This document shows, one piece after another, positions 1 to 64,000 of a DNA stretch of 64,000 nt (its first letter is position 1; each line of letters starts with the position of its first letter). This DNA is from Mactra quadrangularis (taxonomy: Eukaryota; Mollusca; Bivalvia; Venerida; Mactridae). The translations under genes were made by a program, and so were the position numbers. The stretch spans positions 37,841,108 to 37,905,107 of the forward strand of contig CM046305.1 in assembly GCA_025267735.1 (NCBI GenBank). Reading direction: 5' to 3'. The notes under the pieces were generated by a model. The model was not told the origin of the DNA, did not search any database, and was given only the letters and a program-made list of their open reading frames with translations.

Positions 1-1055
1 TTTAGCAGTGCCCCTAGTTGGGTTAGAACCCGGGACCTCTCAATCCAGAATCACTGGACTACCGATTCTCATTGGTTCGGTAAACGAAGCTGTTTCCTTT
101 CTCTATTTAAAGCTACACTAGTCGGAACTTCTCTTCTTTTTCCATGAACAGCCTGTGAAAACGGCTATCAGTTGGTTTCCAACTCCTCACAGCGGTTACG
201 TCACGCGTTGCTACTTTAACTTTATTTTTTTGGTATTTAGCAATAAAGGGAAATAACCGCTGTGTGAAATTTGATTCCGTTCATGTAACCCTTGTATAAT
301 ATGTTACGATACCATGAAGACAGTGAAGTTCAGAGTAAAACTGTCAGCCATGAACAGCTTGTGGTAGCGGCTAACATACCGCTCAGTTAACGCTTTTATG
401 ACACGTTACGATACGGTACGCTTCGTTCTACATTGTGAGCTACTGTTGAACGCATTCCAAGGCTCGTGTTACAAATTTATATAAACATGAAGATAGTATG
501 TTTAACAAGAATGATAAATAACATTTGTTATTCTAACTTATTGATATATTTTCTTTCTAAATAGACAAATTATATGACTTGCTCGCATTCTTTTCTGGCA
601 TGAGATATTGTTCACAGGTTATTGTACAGAATGTGCATTAGAAAGCTTGCCTATAACCTTATAGCTAAATACTATTACTATTATCCCTGTTTACATGTAC
701 ATGTATTTGTAAAAAAAAATCGGAATTCAATTTTCTCCAGATTTTGAATTAAATAGGAATCAGACTAGGAATTGATTTGAGCGTTTTTCTTAACATAAAT
801 AGTTCTATTCGTGTAAAAACAGAACTTTAACTCAAAGCTGAAACTTAACAAATGCTGATTTTGCCATTTTCATATGTATTACAATGTATAGTTTAAACAT
901 ATTTATTCTCAGAATATCACAAAATTACAAGAATATACAACTTTTACAAATGTACAAATAAGATATTCCTTGAGAGGATTAGAACGAAAGAAAATTCTTA
1001 GATAGTTCTTCTCCTTTTTTAAATGATTAAACACTTTTCATGGTTTAGAGTGTTC

Positions 1056-1135
1056 AAATGATCTGAGAAAATGAAAAATGAACTTTGGAAAACATCAAAC
1101 AAAAAAAGTTCATTTTTCATTTTCTCAGATCATTT
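1056..1135. repeat. Perfect 31-bp-arm hairpin
   Basis: Arms of AAATGATCTGAGAAAATG and beyond are repeated inverted around a ~20-bp loop. It is probably the remnant of a small foldback element. No target duplication was seen. Confidence 0.7.
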
Positions 1136-1203
1136 AAAATGAACCTTTTTATTACAATGTATGTACATAGACCTACATGTCCTACCTACTTGCATTCACT
1201 ATC

Positions 1204-1510
1204 CATAGGCGGATCCAGCGGGGGGGTCAGGGGGTCCGGACCCACCCCCTCCTAGAATTTGGAAAACGTACCTGTCTATTAGTGTATTTCTTGACTGTAA
1301 GTCATTTTTAAGTATCATGAAGCAATTTTTCTCGGTGATTGATATAGATTTAATGGTTACGTAGTTTTTATTATCAATATGTTGCATTATTCTGCAAATA
1401 ATGTATAATGTAAATGTGGTTCGAAAGTTTGGCCCCCCTTCCTAGAAAAGTTCGGACCCCCTAGAAAAGTCCCCCCCCCCCCTAGAAAAAAATCCTGGAT
1501 CCACCCCTGG
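1204..1510. repeat. Interspersed repeat with G-tract/C-tract ends (copy 1)
   Basis: It begins ATAGGCGGATCCAGCGGGGG and ends CTGGATCCACCCCTG. The same element lies reversed at 40699-40966 with the same AT-rich core. The long G and C runs in an AT-rich genome are distinctive. Confidence 0.75.
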
Positions 1511-1774
1511 TCATCATTTCTGAAGTTATTACTTATATATTAGATAAATAAAACGTCCAAACAGTTACAAAATCTGCCATGAATTTAACAATATAATTAT
1601 GTGCATCACATACACCGCCACCGTTATTGAAGTTATTATTTACATACATAAAACTTTAAACAACTGATTTCTAGATAAAAAAATGATAGTTACCGCAGAA
1701 TGGTGAATAATATATGTTCAACAATCTTTGGCAAATAGAGACATTTTTTACCTTTATCATTGTAGTGTATCATT

Positions 1775-1885
1775 CACAGGAGCTTGACATTTTATATCAT
1801 ACTACGAAAATTCCCCTCTTACATATAATTATTATATATAAGAGGGAAATTTTCGTAGTATGATATAAAATGTCAAGCTCCTGTG
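1775..1885. mobile_element. 111-bp hAT-type MITE with 8-bp target duplication
   Basis: Near-perfect ~45-bp inverted arms begin CACAGGAGCTTGACA. The element is flanked by the direct repeat GTATCATT at 1767-1774 and 1886-1893. An 8-bp duplication is typical of hAT elements. It has no coding capacity. Confidence 0.85.
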
Positions 1886-2337
1886 GTATCATTTGACTGT
1901 ATCAGGGTAATTGTATTTTGATACAGACACCTGTGGTATTGCTGTGCGTAAATACAAGTGAAAGCTACTGGAATAAGATAGTGAGTGCTGATAGGAAATG
2001 TTTAGCATAACTTGCATAATTCTGCTGATTGAAATATATATCTGGTTTAACTGATCTCTAGAATCCCTGGGATTTATCTTAGCTAATAAAGTTGAGAATA
2101 AATCCATGATTCAAATGTTTGTTATTCCATTGTATTATTAAATATTATAAAAGTACAAATCAAAGGACCAAGATCATGCCGACAGCTTTTTTCTTTAATT
2201 ATTTCATTGGAATTTTTATTAATTATAAAAAGACTAACATTTACCTTTTTTGTACAAGAAGCCCTTCCTAAAATTAAGGTATAATGTAGAGTTTTGCGAC
2301 ATAAGCTCATAGTCAAGATATATGTCCTAGACTTGTA

Positions 2338-2732
2338 TAGTCCAACAGAATTAACCTGAGCTTGACCTTTATGAAAGAATATATTAAACTCAGTATTTAC
2401 AGTCTATTCTTGTCTCCGTTTGTAAATCGCGCTTTATCGGAAGCTTTCGGCAAAATACACATACTGAACAATTAATGTTGTTTTCATAGGAATAATTACT
2501 TTGAAACTGTGCCATAACATTGCTGACTTACTTGTTCGCCCCTAAAACGAATGCGTCCAAAATTAAAAGTACAATAACACGCCACTTTTAATAAATTGAT
2601 TTATAGTCACATCGGTTGTAAAAACACGTGTATAACCGTATACAAACATACGGAAACTCACGATTTAATGTAAGTGGAGTGTGTAATTATTATAATTAGG
2701 TAGTTCAAGCTCAGGTTAATTCTGTTGGACTA
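2338..2732. mobile_element. 395-bp Tc1/mariner-type MITE
   Basis: The inverted ends TAGTCCAACAGAATTAACC match over about 28 bp and are flanked by TA at 2336-2337 and 2733-2734. No open frame was seen inside. Confidence 0.8.
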
Positions 2733-3080
2733 TATTTATGATTTCTACTTATACTAATACATTGATTTAGTTCGATCGTGAGTTGAGATCGTACAATTTA
2801 GATTAATTAATAACTAACAAGTCTGTCTCCTGCTCCACTAGTACAACGCTACAGTAGGATAAAGTTTCTTGTTCAAGAAAACAAGTTTTGAACCAACACG
2901 GAGCAGCCTATCCGATGGTCATAACAGCGTCCTGTTCTAGGACCTATTCTAGAATACTTAACTAAATGAGTTTAATATTAAGTGTTATACATATTCTATT
3001 TAACTATATGCACTGCTGTTGGATTTGAACCGTGTAACTTTGGGATAATATTGAATCAATAGAAACTCTAGAGCAACAGA

Positions 3081-3270
3081 AATCAGGCCTTTTTCCTTAT
3101 ATAACAGCGACCGTTAACAGGCGCCTTCCCCTCTTGAAATTTCTTTAAAATCATGCAGTTTTGAGTTTACCTTGGATATTTTGTTCCCCTTTCAATGAAA
3201 TTGCGATAACAATTCCCCAAATGTTCTATATATAAAAAGGCCACAGGCCCCTTCCCCAAGTACTGAAAAA
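3081..3270 (-). repeat. Interspersed ~190-bp repeat, inverted partner of 5921-6113
   Basis: It starts AATCAGGCCTTTTTCC and ends CCCCTTCCCCAAGTACTGAA. It is the reverse complement of 5921-6113, with scattered differences. Confidence 0.75.
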
Positions 3271-4075
3271 GCTCTGGAAATTCTAACAAAAAGAACAAAA
3301 CATCAGGATTTCTACATACCGCAGGAGATATCATAATGATGATCTATATTGTGTAGTTATGACCACACTTAGTAATAAAACATGAAATATTTATGAGAAA
3401 GAAAAAAAGTTCACAAAAACAGACCTACAATTCCATTAACAGTTTTACAGCTTCTGGAAAGTACGTTGTAGCGTTTTTATTGGGTGCGAAAAAATAGATA
3501 ATATTGTAACTCAATAATACTGATGTAGTATTTACTGGAAAAAACTATTTATTTTACTTAACATACAATCATATTACTTTCAGTTATTAGGAACACGTTT
3601 TGTTATGGCTATCATGGGTATTGAATGTATGTTTTACTTTGTTGTACATAAAATATAAATAATGCTAAAAATAGATCTGATTGAGTTGAAAAATATTGTA
3701 GACACGCTAAGTAATGGTGATGATTATGTCATACTAATAATGATGATAACAGCAATGATGATTATGATATTATAGCATGACCGCAAACTGCATGCAGATT
3801 GGCCAATCCAAATTTGACATTTTAGATTGTTTGTGCGTCCGTCTGTCAGAGTTCAATAAGTTTGATCAGTAGGTTCCCTATAGACTAAAGCACTACAACG
3901 AAAATGCCAAACCCATCAGAGTTAATTATCGTTAGCAGATAAGCTCTTTTTCACTGGGATACATCGTCAATGTATGTTGTTTGGTGTGAGTGCTGCTTAG
4001 TCTCTGAATCAGATATTCTGATAAATCAATTGTACACACCACACTTCTCTGTACATACAAATTTTATATTTCCAG

Positions 4076-4263
4076 GAATCGATGATGAAAAAAGGGCAAC
4101 AGCTCACAAGTTTTTATCAACAGGATCTAACATGACCCAAGAGTTCAGTGCTGACGGTGATAATTGGACGTTGACAACGATAACAGCAGCCGGTGAAAAA
4201 TCTTTCCCTTTCACATTGGGTAAAGAAATGGATTCCATGACATTAGATGGTAGAGCAATTAAG
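4076..4263 (+). CDS. FABP exon 2
   Basis: A 188-nt exon, phase 1 in and phase 0 out. It encodes the FABP beta-strands B-E region with KEMDSMTLDGRAIK at its end, equivalent to the family's E(F)DE.T.D.R.(V)K segment. Confidence 0.86.
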
Positions 4264-6834
4264 GTGAGAATATCTTCAATTTTCTTCAAAAGTGACCATT
4301 TAGTTAATGTATCACTATTATTGAGTGCACACCGAAGTGTGCGCTCTTATATGGAACGCGTTTTGAATATGCCTGTGCATGCGGGTCTTTTCGGCTGTTA
4401 CTGACTAATTACTGTCTAACTCGCTCATGGAGGCCGCCATTGAAGTAAGCAAAGGTTAGTCTATAAAGCGTACGTACTTTATGTGGCAAGACAGCTAGAC
4501 GAGAAATTTTAAGTTAAAGCATTTATTTATCTGACGTGTTTTGTCAACATTTCATTTGTTTTGTTTAGCAATAATAAATGATCTTTAATAAGAATTTCTC
4601 CAAGAAATTAATAGCTTCTCTTCTAAACTGTGGTTTGTTAATATCTTGTATATAGTATGTGTAACTTTGGATAACACAACGTTCTTGAATTCTATCTGCA
4701 CCTCATGGCGTGTTGGTCCTCGTGGTTTTGGTTATGTTGCCACGTTTCCCCTGAATTGCCTTCCAAGACTTTATAAGCCGCTTTTTTAACATTTTGATTT
4801 TCATCAGATGCGGCATTTAAGTTTTGGATCAAACCCGTTTTACTTCGGTTCAAACAATCAGCTTTGTTAAACATCGTATTATTTAGAGTTTGTTAAACAT
4901 CGTATTATTTAGAGTTTGAGTGTTTCATTAAACATGGAATTTACTACTGAATAAAAACCACGAGTCCACCTTATTAATATTTTGAAGGAATACTTACTAA
5001 TTTCTCCCCAAAGTTCATTCTCGTACTCAGAGGCTGTCAGGATTCTTGATCTAGCTAGTTAGACCGAGAATCTTGATAACCTCCGGAAACGAGAATGCCT
5101 AAAAATTAAGCAGCAGATTTTGATGATTATTCCATGCAATAACCCTAATAATCAAATATATTATAAATAACACTACTCACTTTGAACAGTCATTATATGA
5201 TATAAATTCAATGTTTTTAAAAAGCTCTATATTAACGTTAGTTGAACCTCATTTTTCACAAAACGTGTTTTCCAGTACAGCACACCTTGTAAAAATGAGC
5301 ACGTAGTTAAAGTTTGTTTCGAATATATAGACGTTATTGCTATTCTATAATCAACGAGAAATTCGAGCGTTATTGAAACTTTAAAGAGAGTTTTGTATTC
5401 AAACATATAACCTTGTTGCTACCAAAATTATTTGAGAACCCTCCCCCTAAATTATGAAATTGTATCTTTTTAACTTAAATTGCATACACAGTAAAATTTG
5501 AATGACTAGGAATCAGTTATCTTGAAAAATAACTTTGAGTCGAGTGTTTCACTTGACGACAACCTATTTCATTTTCTTATCTACGTAATAGCCCATGAAA
5601 ACAAATAAGAAGCAAAAGGCGCCGCGTGTGTGGAATCCGGATATGTCGAACATATGGTTAGCTCGACATTTTTGTCACGAACATTCGACTTTGCGTTTTT
5701 TTTAACTTCTACAGTATGATGATAATTGTATATTCTATATGACAGGTTACATTTAGTGTTGATGGAGACAGTTTGGTAGAGAAACAAAAAGGTGATGGTT
5801 TTGAGTGTACACATGTAAGAAAAGGCAGCGGAAATACTCTTACAATGGTATGTACATGTTGTACACAAGTACAGTGAGGTTCCTCTTTTGAGACCATTCG
5901 TTTGTCTTCAGAAGTTTTTTTCAGTACTAGGGGAAGGGGCCTAGGGCCTTTTATGTATAGAACATCTGGGGAAATGTTATCGCAATTTCATAGGAAGGGA
6001 AACAAAATATCCGAGATAACTCCTAATTTGGGGAAAACTGCATGATTTTCAAGAAATTTCAAGTGGGGAAGGTGCCTGTTAACGGCCCTTGATATATAAG
6101 GGAAAAAGGCCTGGTCTTAATAGCGGAACAGTATTAAATAGGAACCTTTTTTAAATTTAATCATATGGGACCACAGGTATATGTCATTGTGACATTTGTT
6201 TGATTTTCAAACATACCGTATATATAATGGTACTTCGAAGTCACATGATTTTGCAGTAACCAAGGTGGTCTTTATAGCTGAACTTTACTATAATTGAATT
6301 TTAAAACCATCAATAAACTAATGTTTAGATGCAAGTACAAGGTCAACAAGTTTAGTTTACAATACATTGTATTTCTTGTGTTGAATTTGAAGCAAAATCG
6401 AATAAATGGCTTATATTAAACAGTTCTGTTGGGAACGAGTAGTTCATAATTTAAAACATTACATACTAGTAATTTCAAGTTCAAAAAAAATGTTGCGTTT
6501 CATTGTAATTTAATGGATTTCCGTCGTTTGTCAACTCTTTTTATTTGCTAAAGTACGGCGAACATTGACCTAACCAACTTTCCTAGAAACTTTTCTTTAC
6601 AAGTACTCGCTTATACCCTTTTACAATGAGATGGCAATTTCCCCCTTTCTGGAATTTCCATGTAAGAGTATAACCCACCGCGACTAAGAATGTAACGAGA
6701 GACTTTGTTTAGTATCGCCGTGTGGTTGTTTTGAATTGTGGTAAATTTTAATTCTCTCTCTCTCTCTCTCTTGTTTATTTCAGACTTTAACAGGAGGAGG
6801 TCAAACTTGTATTCGTACTTTTTCTAAAGTTTAA
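4076..6834 (+). CDS. Fatty-acid-binding protein (FABP/lipocalin family), exons 2-4; exon 1 not found
   Basis: Three exons join in phase: 4076-4263 (acceptor TTTCCAG, donor GTGAGA), 5746-5847 (acceptor GACAG, donor GTATGT) and 6784-6834 ending in TAA. The exon layout is that of intracellular FABPs: exon 2 starts inside a Gly codon (phase 1), exon 3 is exactly 102 nt, and exon 4 is a short 51 nt. Exon 2 reads GIDDEKRATAHKFL, then a beta-strand-rich stretch ending FPFTLGKEMDSMTLDGRAIK. Exon 3 reads VTFSVDGDSLVEKQKGDGFE. Exon 4 ends TCIRTFSKV, where many FABPs have an R-x-Y fatty-acid-carboxylate motif; here Tyr is Phe. The family binds long-chain fatty acids in a cytosolic 10-strand barrel. Exon 2 (188 nt) is about five codons longer than in vertebrates. 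Exon 1 (about 24 codons, usually with a GKW motif) was not found upstream and probably lies outside the window. The ATG at 3970 is intronic and not the start. The family is confident; the subtype and ligand are unknown. Confidence 0.86.
4850..4917 (+). repeat. Two-copy 27-bp tandem duplication
   Basis: GTTAAACATCGTATTATTTA is present twice in a row within the FABP intron. Confidence 0.75.
5016..5097. mobile_element. Short palindromic MITE (copy 1 of 3)
   Basis: The ends CATTCTCGTACTCAGAGGCT and its complement enclose a second inverted motif GATTCTTGAT. Related copies lie at 22416-22465 (deleted) and 40499-40573. Confidence 0.65.
5746..5847 (+). CDS. FABP exon 3
   Basis: A 102-nt exon (34 codons), phase 0/0, the invariant FABP exon-3 length. 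It follows a GACAG acceptor and is followed by GTATGT. It reads VTFSVDGDSLVEKQKGDGFE, then a basic HVRKG segment. Confidence 0.88.
5921..6113 (+). repeat. Interspersed ~190-bp repeat in FABP intron 3
   Basis: It runs from TCAGTACTAGGGGAAGGGGC to AAAAAGGCCT and is the inverted homologue of 3081-3270. The two copies could pair across exons 2 and 3 in a transcript. Confidence 0.75.
6784..6834 (+). CDS. FABP exon 4 with stop
   Basis: A 51-nt terminal exon: sixteen residues TLTGGGQTCIRTFSKV and TAA. A CT-microsatellite (about 6752-6770) supplies part of the polypyrimidine tract of its acceptor. AATAAA-type signals occur at about 7463-7477, a plausible poly(A) site. Confidence 0.86.
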   Translation, partial: TLTGGGQTCIRTFSKV

Positions 6835-7990
6835 TTTTCAGCATTCCACATAATTTGAATACATTTATCATTGCTTTTCAACATTTTCATCATTTATTCT
6901 CTTTTATATTGAAAAACAGTGCGTTTTAATGTGCATGTACTTTAATAGCATGCATGACAACGACGATAAATGTAATGATTCGTTCGTGGATTAGTGGACA
7001 TCAAGTATAACAACAACTTGAGATGTGAAAGCTTATCATTATTTTGCTGTCTTTCTAATATTTAGAGGGACTATGTTGTGCCAAATACTAGTAGCGTATA
7101 ATTTAATGGAAGAATTTAGAAATAACTGTCAAATATAGCAACTTTTACTTTTGGGATTGGTATGTCTAATTTTTGTTTTGTTTTTATATGCCTATTGGGA
7201 CTTTTAAACGAAAAGGTAAAGAATTTTAATACTGGGCATGCTAGTTTTATGTGTGATTTTCTGAGCCTAATGTAATGTTTAAAGGAAAATGTAAAAAGGA
7301 ATTTATGTATTAATTACTGCTTTCATGAAATAACTTAATCGTTAAAAGGTTTCTAGTGTTTAATTTCTGAATCATTTCGAAGTTGCTAGTTAAATATTCA
7401 CGCGAGCATCTGCCAACTGCATGCAGCACTGTTGAAATCCATTCATGTAATGTAGTAACATGCAAATAAACAATAAAAAAAGCTATTTCTTCTTTTTATT
7501 ATATCAGAAAGCAAAGATGTGGAAGCATTGTTTTAAACTCTTTACAATACGGAGACAGTGGTTCATTTAGCGATTCAGTGGAAGAGATCATGAACACCAT
7601 GTAAAGTCTATAGGTGGTTGTCATAGCTGCGAACAGAAGACGCAAAATATATTTGTGTACTCTGATAATATAACTAGTAAACTTTGCAGTACAAACTATA
7701 TTTACTCTAAGTCAACTCAACAACGTTGCGTGATCAAAACCGTGGGCACTGTGCGAACTGAGGGCCGTGCAGATATGCTGTGCTCTTAGTTCAACAGCTC
7801 GTCCTCTATCTGTCTTAGTAGGCATTAGGGCAGCGCTTTTGCTTTGCATTCTCAGTTAGACGGTTACTTCACAAATAGCCATTTACATGTATATTGAATA
7901 CGTTATAGTAGCGAGTCAAAATATTAAAGCTTGTAGAGATTCATGGGAGGGTTTCCAATAGCTATATGTCATAAATTTCCGGGAGATTTC

Positions 7991-8146
7991 GATGGCCCCC
8001 GACTCCCTGGCCACGACGCTGCCCTTGATTCACCAGTGGTCCTATCAGCCCTGTCTCATCTTTCAAAATCTCATATCTGAAGCCATCTGCTCCTTGATAG
8101 CTACATTGTATGTTAATACCTTCAGTTCATCTGGTTATTTGATACA
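7991..8146 (-). other. Unassigned GC-richer open stretch, possible exon
   Basis: The minus strand reads openly from about 8146 to a TAG near 7973, including YQGADGFRYEILKDETGLIG and then PLVNQGQRRGQGVGGH. Composition and residue use look coding, in contrast with the flanks. No family was recognised. It could be an exon, a processed fragment or part of a repeat. Confidence 0.25.
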
Positions 8147-8353
8147 CTTGAATACAACATATTTCATGCAGATATACCATACAATTTGTACTAATCAAAT
8201 TAACATGACGTGTGAAGACAGCAGATTATTCTCTGATGAATAGAATGATATACATCAAGGCATAATGATAGTTGACAAGTGACCAAAGTCTAGTGTGACT
8301 GCTGAATAATGTTTTCAGTCGACACTATATATTTGTAGAAGGTATTTCTATAG

Positions 8354-8416
8354 TTCAGTGCAAAACTAGTTTAACTACATGTAAATAAGACTAGTAGACT
8401 AGTTTTGCGCTGAAAC
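8354..8416. repeat. Short hairpin, ~17-bp arms
   Basis: TTCAGTGCAAAACTAGT pairs with ACTAGTTTTGCGCTGAA across a ~30-bp loop. Confidence 0.6.
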
Positions 8417-8511
8417 AATAAATATCATGTAATATCAAATGTCAAACAAATTCGCCCACTTGTGCCACCTCTGTCATAACGCTATAGATAGCCTTTAGAA
8501 GTCATTTTTGA

Positions 8512-8566
8512 GACTGAGTAGGTGGACTGACCGCCGTGATAACCTATATAATGTGATGAGTCAAAA
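8512..8566 (+). repeat. 3' fragment of SINE family A
   Basis: GAGTAGGTGGACTGACCGCC and following bases match the 3' half of the SINE copies at 16836, 31221 and 57549. Confidence 0.6.
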
Positions 8567-9236
8567 ATAAGCCATTTTTGCTTTTTTTAACAGAATTTTG
8601 ATTATAACTAAATGTATAAACATCGCATTTCTTTTCTTGATTTGTATAACTTAGCACAAATAAACTGGTGTCCAATTCCAGTATTATATTTTCCATTTAA
8701 AGAGCTAATATCGTATAATGCCTTCTAACAGATTAGTAGACAATTTATTTAAACGAGTCTGATAAAAACATTACGCTCATATAAACTACAATGAAATGCA
8801 ACTTAGATAACAAAACATACACTATCTATATCTATCTTAAAAATTCACTTACGTGCAATTACCTTTTGTTAACAGGCACTTTGGTCACAACCTAGTTTAA
8901 ATCTGATGCATATTGACCACCAGTGACCATCATTGTTGCGTTATAGAGCAAGAGCCTTCATTCTAAAGGAATAAAATTGACTAGAACGTATCAGACCAAA
9001 ACTTGGTTTACATAAAGATAAGTGGAATAAAAGGAACTTCGCCTCATTTACATTCTCATGCAAGTCCATATATAAGGTGATTCATAGAAAAACAAGACCC
9101 TATAATAATTGTAAAGTTTAATTTATCTATCTAAATACATGTATAATATAATATACAGTTTACATTTTCACATTCAACTCACATTACCATAAAGACATCT
9201 ATAATAGAATTATAAAGTTGCTCGTTCACAGAGTTA

Positions 9237-9681
9237 GGCCATGCCAAATTGGAATTCTGTTAAGCGTCAACTCAAATTTGACAAACCTAGGTACCTATTC
9301 ACAAAAACACACAAACCGAAAACGAAAACACAAATATGTTATATGTTTTACGACAAAAAACAATGCATTATATATATATATATTTTCAATGGAATAACTT
9401 CCTCATAATATGAAACAATGGTCTTTATTTGATATAAAATGACTAGTGGTTTTTTTTCACGAAAATATATATTGTATTAATGATGCGGTTTTGATAAATT
9501 GCTTACGATGAATAACGTCATTGCCGAACACAGTTTCCCCTGAATTAAATTGTCGTATCGAATCCTGCAACATCGGAATTATTAAATAAAATTTCACCAA
9601 CATTTTTATTTTATTTTTTATTGAGGACATTAAAACCCAGGCGCAATCGGACGCTTAACAAAATTCCGATACGGCATGGCC
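9237..9681. mobile_element. TA-flanked MITE, GGCCATGCCAAATTGG ends (copy 1)
   Basis: The inverted ends GGCCATGCC...TTAAGCG and CGCTTAA...GGCATGGCC are flanked by TA at 9235-9236 and 9682-9683. A second copy lies at 55408-55783. Confidence 0.75.
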
Positions 9682-10109
9682 TAAACTTAAGTATAAACTT
9701 TTCAAAAAACTCCAAACACTATTAGGTAGTTTGAAATCTAAACAGTTTGAGAAAAATATACTAAATGGTTGCCATGAGACACATACATGTATCAACGGCA
9801 CTGAAACAGGTTTTTTTTTAAAATTTTATCACTTGTCCACAATCAAGCTGGAATGAAATTACATTTGTATATATAATTTGCATACACTTCTGTTGAACAA
9901 TAAATTAAACAGAATTATAAAAAAACGTGAATAATTTCATAACATTATTTTGTCTAAAACATTCTTAACTAAAACTAAGCACATATACTAAATCTATTCT
10001 CATATACACTAGTTTGTTCATATTTCACAGTTTCTTGCAAACATCTGATTGGTGTACAGAACACCTTTAACCAATGCTGTAATTAGATAAAAAATATTGA
10101 TTGATTTAA

Positions 10110-10580
10110 ATACAACTCCGTTCTATTCAGAAGCATGTGTGATTGAGTGGTTACGAAATTGGACTGGTAGTCACAAGAAAGTCAGATCCGAGTTGTTTTT
10201 AATGAAATTCAAAACCTGCCTTGTAATTTCCATGAGCAAGAAACTAAATCTTTACTGCTTAGTGTGTTATGTATATGGGAATCAGAAATCGGTCTGGAGA
10301 GTGATTAATTCAAATTTAAGAACTTGTTTCTTTTTTTAACGTCCTATTCAACACAAATTAAGGATATATATACGGCGGCAAGCTCTTCATACTATAGGTT
10401 TCCTTGACACATTTCTATCACCAGTACTAACTTACCCTCCCACGAGGCCGACTACTTATGTATAGGGTATGATCTACCGCGACCAGGTTCGAACCCTCGA
10501 TCTCCGGATTCGAAGTCAGACATGCTAACCACTACGCCACGGCCGCGGTTCAAGAACTTGTTTCACGATGGTACTAAAAC
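10110..10580 (+). repeat. SINE family B copy, interrupted
   Basis: A tRNA-like head (GATTGAGTGGTTACGAAATT) is followed by GAGCAAGAAACT and the conserved tail AAGAACTTGTTTC. The same order occurs at 38829, 50766 and, reversed, 23185. It is split by another SINE at 10331-10551. Confidence 0.55.
10331..10551 (-). mobile_element. SINE (minus strand) nested in SINE B, 13-bp target duplication
   Basis: The minus strand begins with a tRNA-like head (GGCGTAGTGGTTAGCATG; B-box GGTTCGAACC) and ends in a short A-rich tail (T-run at 10331). AAGAACTTGTTTC is duplicated at 10318-10330 and 10552-10564, as expected for LINE-driven insertion. Confidence 0.85.
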
Positions 10581-11243
10581 AAGTGTACATAATATTGATA
10601 ATAAATATGTTGTTGTTGAAGAGAAGAAGTTTTAAATCAGTTAAACACTTACTACAAATCACATTGCATTAGAGGTAAAAGAAACAAGAAATATCTTTGA
10701 AAAGATATTCGGCGCTATGCAGGGTTTCATTTTGTTTTAAGTATTAATAGTCATATTCTCTGTTCAGTCATGCTGCCAGGAGCGTACCACTGCGAATGTA
10801 TAATGAATTAGCATAGTGAGTCACCCATATTACACAGACTACATGGTCAGCAACTACTGTCTATGCTATGCACCTGTTTATCACAAATAACCAATGGTAC
10901 CATATATTTTATCCATTTCTCTATTCCGGAAGAGAATTTCACTGAACAAAAGGTATGGTAGAGTGAAATGTATTGGTTAAAATATGGGTCGTAAGTTTGC
11001 TTAGACAGCTCTGTGTCGAAAAATTGATATAATAAATACATTACCCCATTGTGATCCTTGTACTATTGGACAATTATGATATGTTGAACGTATACTGGGT
11101 TTACCATTTCTTTGTAGGTTCCACCAGACTACAGCTGATCCCTACAACAAAAGGCTATGCTGTCTGATATATCTATTTAGACAATAAACATATATTGCTT
11201 ACTGAGCGCATGCTTTTAAAATCTTAATTTAAACTAAACAGTA

Positions 11244-11547
11244 TACGGTGGCATAGAGGTGACATGGAGAAATATTTAAAATTTACGTGCGCACACAATA
11301 ACGTTTACGTGGCCACGCAATAGCTTTACGTGCGCACATTATGATTGACCAATGAGAGTTGTCGAAATTGGCGGCCATTTTGTTGGGTGTGCACACATAT
11401 AGCTATTGCGTGGCCACGTAAACGTTATTGCGTGCGCACGTAATAGCTACTGCGTGCGCACGTAAAGCTATTACGTGGCCACGTAAACGTTATTGCGTGC
11501 GCACGTAAATTTTAAATATTTCTCCATGTCACCTCTATGCCACCGTA
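11244..11547. mobile_element. 304-bp MITE with ~50-bp ends and GTGCGCAC/GTGGCCAC sub-palindromes
   Basis: The ends TACGGTGGCATAGAGGTGAC are inverted over about 50 bp. ACAGTA is duplicated at 11238-11243 and 11548-11553. The inner part alternates ACGTGCGCAC and ACGTGGCCACG palindromes, so either strand can fold almost completely. Confidence 0.85.
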
Positions 11548-12164
11548 ACAGTACTACCATGTTCTGAATTTTTGCGAACGTTGATGCTTGGCATCCGAAT
11601 GTTTTCTTGTTTAAATTATCTAAATCGTACATTTACAGAATTTCATTATCGTTTGAATTTATATGTTTATGTAATTTATTGCATTTTTAAGTAAAAGTAG
11701 ATCGAAACAGAAAGTAGAATTTTGTTGCCAATATTTTAAATGATAGTTTTGAGTACTGTGTGTATAAAATGATATATTGTGATATATAATGTATACATTT
11801 TATTTCCCTTTTTTAGAAAGGATTTACATATACATTTCATGACATTAGAATAGTGCAAAGTTTACAACAACGACAACAAAAGTAGATTTGTAAATTACAT
11901 GACAATAAATAAACAGATACAGTGAAACTAAGAACACAATGTATATATTTTACGAAAGACAACATTATGAAGTTAAGGACATAAAATATTTAAAGTACAA
12001 AATATATTACAAATAATACACACATAATTTTATGTAAAGAGAACATATACAATATACATTACGACTAATAATCTGGTACATGTATGTGTAAATAAACAAA
12101 AATTGGCGACCTCTTATAAAAAGGGCTCCCCCTTTTTTTTAAGAAATTTGGGCACACTGTCAAT

Positions 12165-12305
12165 GTTCAACTCAGAAAGCAAGATGGTTTGAAATGTTTA
12201 TTGTGCCTCTAATGAAGGTAGACTAATATCTTTTGTAAATTCAATGCATTAAGACTGTTTTTATATCTACTGGTAATGCATTTATCTATATAATGTGGCT
12301 TTAAG
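12165..12305 (+). repeat. Interspersed repeat fragment (copy 1)
   Basis: It shares AGCAAGATGGTTTGAAATG and following sequence with 15755-15850. Confidence 0.5.
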
Positions 12306-12876
12306 AAAGTTTGCGGCTAGAAACTAAATAAGAAATAATATTCAGTGACTTTATAAATGACTTTACCTTTTGTAATGAAACTGTTATGTTGGCTCTAGGA
12401 AATATCAAGGCACCTCCATACTGTATGTCTGTCAGCTGTAACAATAAATTAACAATTCGATTGACAGAGGAATTAAGGATTTTGGTTACTTTTTGTGATA
12501 CTTATACCCCTATATTTTAGTGATTTAATATAGTCCTTTTCAAATGATTTACTCGTATTTTCAATATAAATACTGTCTGCGATTTGTCAAACTTTACGTA
12601 CGCACTCTGAAATGCTTTGTTTACTATACGGGAAACGAAGTGCTTGGCTTTCACTTGACTGTTAGAGCGTATCATCAAATGGTTTAACCTACAAAAATGA
12701 CTGTATCAGTATAATATGTATGCTAAAATATGGAGAACCACGTCTAAAACTAAATTATTTTAATAAACGATATCAAGAGTGCGATGTGACTATCCACTCC
12801 ATTATCATTCTTCAACAATTGTTCGCCCGCGGTTTTGTTCCTCATATTTGCAGTTGGATAAACTCGACCAGAGCCT

Positions 12877-13152
12877 ATTGACCTTACGGCAGTATTACCG
12901 ATGCTCCGCCCACTGAGTCGCGTTACGCGGAAGTAATTAATTGTCCGACATAGGGTTTTTTAAAATTGCTTTAGACAGTAACTAAAGTTTGATTCCAGCC
13001 AATTTTGAAGGCTATTTTTATCGTATGTGTCTTGTTTAGGGCGGAGACAGAACGCCAGAGCTTTCAGCAGATGTAGTTACGATTAAAATGTGAAAACTTG
13101 TGCTAAATTTGGTTAATAGGAGCTGTCAATCAAAACCTGGCGTAAGGTCAAT
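12877..13152. mobile_element. MITE-like element with ATTGACCTTACG ends
   Basis: ATTGACCTTACGGCA at the left and GGCGTAAGGTCAAT at the right are inverted repeats 276 bp apart. No clear target duplication was seen. Confidence 0.6.
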
Positions 13153-14265
13153 TGTCTGTCCTGAATTAAGTGTAGCAAACTGTTAATTAATCGTACATTC
13201 AGTGCTTTGATTCGCCTAAAAAATCGCCATTTCTAACCACGTGTTTTTGAACACTCGAGAAAAACTTTGCAAAAATTGGTAATACAAGAAACCTGTATTA
13301 GAGTCATAGTGCCGCCATGGTGGATTCCATCAGAAACGTTAACTTGATTAATTATTTACCTTTAAACAAACCATTCAACATTCAGTTAATTCTCAAGTAT
13401 GATTTTTTCATCAAGAAAGATTAAAAAATAACAAAACAAGATGCGAGTTCAAGAGAACTCTATATACAATACCCGAGGGTCTTTTCTTTAGTAAATACAG
13501 ATATTGGAATGTTGATCCAGGCTTGGTATTTAATGTAATTTAAAGCTACTCGTTCACAGATTCTGTTATTTTTGATAATGCTGAAGAAAGTGATCCAGAG
13601 AATCCGCCATCATTGCATCGTCGGTAATCCCACGATACATTACTCCGTTATGCTGCGTTATGTACCGTGGGTCATTTGGTCAGGAAAATCTCGTAAGCAT
13701 TAATAATCAAGAAGGCAGTTTCATAGGTTCCGGAAGGAAACCACTGCGGAAAACTAGCCAATGAAATTACGTTTTATATCTATGATTTGGTTTACCATTC
13801 AAAATGGCAGCCTTCATGAGGGATCTAAAGCGGGAGAAGAAAATCCCAGTATGGCGTCATTGTTATTGAAGAGTATTTGATTTATAACATGCGATTTCAT
13901 TGGAAGGAGACTGGTCTCCCTGGCCTCATGCATATCCATGAAAACGAGATTTCGCCAGTCAAATTGCCCACGGTACATTTGGAGTGTAACGAAAGAAAGT
14001 ACCGTGGTTGCCAATGATGCCATCATTGAAACAATTTAAAGAACAATGGCCATTTTCCTAAAACAAAACACTTAGTCAAAGAAATTATCGTAAGTCAATG
14101 TAATAAAATTGGGGATAAAAGTCCAAAGACGCAAATGTTGCCCTAAATTATTGAACTTTCTCTTCGAGTATTTTATATCCTCGGAATATAAAATATGACA
14201 TACGTACAGTCTGCACGTAATAATTATACAAAAACCAGCTGCTTCCAATCAAAGTATTGTAGGTA

Positions 14266-15296
14266 CAGGGTGTCCAAAAAGAAAGTTTACAGTTTCACAC
14301 CTTCGTCATTTTATCAATTGTTACGTTATATTAATGAAAAATATACCATTTTAAAGTGCATATGCTCAAGTTTTAAATGCACATTTTATCGACACGCTAG
14401 AATGTTTGACATCGCCATAAAATGACATCGGGTAAAAACTTGTTATTTTCAAGATGATGCGTCTGACGTCTGATCAGCGTGTTAACTGTTTTTATCATAA
14501 AACATTTTTACGAAAGTTAAAGTGTAGCAGATGCGCAACGAAAGTTAAAAAATATGTATAAAGGCATAAGCATGGGTAGAACGCTTATATTCAAAATTGT
14601 CTGGAAGTTTGAACAACTTCGAACTGTAAAAGATGCACCAAAGTGGGGTCCTTTGACCGACAGAAGTGAAGAAAATGTCAGTGCGCTCAAAGACATGCTT
14701 CAACAAAGTCCATAAAAATATGTTCAAAGCGTATCATCAGAGATGAATGTCTCCAAAACATCTGTGCATAATATTATAACAAAAATAAGAACTGTTTCCT
14801 TATCAAATATAAATTATGCAAAGCTTATCAATAACTGATCAAGTGGATAGATTTGCATTTTGTAACTGAGCCTCTGATGTTGTTGAAAATTACGCCGACA
14901 CATTTCAAGATGTTTGGTTTATGGATGAGTTTACTTTTGTAAGGACATGTTTGCAAGTAAATTATGAAATTTTGGTCAGCTGCACAGCCCCATAAATTTG
15001 TAGACACTTGTGTTAAAGTTTTTGACAATTTCAAGGAGGGCGTGAGGAAAGTGAAGTGTCAGAAAGAACAACATGTGGAAAACGTTATCAATTACTAATT
15101 TGACGTCAACCACAAAAAATTGTAATTTTAGTAAATTGGAGTTTTCATGTAAAGTATTAGACCAAATATATTATAAATGACAGGGATAAAACTTACACCT
15201 ATTGTCTAAACATGTACAAGTTTGTGATAATCTAGAAGAGTATTAACATGTTATAAATTAGCATCAAAACTGTAAACTTTCTTTTTGGACACCCTG
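14266..15296 (+). mobile_element. Tc1/mariner element, decayed and internally deleted
   Basis: The ends CAGGGTGTCCAAAAAGAAAG are inverted over about 30 bp and flanked by TA on both sides. The plus strand between about 14570 and 15100 keeps transposase fragments: a helix-turn-helix part (VKDAPKWGPLTDRSEENVSA, then SPKYVQ-like and SKTSVHNII across a stop), WFMDEFTF from the first catalytic Asp region, MKFWSAAQPHKF, and a C-terminal HVENVI. Stops, frame changes and a gap between the PHKF motif and the C-terminus show it is dead. No restored frame is given. Confidence 0.82.
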
Positions 15297-15390
15297 TACA
15301 TGTATATACATAAACAGTTCCTCCTTTAAATCTGCCCCAAGCCACTAGACAAGATAAAAGACTCCGTGTGTCATACTAGTACCCATATTG

Positions 15391-15742
15391 TTAAAGGAAC
15401 TCATTCACAGATTTCAACTTAAATATCAACTTTTCTGAAACTATCAAAATTGTATGAGAATATTTTTGAAGCAGAAAATTAGCCATTTGATAATGACAAA
15501 TTAAGTGCAAATTGACAAACAACTGCAAATGTTGGTGTGTCAAGTGGTAAATATCTACCCCGTATGTCACGGTATAGACAATGTTGGTGCATTTTTGTTT
15601 CTTTCATTGTATATTTCTTGCGTCCTATGGGTCAGTTTGTCCTAAAATATTAAGTACTCATTTTTTGACACAGTTATTGACACTAATGGTATTTTGAAAA
15701 GATAGAAAAATGTTAACCAATTCTGTGAACTAGTACCTTTAA
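15391..15742. mobile_element. MITE-like element with TTAAAGG...TTCACAGA ends
   Basis: Left TTAAAGGAACTCATTCACAG and right CTGTGAACTAGTACCTTTAA are inverted over about 22 bp. A solitary left end of the same type occurs at about 13541. Confidence 0.65.
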
Positions 15743-15754
15743 ACTTTAACTTAA

Positions 15755-15850
15755 AAAGCAAGATGGTTTGAAATGGTTATTATGTCTGTAATACAGGTTA
15801 TATTTTGAGGAAAGTTTTTTGTCTACTGTAAATGAATATTTCTGGCTTTA
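15755..15850 (+). repeat. Interspersed repeat fragment (copy 2)
   Basis: Matches 12165-12305. Confidence 0.45.
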
Positions 15851-16526
15851 ACAAGGTTTTCAATTTTGATAATTCTGGTTATTAGATTGACATATGGCTG
15901 GCGGATGCAAGTCAAATCGACATCGCCTTGTAAATTTTTAACACCACGAAGAAGTTTGATGAAACTTTAAAAAAAAGTTCACCCCATCAAGAAGTCGTAC
16001 AAAGAGCGTGTTTGCCGTTTGGTATGGCTGGCTTCAATGTAAAGTTTACACCATACGATAAACTCCATTACAATTTTAAATAATATGTGTTTGGTTTCAA
16101 CAGAATATCGCTAGCTAGCACCGTTTGAACACCATAAGTAATAAGTATGTGATATCAAATTTATGGTGCCAGGAGGCGAAGCGCTAACCAGGAAATCCTT
16201 TGGAAACGGGCCAATGATGTTTAAAGTACTACGTCTAAAAGTTCATAGTTTGCGTCGCATGTTTCAAATCAAGCATGTCCTATTGATCCCACATTCATTC
16301 ACTCATCAGGCTCTTCTTTCGTAGGACGGTTAGCTGAGGTTAACCATCAAAGAGACAATTACATAAATGTTTGTATTAAAGCATGTTTGGCGTATATACT
16401 CAGGTTTAGTTTTTTTTATCTAGATTAATTGGTTACAGAGAATAATTACATGTGTTAACAAAATGCACTTAAGATTTGATCCCTGGTATCAAGTGCATTA
16501 ATTTAATTTTTTAAACAAACAACAGG

Positions 16527-16613
16527 TATGGTGGCATATTTCTGCCACTAGACAACCATTTAATTATTTTTTTACGTCATGTGGTTATCTGGTGGCAAAA
16601 ATATGCCACCATA
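16527..16613. repeat. 87-bp palindromic MITE-like repeat
   Basis: TATGGTGGCATATTTCTGCC and GGCAAAAATATGCCACCATA form inverted ends. Just left of it AATGCACTT...AAGTGCATT (16463-16500) is another small hairpin. Confidence 0.65.
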
Positions 16614-16835
16614 GATAGGTGCCTAATTTTCTTTCAACATTAATTATAATAAATACCAAAGTTATCGCGCCAGGAACGTGACTCTCGTTTCTTCTTTTAC
16701 TCAAATTCTTCTCGGTGCTTACTTCCCTTTTTGACGCATCCTAGTTTGGTGAGAAGTCTGACTTTCACTGCGTTATTCTTTCCACAAATGGATGTGACCG
16801 ATGTAGAGACTTACGGAGTTTTACTAAATAAAGAA

Positions 16836-17156
16836 GTTTGTTTGTTTGTTTTGTTGGGTTTAAAGCCGTAGCAACACATTTTATAGGTCATATAACGGCG
16901 GTCAGTCAACCTACTCACTCCTCCTGGAAAGGCTAAATCTCTGGATTTAGCTGTTAACCAACTACTAAGCACATACTTTCGTCAGTGACTAACAACTGCC
17001 CTACATAATTATAAATCATTGGTAGGAGAGAGAATGGCCGTAGAAATAATTTCATGACCAAACTCCACGAAAGTATGCCCCGCCAGGGAATCGAACCCAC
17101 GACCCCTTGATCAGTAGACTTGCGTGCTACCAACTGAGCTAGCCGGGCGGCTTACT
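16836..17156 (-). mobile_element. SINE family A, full-length copy with 13-bp target duplication
   Basis: The minus-strand head GCCCGGCTAGCTCAGTTGG has A- and B-boxes (GGTTCGATTCC). Its body includes GCTAAATCCAGAGATTTAGC, and the 3' end is a GTTT-type tail. ACTAAATAAAGAA is duplicated at 16823-16835 and 17157-17169. Confidence 0.9.
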
Positions 17157-17524
17157 ACTAAATAAAGAAACGGTTCTGTTTGAACATACACAATGGTATT
17201 ACAGCTTACTATAGCGTTGGATATACTTGTTTACTATATTATCATTATGCATGTTTTAGCTCGGTTACTTATTACATACTCCTAGTAAATGAATATGAAA
17301 TAGACAGAATACTGTATAACAAAGTTTACTGCTGTTAATTCAACAATAAACATTGAAACGTCTGGAAGACTTCATAGTTTATATTGTATTTAGAGACTTT
17401 AAACTTGCTCTGGTGTAAATCTTAAATTAAGACAAACGTTAAGATTGAATGGTCTTAGCTTTTAAGCTATTAAAGCAACTATGACGTCTGTAAGACAAAT
17501 AATGACTCAATCCTCACGATTATA

Positions 17525-18430
17525 TTGTCCAATTTTATTAACCTGCCCGGTCTGCATGCATACACGTCATAATGAGATACTATTTAAAGCCGGAGTATTC
17601 CCTCGATATGCTCTAATGCGCACAGATCGACAGTTATCAGAGCTAAGTATAACAATTTGAATTGAATTGCCATATGCCGTCGTAGTATAATCGGTAAAGT
17701 CGTAACACAAACATTCTCGATATAACTGATTATTTTTTTAGCTGTGAGTTCGAATCCTACTGAATGTGGGTTTTAGTATTGTTTATTTTTTTTTAAATAT
17801 TTTTTTTAAAAAAATTCTCTTTGATATATTTTTTCCATTGTCTCTTTTCATATTATCTTTTTATTTTGTTAATATTTTATTACATGTTTCATATATAAAT
17901 TCAACAATTCAAAAAACAATTCAAAGACAATCATTCAGCCTCACGGTGTAGGTGGGGCAGTGAAATACCTCAAAACGTTGAGGACAATGCGCTTGGCATT
18001 AGAGCCAAGTGCTCCAACTATGGAGTCTTCACTCATGTCTATTCAGTAGACGGCCTGAGTACGCACACCTTCACACTTCACAACGCGACAAACTCTGCAT
18101 GTATATTGTGTAGTATTATAAACGATTGTGTACAAAAAAGAGATCTATTGAAATTTTGAAAATGTGTAAACTACCATTTTGAATGGTAAAAAAATAGTGG
18201 TTCTAATGAGATTCGAACCACGTATCTCTGGTACCGGAGGGCAACTCGCATCCACCGTGCCACATTGCAGACGCACATAACAATCAAATAAATCCATGTC
18301 ACCGATACAGATGTATAGCGGAATTCCATCGCCTACGTCATATAAGTTCTGCTCGATCGGCTAAGCTATAAATAGCACTGATTAACCTCTCGTTAATGTA
18401 TGTATAGGGCAGGTTAATAAAATTGGACAA
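17525..18430. mobile_element. 906-bp TA-flanked inverted-repeat element carrying two tRNA-like segments
   Basis: The ends TTGTCCAATTTTATTAACC are inverted over ~24 bp (to CTGCCC) with TA at 17523-17524 and 18431-18432, as in Tc1/mariner-type elements. Inside are a plus-strand tRNA-like segment with an interruption (about 17680-17762; B-box GAGTTCGAATCC) and a minus-strand one (about 18193-18270; GGTTCGAATCTC). No transposase was seen. Confidence 0.8.
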
Positions 18431-18896
18431 TACACGTATTACAACTCACTTGCACTCATAACCATATTCTGATGATCGCAATCACACGATACGTTAACAT
18501 TCATTCCCTAAACATTTTTACTTCAAACTATTTATTGCTGGTTTATTCATAAATTAAATACGAAGTGCATCTAAACATTACAAACATGCCAGGTACAACC
18601 AGGTACAAAATACAACCATGATATCTTCAGCCAACTAAGCAATTAACAAACATGATATCATTTTACACGTGGTATTAATCAAACACTAATTAAAGGTAAA
18701 ATGGTGTATGTAAGAAAATAATTTGAAAGAATATTCATTTTGGTTGTAAACTAAGTGACTTGCTGTGATTATTGCATGAACTGTGATTCAAATGATATTT
18801 AAGTGTGTTTTTTGGCACCGTGTACTTATCGCACGTAAACATGCGGGTTTAATGTATCATTCTAGTTATGCTTTTTCTTCGAGGGATTGCCACAAA

Positions 18897-19090
18897 TTTT
18901 AGAATCATTAGTGAGTAATTTCCCCTTGCATATTCTTCAAATAGACTGGTAAAAAAATTCTTAGAGTGATTGACACAAACTTAAGTAACATAAGTCAGTT
19001 ATTTCCCCTTGTATACTCTTAAAATAGACTTGTCCAACATTTGGATTACTTTGATTTTACCCTTACTTTTAAATGACAATTGGCCACATT
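18897..19090 (+). repeat. Interspersed repeat, inverted partner of 23021-23130
   Basis: It contains AGTCAGTTATTTCCCCTTGT and GATTTTACCC; the reverse complement lies at about 23021-23130. The block starts with a partial tandem copy of itself (18897-18950). Confidence 0.6.
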
Positions 19091-19352
19091 CGATCTTGAA
19101 TAATGTTCATTAATAATCCTTTACTTTGACTGAAAATCTAACAAAGTATTAGAGTATATGAGTGAAAAACTATCTCAATTTTACCATTTTTCTTCATATC
19201 TTAGTTTAAAACAAGAACGATATTTTCTCCTAGGATGACTGTATTACTATGTGATAATACAAAAATGGACCAAAAATGGGTTGCAATTCAGCAATCAGAG
19301 GAAATATGATTTCACAGAGTGATTTCAAGTAATAATGAAACATTAATCCTAC

Positions 19353-19412
19353 CTGCATATGTATGGTCGCTAGTTTGTTACCAGCAAACGGGTATGGTCG
19401 AAAATCGTCTGG
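19353..19412 (-). CDS. P4HA-like exon 10, last one found
   Basis: A 60-nt exon, phase 0/0, acceptor GTATTCCAG, donor GTAGGA. It reads PDDFRPYPFAGNKLATIHMQ, matching the D......G.R.AT(W)L.Y stretch. A following exon must exist or have been lost. Confidence 0.74.
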
Positions 19413-22400
19413 CTGGAATACAAAAATAAAATATACATGTAATGTTATCCCAGTTAGCCATTAAAATCTAAAACAATATTTCCACATGATATTATTATAT
19501 CATTTGCTACTTTTAATGGAACCACAATTGCTATTTTAAACTAGCAATCATTAAGTAGATTGCTCAAACCGTTCTCGCATTATAGCGAGTGGTATTCTAA
19601 ATACATGTAGTGTTACCAATGCTGGAATAACTTAATATTGTGATATTCTTTTGCAAAATATAATTATTACGCTCATGATGTTTTGTTGAATCCTATTAAT
19701 TTAAAAAGTGATTTTTTGCATTTTCAAGTATCAGCAAGGGTCATTTTTTCCAGTTCGGTCCTTTACTCGTAGAATAAAGCTCAGAGTTACTTAGCTGTTT
19801 ATATTTACAAAAGTTTTAAATTACGAGACACTGAACATTGTATATGTCTAAATATTTCTCAATAATCTTCTCTATCTGATCATAGTTAAATTGTGTTTTG
19901 CACTTTTCTCATCATAACTGTATTTGTATTTATACTTATACGCCATTACCGATTTATAACATTTAGCATATTCATACCATATATATATTTACTTCTGCAT
20001 GCGTTGTATTTATGTTGTAATACTTGCATAACTTGTAAACTGTTGGGCGTCATGCCTTATGTTTATTGAATAAAGTATCTAACGATCTACATTCACTTAA
20101 TATGAAGAGTTCATTTGACAATACGTTCAATGATAATGTACGTGCACCTACCCAAAAATCAGTGGTTGGATTTGATATTGTACCTACTCCTTCATTCATT
20201 AGCTGAAATAATAAAAATATGCTATAGCTTTAATAAAGGTCCAAATTATAGACGAGGAGACAAATATATATTTTATTACTCTAAGCTAACAATAATTTTA
20301 TACACAATTAAAGGGCACGTTCCGCAAGGCGATCGCTAGCTAGTGCTTTGTAGCGATTTCCTACAGAACGTTTTGCTACGATCGAGCATATTGAATCGCT
20401 AGCTAGCGAAACGTAGCAAGTTTTTTTTCTTGCTAGCCGTATCATTCGAAACGTTTCTGCTTTTTTCAAAATGGCTGTCCCCTGTGGGAATGTCTTTCTT
20501 TTAAAGAAATACTGATATGCATTTCATGTAATGCATATATTTCGTCAAAGCGGTTAAATAGAATAATCATGGCGATAATTGATTTGAATATTTTTCATTT
20601 GTGGCAATTCTAAACCTCTTGTTTTCGAAAGTCGCCATCTTGGATTTGCAAGTTTGAAGCAACCCGTTCCGTAGACCTCTTATGCTACAATAAATCGCTT
20701 TCAACAAGCGCTAGCTAGCAATCGCCTCGCGGAACGTGCCCTTAGATAAATATATGTAAAGAAGCAAAATATTGTGAGATACGCAGAGTTGTTGCGGTTT
20801 ACCCTCATGAGTTTTAATTGCTCAAAATGTACCTCCTATTCTTAGTGAAAAACAGAAAACATATTTTAATTAACAAGTTCAAAATCGTTAATACATACAG
20901 TGGATTTCAAAGCTTGCCATATTTTCTCTGCGGTTATGATTAAATAGTTCTATATCTTATATTTTACAGTAGTGAAAATATAATGTAATAATATTTTCAC
21001 TGCAGTGAATATATTAGATTTATAGTTTACCTGATAACATTGACTGCTGGTAATTCTACTTTTCTGATATAACTGAAATCTAGTCATCCTTGCCAGACGT
21101 TTAGTTAAAGTTCTAACAAATGGGGATTTTGTATTATGATCACACATTGCTGAACTGGAATAAGGAAAGAACATAATATATAGATAGGACTTATTTATGA
21201 AAAATGGCTGATGTTAAAATCAATGTACAATCATATATAACTTTGAACAGTTGTGTCACCTTAATATATATATAAATTATGTTTAATCTATGTTCATTTA
21301 ATACTTCGGAAATAATAAAATGTACATGTTATAAAGCGACTAGTTGATCATTTCAACGGCGAGCGGCGTACTCAATGATCCATCATTTTGTAAAAGGCAG
21401 TATACCACGAAAAAAGCACACTTTAACTTTATTCTTACAAGTACATGTATATTTTAAATACAAATATTTGAAAAAATCTAAAATAGGTGAATTGCTTGTG
21501 CTATATTGATATTATATAGCATCGAAATGTATGTTTTACAGACAAAAAAACGAATCATTCTATATTTGTACTAATATTGTCTCAGGTACGTATTCTGAGT
21601 ATATTTTCATATTTTCTTTACTAATTGATTATACAGTATATTACCTAATCAGCTTTTCTTGACCTTTTATTATTTCTGCTCTTCTAAACTGAAATAAATA
21701 TTCAAAATGAAAGCACATAACAGAACTTAATTTATTATGAACAGCATAAACACACATGATGTATGTCGCCATTACAATACAGAAGCACATAAGAATGACA
21801 TGATATGTTTTCTTACAAATATTCTTAGTGTAGACAAGATATTGTATTACATGTACATGTATATCACAACAATTTTTGTTTGAAGTTTGGCTTGAAATAG
21901 AAACACCAGATTTTAAATTCTACATATTTCCATCAAACAATTTAAAAGTAAGAGGTGTTTCGAATACTTTGACCTGTAACCCCTGATATGAAACCAGTAA
22001 AATAATGTTCTGTTTATTACAAGTATATGCTTCAAACTCGCGTTATTGTTCGTTTTTTCTCAACTGTCAAAACATGAATAATTTCACAGTGAATGCGTTT
22101 GTTAAAATCATTGTCGTAATACACCCATGAGTTTCCGAAAGTGTGTATTATGATTGAGTAAAGCTTCTTATGCTGTATGATATGTTTTATTCAAGATATT
22201 TTTAAAAACAATTAGGCCGCCAGTACAAAATCATTGCAATCAGTCACCGTGAAATTATTCAAGCTTTGACAGTTGAGAAAAAAACGGACAGTATTTATAG
22301 TTTAAGTCTGATGTGCCTTCAGAACGGCGCATCCAAACAGTGAAAATAAGAAAAAAAATCAACTGAAAAATCGATTTTTATTTCATCGATAAATCCCGCT

Positions 22401-25400
22401 ACTCCAGTGGAAAACCATTCTCGTTCCTAGATCGAGATTCTTTGTCATCTCTGGGTACAAGAATGCTGGAAAACATTTAACAAATTCATTTATTAACACA
22501 TCACATATATTATCACTTACAAAATGGTCAGAGTATGAAATCACTGTATCACATTCTTCAGGTGACATGACGTCATGAACAATCTCTATCCTTGGACGCT
22601 TGGAAATTAACTCCACTTTGACTGTACCATACCATTTTGTAAACGGAACCAGAAAACATGTAAGATTCCAGTTAAAATGTAGTTCACCCTGAAAAAAACA
22701 TGAAAACATGTAAAAATCGGCTCACATCCTGTCAATGGCAACTAGATTTGAGCAATTAGTTTACACTAATTAAGGATTTTAGTCAGTTATCTTTTCCTGA
22801 TGAAATCTGAAGCAATCCAATTGGTAAGTAGGTCCTTTCAGTTGGAATCCTCGGATTTTATTATTGAATTTCCATGTAAGGATAACAAAATATTTCGTCT
22901 TATAACTTCCTTGTTAATGAAAATATTAACAGAAGTGATGAAATTTATATATTTCTTTACTCTAACAATACTTAGCTTGAATTTCAAACAAATTTAATGA
23001 TTTACAAAAAGTTTTTTAAGATTAGTTTTGGCAAATTGACATTGAAAAGTCAGGGTAAAATCCGAGCAATCCAACTATCTAGACCTACCTATTTGAACAG
23101 TATACAAGGGGAAATAACTGACTAAGGTCCCTTATTTATTATTTATAGCGCAATCATGACACAAGTTTATTTAACTTAAATTATTCACTTTCTAGCCTGC
23201 TTCCTGGTCCCCTATTAATGAGCTAGTGGGTGAAGTTTCTGTTTCTTGCTCAAGGACACAACGAAGGGATTTCGAATGTGATTGGAACTAACATTGACCT
23301 GGTTATCAAATGATTACAATTCAAGCATCATTTAACCATTAGGCCAACGCCATTCCTCAAAAGAAATTACTATAAAAGTTTCTGCTTTCTGCAAGCATTC
23401 TCTCAGACTAGCTCATATAGTACGTTCTTAATAATGGTTCTACAATAACAAATTAACCCTCGTAAAATCACTCCAACGGTAAAACTCGGACTTTTTCCTC
23501 TAAACCTCATACAAAACAAACTTCTCTAACTCAAAATAATATAGTGACAGGCTTACTTGAACCAAACTAGTAATGGGGTTGTTCCAATGTGGCCGAGAAA
23601 CAATAATTGCAAGTGTTCAGAACACTCATATCGAGTCATGTGATCACGGTTCTAAACGGAACACAATTGGACGTTAAAATTCGTGCTTTCACTTATTTCT
23701 AAGCCATGTCACAGCAGTCTATCTCCTCACTGTTCATGGAGAGACAGTCGGTCAATAGCGCATAGCGTTTGTTTCAAATTCAGCAAAATCACCGGGTTTC
23801 TTTCATTGTGACAATCCGTATGTTAAAACAATGTACATGCAGTTTCTCAAGGTAGTAATCAGTATATTAAAACAATGAGGTTATAATAAGTTCATATATC
23901 ACTTACTAGAGCAGTAGTTCTACATAATCTCTCATATTCTTGTCGTATAATAGTTGACTTAGATGTATCATTGATCTGATATCGTACTAGCTCAGTCTCA
24001 CCATTATCATTGTCTCTAGATTCTAAATATTCAAAGTCTTGTTTAACACCTCTGTCTTCTGGATCTAATATATATAAACAACAAATTCAATCAAAATACA
24101 TTACAGTATAACTTTTGCAGAGCAGCACTCTCCAAAACAAATTCTCTGCACAACAACAGCTTTTAATAGTTCCCTTGGGTGTAATTTTAATTGAATTTAA
24201 CCTCTGCAGTGCAACAACCTCTAAACAGCAACATACTTAAGTCTCTCCCAGTGAGTGTTCTTTAAGAGAGGTTGTACTGTATCATAAATAATTTGATTTG
24301 CAGTCTACTGAATTAGTGGGTGGCCGGTTGCCAGGAGCAACCACTTTGTAGTTAGGGCAACCAAAATTTTTTTTGGGCCAACCAAATTTCTAAAAGCAAG
24401 AGATAGTGCTTGAAGCTAAATCAATCTGTTCGGTGAACACTTTTATATCCTAATTTCGTAGACTGTTACAATAATTTATAGTTATTCCATACGTGATTTG
24501 AGAACAGCCAAATTGTTGGTCCGAGGTTGAGGGGATAGTGTTTTGAGCGGTTGCCCGATGCCGTAGGAATTTAATGATTTGAGTACATTTAGTATTAGTT
24601 ATTAAAATGATAAGTTAAGCATTCAATAAATGTATAAAATCTTATTGTTTTAGGTTTACCTACCTATTTTGTACAATTTTGTTATAATATCTTTAGCCTT
24701 TTCTGTCATACCAAACTGAAATAAATCGTTAAAACATTATAAATGATACAAATCGATGCTCTTATTAAGGTTTATTTGCTGTCAGTAAGCCTAATGTTAA
24801 GACTGTCGTGCTTTGCCAACGTTACGGTTCGGTTCAAACCATAGTATGGGTGCTATGGCTCGTTTCATGTCAAGGTTTACTAAAATTTTATTACACTCAG
24901 CATACGACATTTAGTTTTATCTATGTAGAAAATGAGAGTGATGACAAATTCTGAATGGAACTTAAATTTGACCTAAAAATTGAAGAGCAAGAGCTTGTTT
25001 ACATTCTGAAAAATACTTGACCGTATACTCCTGTAACAATGCACACAGTATCAATAATCAAAGTTTGAAATTCCCTATACATTATTACACCCTAACCCAG
25101 ATTTAATATGGATGACCCTTTTTTAAATCAGGAGTCTCACCTCGTGGTAGCTCATACCAAGTCTTCTATTCAGAACTGACGTTTTAAATGTGACGTCATC
25201 ATAAGTATCCATTTTACTCAGCAAGTACTCATACCACGTGATCGCTTCATACAACATCCCAGCATCCCTTGCAGCATTGGCAATGAAGAATATCTGATCA
25301 CCTGACAGTGGTTTCTCTGATACGTTACCAAGGTTACCTTTGACTACATTTTCAAGGTCAAGGTCGTATACTGTCCAAACATTGAGTAGAGCTTGTGCAG

Positions 25401-28400
25401 CAAATTTGACATCACGTTCTATTGGCCATGGTGATTTCTGACGTCTTTTCACGACCTTTATAACTGAAAAAATCATGAATAAAAAGGAAGTTTTGTTGCT
25501 GTTTCAATGAAAATGTAAGTGGAACCGATTGTTGCGCTGCTTTTTTTCGGACCTAGCGACGGCCCCTTCTAAAATCTGTCCGGATCTGGTATAATCAGTT
25601 TCCATCATGAGTTGAGCTAAATACGACATACACAAATAGGACAGTACATCAGGATCGATTATATTACTTTAAGGGCGTATCATATGAATTGAAAAACACT
25701 ACATGTTCTGTATAAAGTTGGTGGGGTATATAACTATATATTAAAATTATCCATAAATTTCTGAAAATCTTGATATATTTTGTAAGAGATGCATCAAGTA
25801 TATAGACATGACTGTGGAAAAATAAAACATATCGTACATCTACTACAATAAAAATTCCATATTAGGACTATCACAATCGGCGGTCTTAATAGCGGAATAG
25901 CCTTAATACATATAAAGGGAACATTTTCTTCACAAATTTACCATTTGTGACAGACAAATCGTCAATTATCTAAATGTGTTTTTACAGCTGAACCGTATTT
26001 TGTAAAGATCGTCTTATATGGATTTGTGAGTCAATTCACAATGGACAACAACTCAGAAATCTAAAGTCTCTTTCAGATTAACAATAATGCAACCATCTGT
26101 TTCCAGCAAGTTGATATAGGGTATCGTATCTAACTTGAATCAATATTGAATACACAGATGTCATAATTTAGCATTCAAATTGAATACATGATATCTAAGT
26201 TAGGTCCAATAACTTGGCACAACATTCGATGTTCGATATTCGATATTCAATATCGAACATCGAACCAGTTCGACGTTCGACATTAGCATAATGTGCGAAT
26301 ATCGAACTGAAATTGAATATCGAACCAGCTCGACGTTCGACATTCGCCAAAATTATCCAAATATCGAACTGAGATTGAATATCGAACCAGCTCGACGTTC
26401 GACATTCGAATATCGAAATGAAATGGAATATCGAACCAGTTCGACGTTCGACATTCATTTATAATAGCCCGAATGTAGTTCTGAGGTTGAATATCGAACC
26501 AGCTCGACGTTCGACATTCGAATATCGAAATGAAATGGAATATCGAACCAGTTCGACGTTCGACATTCATTTATAATAGCCCGAATGTAGTACTGAGGTT
26601 GAATATCGAACCAGCTCGACGTTCGACATTCATTATTAACAATAATGCGAATGTCGTTCTGTGGTTGAATATCGAACCAGCTCGACGTTCGACATTCATT
26701 AATAATAGTCTGAATGTAGTTCTGAGGTTGAATATCGAACCAGCTCAACGTTCGACATTCATTGATAATAGCCCGAATGTAGTTCTGTGTTTGAATATCG
26801 AACCAGCTCGACGTTCGACATTCATTAATAATAGCCCGAATGTAGTTCTGTGGTTGAATATCGAACCAGCTCGACGTTCGACATTCATTAATAATAGTCC
26901 GAATGTAGTTCTAAGGTTGAATATCGAACCAGCTCGACGTTCGACATTCATTAATAATTGTACGAATGTAGTTTTGAGGTTGAATATCGAACCAGTTCGA
27001 CGTTCGACATTCATTAATAATAGTCCGAATGTAGTTCTAAGGTTGAATATCGAACCAGTTCGACGTTCGACATTCATTGATAATAGTCCGAATGTAGTTC
27101 TAAGGTTGAATATCGAACCAGTTCGACGTTCGACATTCATTAATGATAATGATGCGAATGTAGTTCGAGATTGAATATCGAACCAGCTCGACGTTCGACA
27201 TTCATAAAAGATAGTCCGAATGTAGTTCTGAGGTTGAATATCGAGCCAGTTCGACGTTCGACATTCATTAATAATAGTCCGAATGTAGTTCTGAGGTTGA
27301 ATATCGAACCAACTCGACGTTCGACATTCATTAATAATAGTCCGAATGTAGTTCTAAGGTTGAATATCGAACCAGCTCGACGTTCGACATTCATTAATAA
27401 TTGTACGAATGTAGTTTTGAGGTTGAATATCGAACCAGTTCGACGTTCGACATTCATTAATAATAGTCCGAATGTAGTTCTAAGGTTGAATATCGAACCA
27501 GTTCGACGTTCGACATTCATTGATAATAGTCCGAATGTAGTTCTAAGGTTGAATATCGAACCAGTTCGACGTTCGACATTCATTAATGATAATGATGCGA
27601 ATGTAGTTCGAGATTGAATATCGAACCAGCTCGACGTTCGACATTCATAAAAGATAGTCCGAATGTAGTTCTGAGGTTGAATATCGAGCAAGTTCGACGT
27701 TCGACATTCATTAATAATAGTCCGAATGTAGTTCTGAGGTTGAATATCGAACCAGCTCGACGTTCGACATTCATTAATAAAAGTCTGAATGTAGTTCTGA
27801 AGTTGAATATCGAACCAGCTCGACGTTCGACATTCATTAATAATAGTCCGAATGTAGTTCTGATGTTGAATATCGAACCAGTTCGACGTTCGACATTCAA
27901 AAATAATAGTCCGAATGTAGTTTTGAGGTTGAATATCGAACCAGCACGACGTTCGACATTCATTAATAATAGTCCGAATGTAGTTCTAAGGTTGAATATC
28001 GAACCAGTTCGACGTTCGACATTCATTAATGATTTTGATGCGAGTGTAGTTCTGAGATTGAATATCGAACCAGCTCGACGTTCGACATTCATTAATAATA
28101 GTCCGAATGTAGTTCTGAGGTTGAATATCGAACCAACTCGACGTTCGACATTCATTAATAATAGTCCAAATGTAGTTCTGTGGTTGAATATCGAACCAGT
28201 TTGACGTTCGGACGACTTGTTTCAGCAGGGATACCTCGATTGGGCCCTTGGCCGCGCTTGAATCAGTGGAGCACGGCCTGTTTCTGCGGGGAAAACCTCG
28301 GCTTGGCCCTGGGCGGCGCTGGAATCAGCGGCATGCGGCTTGGATCAGCGAAGGAACCTCGGCTGGGCACTCGGACGGGGCTTCAGCTGGCTCTGTGGGT

Positions 28401-31400
28401 CTTCTACCGGGGTCTACGCGGCCTGCCGCTAATACCTGCCTTGTTGGCTTGATTTTAGCGGAGGCAAGCAAGGGACACCGGGGTTTACCTCGGCTGCAAG
28501 CCAGGCGCGCTTGTATCAGCGGCGGACGGCTTGATTCGGCGGGGAAACATCGGCTGGGCCCTTGATCGCACTTGAATCAGCGGAGCACGGCTTGTTTAAG
28601 CGGGGAAAACCCGGCTAGACCTTCGGCCGCGCTTGAATCAGCGGCGGACGGCATGTTTCAGCGGGGAAACCTCGGCTGGACCCTTGGCCGCGCTTGAATC
28701 AGCGGAGCACGGCCTGTTTCAGAGGGGAAAACTCGGCTGGGCCCTGGGCGGCGCTGGAATCAGCGGCAGGCGGCTTGGATCAGCGGGGAATCTCGGCTGG
28801 GCTCTGCTCGACGTTATGCGAATGTAGTTCTGAAGTTGAATATCGAACCAGCTCGACGTTCGACATTCATTAATAATAATCCGAATGTAGTTCTGAGGTT
28901 GAATATCGAACCAGCTCGACGTTCGACATTCATTAATAATACTAATGCGAATGTAGTTCTGAGGTTGAATATCGAACCAGTTCGACGTTCGACATTCATT
29001 TATAATTGTCCGAATGTAGTTTTGAGGTTGAATATCGAACCAGTTCGACGTTGGACATTCATTAATAATAGTCCGAATGTAGTTCTAAGGTTGAATATCG
29101 ATCCAGCTCGACGTTCGACATTCATTAATTATAGTCCGAATGTAGTTCTGAGGTTGAATATCGAACCAGCTCGACGTTCGACATTCATTAATTATAGTCC
29201 GAATGTAGTTCTGAGGTTGAATATCGAACCAGCTCGACGTTCGACATTCATTAATTATAGTCCGAATGTAGTTCTGAAGTTGAATATCGAACCAGTTCGA
29301 CGTTCGACATTCATTAATAATAGTCCGAATGTAGTTCTGAGGTTGAATATCGAACCAGCTCGACGTTCGACATTCATTAATAATAGTCCGAATGTAGTTC
29401 TGAAGTTGAATATCGAACTAGCTCGACGTTCGACACACATTAATAATAGTCCGAATGTAGTTCTGAGGTTGAATATCGAACCAACTCGACGTTCGACATT
29501 CATTAATAAAAGTCTGAATGTAGTTCTGAAGTTAATTATCGAACCAGCTCGACGTTCGACATTCATTAATAATAGTCCGAATGTAGTTCTGATGTTGAAT
29601 ATCGAACCAGTTCGACGTTCGACATTCAAAAATAATAGTCCGAATGTAGTTTTGAGGTTGAATATCGAACCAGCACGACGTTCGACATTCATTAATAATA
29701 GTCAGAAAGTAGTTCTGAAGTTCAATATCGAACCAGCTTGATGTTCGACATTAATTAATTATAGTCCGAATATAGTTCTGAGGTTGAATATCGAACCAGT
29801 TCGACGTTCGACATTCATTAACAATAATGATGCGAAGCCTATACTGGGCACTAGGCCGCGCATGAATCAGCGGAGCACGGCTTGTTTCAGCGAGAAAACC
29901 TCGGCTGTGCCCTGGGCGGCGCTAGAATCAGCGGCAGGCGGCCTGGATAAGCGAAGGAACCTCGGCTGGGCACCCGGTCGGGACTTCAGCGGGCTCTGCG
30001 GGCTTCTACCGGGGTCTACGCGGCCTGCCGATGATACGCGCCTGTCTGGCTTGATTTCAGCAGAGGCAAGCAAGGGACACCGGGGTTTACCTCGGCTGCA
30101 AGCCAGGCGCGCTTGAATCAGCGGCGGACGGCTTGATTTGGCGGGGAAACATCGGCTTGGGCCTTGGTCGCGCTTGAATCAGCGGAGCACGGCTTGTTTC
30201 AGCGGGGAAAGCCCGGCTGGGCATTCGGCCGCGCTTGAATCAGCGACGGACTGCTTGTTTCAGCGGGGATACCTCGGCTGGATCCTTGGCCGCGCTTGAA
30301 TCAGCGGAGCACGGCTTGTTTCAGCGGGGAAAGCCCAGCTTGTCCCTTGGCAGCGCTTGAATCAGCGGCGGACGGCTTGGATCAGCGGGGAAACCTCGGC
30401 TGGGCCCTTGGCCGCGTTTAATCAGCGCCAGGCGCTCTTGAATCCGCGGCGGACGGCTTATTCCAGCGGGGAAACCTCGGATGGGCCCTTGGCCGTGCTT
30501 AAATCAAAGGCAGGCGGCTTCGATCAGCGGGGAAACCTCGGCTGGGCACTCTGCCGGGCTTTATCGGGCTCCGCGGGCCTTTAACGAGGGTCTATGCGGC
30601 CTGCTACCGATATCGGTCTGGCGCGTTTGATTTCAGCGGAGGCAAGGACGGGACACCAGGGTTTACCTCGGCTGCAAGCCAGGGGCGCTTGAATCAGCAT
30701 CAGACGGCTTGTTTCAGCGGGGAAACATCGGCTGGGCCCTTGGCCGCGCTTGAATCAGCGGAGCACGGCCTCTTTCAGCGGGTAAACCTCGGCTGGGCCC
30801 TTGGCCGCGCTTGAACCAGCGGCAGGCGGCTTGGATCAACGGGGGAACATCGGCTGGGTACTCGGCCGGGGCTTCATCGGGCTTTGCGGGTCCGTTACTG
30901 GGGTCTACGCGGATTGTCGCTGATATTGGCCTGGCTCGCTTGATTTAAGCGGGGTTAAGCACGGGACACCGAATATACCTCCTCTGTTGGTCGCAACCCG
31001 TTACGGCGACTTAAAAAGTGCAGTTAATTATTCATTGTTCTTTTATTAACACCATTGATGCACGATTGATGATCGCTCTCGTGCAGCACAGCGACGCTTC
31101 ATATAAATAGGCTTTTTACGGAACTCCAAATTATGGGTTTCGTGCACAGGCGGTACAAAATCGGAATAAATCAAATTGTTCTCTGTACATACTTTCATTG
31201 TAACGATAAAAGTTAGTTCGCCCGCCCGGCTAGCTCAGTCGGTAGCGAACAAGTCTTCTGATCGAGGTGTCGTGAGTTCGATTCATGGGCGGGGCATACT
31301 GTCGTGAAGCTTGGTCATGAAATAATTTCTATTGTCATTCTCCCTTCTACCACTGATTCAAAATCATGTACGGCAGTTGTCAGTCACTGACGGAAGTAGC

Positions 31401-34400
31401 GCCTAGTAACTGGTTAACAGCTAAATCCAGAGATTAAGGCTTTCCAGGAACGGTGAGTAGGTTGACTGACTGCCATGATATGACCTATACAATGTGTTGC
31501 TGCGGCGTTTAATCCAACAAAACGAACACGCAACTAACACAAAAATTTGTTTGTACCACAAGTATTGTTCGTTTTTTCTCAACTGTCAGAACATGAATAA
31601 TTTCACGGTGAATGCGTTTATTAAAATCATTTTTGTAAAACATCCATGAGTTTCCGAAAGCGTGTATTATGATCAAGTTAAGCTGTTTATGCCGTATGAT
31701 ATGTTTTAGTCGAGATATTTTTAATAACAATTAGGCCGCCAGTACAAAAACAATGCATTCAGTCACCGTGAAATTATTCATGCTTTGACAGTTGAGAAAA
31801 AACGGACAATAAAACCCCAAAAATTTGAATTCCGGATATAGTCTATTCATGTGATTGACTATATAATTTGTTAGCTAGATGTCTTAATATTGTGTGAACA
31901 AAAATATTAAAAACAAATATTGCATGAATAAAAGTACTTCGATCCAAAGAAATTAAGTCAACAACCAATGTGCTAAATATTGAAAAAAATACATACGTCT
32001 AATATTATTAACGAATGTCAAATATCGAGCTGGTACGATATTGAACCTTAGAACTACATTCGGACTATCATGAATGAATGTCGAACGTCGAACTGGTTCG
32101 ATATTCAACCTCAGAACTACATTCTCATTATTATTATTAATGAATGTCAAACGTCGAGCTGGTTCGATATTCAACTTCAGAACTACATTCGGACTATTAT
32201 TAATGAATGTCGAACGTCGAGCTGGTTCGATATTCAACTTCAGAACTAAATTCGGACTATTATTAATGAATGTCGAACGTCGAGCTGGTTCGATATTCAA
32301 TCTCAGAACAACAATCGGATTATTATTAATGAATGTCGAACGTCGAGCTGGTTCGATATTCAACTTCAGAACTACATTCGGACTATTATTAATGAATGTA
32401 GAACGTCGAGCTGGTTCGATATTCAACCTCAAAACTAGATTCGGACTATTATTAATGAATGTCGAACGTCGAGCTGGTTCGATATTCAACTTCAGAACTA
32501 AATTCGGACTATAATGAATGAATGTCAAACGTCGAGCTGGTTCGATATTCAACCTCAGAACTACATTCGGACTAATATTAATGAATGTCACATGTCGAGC
32601 TGGTTCGATATTCAACCTCAGAACTACATTCGGACTATTATTAATGAATGTCGAACGTCGTGCTGGTTCGATATACAGCTTCAGAACTACATTCGCATCA
32701 ACGTCGAGCAGAGCCCAGCCGAGATTCCCCGCTGATCCAAACCGCCTGCCGCTGATTCCAGCGCCGCCCAGGGCCCAGCCGAGGTTCCCCCGCTGAAACA
32801 GGCCGTGCTCCGCTGATTCAAGCGCGGCCAAGGGTCCTGCCGAGGTTTCCCCGCTGAAACAATCCGTCCGCCGCTGATTCAAGCGCGGCCGAAGGTCTAG
32901 CCGGGCATTCCCCGCTGAAACAAGCCGTGCTCCGCTGATTCAAGTGCGACCAAGGGCCCAGCCGATGTTTCCCCGCCGAATCAAGCCGTCCGCCGCTGAT
33001 ACAAGCGCGCCTAGCTTGCAGCCGAGGTAAACCCCGGTGTCCCTTGCTTGCCTCCGCTAAAATCAAGCCAACCAGGCAGGTATTAGCGGCAGGCCGCGTA
33101 GACCCCGGTAGAAGGCCCACAGAGCCCACAGAGCCAACTGAAGCCCCGTCCGAGTGCCCAGCCGAGGTTCCCCCGCTGATCCAAGCCGCATGCCGCTGAT
33201 TCCAGCGCCGCCCAGGGCCAAGCCGAGGTTTCCCCGCAGAAACAGGCCGTGCTCCACTGATTCAAGCGCGGCCAAGGGCCCAATCGAGGTATCCCCGCTG
33301 AAACAAGTCGTCCGAACGTCAGACTGGTTCGATGTTCAACCACAGAACTACATTCGGACTATTATTAATGAATGTCGAACGTCGAGCTGGTTCGATATTC
33401 AACCTCAGAACTACATTCGGACTATTATTAATGAATGTCGAACGTCGAGCTGGTTCGATATTCAATCTCAGAACTACATTCGCATCAAAATCATTAATGA
33501 ATGTCGAACGTCGAACTGGTTCGATATTCAACCTTAGAGCTACCTTCGGACTATTGTTAATGAATGTCGAACGTCGAGCTGGTTCGATATTCAACTTCAA
33601 AACTACATTCGGACTATAATTAATGAATGTCGAACGTCGAACTGGTTCGATATTCAACATCAGAACTACATTCGGACTATTATTAATGAATGTCGAACGT
33701 CGAGCTGGTTCGATATTCAACTTCAGAACTACATTCAGACTTTTATTAATGAATGTCGAACGTCGAGCTGGTTCAATATTCAACCTCAGAACTACATTCG
33801 GACTATTATTAATGAATGTCGAACGTCGAACTGGTTCGATATTCAACCTCAGAACTACATTCGGACTATCTTTTATGAATGTCGAACGTCGAGCTGGTTC
33901 GATATTCAATCTCGAACTACATTCGCATCATTATCATTAATGAATGTCGAACGTCGAACTGGTTCGATATTCAACCTTAGAACTACATTCGGACTATTAT
34001 TAATGAATGTCGAACGTCGCACTGGTTCGATATTCAACCTTAGAACTACATTCGGACTATTATTAATGAATGTCGAACGTCGAACTGGTTCGATATTCAA
34101 CCTCAAAACTACATTCAGACTATTATTAATGAATGTCGAACGTCGAACTGGTTCGATATTCAACCTCAGAACTACATTCGCATTAGTATTATTAATGAAT
34201 GTCGAACGTCGAGCTGGTTCGATATTCAACCTCAGAACTACATTCGGACTATTATTAATGAATGTCGAACGTCGAGCTGGTTCGATATTCAACCTCAGAA
34301 CTACATTCGGACTATTATTAATGAATGTCGAACGTCGAGCTGGTTCGATATTCAACCTCAGAACTACATTCGGACTATTAGTAATGAATGTCGAACGTCG

Positions 34401-37400
34401 AACTGGTTCGATATTCAACATCAGAACTACATTCGGACTATCTTTTATGAATGTCGAACGTCGAGCTGGTTCGATATTTAATCTCAGAACTACATTCGCA
34501 TCATAATCATTAATGAATGTCGAACGTCGAACTGGTTCGATATTCAACCTTAGAACTACATTCGGACTATTATTAATGAATGTCGAACGTCGAGCTGGTT
34601 CGATATTCAACCTTAGAACTACATTCGGACTATTATTAATGAATGTCGAACGTCGAACTGGTTCGATATTCAACCTCAAAACTACATTCGGACTATTATT
34701 AATGAATGTCGAACGTCGAACTGGTTCGATATTCAACCTCAGAACTACATTCCCATTAGTATTATTAATGAATGTCGAACGTCGAGCTGGTTCGATATTC
34801 AACCTCAGAACTACATTCGGACTATTATTAATGAATGTCGAACGTCGAGCTGGTTCGATATTCAACTTCTGTTCGATATTGGCACATTATGCAAATGTCG
34901 AACGTCGAACTGGTTCGATATTCGATATTGAATATCGAATATCGAACGTCGAATGTTGTGCTAAGTTATTGGAGCTTCTAAAGCTCACTGATTTTACAAC
35001 GTTTTTGTAACAGGGTGAGAAAATATGCAGCCTGGCCAGTTTTTAACCCAGAATCTCCGCTTACAAAACAAATGCTCTCCAAGTTAATTTTTTGACCGCT
35101 TACATATCCTTCTCTCCATAATGTGAACAGGTAAGTACCAGGACTGTCACGGTATACCGGTATATTGCAATATACGCAATGCAGCAATACGTACCGCGGT
35201 ACGATTTTAATGTACCGGTATTTGGCGATATTGTTTACTTCATTGGAAAATTCTCCCCTTCGCGATATAAATTATAAAACATCAGTTTTTCCATTGTTCA
35301 TTCCATCTAACCTAAGTTAAAGAATTTAACCGACTGGGGCGCGTCTTAGTCCTAAATGCCTGTAAATACTTAAAGAGGCTAGATTCTATCAGTAGCTGCA
35401 TATATATAAGATTTGCAATGTTTCTGTTAAATACAGCGGAGGCACAACGAATCTAAAAGCCCACAATATATCGTGAGTGCGTATCGCAATACGATGCCAG
35501 CGTATTGCAATATATCGCGGTACGCTTGTGGCGTATCGTGACAGCCCTAGTACCATGACTTTTTTATAATTTCATGCTATTTGTCCTTTCTGAAAATATG
35601 AGAACTTTTTAAGTACTTAAGGGTATAAATCTATATAACTTACGAAATATGCCAACATAAACTAAACAAATCATGAGCTTTAGCGTCTGAGGTCTCCCGT
35701 TCTCGAATGATCACAGCGTATATCATTTTTTTTATAAACATGTCTCTGTGATTCAATACATACAGTTTAACCAGAGACATAAATTCCCTGGTTTAACGTG
35801 ACAAAATGATAATTAATTAATCAACATTATCTTGGCTATGTATAAATTGACATAACATATAAAAACATATTAAAATGTTTTAAGAATAACGATTTTATTA
35901 ACTTACATAATAATCATCAAATAGGGACATAACAATATGGTAAAAACCGTATAGCAATACATTGCAATACGAATTGCTTTTGCAAAACACATGCACCGTT
36001 TTAAATCGATCAACATTACAACCCACAGCAAGGGAAGAATACCCTTAAAATGTCTCACCCAGGGGAGCTGGTATTCAACTCGACAGAGTCGAACACAAAA
36101 ATCGATTTAACTCCGTAGAATACTGAGGTAAATCGATAAGAAAGGCAGATCCCAGCCAGGGGGCAGAGTATTCAACTCTTTAAAGAAAGAGTCGAACAAA
36201 TAAATATGCAAGTGTACATACACTTTGTAAGCCTGAAATGTATACAGTCAAACCTGTGTATTGTGACCTTCATTCGGAGATAGCCAAAAAAAGTCACATT
36301 ATACAGAGGGTCACAATACGCAGGGTACAAATACAACTCAAGTTTTGTGTACACTATTCAGAAGTACAATGTATCCAACACAAAGGTTAATGTTAAAAAT
36401 GTTTAAAATCTATAAAATCTGTAAAATGTATAAAATCTATAAAACCTAAAAAGTACATGTTGCCCTAAGAAAACAAGTGTTTATCAAGTTTTTGTGGCAA
36501 TCAGGAGGTCCTGCTTGAGAAAAAGTCACTAATTTTTGCTGTTTGCGTTTCACTAACGACAGTTCTACTAATTTGTCACTCACACTGGTGGCTAAATCCA
36601 TTAGTTCAACATTTCCTGTATTTTGGGAATATAATTTAAGGTGGGTCGGTACCTTTCTCGGAGGGAAAAACGAAAAAATATTTTGTTCACCGATTATAAT
36701 AAAAGTTGGCAGGCAGATACCTTCATGCTTCTTGTTTGTTTTTCTGGTAACCTTAGCGACGTTGTCGGTTGTTTTTTTCACGACGTCACGGACGTCACAA
36801 TGGTTCGCGCTAAAACAGGCATGCAACTTCATTAAACCCATATATTTAAAGTATTGAATGTCCGAGGACAAAGATTATTATACCGAAATGTTTCTGAAAT
36901 ATTGTTGCATACAATCATTTTGTTCCGATTATCCAAATATCATGTCATTCGTAAAGATTGTACATTTCATCACTGAATTTAGGGTTTTCACGTCTAAAAG
37001 GTTTCACCAATTGCCGAGTTATAATGGTTATTTTCAAATTAAAGCAGAACGGTGGTCAACTTCTTATCGCGATTTTTGAAATCTACGCACTTTTTGTGTC
37101 ATTTTAGTAAAATAAAAAAGGGAAGTGAACGTTCTCAGTTTTTCACAATATCGCTATCGAAGTAAAAGTACCTTCATTACAACGACGTTAATATAACGTT
37201 ACTTTGGCGTTGTGATTTGCATTTGTTGTAAAGATAAGTAGAAGCGGATTTTGATTGACTTATGTTAAATTTATTTTGATCAGATTAGATGCTGAGTGTC
37301 ACAAGAAATTAATTAAGAACTGGAAAGAAACTACAAAATTGAATTTACAAGGAAATTACATACATAACCAAAAATCACAACGTCATCGCAATGTAATATC

Positions 37401-39857
37401 AACGTCGTTGTTTTGAAGGTAATTTTACTTTGAAAGCGATATTGTGAAAAACTGAGAACGTTCACTTTCCTTTTTTATTTCATTAAAATGACACAAAAAG
37501 TGTGTAGTTTTCAAAAATCGCGATAAGAATTTGACCACCGTTCTGCTTTAATTTGAAAATAAACGTTATAACTCGGCAATTGGTGAAACCTTTTAGACGT
37601 GAAAACCCTAAATTTAGTAATGATATGTACAATCTTTACGACTGACGTGATATTTAGATAATCGGAACAAAATGATTGTATGCAACAACATTTCAGAAAC
37701 ATTTCGGTGTAATAATCTTTGTCCTCGGACATTCAATACTTTAAATATATTGGTTTAATGTAGTTGCATGCCTGTTTTTAGCGCGAACCATTGTGACGTC
37801 CGTGACGTCGTGAAAATAAAGGACAACGTCGCTAAGGTTACCAGAAAAACAATCAAGAAGCATGAAGGTATCTGCCTGCCAACTTTTATTATAATCGGTG
37901 AACATAATATTTTTTTCGTTTTTCCCTCTGAGTAAGGTACCGACCCACCTTAAGTTTGGATGCTAAGTCTACTGCTTCAGATGTTGTTGGAACAGGAATT
38001 TGGCTCTCTCCTCTCCCTTGACACGGTCCTAATACACAGAGTCGGATGCATTTTCAGCCTCAATTTCATAGGTCACTTGTCACATTAGACAGAGGATTGT
38101 AATATACAGGTTTAATATATAGGAAAATGTCACGGGAGACACCAAATTAGGTCGCAATTGACAGATAGTCACATTATACAGAGGGTCGCTAAGGCAGGTT
38201 TGACTGTATTTCAACCCAATAACGGCCGGCATGGTTCCGAGAAAAAAACTCAGTCTAAACTGTGCCTACCAGTACTTTATTAAGTTTATGCGTAAATAAA
38301 TTAACAGTAGTCATTTTCACAAAAGAAATTTCGATACAATTCATCGTAAGTTAAAAGCAGGCAACATTCATTACACCGTCATTCTCAATAATATGCTTTC
38401 ATTATGTGGAATAGTAAATACTTTCTGAAATTAATATCATTATGATATCATATTTTTAGGCTTTGAACTTTATTTTTTTTAATTTGACTAACGACATTTC
38501 TTTCGTAAGATTTTATTGTGAAAATGACTACTGGTTCTCACCCTCTTCTCCTGTCAGTATAGGACATTCTTCTACTTCCGGGTCACACGACATTGTCTTA
38601 GAAAATTGTTCCCATTCAATAACAGTACGATATAGGATATAGAACACAGACAGTGGGTTGTCTGCACCATTGGTTTCTGTAGATGCATTGTTTGCCTGGT
38701 CAATGTAATCTAAAAATCTGAAATATATACAAATATATGTTAGTAAAAATATAGTATTGATATAATACTGCAATTGTACCCCCTTGTCTCCAATCTAGCT
38801 TTTATGACGATGTGCTATAGTGTAGAAGTGGTCGTGGTCGAGTGGTTTCGACGTTTGACTGGTTATCATTGAATAGCCCGCTCCGCGTTGGTTGGAATCC
38901 CATTCAAAATCTATCCCGTTGTTTCCTTGAGCAAGAAACTTTATCCTACTAGCTCAGTACCAGAAAGCGAACTCGAAAGTTATTAATATAAGTTGTATGA
39001 ACTTGTTTCACAATAGAGCTTTATAGTAACATTATACTATTAAACATATGATACCAGGCACGATTCGTAATAAGCAACATTTGTTTCGATAGATGCCAGT
39101 GATTAGTTATCACTATACTGCAATTATTTTTGGTGAATGATACTCTCGTGCCAATAATACGTCAGCGACCCCAATCGTTACTAGGGGTGTAACGATGCGG
39201 TAAAACTTTATTGCTATATATTGCAATACCCAAACCCCCATATTGCAATATAAATATACGTTACTTGTTTTAGCGTAAAGAAGCGAAACAGGAATTAATA
39301 TGCATTAATATGCATTCGTCCTCACATGATTAACATTGCATACATATGTGTACTTTGAAATATTCAGTTATACGGACCATTAAATAGGCTATATTTGTGT
39401 TGAAGAAACAGACTTTTGATTTATTCATTTAAATGTAACTTATCATATTCTATACATATTATATAAAGATTAAATTTAAACCAAAAGTAAAAATGGTAGA
39501 GATCATGGATAAAGCCTTTGGCCGAAATGTTTGGTATAAAGGGTGAATAAAATATGTTTTAAGAAAATCCCTCTGAAGTGATTCATATAAATCAGAAATT
39601 ATCAAATGACACAGATATTAGAATCAACCAGTCTCGTCCACGTTTAATATCAACAATAAAACTTACTCTTTAACTTGTGGTTCATAACTAATTCCACGTT
39701 TTTCTTGCCTGCTTATATATCCAGTCAAACTTGTCCATATTTCTCGTTCAGTTTTTAAAATTTTATTTATTTCAAATTGTGTCAGGTACAATTTACTTAG
39801 TCCTATTTCTATCCATACACACATTAAACAAAATATAAATATTTTTGAAATTTTCAT
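19353..39857 (-). CDS. Prolyl 4-hydroxylase alpha-subunit-like protein with altered iron-binding motif; C-terminus missing
   Basis: Ten exons on the minus strand join with matching phases: 39857-39667, 38717-38542, 25463-25141, 24715-24664, 24064-23907, 22688-22521, 21688-21645, 21154-21031, 20202-20152 and 19412-19353 (1347 nt, 449 codons). In order they give a signal peptide (MKISKIFIFCLMCVWIEIGLS), the P4Ha_N coiled region, the TPR-like peptide-binding domain (KFAAQALLNVW, KGNLGN, EAITWYEYLL), the linker with YERLC, and the start of the 2OG-Fe(II) double-stranded beta-helix (RPRIEIVHDVMSPEE; NEGVGTISNPTTDFW; GNKLATIHM). Canonical enzymes hydroxylate collagen-type prolines in the ER with PDI as beta subunit, using two His and one Asp for iron. 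Here exon 9 has T-T-D where family members have H-x-D, so the first iron His is absent. The exons carrying the second His and the 2OG-binding Lys (about 90 residues) were not found down to 7 kb. It is either a non-catalytic paralogue, possibly a collagen- or peptide-binding protein, or a decaying gene. No frameshift or internal stop was seen. Intron 2 (13 kb) holds the giant foldback element. Confidence 0.82.
20152..20202 (-). CDS. P4HA-like exon 9: metal-ligand segment with His replaced by Thr
   Basis: A 51-nt exon (17 codons) between ATTTCAG and GTAGGT, phase 0/0. LMNEGVGTISNPTTDFW aligns without gaps with the family pattern V.NYG.GG.Y.PH.DF. The GVG, P and D-F are kept, but the iron-binding His is Thr and the Tyr after Asn is Glu. 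It was found by position, phase and alignment, so it is less secure than its neighbours. Confidence 0.66.
20311..20743. mobile_element. MITE with AAGGGCACGTTCCGC ends
   Basis: The ends AAGGGCACGTTCCGCAAGGC and the complementary right end extend about 35 bp through GCTAGCTAG. It is 433 bp long, lies in the intron after P4HA-like exon 8, and has no open frame. The duplication could not be fixed. Confidence 0.78.
21031..21154 (-). CDS. P4HA-like exon 8
   Basis: A 124-nt exon. It reads SAMCDHNTKSPFVRTLTKRL, then ARMTRFQLYQKS, matching SAWL....PVV.R...RI...TG. The final codon CAG abuts the donor GTAAAC. Confidence 0.76.
21645..21688 (-). CDS. P4HA-like exon 7 (44 nt)
   Basis: It starts FRRAEIIKGQEKLI, equivalent to LRRA.......V..R. 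Acceptor ATTTCAG, donor GTAATA. Phase 0 in, phase 2 out, which fits exon 8 exactly. Confidence 0.72.
22046..22291 (+). mobile_element. TA-flanked MITE, CGTTTTTTCTCAACTG ends (copy 1)
   Basis: The inverted ends (TTGTTCGTTTTTTCTCAACT; right end AGTTGAGAAAAAAACGGACA) are followed inward by ATGAATAATTTCAC, also inverted. TA lies at 22044-22045 and 22292-22293. The second copy, at 31565-31809, is in the foldback loop. Confidence 0.82.
22416..22465. repeat. Deleted copy of the CATTCTCGTTCC MITE
   Basis: It starts CATTCTCGTTCCTAGATCGA and ends CTGGGTACAAGAATG. It is a shortened relative of 5016-5097 and 40499-40573, immediately downstream of P4HA-like exon 6. Confidence 0.6.
22521..22688 (-). CDS. 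P4HA-like exon 6: start of catalytic domain
   Basis: A 168-nt exon (56 codons), phase 0/0. It carries NLTCFLVPFTKW, then VELISKRPRIEIVHDVMSPE, the typical entry strand (P.I...HD..S..E) of P4HA 2OG-Fe(II) domains. The donor is GTAAGT. Confidence 0.85.
23021..23130 (-). repeat. Interspersed repeat, inverted partner of 18897-19090
   Basis: CAAGGGGAAATAACTGACTAA and flanks match the reverse complement of the other copy. Confidence 0.6.
23185..23356 (-). repeat. SINE family B copy (minus strand)
   Basis: The minus-strand head GGCGTTGGCCTAATGGTTAA is followed by TTGAGCAAGAAAC-like sequence, as in copies at 38829 and 50766. Confidence 0.5.
23907..24064 (-). CDS. P4HA-like exon 5: linker with YERLCR
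   Basis: A 158-nt exon between TATTAG and GTAAGT. It starts DPEDRGVKQDFEYLESRD and ends RQEYERLCRTTAL, the Y-E-x-L-C-R signature before the catalytic domain. The usual Gly after R is Thr. Confidence 0.83.
24104..24279. mobile_element. 176-bp TA-flanked element with CAGTA(T/C)AAC ends
   Basis: CAGTATAACTT and its inverted partner GGTTGTACTG are flanked by TA (24102-24103, 24280-24281). The architecture matches 57053-57226 (CAGT ends). It starts only 37 bp upstream of P4HA-like exon 5. Confidence 0.6.
24664..24715 (-). CDS. P4HA-like exon 4 (52 nt)
   Basis: Acceptor ATTTCAG, donor GTAGGT. It reads FGMTEKAKDIITKLYKI, the last TPR helix that precedes the conserved D-P of the next exon. Phase 0 in, phase 1 out. 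Confidence 0.78.
25141..25463 (-). CDS. P4HA-like exon 3: peptide-substrate-binding (TPR) domain
   Basis: A 323-nt exon, phase 1 in and phase 0 out. It reads PIERDVKFAAQALLNVW, YDLDLENVVKGNLGN, then GDQIFFIANAARDAGMLYEA and ITWYEYLLSKMD. This is the helical domain that binds proline-rich peptides in P4HA; Tyr and Trp residues suited to peptide stacking are kept. Confidence 0.87.
26225..28206 (+). repeat. 63-bp tandem repeat block A1 (about 31 units)
   Basis: The unit includes AATATCGAACCAGCTCGACG, TTCGACATTCATTAATAATA and GTCCGAATGTAGTTCTGAGGTTG. It has five CpGs per unit and a dyad (GAATATCGAAC/GTTCGACATTC, 8-bp spacer). Leftmost units are irregular with TCGATATTCGATATTC motifs. Because 63 is divisible by 3, frames stay open on both strands; this is not evidence of a protein. 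Confidence 0.92.
28207..28807 (+). repeat. GC-rich ~61-bp tandem repeat block B1
   Basis: Units such as GCTTGAATCAGCGGCGGACG, GCTTGTTTCAGCGGGGAAAC, CTCGGCTGGGCCCTTGGCCGC are repeated with variation. The inverted block 32704-33309 is nearly identical in order and sequence. Confidence 0.9.
28808..29833 (+). repeat. 63-bp tandem repeat block A2 (about 16 units)
   Basis: Same unit and orientation as A1, with unit variants (ATTAATTATAG, ATTAATAATACTAATGCG) arranged in short runs. Confidence 0.9.
29834..30985 (+). repeat. GC-rich tandem repeat block B2 with higher-order repeats
   Basis: Same ~61-bp units as B1. A longer module ending TACCTCGGCTGCAAGCCAGG or its variant recurs about every 320-580 bp (near 30090, 30670, 30980), each after a TCTACGCGGCCTGC-type segment. 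No inverted partner exists on the right arm. Confidence 0.87.
31221..31530 (+). mobile_element. SINE family A copy in the foldback loop
   Basis: The head CGCCCGGCTAGCTCAGTCGG, B-box GAGTTCGATTC, the body TCCAGAGATTAAGG and the 3' end CCAACAAAACGAAC match 16836-17156. It was inserted after the loop formed or carried by it. Confidence 0.85.
31565..31809 (+). mobile_element. TA-flanked MITE, CGTTTTTTCTCAACTG ends (copy 2, in foldback loop)
   Basis: About 90% like 22046-22291 over its whole length and in the same orientation. TA lies at 31563-31564 and 31810-31811. Confidence 0.85.
32006..32703 (-). repeat. 63-bp tandem repeat block A3 (inverted)
   Basis: About 11 units, reverse complement of A1/A2. 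The innermost units are degenerate (CGAGCTGGTACGATATTGAA). Confidence 0.9.
32704..33309 (-). repeat. GC-rich tandem repeat block B3 (inverted copy of B1)
   Basis: The reverse complement follows B1 unit by unit, including odd variants (CCTCGATTGGGCCC, GGCATGCGGC). The main visible difference is a small tandem gain of GGCTCTGTGGG. Confidence 0.9.
33310..34973 (-). repeat. 63-bp tandem repeat block A4 (inverted) and right terminus
   Basis: About 25 units in inverted orientation. The last 100 bp (to 34973) mirror the left terminus with ATAATGTGC and TTCGATATTGAATATCG motifs. Confidence 0.9.
35140..35548. mobile_element. hAT-like MITE with (C)AGG(A/G)CTGTCACG ends
   Basis: Left AGGACTGTCACGGTATACCG and right GGCGTATCGTGACAGCCCT are inverted, and TATTGCAATATA motifs repeat inside. 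AGTACC flanks both ends (35134-35139, 35549-35554); a full 8-bp duplication is not evident. Confidence 0.7.
36245..38206. mobile_element. TA-flanked element (CAGTCAAACC ends) split by a palindromic insertion
   Basis: CAGTCAAACCTGTGTATTG and right GGCAGGTTTGACTG are inverted and flanked by TA (36243-36244, 38207-38208). Inner TCACATTATACAGAGGGTC motifs are present on both sides. The element at 36640-37949 lies inside it. The ends resemble pogo-type MITEs. Confidence 0.72.
36640..37949. mobile_element. 1.31-kb near-palindromic element flanked by TTAA
   Basis: About 560-600 bp arms (start GGTGGGTCGGTACCTT) are inverted repeats with ~5-10% differences around a ~150-bp centre. TTAA lies on both sides (36636-36639, 37950-37953), the piggyBac-type duplication, though GG ends are atypical for piggyBac. 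Open frames in the arms exist on both strands and differ between arms, so they look non-coding. Confidence 0.83.
38542..38717 (-). CDS. P4HA-like exon 2
   Basis: A 176-nt exon with acceptor TATTTCAG and donor GTGAGA. It carries FLDYIDQA and NPLSVFYILYRTVIEWEQF, the counterpart of the family's (H)P.NAF.L..R...EW segment. Three Cys/acidic residues follow (CDPEVEEC). Confidence 0.83.
38829..39018 (+). repeat. SINE family B copy in P4HA-like intron 1
   Basis: The head GTGGTCGTGGTCGAGTGG, a degenerate B-box (GGTTGGAATCCC), TTGAGCAAGAAACTT and the tail GAACTTGTTTCA. Confidence 0.65.
39667..39857 (-). CDS. P4HA-like exon 1: start codon and signal peptide
   Basis: The ATG at 39857 is preceded upstream by an in-frame stop. 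It opens a hydrophobic leader (KIFIFCLMCVWIEIGL), then KTEREIWTSLTGYI, matching the P4HA N-terminal TEK.L...L..YI pattern. The donor GTAAGT leaves phase 2. Confidence 0.8.
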
Positions 39858-40498
39858 TTTGATAATTTTAATAAACGCGCTAGAACCAGCTTTCTTGTGG
39901 AATATAAAAATTAATTAATTAAATTCTAAATTGAGATGCATTAATTATTATAATCCCATTATGTTAATATTTATTAAGTTCTGGTACAAAATAATGACGA
40001 GACAAACGTGGTTTTAACTACGTGGACGTTCCATGCCAAAAACTAATGTTTCCGGCAGAGAATATGGTAAGTGATAACCGGAAAAAGATGTTTGCGCATG
40101 CCCAGACGAACATCCACATCTGAATTCGAAACTACCTCGGCGATTACTGCGTAACACACTTTGATTGTCAGTTTACGGAATCACCCGCGTGGTTTTCCAA
40201 ACTCCACACCTGGTACAAAACGCAAGTTTTTTAATTAATAAGTGATGGATTATCAATATATATATTCAGCCATCGTAGTACTTTTTAGCAACACGCCATA
40301 TGAGAAAGTCTATGTTATTTACATAAAAAAGACACAATTGATAATATTGGAAACATGCCTGATTGAAGTAAATGTTGTTCTAACACATTTCTTACAGACC
40401 TAAAATTATTTAGTTAATGATCTTTAGATAATATTTTTTGTAATGACAGTAGTTTTGTGCTGTTCCGCGGTCATAAGATATCTCATCATACTCGCCCC

Positions 40499-40573
40499 CA
40501 TTCTCGTTCCCAGAGGCTATCTAGATTCTTGATACCAGATAGAAAATCTTGATAGCCTCTGGGTACGAAAATG
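40499..40573. mobile_element. Short palindromic MITE (copy 3)
   Basis: CATTCTCGTTCCCAGAGGCT pairs with AGCCTCTGGGTACGAAAATG, with an inner AGATTCTTGAT/AATCTTGATA pair. Related to 5016-5097. Confidence 0.7.
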
Positions 40574-40698
40574 ACTCGCCCTTGAAAAAGAGTTTTTGTT
40601 CTTTGGCTTTATGTAAAATTCTGTGCTTTTACAGTAGCCGTTTCATTAAATCTAGAAAATAATACATATATACTAATATATGTGAAAATATGTATGCA

Positions 40699-40966
40699 CA
40701 GGGGCGGTCTAGGGGGGGGGGTCCGAACTTTCGAACCAAACCACATACTACACATTTTGCAGAAAAAAATGCAATATATTAATAATAAAAACTACACAAC
40801 TTTTAAATCTAAATTAATCACCGAGAAAAATTGCTTCATGATACTTAAAAAATGACTTACAGTCAAGAAATACACTGATGGACAAGTACATTTTCCAAAT
40901 TTTAGGGGGGGGGGTCCGGACCCCCCCCCCTGACACCTCCCCCTCCCCCCCGCTGGATCCGCCTAT
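40699..40966. repeat. Interspersed repeat with G-tract/C-tract ends (copy 2, reversed)
   Basis: Reverse complement of 1204-1510: CAGGGGCGG at the left and GCTGGATCCGCCTAT at the right, with G and C homopolymers and the TACAGTCAAGAAATACACT core. Confidence 0.75.
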
Positions 40967-41807
40967 GATGCAAATATTTTCTGTTTATTTATATTTATAT
41001 ATATATTATATCTAAAGCTAAAAATAATGGACTAATCTATATAAATAGTTGTAGGCCTACTTTTATAATTCATGTGTGAATTTAAGATTTGAAACAAATC
41101 AAATGCATTTCCGTAAAGTAGTAATGAAGGACCAAACTATCGTATGCAACCAGTAGATATGGACACGTAACACGATTATTAGGAAAGCCCATAGAATTAA
41201 CTCATTATTGACTATGTTTGGTAACAGCTGTAAATGAGATGTCGTGTGTACCCTGGATCAATGATAGGTGAGCGACGATCAATGTGAACCATTTTGTTCT
41301 GATAACAAAATACCATGTTCAATAACCGTAATTGCTTAAGCTGTTTTTCGCCGTAGAAATTTTTCATGAAAGCCCAACTGATAAAACGTTAAGCAAATTC
41401 ACAAACCGTCTTCTTAAAAACAGAGATAATACGTTTATGCTTCTTTCACTTATCAACACTCTTGGTGCGTATGAAAAAAAAGTTTTTTATTATTTTCGGG
41501 CCTTTAAAAACAAAAAACCTCCTTGCAGTCCCCCCTCCCCCAAAAAATCCTGGACTTCAGGACTAGTTCCAGTGCAAACTTTAACTCATGAATGTTCCAA
41601 GTCACCATCTAAGAAAGTTTTTTTTACAACAGAGCACAAGTGTAACAATAAAGCATCTTGTATGCTTTACAAAGAAATCCGTGACAGATTATTTCAAAAA
41701 TACATTCAAAGCGTTCAAATTATAGAAATATCTAATCTCTAAAAATCTAATCGCTAAATTAAGTTTTATATATCAAATTAACAGCATATCGGTATCGTTA
41801 TGAATAG

Positions 41808-43682
41808 TGTGACGATTATAGGTACGGAGATACGGGTTTTAACATTGTCCAAATTGAGGTCAGTTCATCTGGGTCAAAAGATGCATTAGTACGTCTTTGT
41901 TTTAAGACGCTCATTGAATATAGTTGTTACGAAGAGTATAAAAGGAGAAAATTAGTCAATTTTGATCAGTCTGCAGTTGGCAGCAGACTCGCACGTCCGA
42001 CACTCTGAGCCCCAGAATTAATTAATAAATATTTATCTACTTCCGGTTATATGTTTTACTGAAATTGTTTGATGTTATAGTGGGTACGCGTATGTGATGG
42101 TTGGAGAGACAACGCCATAAGAATAACCTGGGATACCCGAAGTCAATTGTCCTCCTTGTTGTTTACCGCAACTCTGCCGAAGCCTCGCTTCCCCAGAGTG
42201 GTATGCAACTGGAGAAACGCCCGGCTCGCAGTAGTGTTCTATGGTTGTTGTTTGTGAATATTGTAGAGGCTGAGAGCCGAAACAGAGTTGCTGGCTTGGA
42301 TCTCTTGTGTTAGATATGTGTCTATAAATGAAACTATTGTAGAGTTTCTGTGGTTGCCAGCTTAATGTTATACTAGTTGAATAATATGATTGTTAGTGAA
42401 ACAACACTATGGGAAGTACCTGGGAGGACCGAAGCCAACCCTCATTGTTGTTTACCGCAACTCTGCCGAAGCCTCGCTTCCCCAGAGTGGTATACAGCTG
42501 GAGTAACGCGCGGCTCGCAGTATTGTTCCATAGTTGTTGTTTGTGAATATTGATAAGGCTGAGAGCCGAAACATAGTTGCTGGCTAGGGCCTAAAGCCGT
42601 GTTAGATATATACCTAAAACTATTGTAGAGTTTTAGTGGTTGCCAGCGGAGTTTAATACTAGTTGAATAATGTATTATGTTGAAAGGCTGGAGACACTGT
42701 GGATTTTAGTTTGTGCTTTAGTGATTATTTGTCGAAGAGCCAGTAATAGAGATTAGCTATTGGGTATAGCATTGATTATTTTGGTGAGAAGCATTTGGTA
42801 CTTGGCGTATTTTATACATCCCAAACCCACTTTATGTGTATGTTTGATACTGGTTATCGAATATATTGTTAGTAACTCAGCGACAGAGATGGTCCACTCT
42901 TGTCGCTCGTCAACTTGATATATGCACGAGCTTATGTAGATATTATAGCTCATCAGTATTGTAATCCCGTCTTATGTATACCAGTGCCCATCTCTTTGTA
43001 ATTTTATAGTTAGATGACGGCTGCGAATGTTGTTCGGCCGTCCATAGATGATTTTAAGACGAGCTGATAGCTCAACTTATGTAGCATATTTGGAATCATT
43101 CCTGTTTGTCCCATCCCTTGTACTTTCCTAGCCATCATGTTTTGTCATATATATAGTTCGGCGACAGAGACAGGTAGCTCTGATCGCCCGTTCATTTGAT
43201 AACAAGGACGAGCTTCGGAGAAGCTCTCGTCTATCATAGTTATCTATGTCATTTTGCAATGTGTATAATTGTCCATGCATTTGTCTTCATTTGATTGTCT
43301 TATGTCGTTACTATATGTTGTATCATACTTAGTTTTACCGTTTGTTATATATGGATAGTTTGTTTGTCAACAATAGTTGATAATCTTGTATAATATTGTC
43401 TATTTAGCATCACTCTTGCTTCGTTGTCTTGTGTATATATTTGATGATGTTGTTTAATGTGTATTACTTTAGGTCTTTTATTGATATCATGCTTTGTGAT
43501 GCTCTTCGTAATCATGTATGTTATTGTATTTATAGATATATTGTATAGTTGCTGTTGTTAAATTTGTCTTATAGTTCATGCCCTGTACATATACCTTTTT
43601 TATTTCATTTTACCAATCATTAAGCTAAGGAGCTCGAGGAAAATACATTTATATATAGTTGACCGCTCGGATACACGTTACA
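41808..43682 (+). repeat. Left LTR (1875 bp)
   Basis: TATAAAAGG at 41937-41945 is a likely promoter and AATAAA at 42024-42029 a likely poly(A) signal, so U3 and R are short and U5 would be about 1.6 kb. An internal ~285-bp-spaced duplication (about 42125-42305 and 42410-42590) shares CAACTCTGCCGAAGCCTCGC and GAGAGCCGAAACA. Confidence 0.9.
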
Positions 43683-43686
43683 AAAT

Positions 43687-43702
43687 TGGTGGCAGCGGTG
43701 GG
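43687..43702 (+). promoter_or_regulatory. Putative primer-binding site
   Basis: TGGTGGCAGCGGTGGG starts 4 nt after the left LTR. It would pair with a tRNA 3' end reading CCCACCGCTGCCACCA. Which tRNA is not determined. Confidence 0.7.
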
Positions 43703-43904
43703 ATTGAATTAACCTCTGTGTAGGTTAACTTCCCCACTAGTCATGACCATTATCTTTATTTTCAATTTTCGTTTATCTAATGGCTTATCAACATTCTTGT
43801 TTAACTGTTGCGGTTCTGTCTATTTTATCTAAGTATATGTGTGATGGTCAAAGCTTTGCTGTCTTGTGTAAAATTGTCAGACTGTTTAAGCGAGACGCTT
43901 AAAA

Positions 43905-43918
43905 ACGGAGGAGAGAGT
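43905..43918 (+). promoter_or_regulatory. Putative polypurine tract
   Basis: CGGAGGAGAGAG lies just before the right LTR, where plus-strand synthesis would be primed. Confidence 0.65.
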
Positions 43919-43920
43919 AA

Positions 43921-45795
43921 TGTGACGATTATAGGTACGGAGATACGGGTTTTAACATTGTCCAAATTGAGGTCAGTTCATCTGGGTCAAAAGATGCATT
44001 AGTACGTCTTTGTTTTAAGACGCTCATTGAATATAGTTGTTACGAAGAGTATAAAAGGAGAAAATTAGTCAATTTTGATCAGTCTGCAGTTGGCAGCAGA
44101 CTCGCACGTCCGACACTCTGAGCCCCAGAATTAATTAATAAATATTTATCTACTTCCGGTTATATGTTTTACTGAAATTGTTTGATGTTATAGTGGGTAC
44201 GCGTATGTGATGGTTGGAGAGACAACGCCATAAGAATAACCTGGGATACCCGAAGTCAATTGTCCTCCTTGTTGTTTACCGCAACTCTGCCGAAGCCTCG
44301 CTTCCCCAGAGTGGTATGCAACTGGAGAAACGCCCGGCTCGCAGTAGTGTTCTATGGTTGTTGTTTGTGAATATTGTAGAGGCTGAGAGCCGAAACAGAG
44401 TTGCTGGCTTGGATCTCTTGTGTTAGATATGTGTCTATAAATGAAACTATTGTAGAGTTTCTGTGGTTGCCAGCTTAATGTTATACTAGTTGAATAATAT
44501 GATTGTTAGTGAAACAACACTATGGGAAGTACCTGGGAGGACCGAAGCCAACCCTCATTGTTGTTTACCGCAACTCTGCCGAAGCCTCGCTTCCCCAGAG
44601 TGGTATACAGCTGGAGTAACGCGCGGCTCGCAGTATTGTTCCATAGTTGTTGTTTGTGAATATTGATAAGGCTGAGAGCCGAAACATAGTTGCTGGCTAG
44701 GGCCTAAAGCCGTGTTAGATATATACCTAAAACTATTGTAGAGTTTTAGTGGTTGCCAGCGGAGTTTAATACTAGTTGAATAATGTATTATGTTGAAAGG
44801 CTGGAGACACTGTGGATTTTAGTTTGTGCTTTAGTGATTATTTGTCGAAGAGCCAGTAATAGAGATTAGCTATTGGGTATAGCATTGATTATTTTGGTGA
44901 GAAGCATTTGGTACTTGGCGTATTTTATACATCCCAAACCCACTTTATGTGTATGTTTGATACTGGTTATCGAATATATTGTTAGTAACTCAGCGACAGA
45001 GATGGTCCACTCTTGTCGCTCGTCAACTTGATATATGCACGAGCTTATGTAGATATTATAGCTCATCAGTATTGTAATCCCGTCTTATGTATACCAGTGC
45101 CCATCTCTTTGTAATTTTATAGTTAGATGACGGCTGCGAATGTTGTTCGGCCGTCCATAGATGATTTTAAGACGAGCTGATAGCTCAACTTATGTAGCAT
45201 ATTTGGAATCATTCCTGTTTGTCCCATCCCTTGTACTTTCCTAGCCATCATGTTTTGTCATATATATAGTTCGGCGACAGAGACAGGTAGCTCTGATCGC
45301 CCGTTCATTTGATAACAAGGACGAGCTTCGGAGAAGCTCTCGTCTATCATAGTTATCTATGTCATTTTGCAATGTGTATAATTGTCCATGCATTTGTCTT
45401 CATTTGATTGTCTTATGTCGTTACTATATGTTGTATCATACTTAGTTTTACCGTTTGTTATATATGGATAGTTTGTTTGTCAACAATAGTTGATAATCTT
45501 GTATAATATTGTCTATTTAGCATCACTCTTGCTTCGTTGTCTTGTGTATATATTTGATGATGTTGTTTAATGTGTATTACTTTAGGTCTTTTATTGATAT
45601 CATGCTTTGTGATGCTCTTCGTAATCATGTATGTTATTGTATTTATAGATATATTGTATAGTTGCTGTTGTTAAATTTGTCTTATAGTTCATGCCCTGTA
45701 CATATACCTTTTATATTTCATTTTACCAATCATTAAGCTAAGGAGCTCGAGGAAAATACATTTATATATAGTTGACCGCTCGGATACACGTTACA
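43921..45795 (+). repeat. Right LTR (1875 bp)
   Basis: Same length as the left LTR and almost identical. TATAAAAGG lies at 44050-44058. Confidence 0.9.
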
Positions 45796-47849
45796 ATAGT
45801 AACAAAGGGAGACAACTAATATTTGAAATTTTACTATACATATACTGAATTCCCTCCCTTATATCACAGTAACATTAAGAGGAAACACGAGTAGATGATT
45901 CAAACAAATCTACATGTATTTTAGTATCATTAGATGACCAGCATTGTGTCATATAATGATTTATATGCATCTGTGAGGCTTTTGTTAATGCTAGTAAAAA
46001 AGGGGACAAAAATAGCCCAAATCAAACCATGGGTTTCAGCTGTTCAATTCCTGATGAATAATCAAATATTTTATATGAAAATGCTATCACTGTTTTTTTA
46101 GACAGAAAAATTGTATTTCTAGAATTTTCATTGTGACAAAAGTCATTCTGTACACAAACGGTCTGACTGACCTTTGTACGGAGACGCCGCGCATCACGGG
46201 TAAACTGTTTATTTACCTGAAAGCACGTGGCAATGTTTACATTCTGACAATTTCCCCCCTTCAAGTAAACTGAACAAATAGAGTATGAATTTTGTGTCTA
46301 CTCAATAAAATTTGACAATCCAACCAACTATCCTCATCAAATCAAACTTTTTAACTGGAAGTTAAACCTTCATCATAACGTGTTTACATCTGTCATTCTT
46401 TACACAATAATTTGAAATCTAAAGTAGAGTACACTATATATTGTAGTGTACCTATACCTACAGAGGTTTAAAAGTACTTAGTATATATCGATTAATTTTC
46501 CTGTAGCTATAAGCGGTCATTATTTTTCATTTGGCGAAAAAATGACTACACAGTAATTCAAAATAACGATTTTCTTTGATATTTCTTGTATTCATACGCG
46601 GAACTACTTGACGCGGAAGTAAATTGCGGATGATTGGTAGGTCGTTATGCGTCTTAGTATAGAGGTGATATCTTCACCGTCTATTTATAGAATGGACAAA
46701 AGTAGATCTGCTCTACTGCAGTGAAATGACTTTAAAAACCTGGTAAATTTTGCTGCACTTTATAAATACACATCAAACACCTTAAACTACTTACTGGAGA
46801 CATTGGCCTCACAGCTGCAAGAACAGATGGTGTGTAAAGGCTTCCTCCATGTTAAGCTCTCAATTTTGTGGCAAAGTCATTTCACATTACAAAACATAAT
46901 TTGAGCAATCTCTGTTGCAAAGAAACCATTATATGATGCTACCCTGCAGCCTCCATGCCTTATATTTTTAGAAAAGATTTTTTTAGATTTCATCACATAA
47001 CTATATGTTAAATGTGTGACTCTTCATGCCAATGTGCGGAGGGGAATATAAAATGTAGTTAATATAAAAACAACATAACCATAGCAACTGATGTGACATT
47101 ATTTAATGATATACACGATACATGTACCAAACAAGTACATTATATATCAATTGTGTGATGACAATAAACTAGCATGTAATACAAATAATTATATTGACTA
47201 GTGACAAAGCTAAATCAGTCGCATGCAAGTACATTCATGTATTCCAAACATATTGCTACCAAGGGAAATAACTCCACTCACATTAAATGGAGATTCCTTC
47301 ACTTATGGGGTATATCAACATAATTTAGGCATCACATAGTATTGATAGCTAAATTAAATAGAATTAATTACTTGCATGTGAAATACATACATGTAATTAA
47401 TAATATTAAAAAAAACATTACATTTATACACCAGAATTCAATTATTATTGAATTAAATATGGGGCAATTTATTGGCACTGTAAAATAGGGACCAACGGCT
47501 CTTGGAAAAATCGATTTAGTATTAAGATAAGCTTTGGTAAACAAGAATAGCTTTGAGGCAATAAAACATAAATATAACAGAAACATATAACACACCTAAA
47601 CCTTAAAGCAACTCAATCTAAAGCAGTGATAATATTTGAAATATTTTAATGAGAAGAGGGAAACACAGGAATGTCAGTATATGAACAAAAACACAAAAAA
47701 ATAAATGGAGCTAATAAAAGTGTTGTAGGATATGGTGTAATTTTATAATTTTTTGTTGTATCTATAATTATCAAGAGTTACAGTTATATCTGGTAAAATC
47801 ATACAGCTAATATTTATGTGCCTTGTTGGTTACATTTGTAATCATTTTA

Positions 47850-48420
47850 TAATAAGTTGGTTAACTTGGTAGTAAGTTGGATAACTTTGTAATTAGTTGG
47901 TTAACTTTGTAGTAAGTTGGTTAACTTTGTAATTAGTTGGTTAACTTTGTAGTAAGTTGGATAACTTTGTAATTAGTTGGTTAACTTTGTAGTAAGTTGG
48001 ATAACTTTGTAGGAAGTTGGATAACTTTATAATTAGTTGGATAACTGTAGTAAGTTGGATAACTTTGTAATTAGTTGGATAACTATGTAATTAGTTGGAT
48101 AACTTTGTAATTAGTTGGATAACTTTGTAATTAGTTGGATAACTTTGTAATAAGTTGGACAACTTTGTAATTAGTTGGATAACTATGTAATTAGTTGGAT
48201 AACTTTGTAATTAGTTGGATAACTTTATAATTAGTTGGATAACTATGTAATTAGTTGGATAACTTTGTAATTAGTTGGATAACTTTATAATTAGTTGGAT
48301 AACTTTGTAATTAGTTGGATAACTTTATAATTAGTTGGATATCTTTATAATTAGTTGGATAACTTTGTAATTAGTTGGATAACTTTGTAATTAGTTTGAT
48401 AACTTTGTAATAAGTTGGTT
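47850..48420 (+). repeat. 20-bp minisatellite, about 28 units
   Basis: The unit is TTAGTTGGATAACTTTGTAA. Variants (GTTAACTT, GTAGTAAG) are commoner at the left end, while the right half is more uniform. Confidence 0.92.
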
Positions 48421-49499
48421 CATTTCGTATCTTGTTTTTCAGCTTTATAAGTTCATGCAAAAGTTTAGTCAACTTTAACACAGAAAGAAGTACATATTTA
48501 ACACAAAAAACTTAATTGTGTATAAAAATTGAGCAAAATTCATTAAAACAATTTAAGCCATACATACACCTTTAAAGATAAGCAATATACAGATAAACTG
48601 GAAGTAAAATAAGCTAAATTAATATAATTATGTACAACCAAAATATATACAACTAAACTGAAATATAAATGTCATCTAGATATTTTCACAAGAATATGTG
48701 AAACATTGACCTTAATACATTTTAAGCTACATAGCTGCCTTATTTTGTCAGCAATGCCGAGAGATTGGTGACATCGAGAGTCTCCTAAACATGGCATTTG
48801 AATATCAATAGTTGCAAATACGAGGGTTTTTTCTTAGCCTGTCGACTACCACTCGTAAGAGACCAATGATTTACACAAAGTACTGGATACATGTCATCCT
48901 TACAAAAAATCTTATTTTGCACGTACAGTCCGGGACTCGAACATCTTAAATGGATTTTAGATTCTTTTTGGCAGCAATGACTACATGTGTATGCCAAAAA
49001 TGTGTATGAGATAAGTTTTTACTGCACTTCAATTCTATTATCATAAAGCGAGGGTTGGTAGGGTGGTAAGTTTTCATTGACGCTGAGTATATTTGCCTAT
49101 TTGTAAATAAATCTCTTGAGATTCTAACTTGAAAAGGGTAGCAATTCAATTAATTGTACATTGTACTGTGAAGTAACTTTTACGGGAACATGTATAAGTA
49201 CCAGTATATTGAGTTATATAATAGAACAGAGAAAAGACAGATTAGAGAATTGGTGATCTTTATTTCATAATAACATAAACAATGCACAAATCAAGTAAGA
49301 CAATAAACTGAGTTACAGTAAATCTTACATAACATCTATACATATATATAGACATAATATAGTGTTCTACAGATATATATATTGTTGAACAATGTCGGGG
49401 GATGGGTCGTTCATTAAATAATTGATTAACAAAATAAAACTTAATGAGTTATACAATGAGCTATGTTACATACATTTAACATTGTTTATATAGCTTGTA

Positions 49500-49808
49500 C
49501 AAGCTGACCAGAGACTATGAGCCTAGCTCACCCCACTAAGCCTGTACACATTGACCAGAGTCTATGAGAACAGAGCCTAGCTCACCTAACTAAGCCTGTA
49601 CACATTGACCAGAGGCTATGAGAACAGAGCCTAGCTCACCTAACTAAGCCTGTACACATTGACCAGAGGCTATGAGAACAAAGCCTAGCTCACCTAACTA
49701 AGCCTGTACACATTGACCAGAGGCTATGAGAACAAAGCCTAGCTCACCTAACTAAGCCTGTACACATTGTCCAGAGGCTATGTGAACAGAGCCTTGCTCA
49801 CCTTACTG
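49500..49808 (+). repeat. 54-bp tandem repeat, 5-6 units
   Basis: The unit contains AAGCCTGTACACATTGACCA, GAGGCTATGAGAACAGAGCC and TAGCTCACCTAACT. The first unit is truncated. Confidence 0.9.
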
Positions 49809-49861
49809 TATCAATGACTTAGTACAATAAATATACTGTAAATATTATTTGAAGCATGTAA

Positions 49862-50145
49862 TAGACCACCCAGCTTTCTCAGTCGGTAGTGCACAAGTCT
49901 GCTTGTCAAGAGGTCTTGGGTTCGATTTCAGGGCAGGGCAAGATTTTCTGGAGCTTTATCATAGATTGGTTTCTACAGTCTATCTCCCTCCTACAGTTAG
50001 TCACTGCAATTGTATGCAACTAGTAACTAGTTAACAGCTACATCTAGAGATTTAGCATTTCCAGGAACAGTGAAAAGGTTAACTGACAGCCATGATATGA
50101 CCTATTCAATGAGTTGTAACAGTGTTTAACCCAACCAAAAAAGGG
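49862..50145 (+). mobile_element. SINE family A, diverged copy
   Basis: The head CACCCAGCTTTCTCAGTCGG, B-box GGGTTCGATTTC, then TAACAGCTACATCTAGAGA and an ACCCAACCAAAAAA tail. Confidence 0.75.
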
Positions 50146-50274
50146 GCATGTTATTCATCAATCTCTCTTCGATCAATTTGTACAAACTATTAAATAAACA
50201 CCCTGCTACATTTTAACTTAAATTATGCATATAAAGTTACTGTCAAATTATACATACAATATACATATAACTAC

Positions 50275-50532
50275 AATTGACATTACGCCGGACCTCCCAG
50301 GTCAGAATATCATCGCTGTTGAGTTAAATCCTTGTAACTTAACTTTTTGGAATTGAAGCTACTAGGTTTTGTTCCAACAACTACAATATTAATAATCCAT
50401 TCAGCCATGAAAGGATAAGCGAATTCTTGGAAAAAGGTCACATGTTTTTGGACATAAAGAATTACTTTCTTGAACAAATGAGCCACTTGTCTAAAGAAGA
50501 GGTTACAGTAGCCTCAGCGTTAATGTCAATTC
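50275..50532. mobile_element. MITE with ATTGACATTACGC ends (copy 1)
   Basis: AATTGACATTACGCCGG at the left and GCGTTAATGTCAATT at the right. Inner GTCACATG...GGACA and AGCCACTTGTCTAAAGA motifs recur at 55178-55351. Confidence 0.72.
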
Positions 50533-50564
50533 AGCACTTAAAAAGTATTGAGTAAAAAGCTGGG

Positions 50565-50761
50565 ACCCATATTATCAAGCGTCTTACGACAAATTTTAGT
50601 TGTAAATTCTTCTTTCTTGTATTGTTAAATTATAGTAAGATTTTTGATAATATGCTGCCCAGGGTAGCATATTATCAAAATCATACGATAATTTAACAAT
50701 ACAATATAGAAGGATTTACGACTAAAATCAGACGTAAGACGCTTGATAAAACAGGCCCCTG
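50565..50761. mobile_element. MITE with GGG(A/G)CC..ATTATCAAGCGTCTTACG ends
   Basis: The left ATCAAGCGTCTTACGAC and right GTAAGACGCTTGAT are inverted, with ATTTTAGT and GTATTGTTAAATTAT arms inside. The centre ATTATCAAAA/TTTTGATAAT makes the whole a ~200-bp hairpin. Confidence 0.75.
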
Positions 50762-50765
50762 GTTT

Positions 50766-51385
50766 GGCCAAGTAATCACAACATAGGAGTAGCAATCATT
50801 AGATAACCAGCTCCAAGTAGGTTTGTATCCTATCTAAAGCCCACCATTTGTTTCTTTGACCAAGAAACTTGATACTGATAGCTACTTGGGCAGCAACGAT
50901 TCACCAGAAAATCAATTCAATGCGATTCCATTTTTTTCATTCGCTTTTATTTTTTTCAATTCAATTCTTTGAATAGCATTGTTTATACCAAATATATATC
51001 AATACATTTATTTGAGCTTAAGGCTAACTAATGTTGATAAAATAAAAATGTTACTAAAATTATCAACATTTATTTCAGAATAAGATCAATGAAGCAAATG
51101 AACTTTCACACCGATTTATAATAATTCATAAGACATACTAGTTTATAATTGTAACCAAGTATTGAAAGAGACTATGTTTCGGCTTTATAACTTTTATAGA
51201 CACGTTAAAAGGCTGGTATTGAATTGAAAATCACAGGCCACAATCGAAATCGAATCGGCGCCTTTGCAATCAATTTTCTAAGTAAAGTTTTGAATAATTG
51301 CAGCCCTAATAGCTACAAGTACATAGAGGTCAGAAAAGGGCTTTTAGAATGACAAACATGAATTGAAAGAACTTGTTTAACAACT
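50766..51385 (+). repeat. SINE family B copy, interrupted by a hAT-type MITE
   Basis: 5' part at 50766-50885 (AAGTAATCACAACATAGG; GACCAAGAAACTTGATACTG); 3' part from 51309 ending GAACTTGTTTAACA. The break is the element 50886-51308. Confidence 0.65.
50886..51308. mobile_element. 423-bp hAT-type MITE with 8-bp target duplication
   Basis: The ends TTGGGCAGCAACGATTCA and TGAATAATTGCAGCCCTA are inverted. ATAGCTAC is duplicated exactly at 50878-50885 and 51309-51316. Confidence 0.83.
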
Positions 51386-52916
51386 GAGCCAAAATACATA
51401 AATACAATGTATTAAGTCAACTAGCACACAGCATTGGTTACATGATAAATTATATAAATATGGTCATACAAATATACAGAGCCAAACAAAAGTTTGCAGA
51501 CATAGAAAATTAACTAAAATTCTTACTTACTAATTTATTATTGCTATTAATAATCTTTTGTACAACTCCATAAATATGTAATATAGAAATAGATGTTTAA
51601 TCAAATGAAAAAGTTTCAGTTAAAAATTTCAATGATAGTTTTTGTAGAACCATTATTTTATATATATTTAGTCTCGTTTGAGATATGGTAAAAACAAATT
51701 TCATGAATGCATCACATTTATAAGATTAAACATCTGACATCCCAAAGCCTTCAAAATTATGAACAATGTATTTTTATTCATGACATTCTTTTGTTGTCTC
51801 AACTATATCATAACAAAATATATAAAAACAACAAAAAAACTTATATGAATTTTTCATAAAAGCTATTTCGTATGTCAACAAAGGGACAATGTCTCAAAAC
51901 TTTTGATTGGCACTGTTAATTAACAAATGTAGCACATTTATGGTATTTCATTCTCGAAAGCATGATTAACAGACAATTTCTAACACAAGAGTTTTAGTCT
52001 CACATGTAATGTACACAAACTAAATGCAAGTCGCTAAATATACAAGTATTATTAAGGAGTCCAGATAACCAGCTGACCCTTAATTCTATCATAGCTGACC
52101 CTTAATTCTATCATCTTTTAAAAAGCATTAATATTCAAAGGAATAGAATGGTAGCAAATAAACTACAACATGAATTTATTATTTAAAGTATAATTTCATG
52201 GTGAATTTATGTAATACAATACAGCAATATGAGACCTGAGAAATATGTTTAATTTGAAGTGTCTTCCTTTAAATAGGAGTTCTAGATAGTAAAATTGACA
52301 TGATTAAAATATTTGATGATAAAAAAACATAAAATATAAAGGGACTCTTGTCACAAAATAAATTTAACAGCTACTCATTATAAAGAACTTTTATCAATTA
52401 TGAAAGTGACCATTTTTTACTTTATTTGGCTGAAGAAAAAGCTATTTTAACATGTGAAACAAAGCCATTCTTTGGATGACATGAACAATTACCCTTAAAG
52501 TGTCACAACAAAGTCAAATAAAATAAATAATCATATAATAGTACAATGAGTACATTTGATACATTAAGTATAATTGATAACAATGATAGAGTCAACCTTG
52601 TTACAAGTCTTGATAGATTTATTTATATAGAGTACAGTGGAACCTCGAAAAAACTAAACACCATTTGGACTAAACAAAAGGTTAGGTTTTCTGAGATTCC
52701 ACTAAATAAACATGAATACAATTTGACTAAGCAATTGATTTCCGTATCAATGGTAGACCTGCAGATGACATCATAAATTCTGTTTCAAATTTTCAGTTTC
52801 CAAAAAAATCCACTAAAACTCTAAAAACAGTCATAAATCACATTTCATTTGGCATTTTTTTTTCAAAATGAAATTGTTAAGTATACCAACTTATGTCACA
52901 ATAGAAAAATCTTGAA

Positions 52917-53094
52917 AGCAAGCCTTTTTCTGACTAGGAATTGTAAGCAAGCCTTTGATTGGTTCAGAAAATGTAAGCAAGCCTCTGATTGGTTCATGAG
53001 TTGTAAGCAAGCCTCTGATTGGTTCATGAATTGAAAGCAAGTCTCTGATTGGTTCATGAATTGAAAGCAAGTCTCTGATTGGTTCAGGAATTGA
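52917..53094 (+). repeat. 30-bp tandem repeat, about 6 units
   Basis: The unit contains AAGCAAGCCTCTGATTGGTT. The length is divisible by 3, so short repetitive frames appear on both strands; these are not taken as genes. Confidence 0.88.
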
Positions 53095-55177
53095 ACAAAT
53101 ACAAAATGGAAACTCTTAATTCTTTCTCCCCTTTTTATTGATTTCAACAATAATAAACCTAATGCATGTACATTAATTCATTACTCCTACAAGTACAGTA
53201 ATCGTTTAAAAATGAAAAAAAATAAGTTCAAGTATGCAAAAAAAATCAAAATCAAGATAGGAAAAACAGTGAGAGATCAAAATAACTATATAACAGCCAG
53301 ACTGTTGTATCTGATACACATATCATGTGAAGATACAACAGTTTTGTGTGAACTTATTCAATTATACACTATCTCATGTATAAATAGTCACTTACATGTA
53401 TACAGAATGACAAATACGTGAACACATGTATGTTAACACTAACAATTTTACTTATACGATATTACCTTACACACACATTGTAAACAATCTTATTAAAATC
53501 AGATAAAAAAGACTCCACTGTATTTTCCCTACAGTAGATCTGAACGTTCTTTATAAATCATCTACATCTCACCTTTCACACAATTATAAGCAGTGATCTC
53601 ACATAGCCTTCAACCAATGAAAAGCTTTGAAGTAAAAATTGTGGAATTCACATTTATTAGCCTCAGATTCCATCAACATGATTATAGATAGCATTTAATA
53701 CTAAAGCGCTTTAATTTCACAATGTCTGTATTTCGCATTTTCTATGGAGTTTTGAAGTCCTCAGGCATTTGATGTATATCTTAACATAACAAGTATTATC
53801 TGTATTGATACAGACACATAAGTGGGGCTTAGAATTCACATTATCATTGTAGACTGTGAATATAGCCAAACTGAACCTCAATAAAATCAGCCACTAAATA
53901 GTAACTGTTTTCTTGATGTTTTTTTTTTTTGTCAGGCTTAGGTGACTATGACATAACTAACAGCCAAGTGAAATAGTCTCAAGATTGGTCATGTAAATAT
54001 ACAGTTTTACTATAATAATAATAACATCATCATCCTCATCCTCATTGAACTTTTGATTAACGTGCAGGTGTGGGGGCATTATCCACGTCAGTGGGCCCCC
54101 TTCCAGGTAGTTGGCTTGCTGCACGCCTGGCGTTTCTCACACCTGATATAACAACAACTTTATTTAATATGAATAACATATTTGGCTAAAACCAATTTTC
54201 AATATATTCCAGTGCCATGCGAGTGAATGTAGAACTAATAAATTGTACAGTAGAAACCTTCTTTATATCTGATTTCAATGAGATTGTATAAGAAACTAAG
54301 TTTTTCTATCCTAACAAATATTTCAGCTAATATTTATTGAACCACAACAGTAATATCCTTACAAAAACAATCATAACAGCTTGGTTATTTAGTTGATATT
54401 ACTAGTATATATTAGAAGTTGCCATCTTTAACAATTTTAATGGTTAATCAGAAAAAATATCTTGGTACACTGAGTAAGTCCAATTAATGAAACATTATGT
54501 ATAGTACTTAACACTGCATTTCAAAACTTTTCAGATACATTTATGAGGTCATTTGTCCCCATTTTCTTGATAGGCCTAGTAAATGGACTAAAACATTTAA
54601 CTAAACACCGTGCACATATTCTTCTATAGTGCCTAAAAACAGACTTACTTTATTCAGAGGTAGGCAGAAGAAAGACCTTAAAAGTACAAATATTTCTACG
54701 TTCCACCGAATTTACAACACAAGGATTTGTTGTAAGAAACACATTGCTGATCCCTTGCATGAAATATTTGCAGATAAGTCAATTGATCGATGTTCATATT
54801 TTTTCAAACAATTAAAAATTAGGGCTGATCCCTTTCATGAAATGGTTGCATAAAAGTCGAAAGATCAATGTTTTTAAATTTTTCAAACGATTAAAATTAC
54901 AGTGGATCCTTTTCAGTTGCAGTTACGGTAAGTCAAAAGCTTGTATTTTTCAAACAATTAAAATACACTATCTAGGTTAACTCCTTTTAACATTTCATGT
55001 TTTTTTTCTAATTATGACTTACGATCTTTTTTGTCTTTAAATTTTAGTAAAAAAAGATGTACTATTTAACAGAAAGAACTGCACTTAACAGGACACAAAA
55101 GAAAGTTAACTACCAACATCTATCTAAATAGACATCAACAACTAACTCTGTACTACATAAAGTGTTACTGTTAGCAA

Positions 55178-55351
55178 CATTGACATTACGCCGGATCTCC
55201 CATTTTTAAATATTGAAAGTCTGTTCACCAATGAAAAGATTTGCATATTCTTGAACAAACATAGTCACATGTCTTTGGACACAAAGTTTGTTATACAAAT
55301 TAGTCACTAGACTAAAGACATGGTTATAGTGTCCTCAGCGTAATGTCAATT
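55178..55351. mobile_element. MITE with ATTGACATTACGC ends (copy 2)
   Basis: CATTGACATTACGCCGGATC and GCGTAATGTCAATT ends; shorter than 50275-50532. Confidence 0.7.
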
Positions 55352-55407
55352 CTATAGTGTGACATAGCTATACTTCTATATATCTTAGTTATACTTTATA
55401 TCAATAA

Positions 55408-55783
55408 GGCCATGCCAAATTGGAATTTTGTTAAGCCTCAACTCAAGTTTGACAAACCTAGGCACCTATTCACAAAAACATACAAACTGAAAACATGTTC
55501 ATTCTAGCTAGTACTCACACAATTAAGAACTTGGTAGTACATGAATGTTTATAACATTAATGTGAGATTAAAGTAATTCTATAAAAAAGTATGAACAACA
55601 TACACATGTACATTTTCATTAATCAAATACACAGAAACAAGGAACTATCAGTATTTTCCTAAGACAAATTAGTTATCGAATCCCGGAGCAAAGATTTAAG
55701 AAATTCAACAACTTTTTTTTTAATTGAGGACTTTAAACCTACGCGCACGTGGACGCTTAACAAAATTCTGGTATGGCATGGTC
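55408..55783. mobile_element. GGCCATGCCAAATTGG MITE (copy 2)
   Basis: Ends and TTTGACAAACCTAGG inner sequence match 9237-9681; the right end reads GGCATGGTC followed by TA. Confidence 0.75.
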
Positions 55784-56943
55784 TAATTGAAAATTAGAGG
55801 GAGACTTTACAAGAATCAAATGTTATTAGAACAACTCCATGTTTAAAATAATAAACGTATATCATATTATCATCAGTTCTCATTTACACTTCCAAGAGGG
55901 GGAACAACTTTTCCTTCTTAGGATGAAAATCCATTTCAAAAATCTAATCATATCCTGTATCTATGGCACTGGAAAAATTGTGACCACAGGAAAACTAACA
56001 ATCAAAAATATTTCTAAAATGCACTATTTGGTCAGCACAAAATATTCCACTAACATAAAAAGATTATCTTTAGCATACATGAATATAAAATAGATTGTAA
56101 CATAAGGTCATAGAGGGGAGTCATTTATAAATAGAAACATTAACTAAGCATGCATGATTATACACAGTATAAACTTATTAATAAAAATAATAAATATGAG
56201 CTATTGTCAAAATAATAATAATAATCTAGCACACAGTATATCATTGTACCCATAATTCCTCACAATAAATGGGTGAAAGGTCAATTTTTTTCAAAAATTC
56301 CAAAATTTTCCTGAAAATTCTTGAATTTTATGACTGTAGGATCTTTTACTTTAGGAAAAAGGCTCCTTTCTCATTTCCTTAGAGTACATAGTACATAGGT
56401 CAAAATTTTCAAAAAATTCAAACTATCCCAAAATTATCCTGAAAAGTTTTGAATTTCATGATTTTAAATTTTTTTACTATAAGAAAAGAAATACCTTCCT
56501 TTTTCCCAAAATTCCTAAATTTAAGGGTCAGTCCTAAAAACTTTTACCCATTTAAACACTCTGACTACTGTTAGAGCTCAAAATGAATCAAGCTCAGTAA
56601 TTGAAATGGATACAAGGAGAGGTAATGAAAAACAAACAAAAAAATGTTCAACAAACGTAAATTAAAAACATCATACAAATATGAAATTGGCAACATAATC
56701 AGTTTTATAAGATTTTTGTAATGAGTCAAGTACTTGATATATTATCTGTATTGGTTAAAACAGATATTACACAATGATGAAGGTACCAATGTAAACTTTA
56801 AGCATTATTATATCACAGGTCATAACTTTTCACATGATGTCTTATGTATAATATCTATACATTAAAAATGATGACACATTTTATTGAATTTCTGTATTTT
56901 TGTTTTATTTCAACATGCTGCCCCCTAAATTTATAAACTATAA

Positions 56944-56988
56944 TCAATCTTCAGCTTTCATTCCTCGTATTTCACCAGTTTTTCTTTG
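56944..56988 (-). CDS. PITP terminal exon
   Basis: Fourteen codons plus TGA, phase 0, acceptor TTCTTTCAG. The sequence [14 protein letters not shown] matches the end of class I PITPs. Confidence 0.84.
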   Translation of the reverse strand, partial: QRKTGEIRGMKAED

Positions 56989-58298
56989 CTGAAAGAATAA
57001 AAAAAATGATCTAATTAGTAGGGCTGTCATCTGAAATCATGATATTAATGTACAGTCAGATCTCAATACAACAACATCCGTTACAACAACATTCTCGTTA
57101 TACTGACATATTTTATGGAAACCAATACCAACATGTACATGGTCGGAAGAATTCATTATACTGACATATGCGTTATAACGACACATTTCTTAGAAACAAA
57201 CGATGTCTTGTATCGAGATCTGACTGTACCACCGATTATGTATCACCGATTCTTAACAGACGATCTGATATTGATTCGCATCAATACTTGCCTTTCAATA
57301 TATCGATACAATAATTTGATTTTTGGTTTAACCCTCTTTACCAACACTTGTTATTATTAAAATCAATCACAATTGTTATAATAATTTAATTATTCTTTAT
57401 ATAAGGTCACTAAATAAGCAAAACTTGATGATTTAAAAACTTTATATGTATTAAATACATTAGTAAATATTGATGATATATTGCGTTATTTCCTCTTAAG
57501 ACATTAATAGGACAGAAAAGGGATAATTGGGTTAACTAAATACATCAGTAGTTTGTTTGTTTGTTGGGTTTAATGTGTAGCAACACATTGTATAGGTCAT
57601 ATAACGGCGGTCAGTCAACCTACTCACTGCTCCTGGAAAGGCTAAATCTCTGGATTTAGCTGTTAACCAACTACTAAGCGCATATTTTCGTCAGTGACTG
57701 ACAACTGTCCTACATAATTAAATATCACTGGTAGGAGGGAGAATGGCCGTAGAAATAATTTCATGACCAAGCTCCACGAAAGTATGCCCCGCCCGGGAAT
57801 CAAACCCACAACCCCTTGATCAGTAGACTTGCATGCTACCCTCTGAGCTAGCCGAGCGTTAGAAATGCTTAAGTAGACATTGTAATCAATTTTAGAACAA
57901 TTTTTTTATACAGAACCCAGTTTAACCCCCACCCAACAATTTGAACTGACAACGACTTTAAATGTGTATCAAAATGACTGACCTGTAACCTATTTTTATT
58001 GATTTCATTACGCCAGTAATGGGAAGTGGCCACATTGGACGCTAACAGCAAGTCACTTTTTAAACAAGGTTCAGTTTAACCCTCTGATCAGTCTGTTCCG
58101 ACATTCTAAAATTCCTTATTTTATTTCATTGCATATAGAAGCAGACTTAAAATTAACAATAAAATCTTCATTTACCTCATCTAATTCTTGTTTAGTTTTA
58201 TCTTCTATTGCTCTTATATCATCCATGGTCATACCATGCCATTTATCTGTCCAACAAAATACTTGTCTATGGAAAGTTGTAAATAATCTATGCTCTTG
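56944..58298 (-). CDS. Phosphatidylinositol transfer protein (class I PITP), last two exons
   Basis: Exon 58298-58176 (123 nt, phase 0/0; acceptor ATTTACAG, donor GTAAAT) encodes [16 protein letters not shown], then [17 protein letters not shown] and KTKQELDE. Exon 56988-56944 encodes [14 protein letters not shown] and TGA. This is the C-terminal helix region of PITPs, which exchange phosphatidylinositol and phosphatidylcholine between membranes in the cytosol. The short G-M-x-A-E/D-D tail fits class I (alpha/beta) rather than RdgB-type class II proteins. The intron is 1.19 kb and holds a SINE. Earlier exons, including the membrane-inserting W-W motif, are not seen up to 64000 and should lie beyond the window. 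AATAAA on the minus strand occurs within about 70 nt after the stop (near 56880-56907), a possible poly(A) signal. Confidence 0.87.
57053..57226. mobile_element. 174-bp pogo-type MITE
   Basis: CAGTCAGATCTCAATACAA and TTGTATCGAGATCTGACTG are inverted and flanked by TA (57051-57052, 57227-57228). Inner TTATACTGACATAT motifs repeat. It lies in the PITP intron, 65 bp from the last exon. Confidence 0.83.
57549..57858 (-). mobile_element. SINE family A in the PITP intron
   Basis: The minus strand reads CGCTCGGCTAGCTCAGAGGG, a B-box (GGGTTTGATTCCC) and the family body, ending in a GTTT-repeat tail at 57549. Confidence 0.88.
58176..58298 (-). CDS. PITP penultimate exon
   Basis: A 41-codon exon with [11 protein letters not shown] and TMDDIR, highly conserved in PITPs. 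A partial degenerate copy of its start lies just upstream, at about 58345-58390. Confidence 0.89.
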
Positions 58299-58344
58299 CT
58301 GTAAATATAACCATATGCATTTTTAATAATTTACATCACCTATT

Positions 58345-58390
58345 GTCATACCAATTACCATGCCCGTCTATGGAAAGTTGTAAATGACAT
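58345..58390 (-). pseudogene. Partial degenerate copy of the PITP penultimate exon
   Basis: GTCTATGGAAAGTTGTAAAT is shared exactly with the exon (near 58266), preceded in both by a GTCATACCA...CCATGCC segment with deletions. It is a short local duplication, not coding. Confidence 0.45.
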
Positions 58391-58419
58391 TACTCAATAA
58401 AATTCATAGAATGAACCAA

Positions 58420-58730
58420 GATTTGATCGCACAACCTCTCAGGTTGTAAGCGACACTCTACCATGTCACCATAGAATCTAACATAAAAACAAGGAAGTAC
58501 AAGTGCTGTATTATACCCATGCTACATACACCCCTCCTTAACAGAATTCTCCTACTCAATTCTTATAGCTTCATTGCCTGTGGAACAGCCTAAGAGTACT
58601 ATCACAAAATTCCTAGTGGGTTATTTACGTTGGGCGCAAATGTAACCCGGTATAAGTCCATGGACCAAACAGAGATTCGAACCCACAACCTCTCAAGTTG
58701 TAAGCAAACACTCTAACACATTGCCATAGT
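58420..58730 (-). repeat. SINE family C, two tRNA-like heads
   Basis: The minus strand has two heads about 238 bp apart: one with AACTTGAGAGGTTGTGGGTTC (near 58675-58728), one with a degenerate B-box (near 58430-58475). The sequence between includes GGTTACATTTGCGCCC. Confidence 0.5.
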
Positions 58731-58739
58731 TGATACCAT

Positions 58740-61700
58740 AAGAAATATAAACAAGAGCTCCGCTGGGCGGGGCATTATACGCCCGTGTGCAGTCCATGCT
58801 GTGTTCTATCTCATATGAAGTCCCTGTGACCTTGACCAATGACCCTGGGATCTCAGAATAGGTCCCATCCTTACCTGGAGGGCTATCCAAAGCAAAGATT
58901 TTGAGAACCTAGGTACAGCCATGGTTGAGTTATCACCGACACAAAGTTTTTCCATACAAACTTCCAGTGATCTTGACCCTGGGGCCTAAGAACCAAAAGT
59001 TCTCGCCCTTGACCCAAAGAGTATTGATACATAAAATTTGGTGATCTTAGGTAAAGTTGGTTGTTGGACAAGGTTTTTCCTCATGATTTTTCTTGTGACT
59101 TTGACCTTTAACCCAGGGACCTAAAACAAAAGGGGCATATGCTAGACATTAAGGCTCCCCTTAAATAAAATTTGGAAAACCTACAATGTAGGTACAATCA
59201 TTATTGAGTTACTGTCCCAAAAATGTTTCAATATGAATTAAGTCCCTGTGACCTTGACTTTTGACCCTGGGGTCTCCAAATCAAAAGAGAACATCCAATA
59301 CCAAAGAGCTATCAACACATTACATATTAAGTTATTGTCTGGACAAGGATTGTCCACATGATGCCCCTGTGACCTCAATCTTTGACCCAGTTTTGACCCA
59401 AAACCAATTGGGAACATCCTTGACACATGGGCTACCCTCACATAAAATTTGGTGAACTAAATTCATGTTACTTATTAAATATAGCATTATTTCCATGGTT
59501 TGCCATTTTGACTTTGTTAACATATTGATTGAACATTAGAAGTCACTGCTTGGTAATTTGATATCTTCTGGTTAAGGGTTTAAACTTGACCCTGTTTCCC
59601 AAAAACTGATAAGGCACATCCTTGACAAATGGGCTACTCTCACATGAAATTTGGTGAACCTAGGTACAGTCATTGTTGAGTAATTACCCGGACAATGTTT
59701 TTCAATATGATGCCCCTGTGACCTTGACCTTTGACCCAGGGGCCCCAAAACCAATAGAGCATTACCTTGACACTTCCGCTACTCTCACGTAAAATTTAGT
59801 GAACCTAGGTACATTGGTTGTTCAGTTATTGTCTGGACAAGGTTTTTCCATATGATGCCTCTGTGACCTTGACCTTTGGGTCTGGGGCCCCAAAACCTAT
59901 TGGGAACATCCTTGACACAAGGGCTACATTCACATAAAATTTTGTGAAGCTAGGTACAGTCGTTGATGAGTAATTGTCCAAACAAGGTTTTTCAATATGA
60001 TGCCCCTGTGACCTTGACCTTTGACCCAGGAGCCCCAAAACCAATAGGGCATATCCTTGACACAAGGGCTACCCTGACATAGAATTTGATGAACCTAGGT
60101 ACATTGGTGGTTCAGTAATTGTCTGGACAAGTGTTTCATTGTTTGCCATTTTGACTTTATTAACATATTGATAGAACATTTGAAGTCACAGCTTGGTAAT
60201 TTGATATCTTCTGGTTTAAGATTTAAATTTAACCCTGTTTTCCCAAAACTGATAAGACACATCCTTGACACATGGGCTACTCTCACATGAAATTTGGTGA
60301 ACTCAGGTGCAGTCATTGTTGATTTACTACACGGACAATGTTTTTCAATATGATGCCCCTGTGACCTTGACCTTTGACCCAGGGGCCCCAAAACCAATAG
60401 GGCATAACTTTGACACATGGGCTACTCTCACATAAAATTTAGTTAACCTAGGTACATTGGTGGTTCAGTTATTGTCTGGACAAGGTTTTTCCATATGATG
60501 TCTTTGTGACCTTGACCTTTGACCCAGGGGCCCAGAAACCTATTGGGAACATCCTTGACACAAGGGCTACATTCACATAAAATTTTGTGAACTTAGGTAC
60601 AGTCGTTGATGAGTTATTGTCCAAACAAGGTTTTTCAATATGATGCCCCTGTGACCTTGACCTTTGACCAAGGAGCCCCAAAACCAATAGGGCATAACCT
60701 TTACCCAAGGGCTACCCTCACATAAAATTTGGAGAACCTAGGTACATTGGTGGTTCAGTTATTGTCTGGACAAGTGTTTCATTGTTTGCCATTTTGACTT
60801 TATAAACATATTGATAGAACATTTGAAGTCACAGCTTGGTAATTTGATATCTTCTGGTTTAAGATTTAAATTTAACCCTGTTTTCCCAAAACTGATAAGG
60901 TACATCCTTGACACATGGGCTACTCTCACATGAAATTTGGTGAACCTAGGTACAGTCATTAGTGAGTTATTACCCGGACAATGTTTTTCAATATGATGCC
61001 ACTGTGACCTTGACCTTTGACCCAGGGGCCCCAAAATCAATAGTGCATATCCTTGACACATGGGCTACTCTCACATGAAATTTGGTGAACCTAGGTACAT
61101 TGGTGTTTCATTTATTGTCCGGACAAAGTTTTTCCATATAATGCCCCTGTGACCTTGACCTTTGAACCTGGGGCCCCATAAACCTATAGGGCGCATCTTT
61201 GACACAAGGGCTACTCTTACATAAAATTTGGTGAACCTAGGTACAGGCGTTGTTGAGTTATGGTCCGGACACGGTTTTTCAATTTGATGTCCCTGTGACC
61301 TTGACCTTTGACCCAGGGGCCCCAAAACCGATTGGGAACATCCTTGACACATGGGCTTCTCTCACATAAAATTTGGTGATCCTAGGTAGATTGGTTGTTA
61401 AGTTATTGTCAGGACAAGTTATTTTCCCATATGATGCCACTGTGACCTTGACCTTTGACGCAGGGGCCCCAAAACCGATAGGGAACATCTTTGACACATG
61501 GGCTACTCTTACATTAAATTTGGTGAACTTAGGTACATTGGTGGTTCAGATATTGTCCGGACAAGTTTTACCTATTTTAAGTCCCAGTGACCTTGACCTT
61601 TAACCCTGGGGTCTCAAAATCAATAGGGAACCTCCTCCACCCAAGGGCTATCAACACATAAAATTTGAGGAACCTAGGTTCATCCTTTCTTGAGTTATCA

Positions 61701-61785
61701 TCCGGACAAGCAATTGTCCACGGACGGACAGACGGACAACAGCATAACATAACACGACCGTTTTTTCAAAACGGGCGTATAAAAA
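58740..61785 (+). repeat. Tandem-repeat element with GACCTTGACCTTTGACC boxes
   Basis: About 16 units of ~140-150 bp, each with CTGTGACCTTGACCTTTGAC, CCAGGGGCCCCAAAACC and TTTGGTGAACCTAGGTACA. A longer variant unit (TTTGCCATTTTGACTTT..) recurs at about 59500, 60147 and 60786, giving a ~640-bp higher-order repeat. The left end has ATTATACGCCCGT; the right end has GGACGGACAGACGGACAAC, a hairpin CCGTTTTTTCAAAACGGG and CGTATAA. It has no coding capacity. Confidence 0.85.
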
Positions 61786-64000
61786 GTTATAGTAAAAATA
61801 TTTAACAGCCCAAAACTTTTATCAGAATTCTGAACATGGTCGTCCAGGTGAGTAAGATAGCTCTCTATATACTTATATAGTCCAAGTTAAGAGTATCTGA
61901 ATCTAAAACCAACAAGCATCAATATAAATACAAGTCTCAGTTTTGATCATCAGCTTTGCCTTCAGTTCAAAATATTGCCAATTTCTAGTCCAATTTACTA
62001 ATCATACAGTACAGATCCTCTATATAGACCCAGGGCTTGAATTAGACCCGAGACCTCAGGTTTTGACGCACGAAAATTCCAAATTACCCCTTTTTGACCC
62101 TCTATCAAAACCGTCCGTACGTCAATTTGACCCTCGTATATTTTGCCTTCAAAAGTCATAGTTGAATCGAGATCTCAAATTAACAACAAGTGGAGTGTAT
62201 GTTACGTCCGCCTATTTGCAGATGTAATCAACCAATCAGGTATTTGCAAAAATTATACAATTTTTTTTATTATTTTTAAATATCGAAAGGCACAACAAAT
62301 CCAGGGCTTGAACTAGACTTTCAGACTCAAGGGTCAATGACCCTTCAGTCAAACTATTCAGGGGTCAAAATTAAATTTTCAGGTGTCAAAATCAAATTTT
62401 CAGGGGTCAAACTATACTTTACGTTTTCGACCATAGATTTTAATGTCGTTGTTGTAGCTTTAGACCACCTTGGTATTTGCAAAAATCATGCAATTTTTCA
62501 TTATTTGTAAAAATGGAAAGCTTAATTTATGAAAAAAAAGGTCCAAATATTAAGACCATTTGGCAATTTTGATGGTATTTACAGTGGAACTTCTCTGTAT
62601 TTCAAAATGTTCACTTACTTTATTGATAAAAGACTCCACTCTTCCTTGCAGACCAAACCATTTAAATTTAATAGTAATAAGTTTGTAACAACACATCACT
62701 GGATCTACAGTTTTCTACAAAAATTAGAAAAACATATTCATATAAGAAACAAAACAAAATATATATTTGTATAATTGTTTTTACATGGCGTTTCCCAAGA
62801 GCTTTACTCCATGTTAAATAGTGGACTGTTGGAGATCCTTATTAAAATCAGCAACAGACAAATACATTAGGCTGCACATGAGCAATTAAAGGCATTATTA
62901 CTACTACTATTAATTTAGTCCACGGACCAGTTGCCTAAGCATATTGCTAGGTATCGCTAGATAGCAAAATCATAGGAAACCATTTGCTACAAGATATTGC
63001 TTATTTGTTTTAAAAAAATCGCCCTAAAAACATACAATTGCAATAATCGTTTTCTGTACACCAGCACAGTACACCATCTTGGTTTGTGACGAAAATAACA
63101 AGCAGTTTCCTATGAAGAATAGCTACAAGAAAGTTTTCTTTCATAGCGATGGCAACAGGCCCCACATTACAAATTAACAGGCAGACAATATGCTGTTAGT
63201 GCAATTGAAGTACATGTACATGTTATTTGGCTAAGGTCAGGTAAAGGTCTATTGTGTTGCTTCTGTTTGTTGAATAAGCTTCCATTAAAACCCCATGCCT
63301 GACAGAGCTATTGACATTTTAATTTTAATTTGGGTTATACACTATTTCCCAACACTTTAATTTAGGTAATATACATGCATGGTTGCCACTCACCATATTA
63401 ACTTATCTGGACATTTTTCTTAACCCATAGGTACTTACCATTAAAAAAGCCAAAAACTAATCACTCAATGCAGGAAAACCAATATATTAAATATCAAATT
63501 TTCATGGAAGGGTATAACCAGTAGTCACAGCTGTGATAGAGAAGTTTATATACCGTCAGACTCAGAGTATAATAAAAACAAAGGTGCTGCATCATGGCAA
63601 CTTTCCTTTCCATCTTATTTTTGCTTCTCCCTTTACATAAATTTCATTTTTACATCCAAACTTGTATCCCATTGAAGTACCCTAGTCCCCTTTTCAGCCT
63701 CCCTGATATTGTCCATTTTCTAGAACTATCAGTTAAGTTTAATGAAGTCAAAGATTGACCAACTATTACTTCATTATTACATTATGTTATTAACAGTATA
63801 TTATATGTGACAGTTGGCAAGTTTATACAAATCTGCAATATCTAGTGAACTATTAGCTTTATGTTTATAATTATCGGTAACACCTTGTCAAGTATTGAAT
63901 GTAGCTAATGTAATAATAAATCAATAAATACTATATAACTGTTAGTAAAGGTTATTTCATGGTAAACTATAGAATTTATTAAGCAATATACTATACTAAT
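61786..64000. other. No gene seen: upstream PITP intron or flank
   Basis: AT-rich DNA without recognised exons. It contains a short three-fold ~22-bp repeat (GGGGTCAAAATTAAATTTTC) near 62350-62410 and related AGGGCTTGAA(T/C)TAGAC motifs at about 62031 and 62304. PITP exons before the penultimate one were looked for and not found. Confidence 0.45.

Follow-up and report, generated by a model that had tools for sequence, protein, structure and literature searches.

A multi-kilobase foldback element in an intron of a P4HA-like gene of Mactra quadrangularis belongs to a dispersed family with two alternating satellite modules in its arms

The window analysed here is the whole 64,000-nt stretch of contig CM046305.1 of Mactra quadrangularis. 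It carries exons of a gene for a P4HA-like protein, a collagen-modifying enzyme, whose nearest match is from Mactra antiquata (75%). Two of these exons border a 13,078-nt intron, 67% of which is occupied by an 8.8-kb inverted repeat (Table 1). The downstream exon matches Pfam P4Ha_N under the curated cut-off. The placement of the element inside an intron of this gene, with the potential to form a hairpin, had been proposed from the letters alone and was borne out by the exons and splice sites on both sides and by the alignment of the arms. Consequently, unspliced RNA of the gene can form a double strand on the kilobase scale, which might, as the original prediction proposed, feed RNA editing or the production of small RNAs.

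Table 1. Features of the element and of its host intron (window positions).
Feature	Position	Strand	Basis or remark
P4HA-like exon downstream of element	25141..25464	-	P0001 residues 123-230, 87%; PDB 2yq8
P4HA-like host intron, phase 1, GT-AG	25464..38541	-	tblastn of P0001; splice sites by eye
Left flank 8-mer TCTAAGTT, possible decayed target-site duplication	26194..26201	.	most other complete copies have an 8-9 bp duplication at the same spot
Left terminal domain, 5' start AGGTCCAATAACTTGGCACAACATTCGA	26202..26329	+	93.8% identity to right end (26202-26329 against 34976-34849)
A1, tandem array, mostly 63-bp units, 31 units	26255..28210	+	TRF and anchor scan
B1, GC-rich 61-bp array with ~130-bp spacer	28213..28806	+	
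A2, 63-bp array, 16 units	28807..29836	+	TRF and anchor scan
B2, inner GC-rich array without right-arm counterpart	~29837..30990	+	family trait according to other copies
Core (loop)	30991..32002	+	common to other copies
SINE captured in core	31222..31528	+	related copies at 16843-17150, 57532-57858 and 49866-50139
MITE-like insert captured in core	31563..31811	+	90.8% to 22044-22293; short inverted ends
A2', 63-bp array, 11 units	32003..32698	-	TRF and anchor scan
B1', GC-rich 61-bp array	32699..33314	-	95.4% to B1
A1', 63-bp array, 25 units	33315..34923	-	TRF and anchor scan
Right terminal domain, terminal letters AAGTTATTGGAGCT	34849..34976	-	matches right ends of other copies
Right flank 8-mer TCTAAAGC, possible decayed target-site duplication	34977..34984	.	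termini fixed from other copies
P4HA-like exon upstream of element	38543..38716	-	P0001 residues 65-122, 86%

The original prediction placed an element with near-identical inverted ends and a loop of ~1 kb at 26205-34973; both were found, and the limits were refined to 26202-34976. Between the arms, 2,958 bp could be aligned with 95.5% identity, and the terminus gave two matches in the window against none in 100 shuffles. Arrays of a 63-bp unit (A) alternate with arrays of a GC-rich 61-bp unit (B), mirrored around the core. The predicted arrays and their mirrored order thus stood, but the inner GC-rich block of the left arm (B2) is unpaired on the right. TRF delimited the 63-bp arrays at 26255-28210, 28819-29826, 32003-32695 and 33313-34923. 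The 11-mer GTTCGAYATTC/GAATRTCGAAC occurs 150 times within the element and not once in the 55,225 bp of window outside it. A set of twelve inner A1 units runs colinear with its mirror partners, with 1.42 differences per unit at register 0 versus 4.4-5.4 at 12 shifted registers (6-12 units each). The SINE in the core has a tRNA-like head by eye; ARAGORN called no tRNA gene in it, and scanning the window for tRNAs and Rfam families gave no hits.

The window copy has no clean target-site duplication. Its two flanking 8-mers agree at the first five bases only, a 5-of-8 remnant, and a free scan of the flanks performed no better than random sites (P 0.93).

Across the 979-Mb host genome, window included, the exact left end was counted 78 times and the exact right end 90 times, compared to 0 and 0 for the reversed patterns used as a control. 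Pairing of left with right ends yielded 53 elements of 6,528-17,345 bp with 53 distinct lengths, and at least about 112 elements with an exact AGGTCCAATAACTT end. Twenty copies were fetched out of 40 loci that match the left end of the window element without a difference; because of this choice, the identity and age figures given for them are biased towards close relatives. The termini are common to the family: the left end, for which the copies were chosen, has 0-1 mismatches over 120 nt in all 20, and the right end has 0-2 across the same length in the 17 copies, besides that of the window, that are complete.

Insertion footprints were evident in most of these 17 copies, with perfect 9-bp duplications in 13, perfect 8-bp duplications in two, a nine-bp duplication with one mismatch in one, and none at the fixed termini in the last (L026). 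Random 9-mers of the window agree in 16 of 400,000 cases. Two short elements bounded by left ends on both sides also show family ends and perfect 9-bp duplications (by eye), around different cores; the family therefore carries more than one core. Arm lengths in the 18 complete copies, window included, range from 2,079 to 7,047 bp on the left and from 2,270 to 6,151 bp on the right. Structurally, the element is a foldback: its arms consist of subrepeats and vary in length between and within copies, and dispersed copies sit in duplicated target sites (perfectly so in 15 of the 17, the window copy itself being an exception). The expectation that other copies would share its termini was confirmed at many loci; of those read from end to end, most have 8-9 bp duplications, each at its own site.

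The core is present at full length in 17 of the 20 fetched copies, at 97.5-98.8% identity to the window, and partially in two; the full-length cores of other copies include both the SINE and the MITE. Under variable arm lengths the module order is fixed: (AB)n-core-a(ba)m was observed in 18 of the 19 fetched copies in which the core was reached, as well as in the window. The core is flipped at locus L011, and L050 contains a single 16-mer that also stands in the window core. In a core alignment of 20 rows, sequences deviate from the majority by 0.10-1.09%, in a star-like pattern with 90 private versus 7 shared minor alleles. Such low and mostly private divergence indicates a recent burst.

Evidence on whether conversion between arms keeps them alike was mixed. 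The nearest foreign relative lies in the same arm for 46 of 49 B modules (480-600 bp), which speaks against it; in favour, 16 of 20 copies have their best match to the inner A1/B1 block of the window's left arm in the right arm.

Taken together, we assign a probability of roughly 0.8 to a non-autonomous family of foldback DNA transposons that is moved in trans and belongs most likely to the Mutator (MULE) superfamily. The transposase acting in trans, most likely of MULE type, would recognize the ends and the palindromic motif repeated across the A arrays, making these arrays putative binding sites, and would insert the element through a 9-bp, sometimes 8-bp, staggered cut. Arms may grow through unequal exchange or template slippage, and recombination between arms could flip the core. 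Duplications of the Mutator-type 8-10 bp length were found in the 17-copy set and in the two left-left elements, which is consistent with a MULE.

The host genome contains 43 MULE-domain matches over the cut-off, and for eight of these the open frame spans 703-1,204 codons. None of the 43 comes within 20 kb of any of the 168 exact ends, and no transposase with the family termini was found. At eight of the 43 loci (two with 10 kb and six with one 3-kb downstream piece) neither a family end nor the motif was seen. Terminus-like 14-mers at L044 and L045 stood in the wrong orientation, did not continue into a family end and were counted as chance. A six-frame search of the window loop for a transposase, with stops written as X, returned a single sub-threshold Pfam match (LodA_C, E 0.16). 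Proteins in the repeat frames had no match among 8,000 scored candidates, nor among 188 candidates. The unit core and terminus gave no match in viral contigs and the left end none in plasmids, collections that may hold no clam DNA.

Because no coding copy was found, duplication length and structure are the whole basis for the superfamily. This leaves some room for the unlikely case that another superfamily, of hAT, P or Merlin type, moves the element and that the foldback arms are of independent origin. These types make duplications of lengths near 8-9 bp. Galileo and the P superfamily produce 7-bp duplications, and P was discounted by length given the 9 or 8 bp found; Helitrons and Helentrons make none, and that identity was rejected because 15 of the 17 copies have duplications of 8-9 bp. 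The predominance of 9-bp duplications (13 of 17, with just two of 8 bp) argues against the other types, as does the link of 8-10 bp duplications and long repeated ends to Mutator in the available parts of PMC4079207, PMC3169594 and PMC5225508.

The A arrays might instead be targets of a sequence-specific anti-silencing protein, with arms growing because of the protection from silencing that they give to copies. A parallel would be the VANC proteins of VANDAL elements, which bind to tandem repeats located in noncoding parts of these elements. CpG is abundant in the A arrays (observed/expected 2.0-2.2 versus 0.73 elsewhere in the window), and CpG transitions make up only 12 of the 133 differences between the window arms, as expected for unmethylated DNA. 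However, high CpG is partly inherent in the repeat unit, low CpG loss equally fits youth and low clam methylation, and to our knowledge VANC is known only from plants. We regard this explanation as improbable.

A satellite array turned palindromic in place by inverted duplication, with resident intron DNA as its loop, fitted the diverged SINE and the missing window duplication before other copies were known; this "intact palindromic satellite" alternative of the original prediction is rejected because of the 8-9 bp target-site duplications at other copies (perfect in 15 of 17), and a core recurring with its SINE and MITE (full length in 17 of the 20 fetched copies, partial in two) leaves it scarcely credible. 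Missed sequencing adapters are known to create artificial palindromes, but an assembly or hairpin-read artefact is very unlikely, because the arms are only 95.5% identical and contain unequal numbers of units, and arms of the same type recur at 20 other loci; the 53 paired elements also have 53 different lengths.

Beyond the non-autonomous foldback reading, we tentatively suggest, while considering it doubtful, a vector-like class of transposons. Here two unrelated satellites in the order (AB)n-core-a(ba)m would change by whole AB steps faster than by point mutation, and the core would be exchangeable and invertible. The A arrays might act as a platform with multiple sites for a helper protein, and B might represent spacers or a captured satellite. 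Each jump could seed a satellite and, within introns, a palindrome able to form dsRNA. The kilobase palindrome in the P4HA-like intron offers a natural test of how molluscs handle dsRNA; molluscs possess ADAR1, according to the available part of PMC6651903.

No bivalve foldback family appeared among the literature matches listed, which cover subscription journals thinly. Among mactrid repeats, SSUsat has, in the accessible description (PMC5537241), a monomer of 315 bp that contains one TaqI site, which sets it apart from A, with a period of 63 and several TCGA sites per unit. Oyster Helitron/Helentron-type elements, including CvA, CvE and CvG, are likewise bivalve mobile elements with satellite-like repeats, but the accessible text of PMC11136912 describes these repeats as central, whereas those of the clam family lie in inverted arms.

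The following likenesses and differences refer to the portions of the cited papers that were available. Tetris of Drosophila virilis (PMC4079207) resembles the clam family in being non-autonomous, in combining a flanking domain with tandem repeats in inverted arms, in its 8-10 bp duplications and variable middle, and in repeats that have a stretch in common with its terminal domain. However, it has one repeat type of ~220 bp and arms of up to 1,735 bp, compared to two unrelated alternating types and arms of up to ~7 kb. Muta1 of Aedes aegypti, an active animal MULE, and related animal MULEs (PMC5225508) share the palindromic end motif, subterminal tandem repeats, duplications of 8 or 9 bp and non-autonomous relatives whose internal sequences are mixed; the repeats of Muta1 measure 12 bp and an autonomous copy is known, whereas none was found for the clam family. 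Tm1, a Mutator/Foldback element of root-knot nematodes (PMC3169594), has similar composite inverted ends, a variable number of tandem repeats, mostly 9-bp duplications with some copies lacking them, and nested elements in some; in contrast to the clam family, its repeats measure 13-15 bp and some members encode a putative transposase. Galileo of the P superfamily (PMC3688188) also has long arms with tandem repeats, which contain extra binding sites for the transposase domain, but its arms measure 0.5-1.2 kb and its transposase is of P type.

The foldback transposons in the available parts of these four papers (PMC4079207, PMC3688188, PMC3169594, PMC5225508) are those of flies, mosquitoes and nematodes, with a single kind of repeat in the arms. 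Compared to them, the bivalve family is larger and recently active, alternates two satellites under a fixed rule and carries more than one cargo; consequently, the turning of transposon arms into satellite DNA, and recombination between arms, can be watched in it.

The foldback element of the window is an imperfect palindrome at 26202-34976. The original prediction had placed it at 26205-34973; the palindrome is present, and its true extent is 3 bases wider at either side. Its near-identical inverted ends were confirmed as terminal domains with 93.8% identity across 128 bp, and arm-to-arm identity was 95.5% across 2,958 aligned bp. The proposed mirrored module order is real in both arms, except that the B2 block has no right-arm partner. 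In 12 inner A1 units, mirror partners differed by 1.42 per unit in register versus 4.4-5.4 in 12 shifted registers, indicating that those arm parts are colinear copies rather than independent arrays. An imperfect palindrome of 31 bp lies in every 63-bp unit; its half, GTTCGAYATTC, occurs (both orientations) 150 times inside the element and nowhere else in the window. Since the terminal domain, like the outermost units, carries the same kind of motif as judged by eye, the A arrays probably grew out of the element's own end.

Modules of the window copy in left-to-right order, with the exons flanking it (A, 63-bp arrays; B, 61-bp GC-rich arrays; primes, right-arm partners)
Feature	Window position	Strand	Location	Content
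Left terminal domain			Outermost, left arm	
A1			Left arm, inside terminal domain	31 units, mostly 63 bp
B1			Left arm, inside A1	61-bp GC-rich units and ~130-bp spacer
A2			Left arm, inside B1	16 units
B2			Left arm, innermost, adjoins core	
Core			Between B2 and A2'	About 1 kb
A2'			Right arm, first after core	11 units
B1'			Right arm, between A2' and A1'	
A1'			Right arm, followed by terminal domain	25 units
Flanking P4HA-like exons	38716-38543 and 25464-25141	minus	Element in the intron between them	

The host genome (979,026,929 bases, 447 contigs) was searched for the terminus, and other copies were found, as expected for a foldback family. The window's left 116 bp drew 406 candidates; with 40 of these scored, at least 40 places, the window included, matched it at 100% over the full query. 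Exact left ends (35-mer) numbered 78 and exact right ends (34-mer) 90, window included, with reversed-pattern controls of 0 and 0. Pairing of left and right exact ends on the same strand and no more than 22 kb apart yielded 53 elements including the window copy, all of different length (6,528-17,345 bp, median 10,160), and left 25 left and 37 right ends without a pair. By arithmetic, the family comprises at least 112 elements if none exceeds 22 kb, two left-left elements and one right-right element being counted once. Right-type ends flank G000:C1:27030313-27035621 on both sides, 5.3 kb apart. Near 459-501 of locus L014 (G000:C12:44682041-44682143), one copy's right end lies 34 bp from another's left end.

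Copies were fetched from 20 of 39 other places and 11 were extended; this sample is biased to copies sharing the window's left end, and 17 of the 20 were complete (incomplete: L009, L013 and L019). The family ends are AGGT...AGCT. At these fixed ends, 13 of the 17 complete copies carried a perfect 9-bp target-site duplication, two a perfect 8-bp duplication (L021, L023) and one a 9-bp duplication with one mismatch (L015), while L026 had none; two random 9-mers of the window agreed by chance in 16 of 400,000 trials. The window copy retains only TCTAAGTT / TCTAAAGC at its fixed ends, which means that its duplication has decayed or been lost; a free scan of its flanks for a duplication gave nothing above random sites.

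The core was reached in 19 of the 20 fetched copies. The order (AB)n-core-a(ba)m, where a and b are reverse-oriented modules, n = 1-3 and m = 1-4, was found in 18 of these 19 and in the window copy, with L013 and L019 not read as far as their right ends; in the exception, L011, the core and its neighbours are flipped. In L009, an ABA series gives way to 6 kb of unrelated DNA that has an integrase-like reading frame and is interpreted as a nested insertion. From about 4.1 kb this copy holds integrase-like and low-complexity frames, presumably of a nested Polinton-like element.

Seventeen of 20 copies have the entire window core with its SINE and MITE-like insert, at 97.5-98.8% to the window sequence; L011 and L026 have part of it, and it was not seen in L009 as read. 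In the core alignment (20 rows including the window), sequences lay 0.10-1.09% from the majority; of the minor alleles, 90 were private and 7 shared. Such low divergence with mostly private alleles points to a star-like, recent expansion. Against a roughly threefold range of arm lengths among copies, the cores are nearly uniform, which suggests a faster turnover of module number than of single bases. L028 shows a small internal rearrangement: core positions 910-1012 recur at 5304-5406, about 450 bp past the core. A SINE copy related to the core SINE lies at window 16843-17150, with 14-bp flanking repeats TACTAAATAAAGAA recognized by eye, and a second copy of the MITE-like insert at 22044-22293; by eye, both insert copies are apparently TA-flanked.

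For 46 of 49 B modules (480-600 bp), the nearest relative lay in the same arm of another copy, the exceptions being two modules in L011 and one in L020. Mean between-copy distances were 2.1% left-left, 2.5% right-right and 2.7% left-right. Together these values speak for arms with separate histories since the burst. Against this, in 16 of 20 copies it was the right arm that best matched the window's left inner-A1/B1 block (up to 98.0%, versus 97.3% to the window's own right arm), which makes some exchange between arms likely.

On contigs C15 and C5, convergent left ends enclose elements 5,154 and 5,314 bp long, each with a perfect 9-bp duplication by eye. The 1.2-kb middle pieces read from them hold array sequence on either side of a stretch other than the window core, with which L050 has one 16-mer in common and L053 none. 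The same kind of end therefore bounds at least three different cores.

Duplication length and structure point to the Mutator superfamily as the most likely one for this family. The genome contains 43 MULE-domain (PF10551) matches over cut-off, the longest in reading frames that stay open for 1,204 codons. All lie farther than 20 kb from every one of the 168 exact ends, with 130 kb as the smallest distance. No family end or motif was found in the eight MULE loci read out of these 43, for which 10 kb (two loci) or a single 3-kb downstream piece (six loci) was covered. L042 and L047, both among these eight, carry 141-bp and 135-bp tandem arrays no more than a few kilobases from the MULE frame; repeat arrays beside MULE genes thus occur in this genome, but of another sequence. 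These arrays (L042 2405-3000, L047 1127-2047) carry the motif CACTGTAGCGGACC near MULE reading frames and possibly represent another repeat-armed MULE family.

The predicted intronic position was upheld: the element lies between two exons of the minus-strand P4HA-like gene whose splice sites and phase fit, as judged by eye, and occupies 67% of the 13,078-nt intron. The best protein match of the 307-aa query is a Mactra antiquata sequence annotated as prolyl 4-hydroxylase (75% across that query), which makes a mactrid clam the probable host; the five strongest exon matches reach 85-91% and several other matches are lower. When four pieces from both arms were folded with a short linker as minus-strand RNA, predicted pairing was almost exclusively cross-arm (579, 418, 310 and 435 pairs versus 0, 0, 8 and 0 local pairs). 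A palindromic MITE-like element was seen by eye directly right of the foldback element, at about 35134-35552. Elsewhere in the window, a 1,882-bp tandem duplication (41802-43683 / 43915-45796, 99.84% identity) is either very recent or an assembly duplicate, and the complex tandem array at 58800-61710 repeats at a higher order about every 643 bp and has RSRSQGH-like translated frames.

Both structure and mobility place the clam family in the foldback class. Among the papers listed in literature searches, judged by title and abstract opening, none described a bivalve foldback family; the satellite-carrying elements of oysters differ, being Helitron-like with central repeats (PMC11136912). The nearest in kind are Tetris (PMC4079207), Tm1 (PMC3169594), Muta1 (PMC5225508) and Galileo (PMC3688188). 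As far as these papers go, the clam family is new among described foldbacks in its two unrelated repeat types in fixed alternation, its size, its bivalve host and its captured SINE and MITE.
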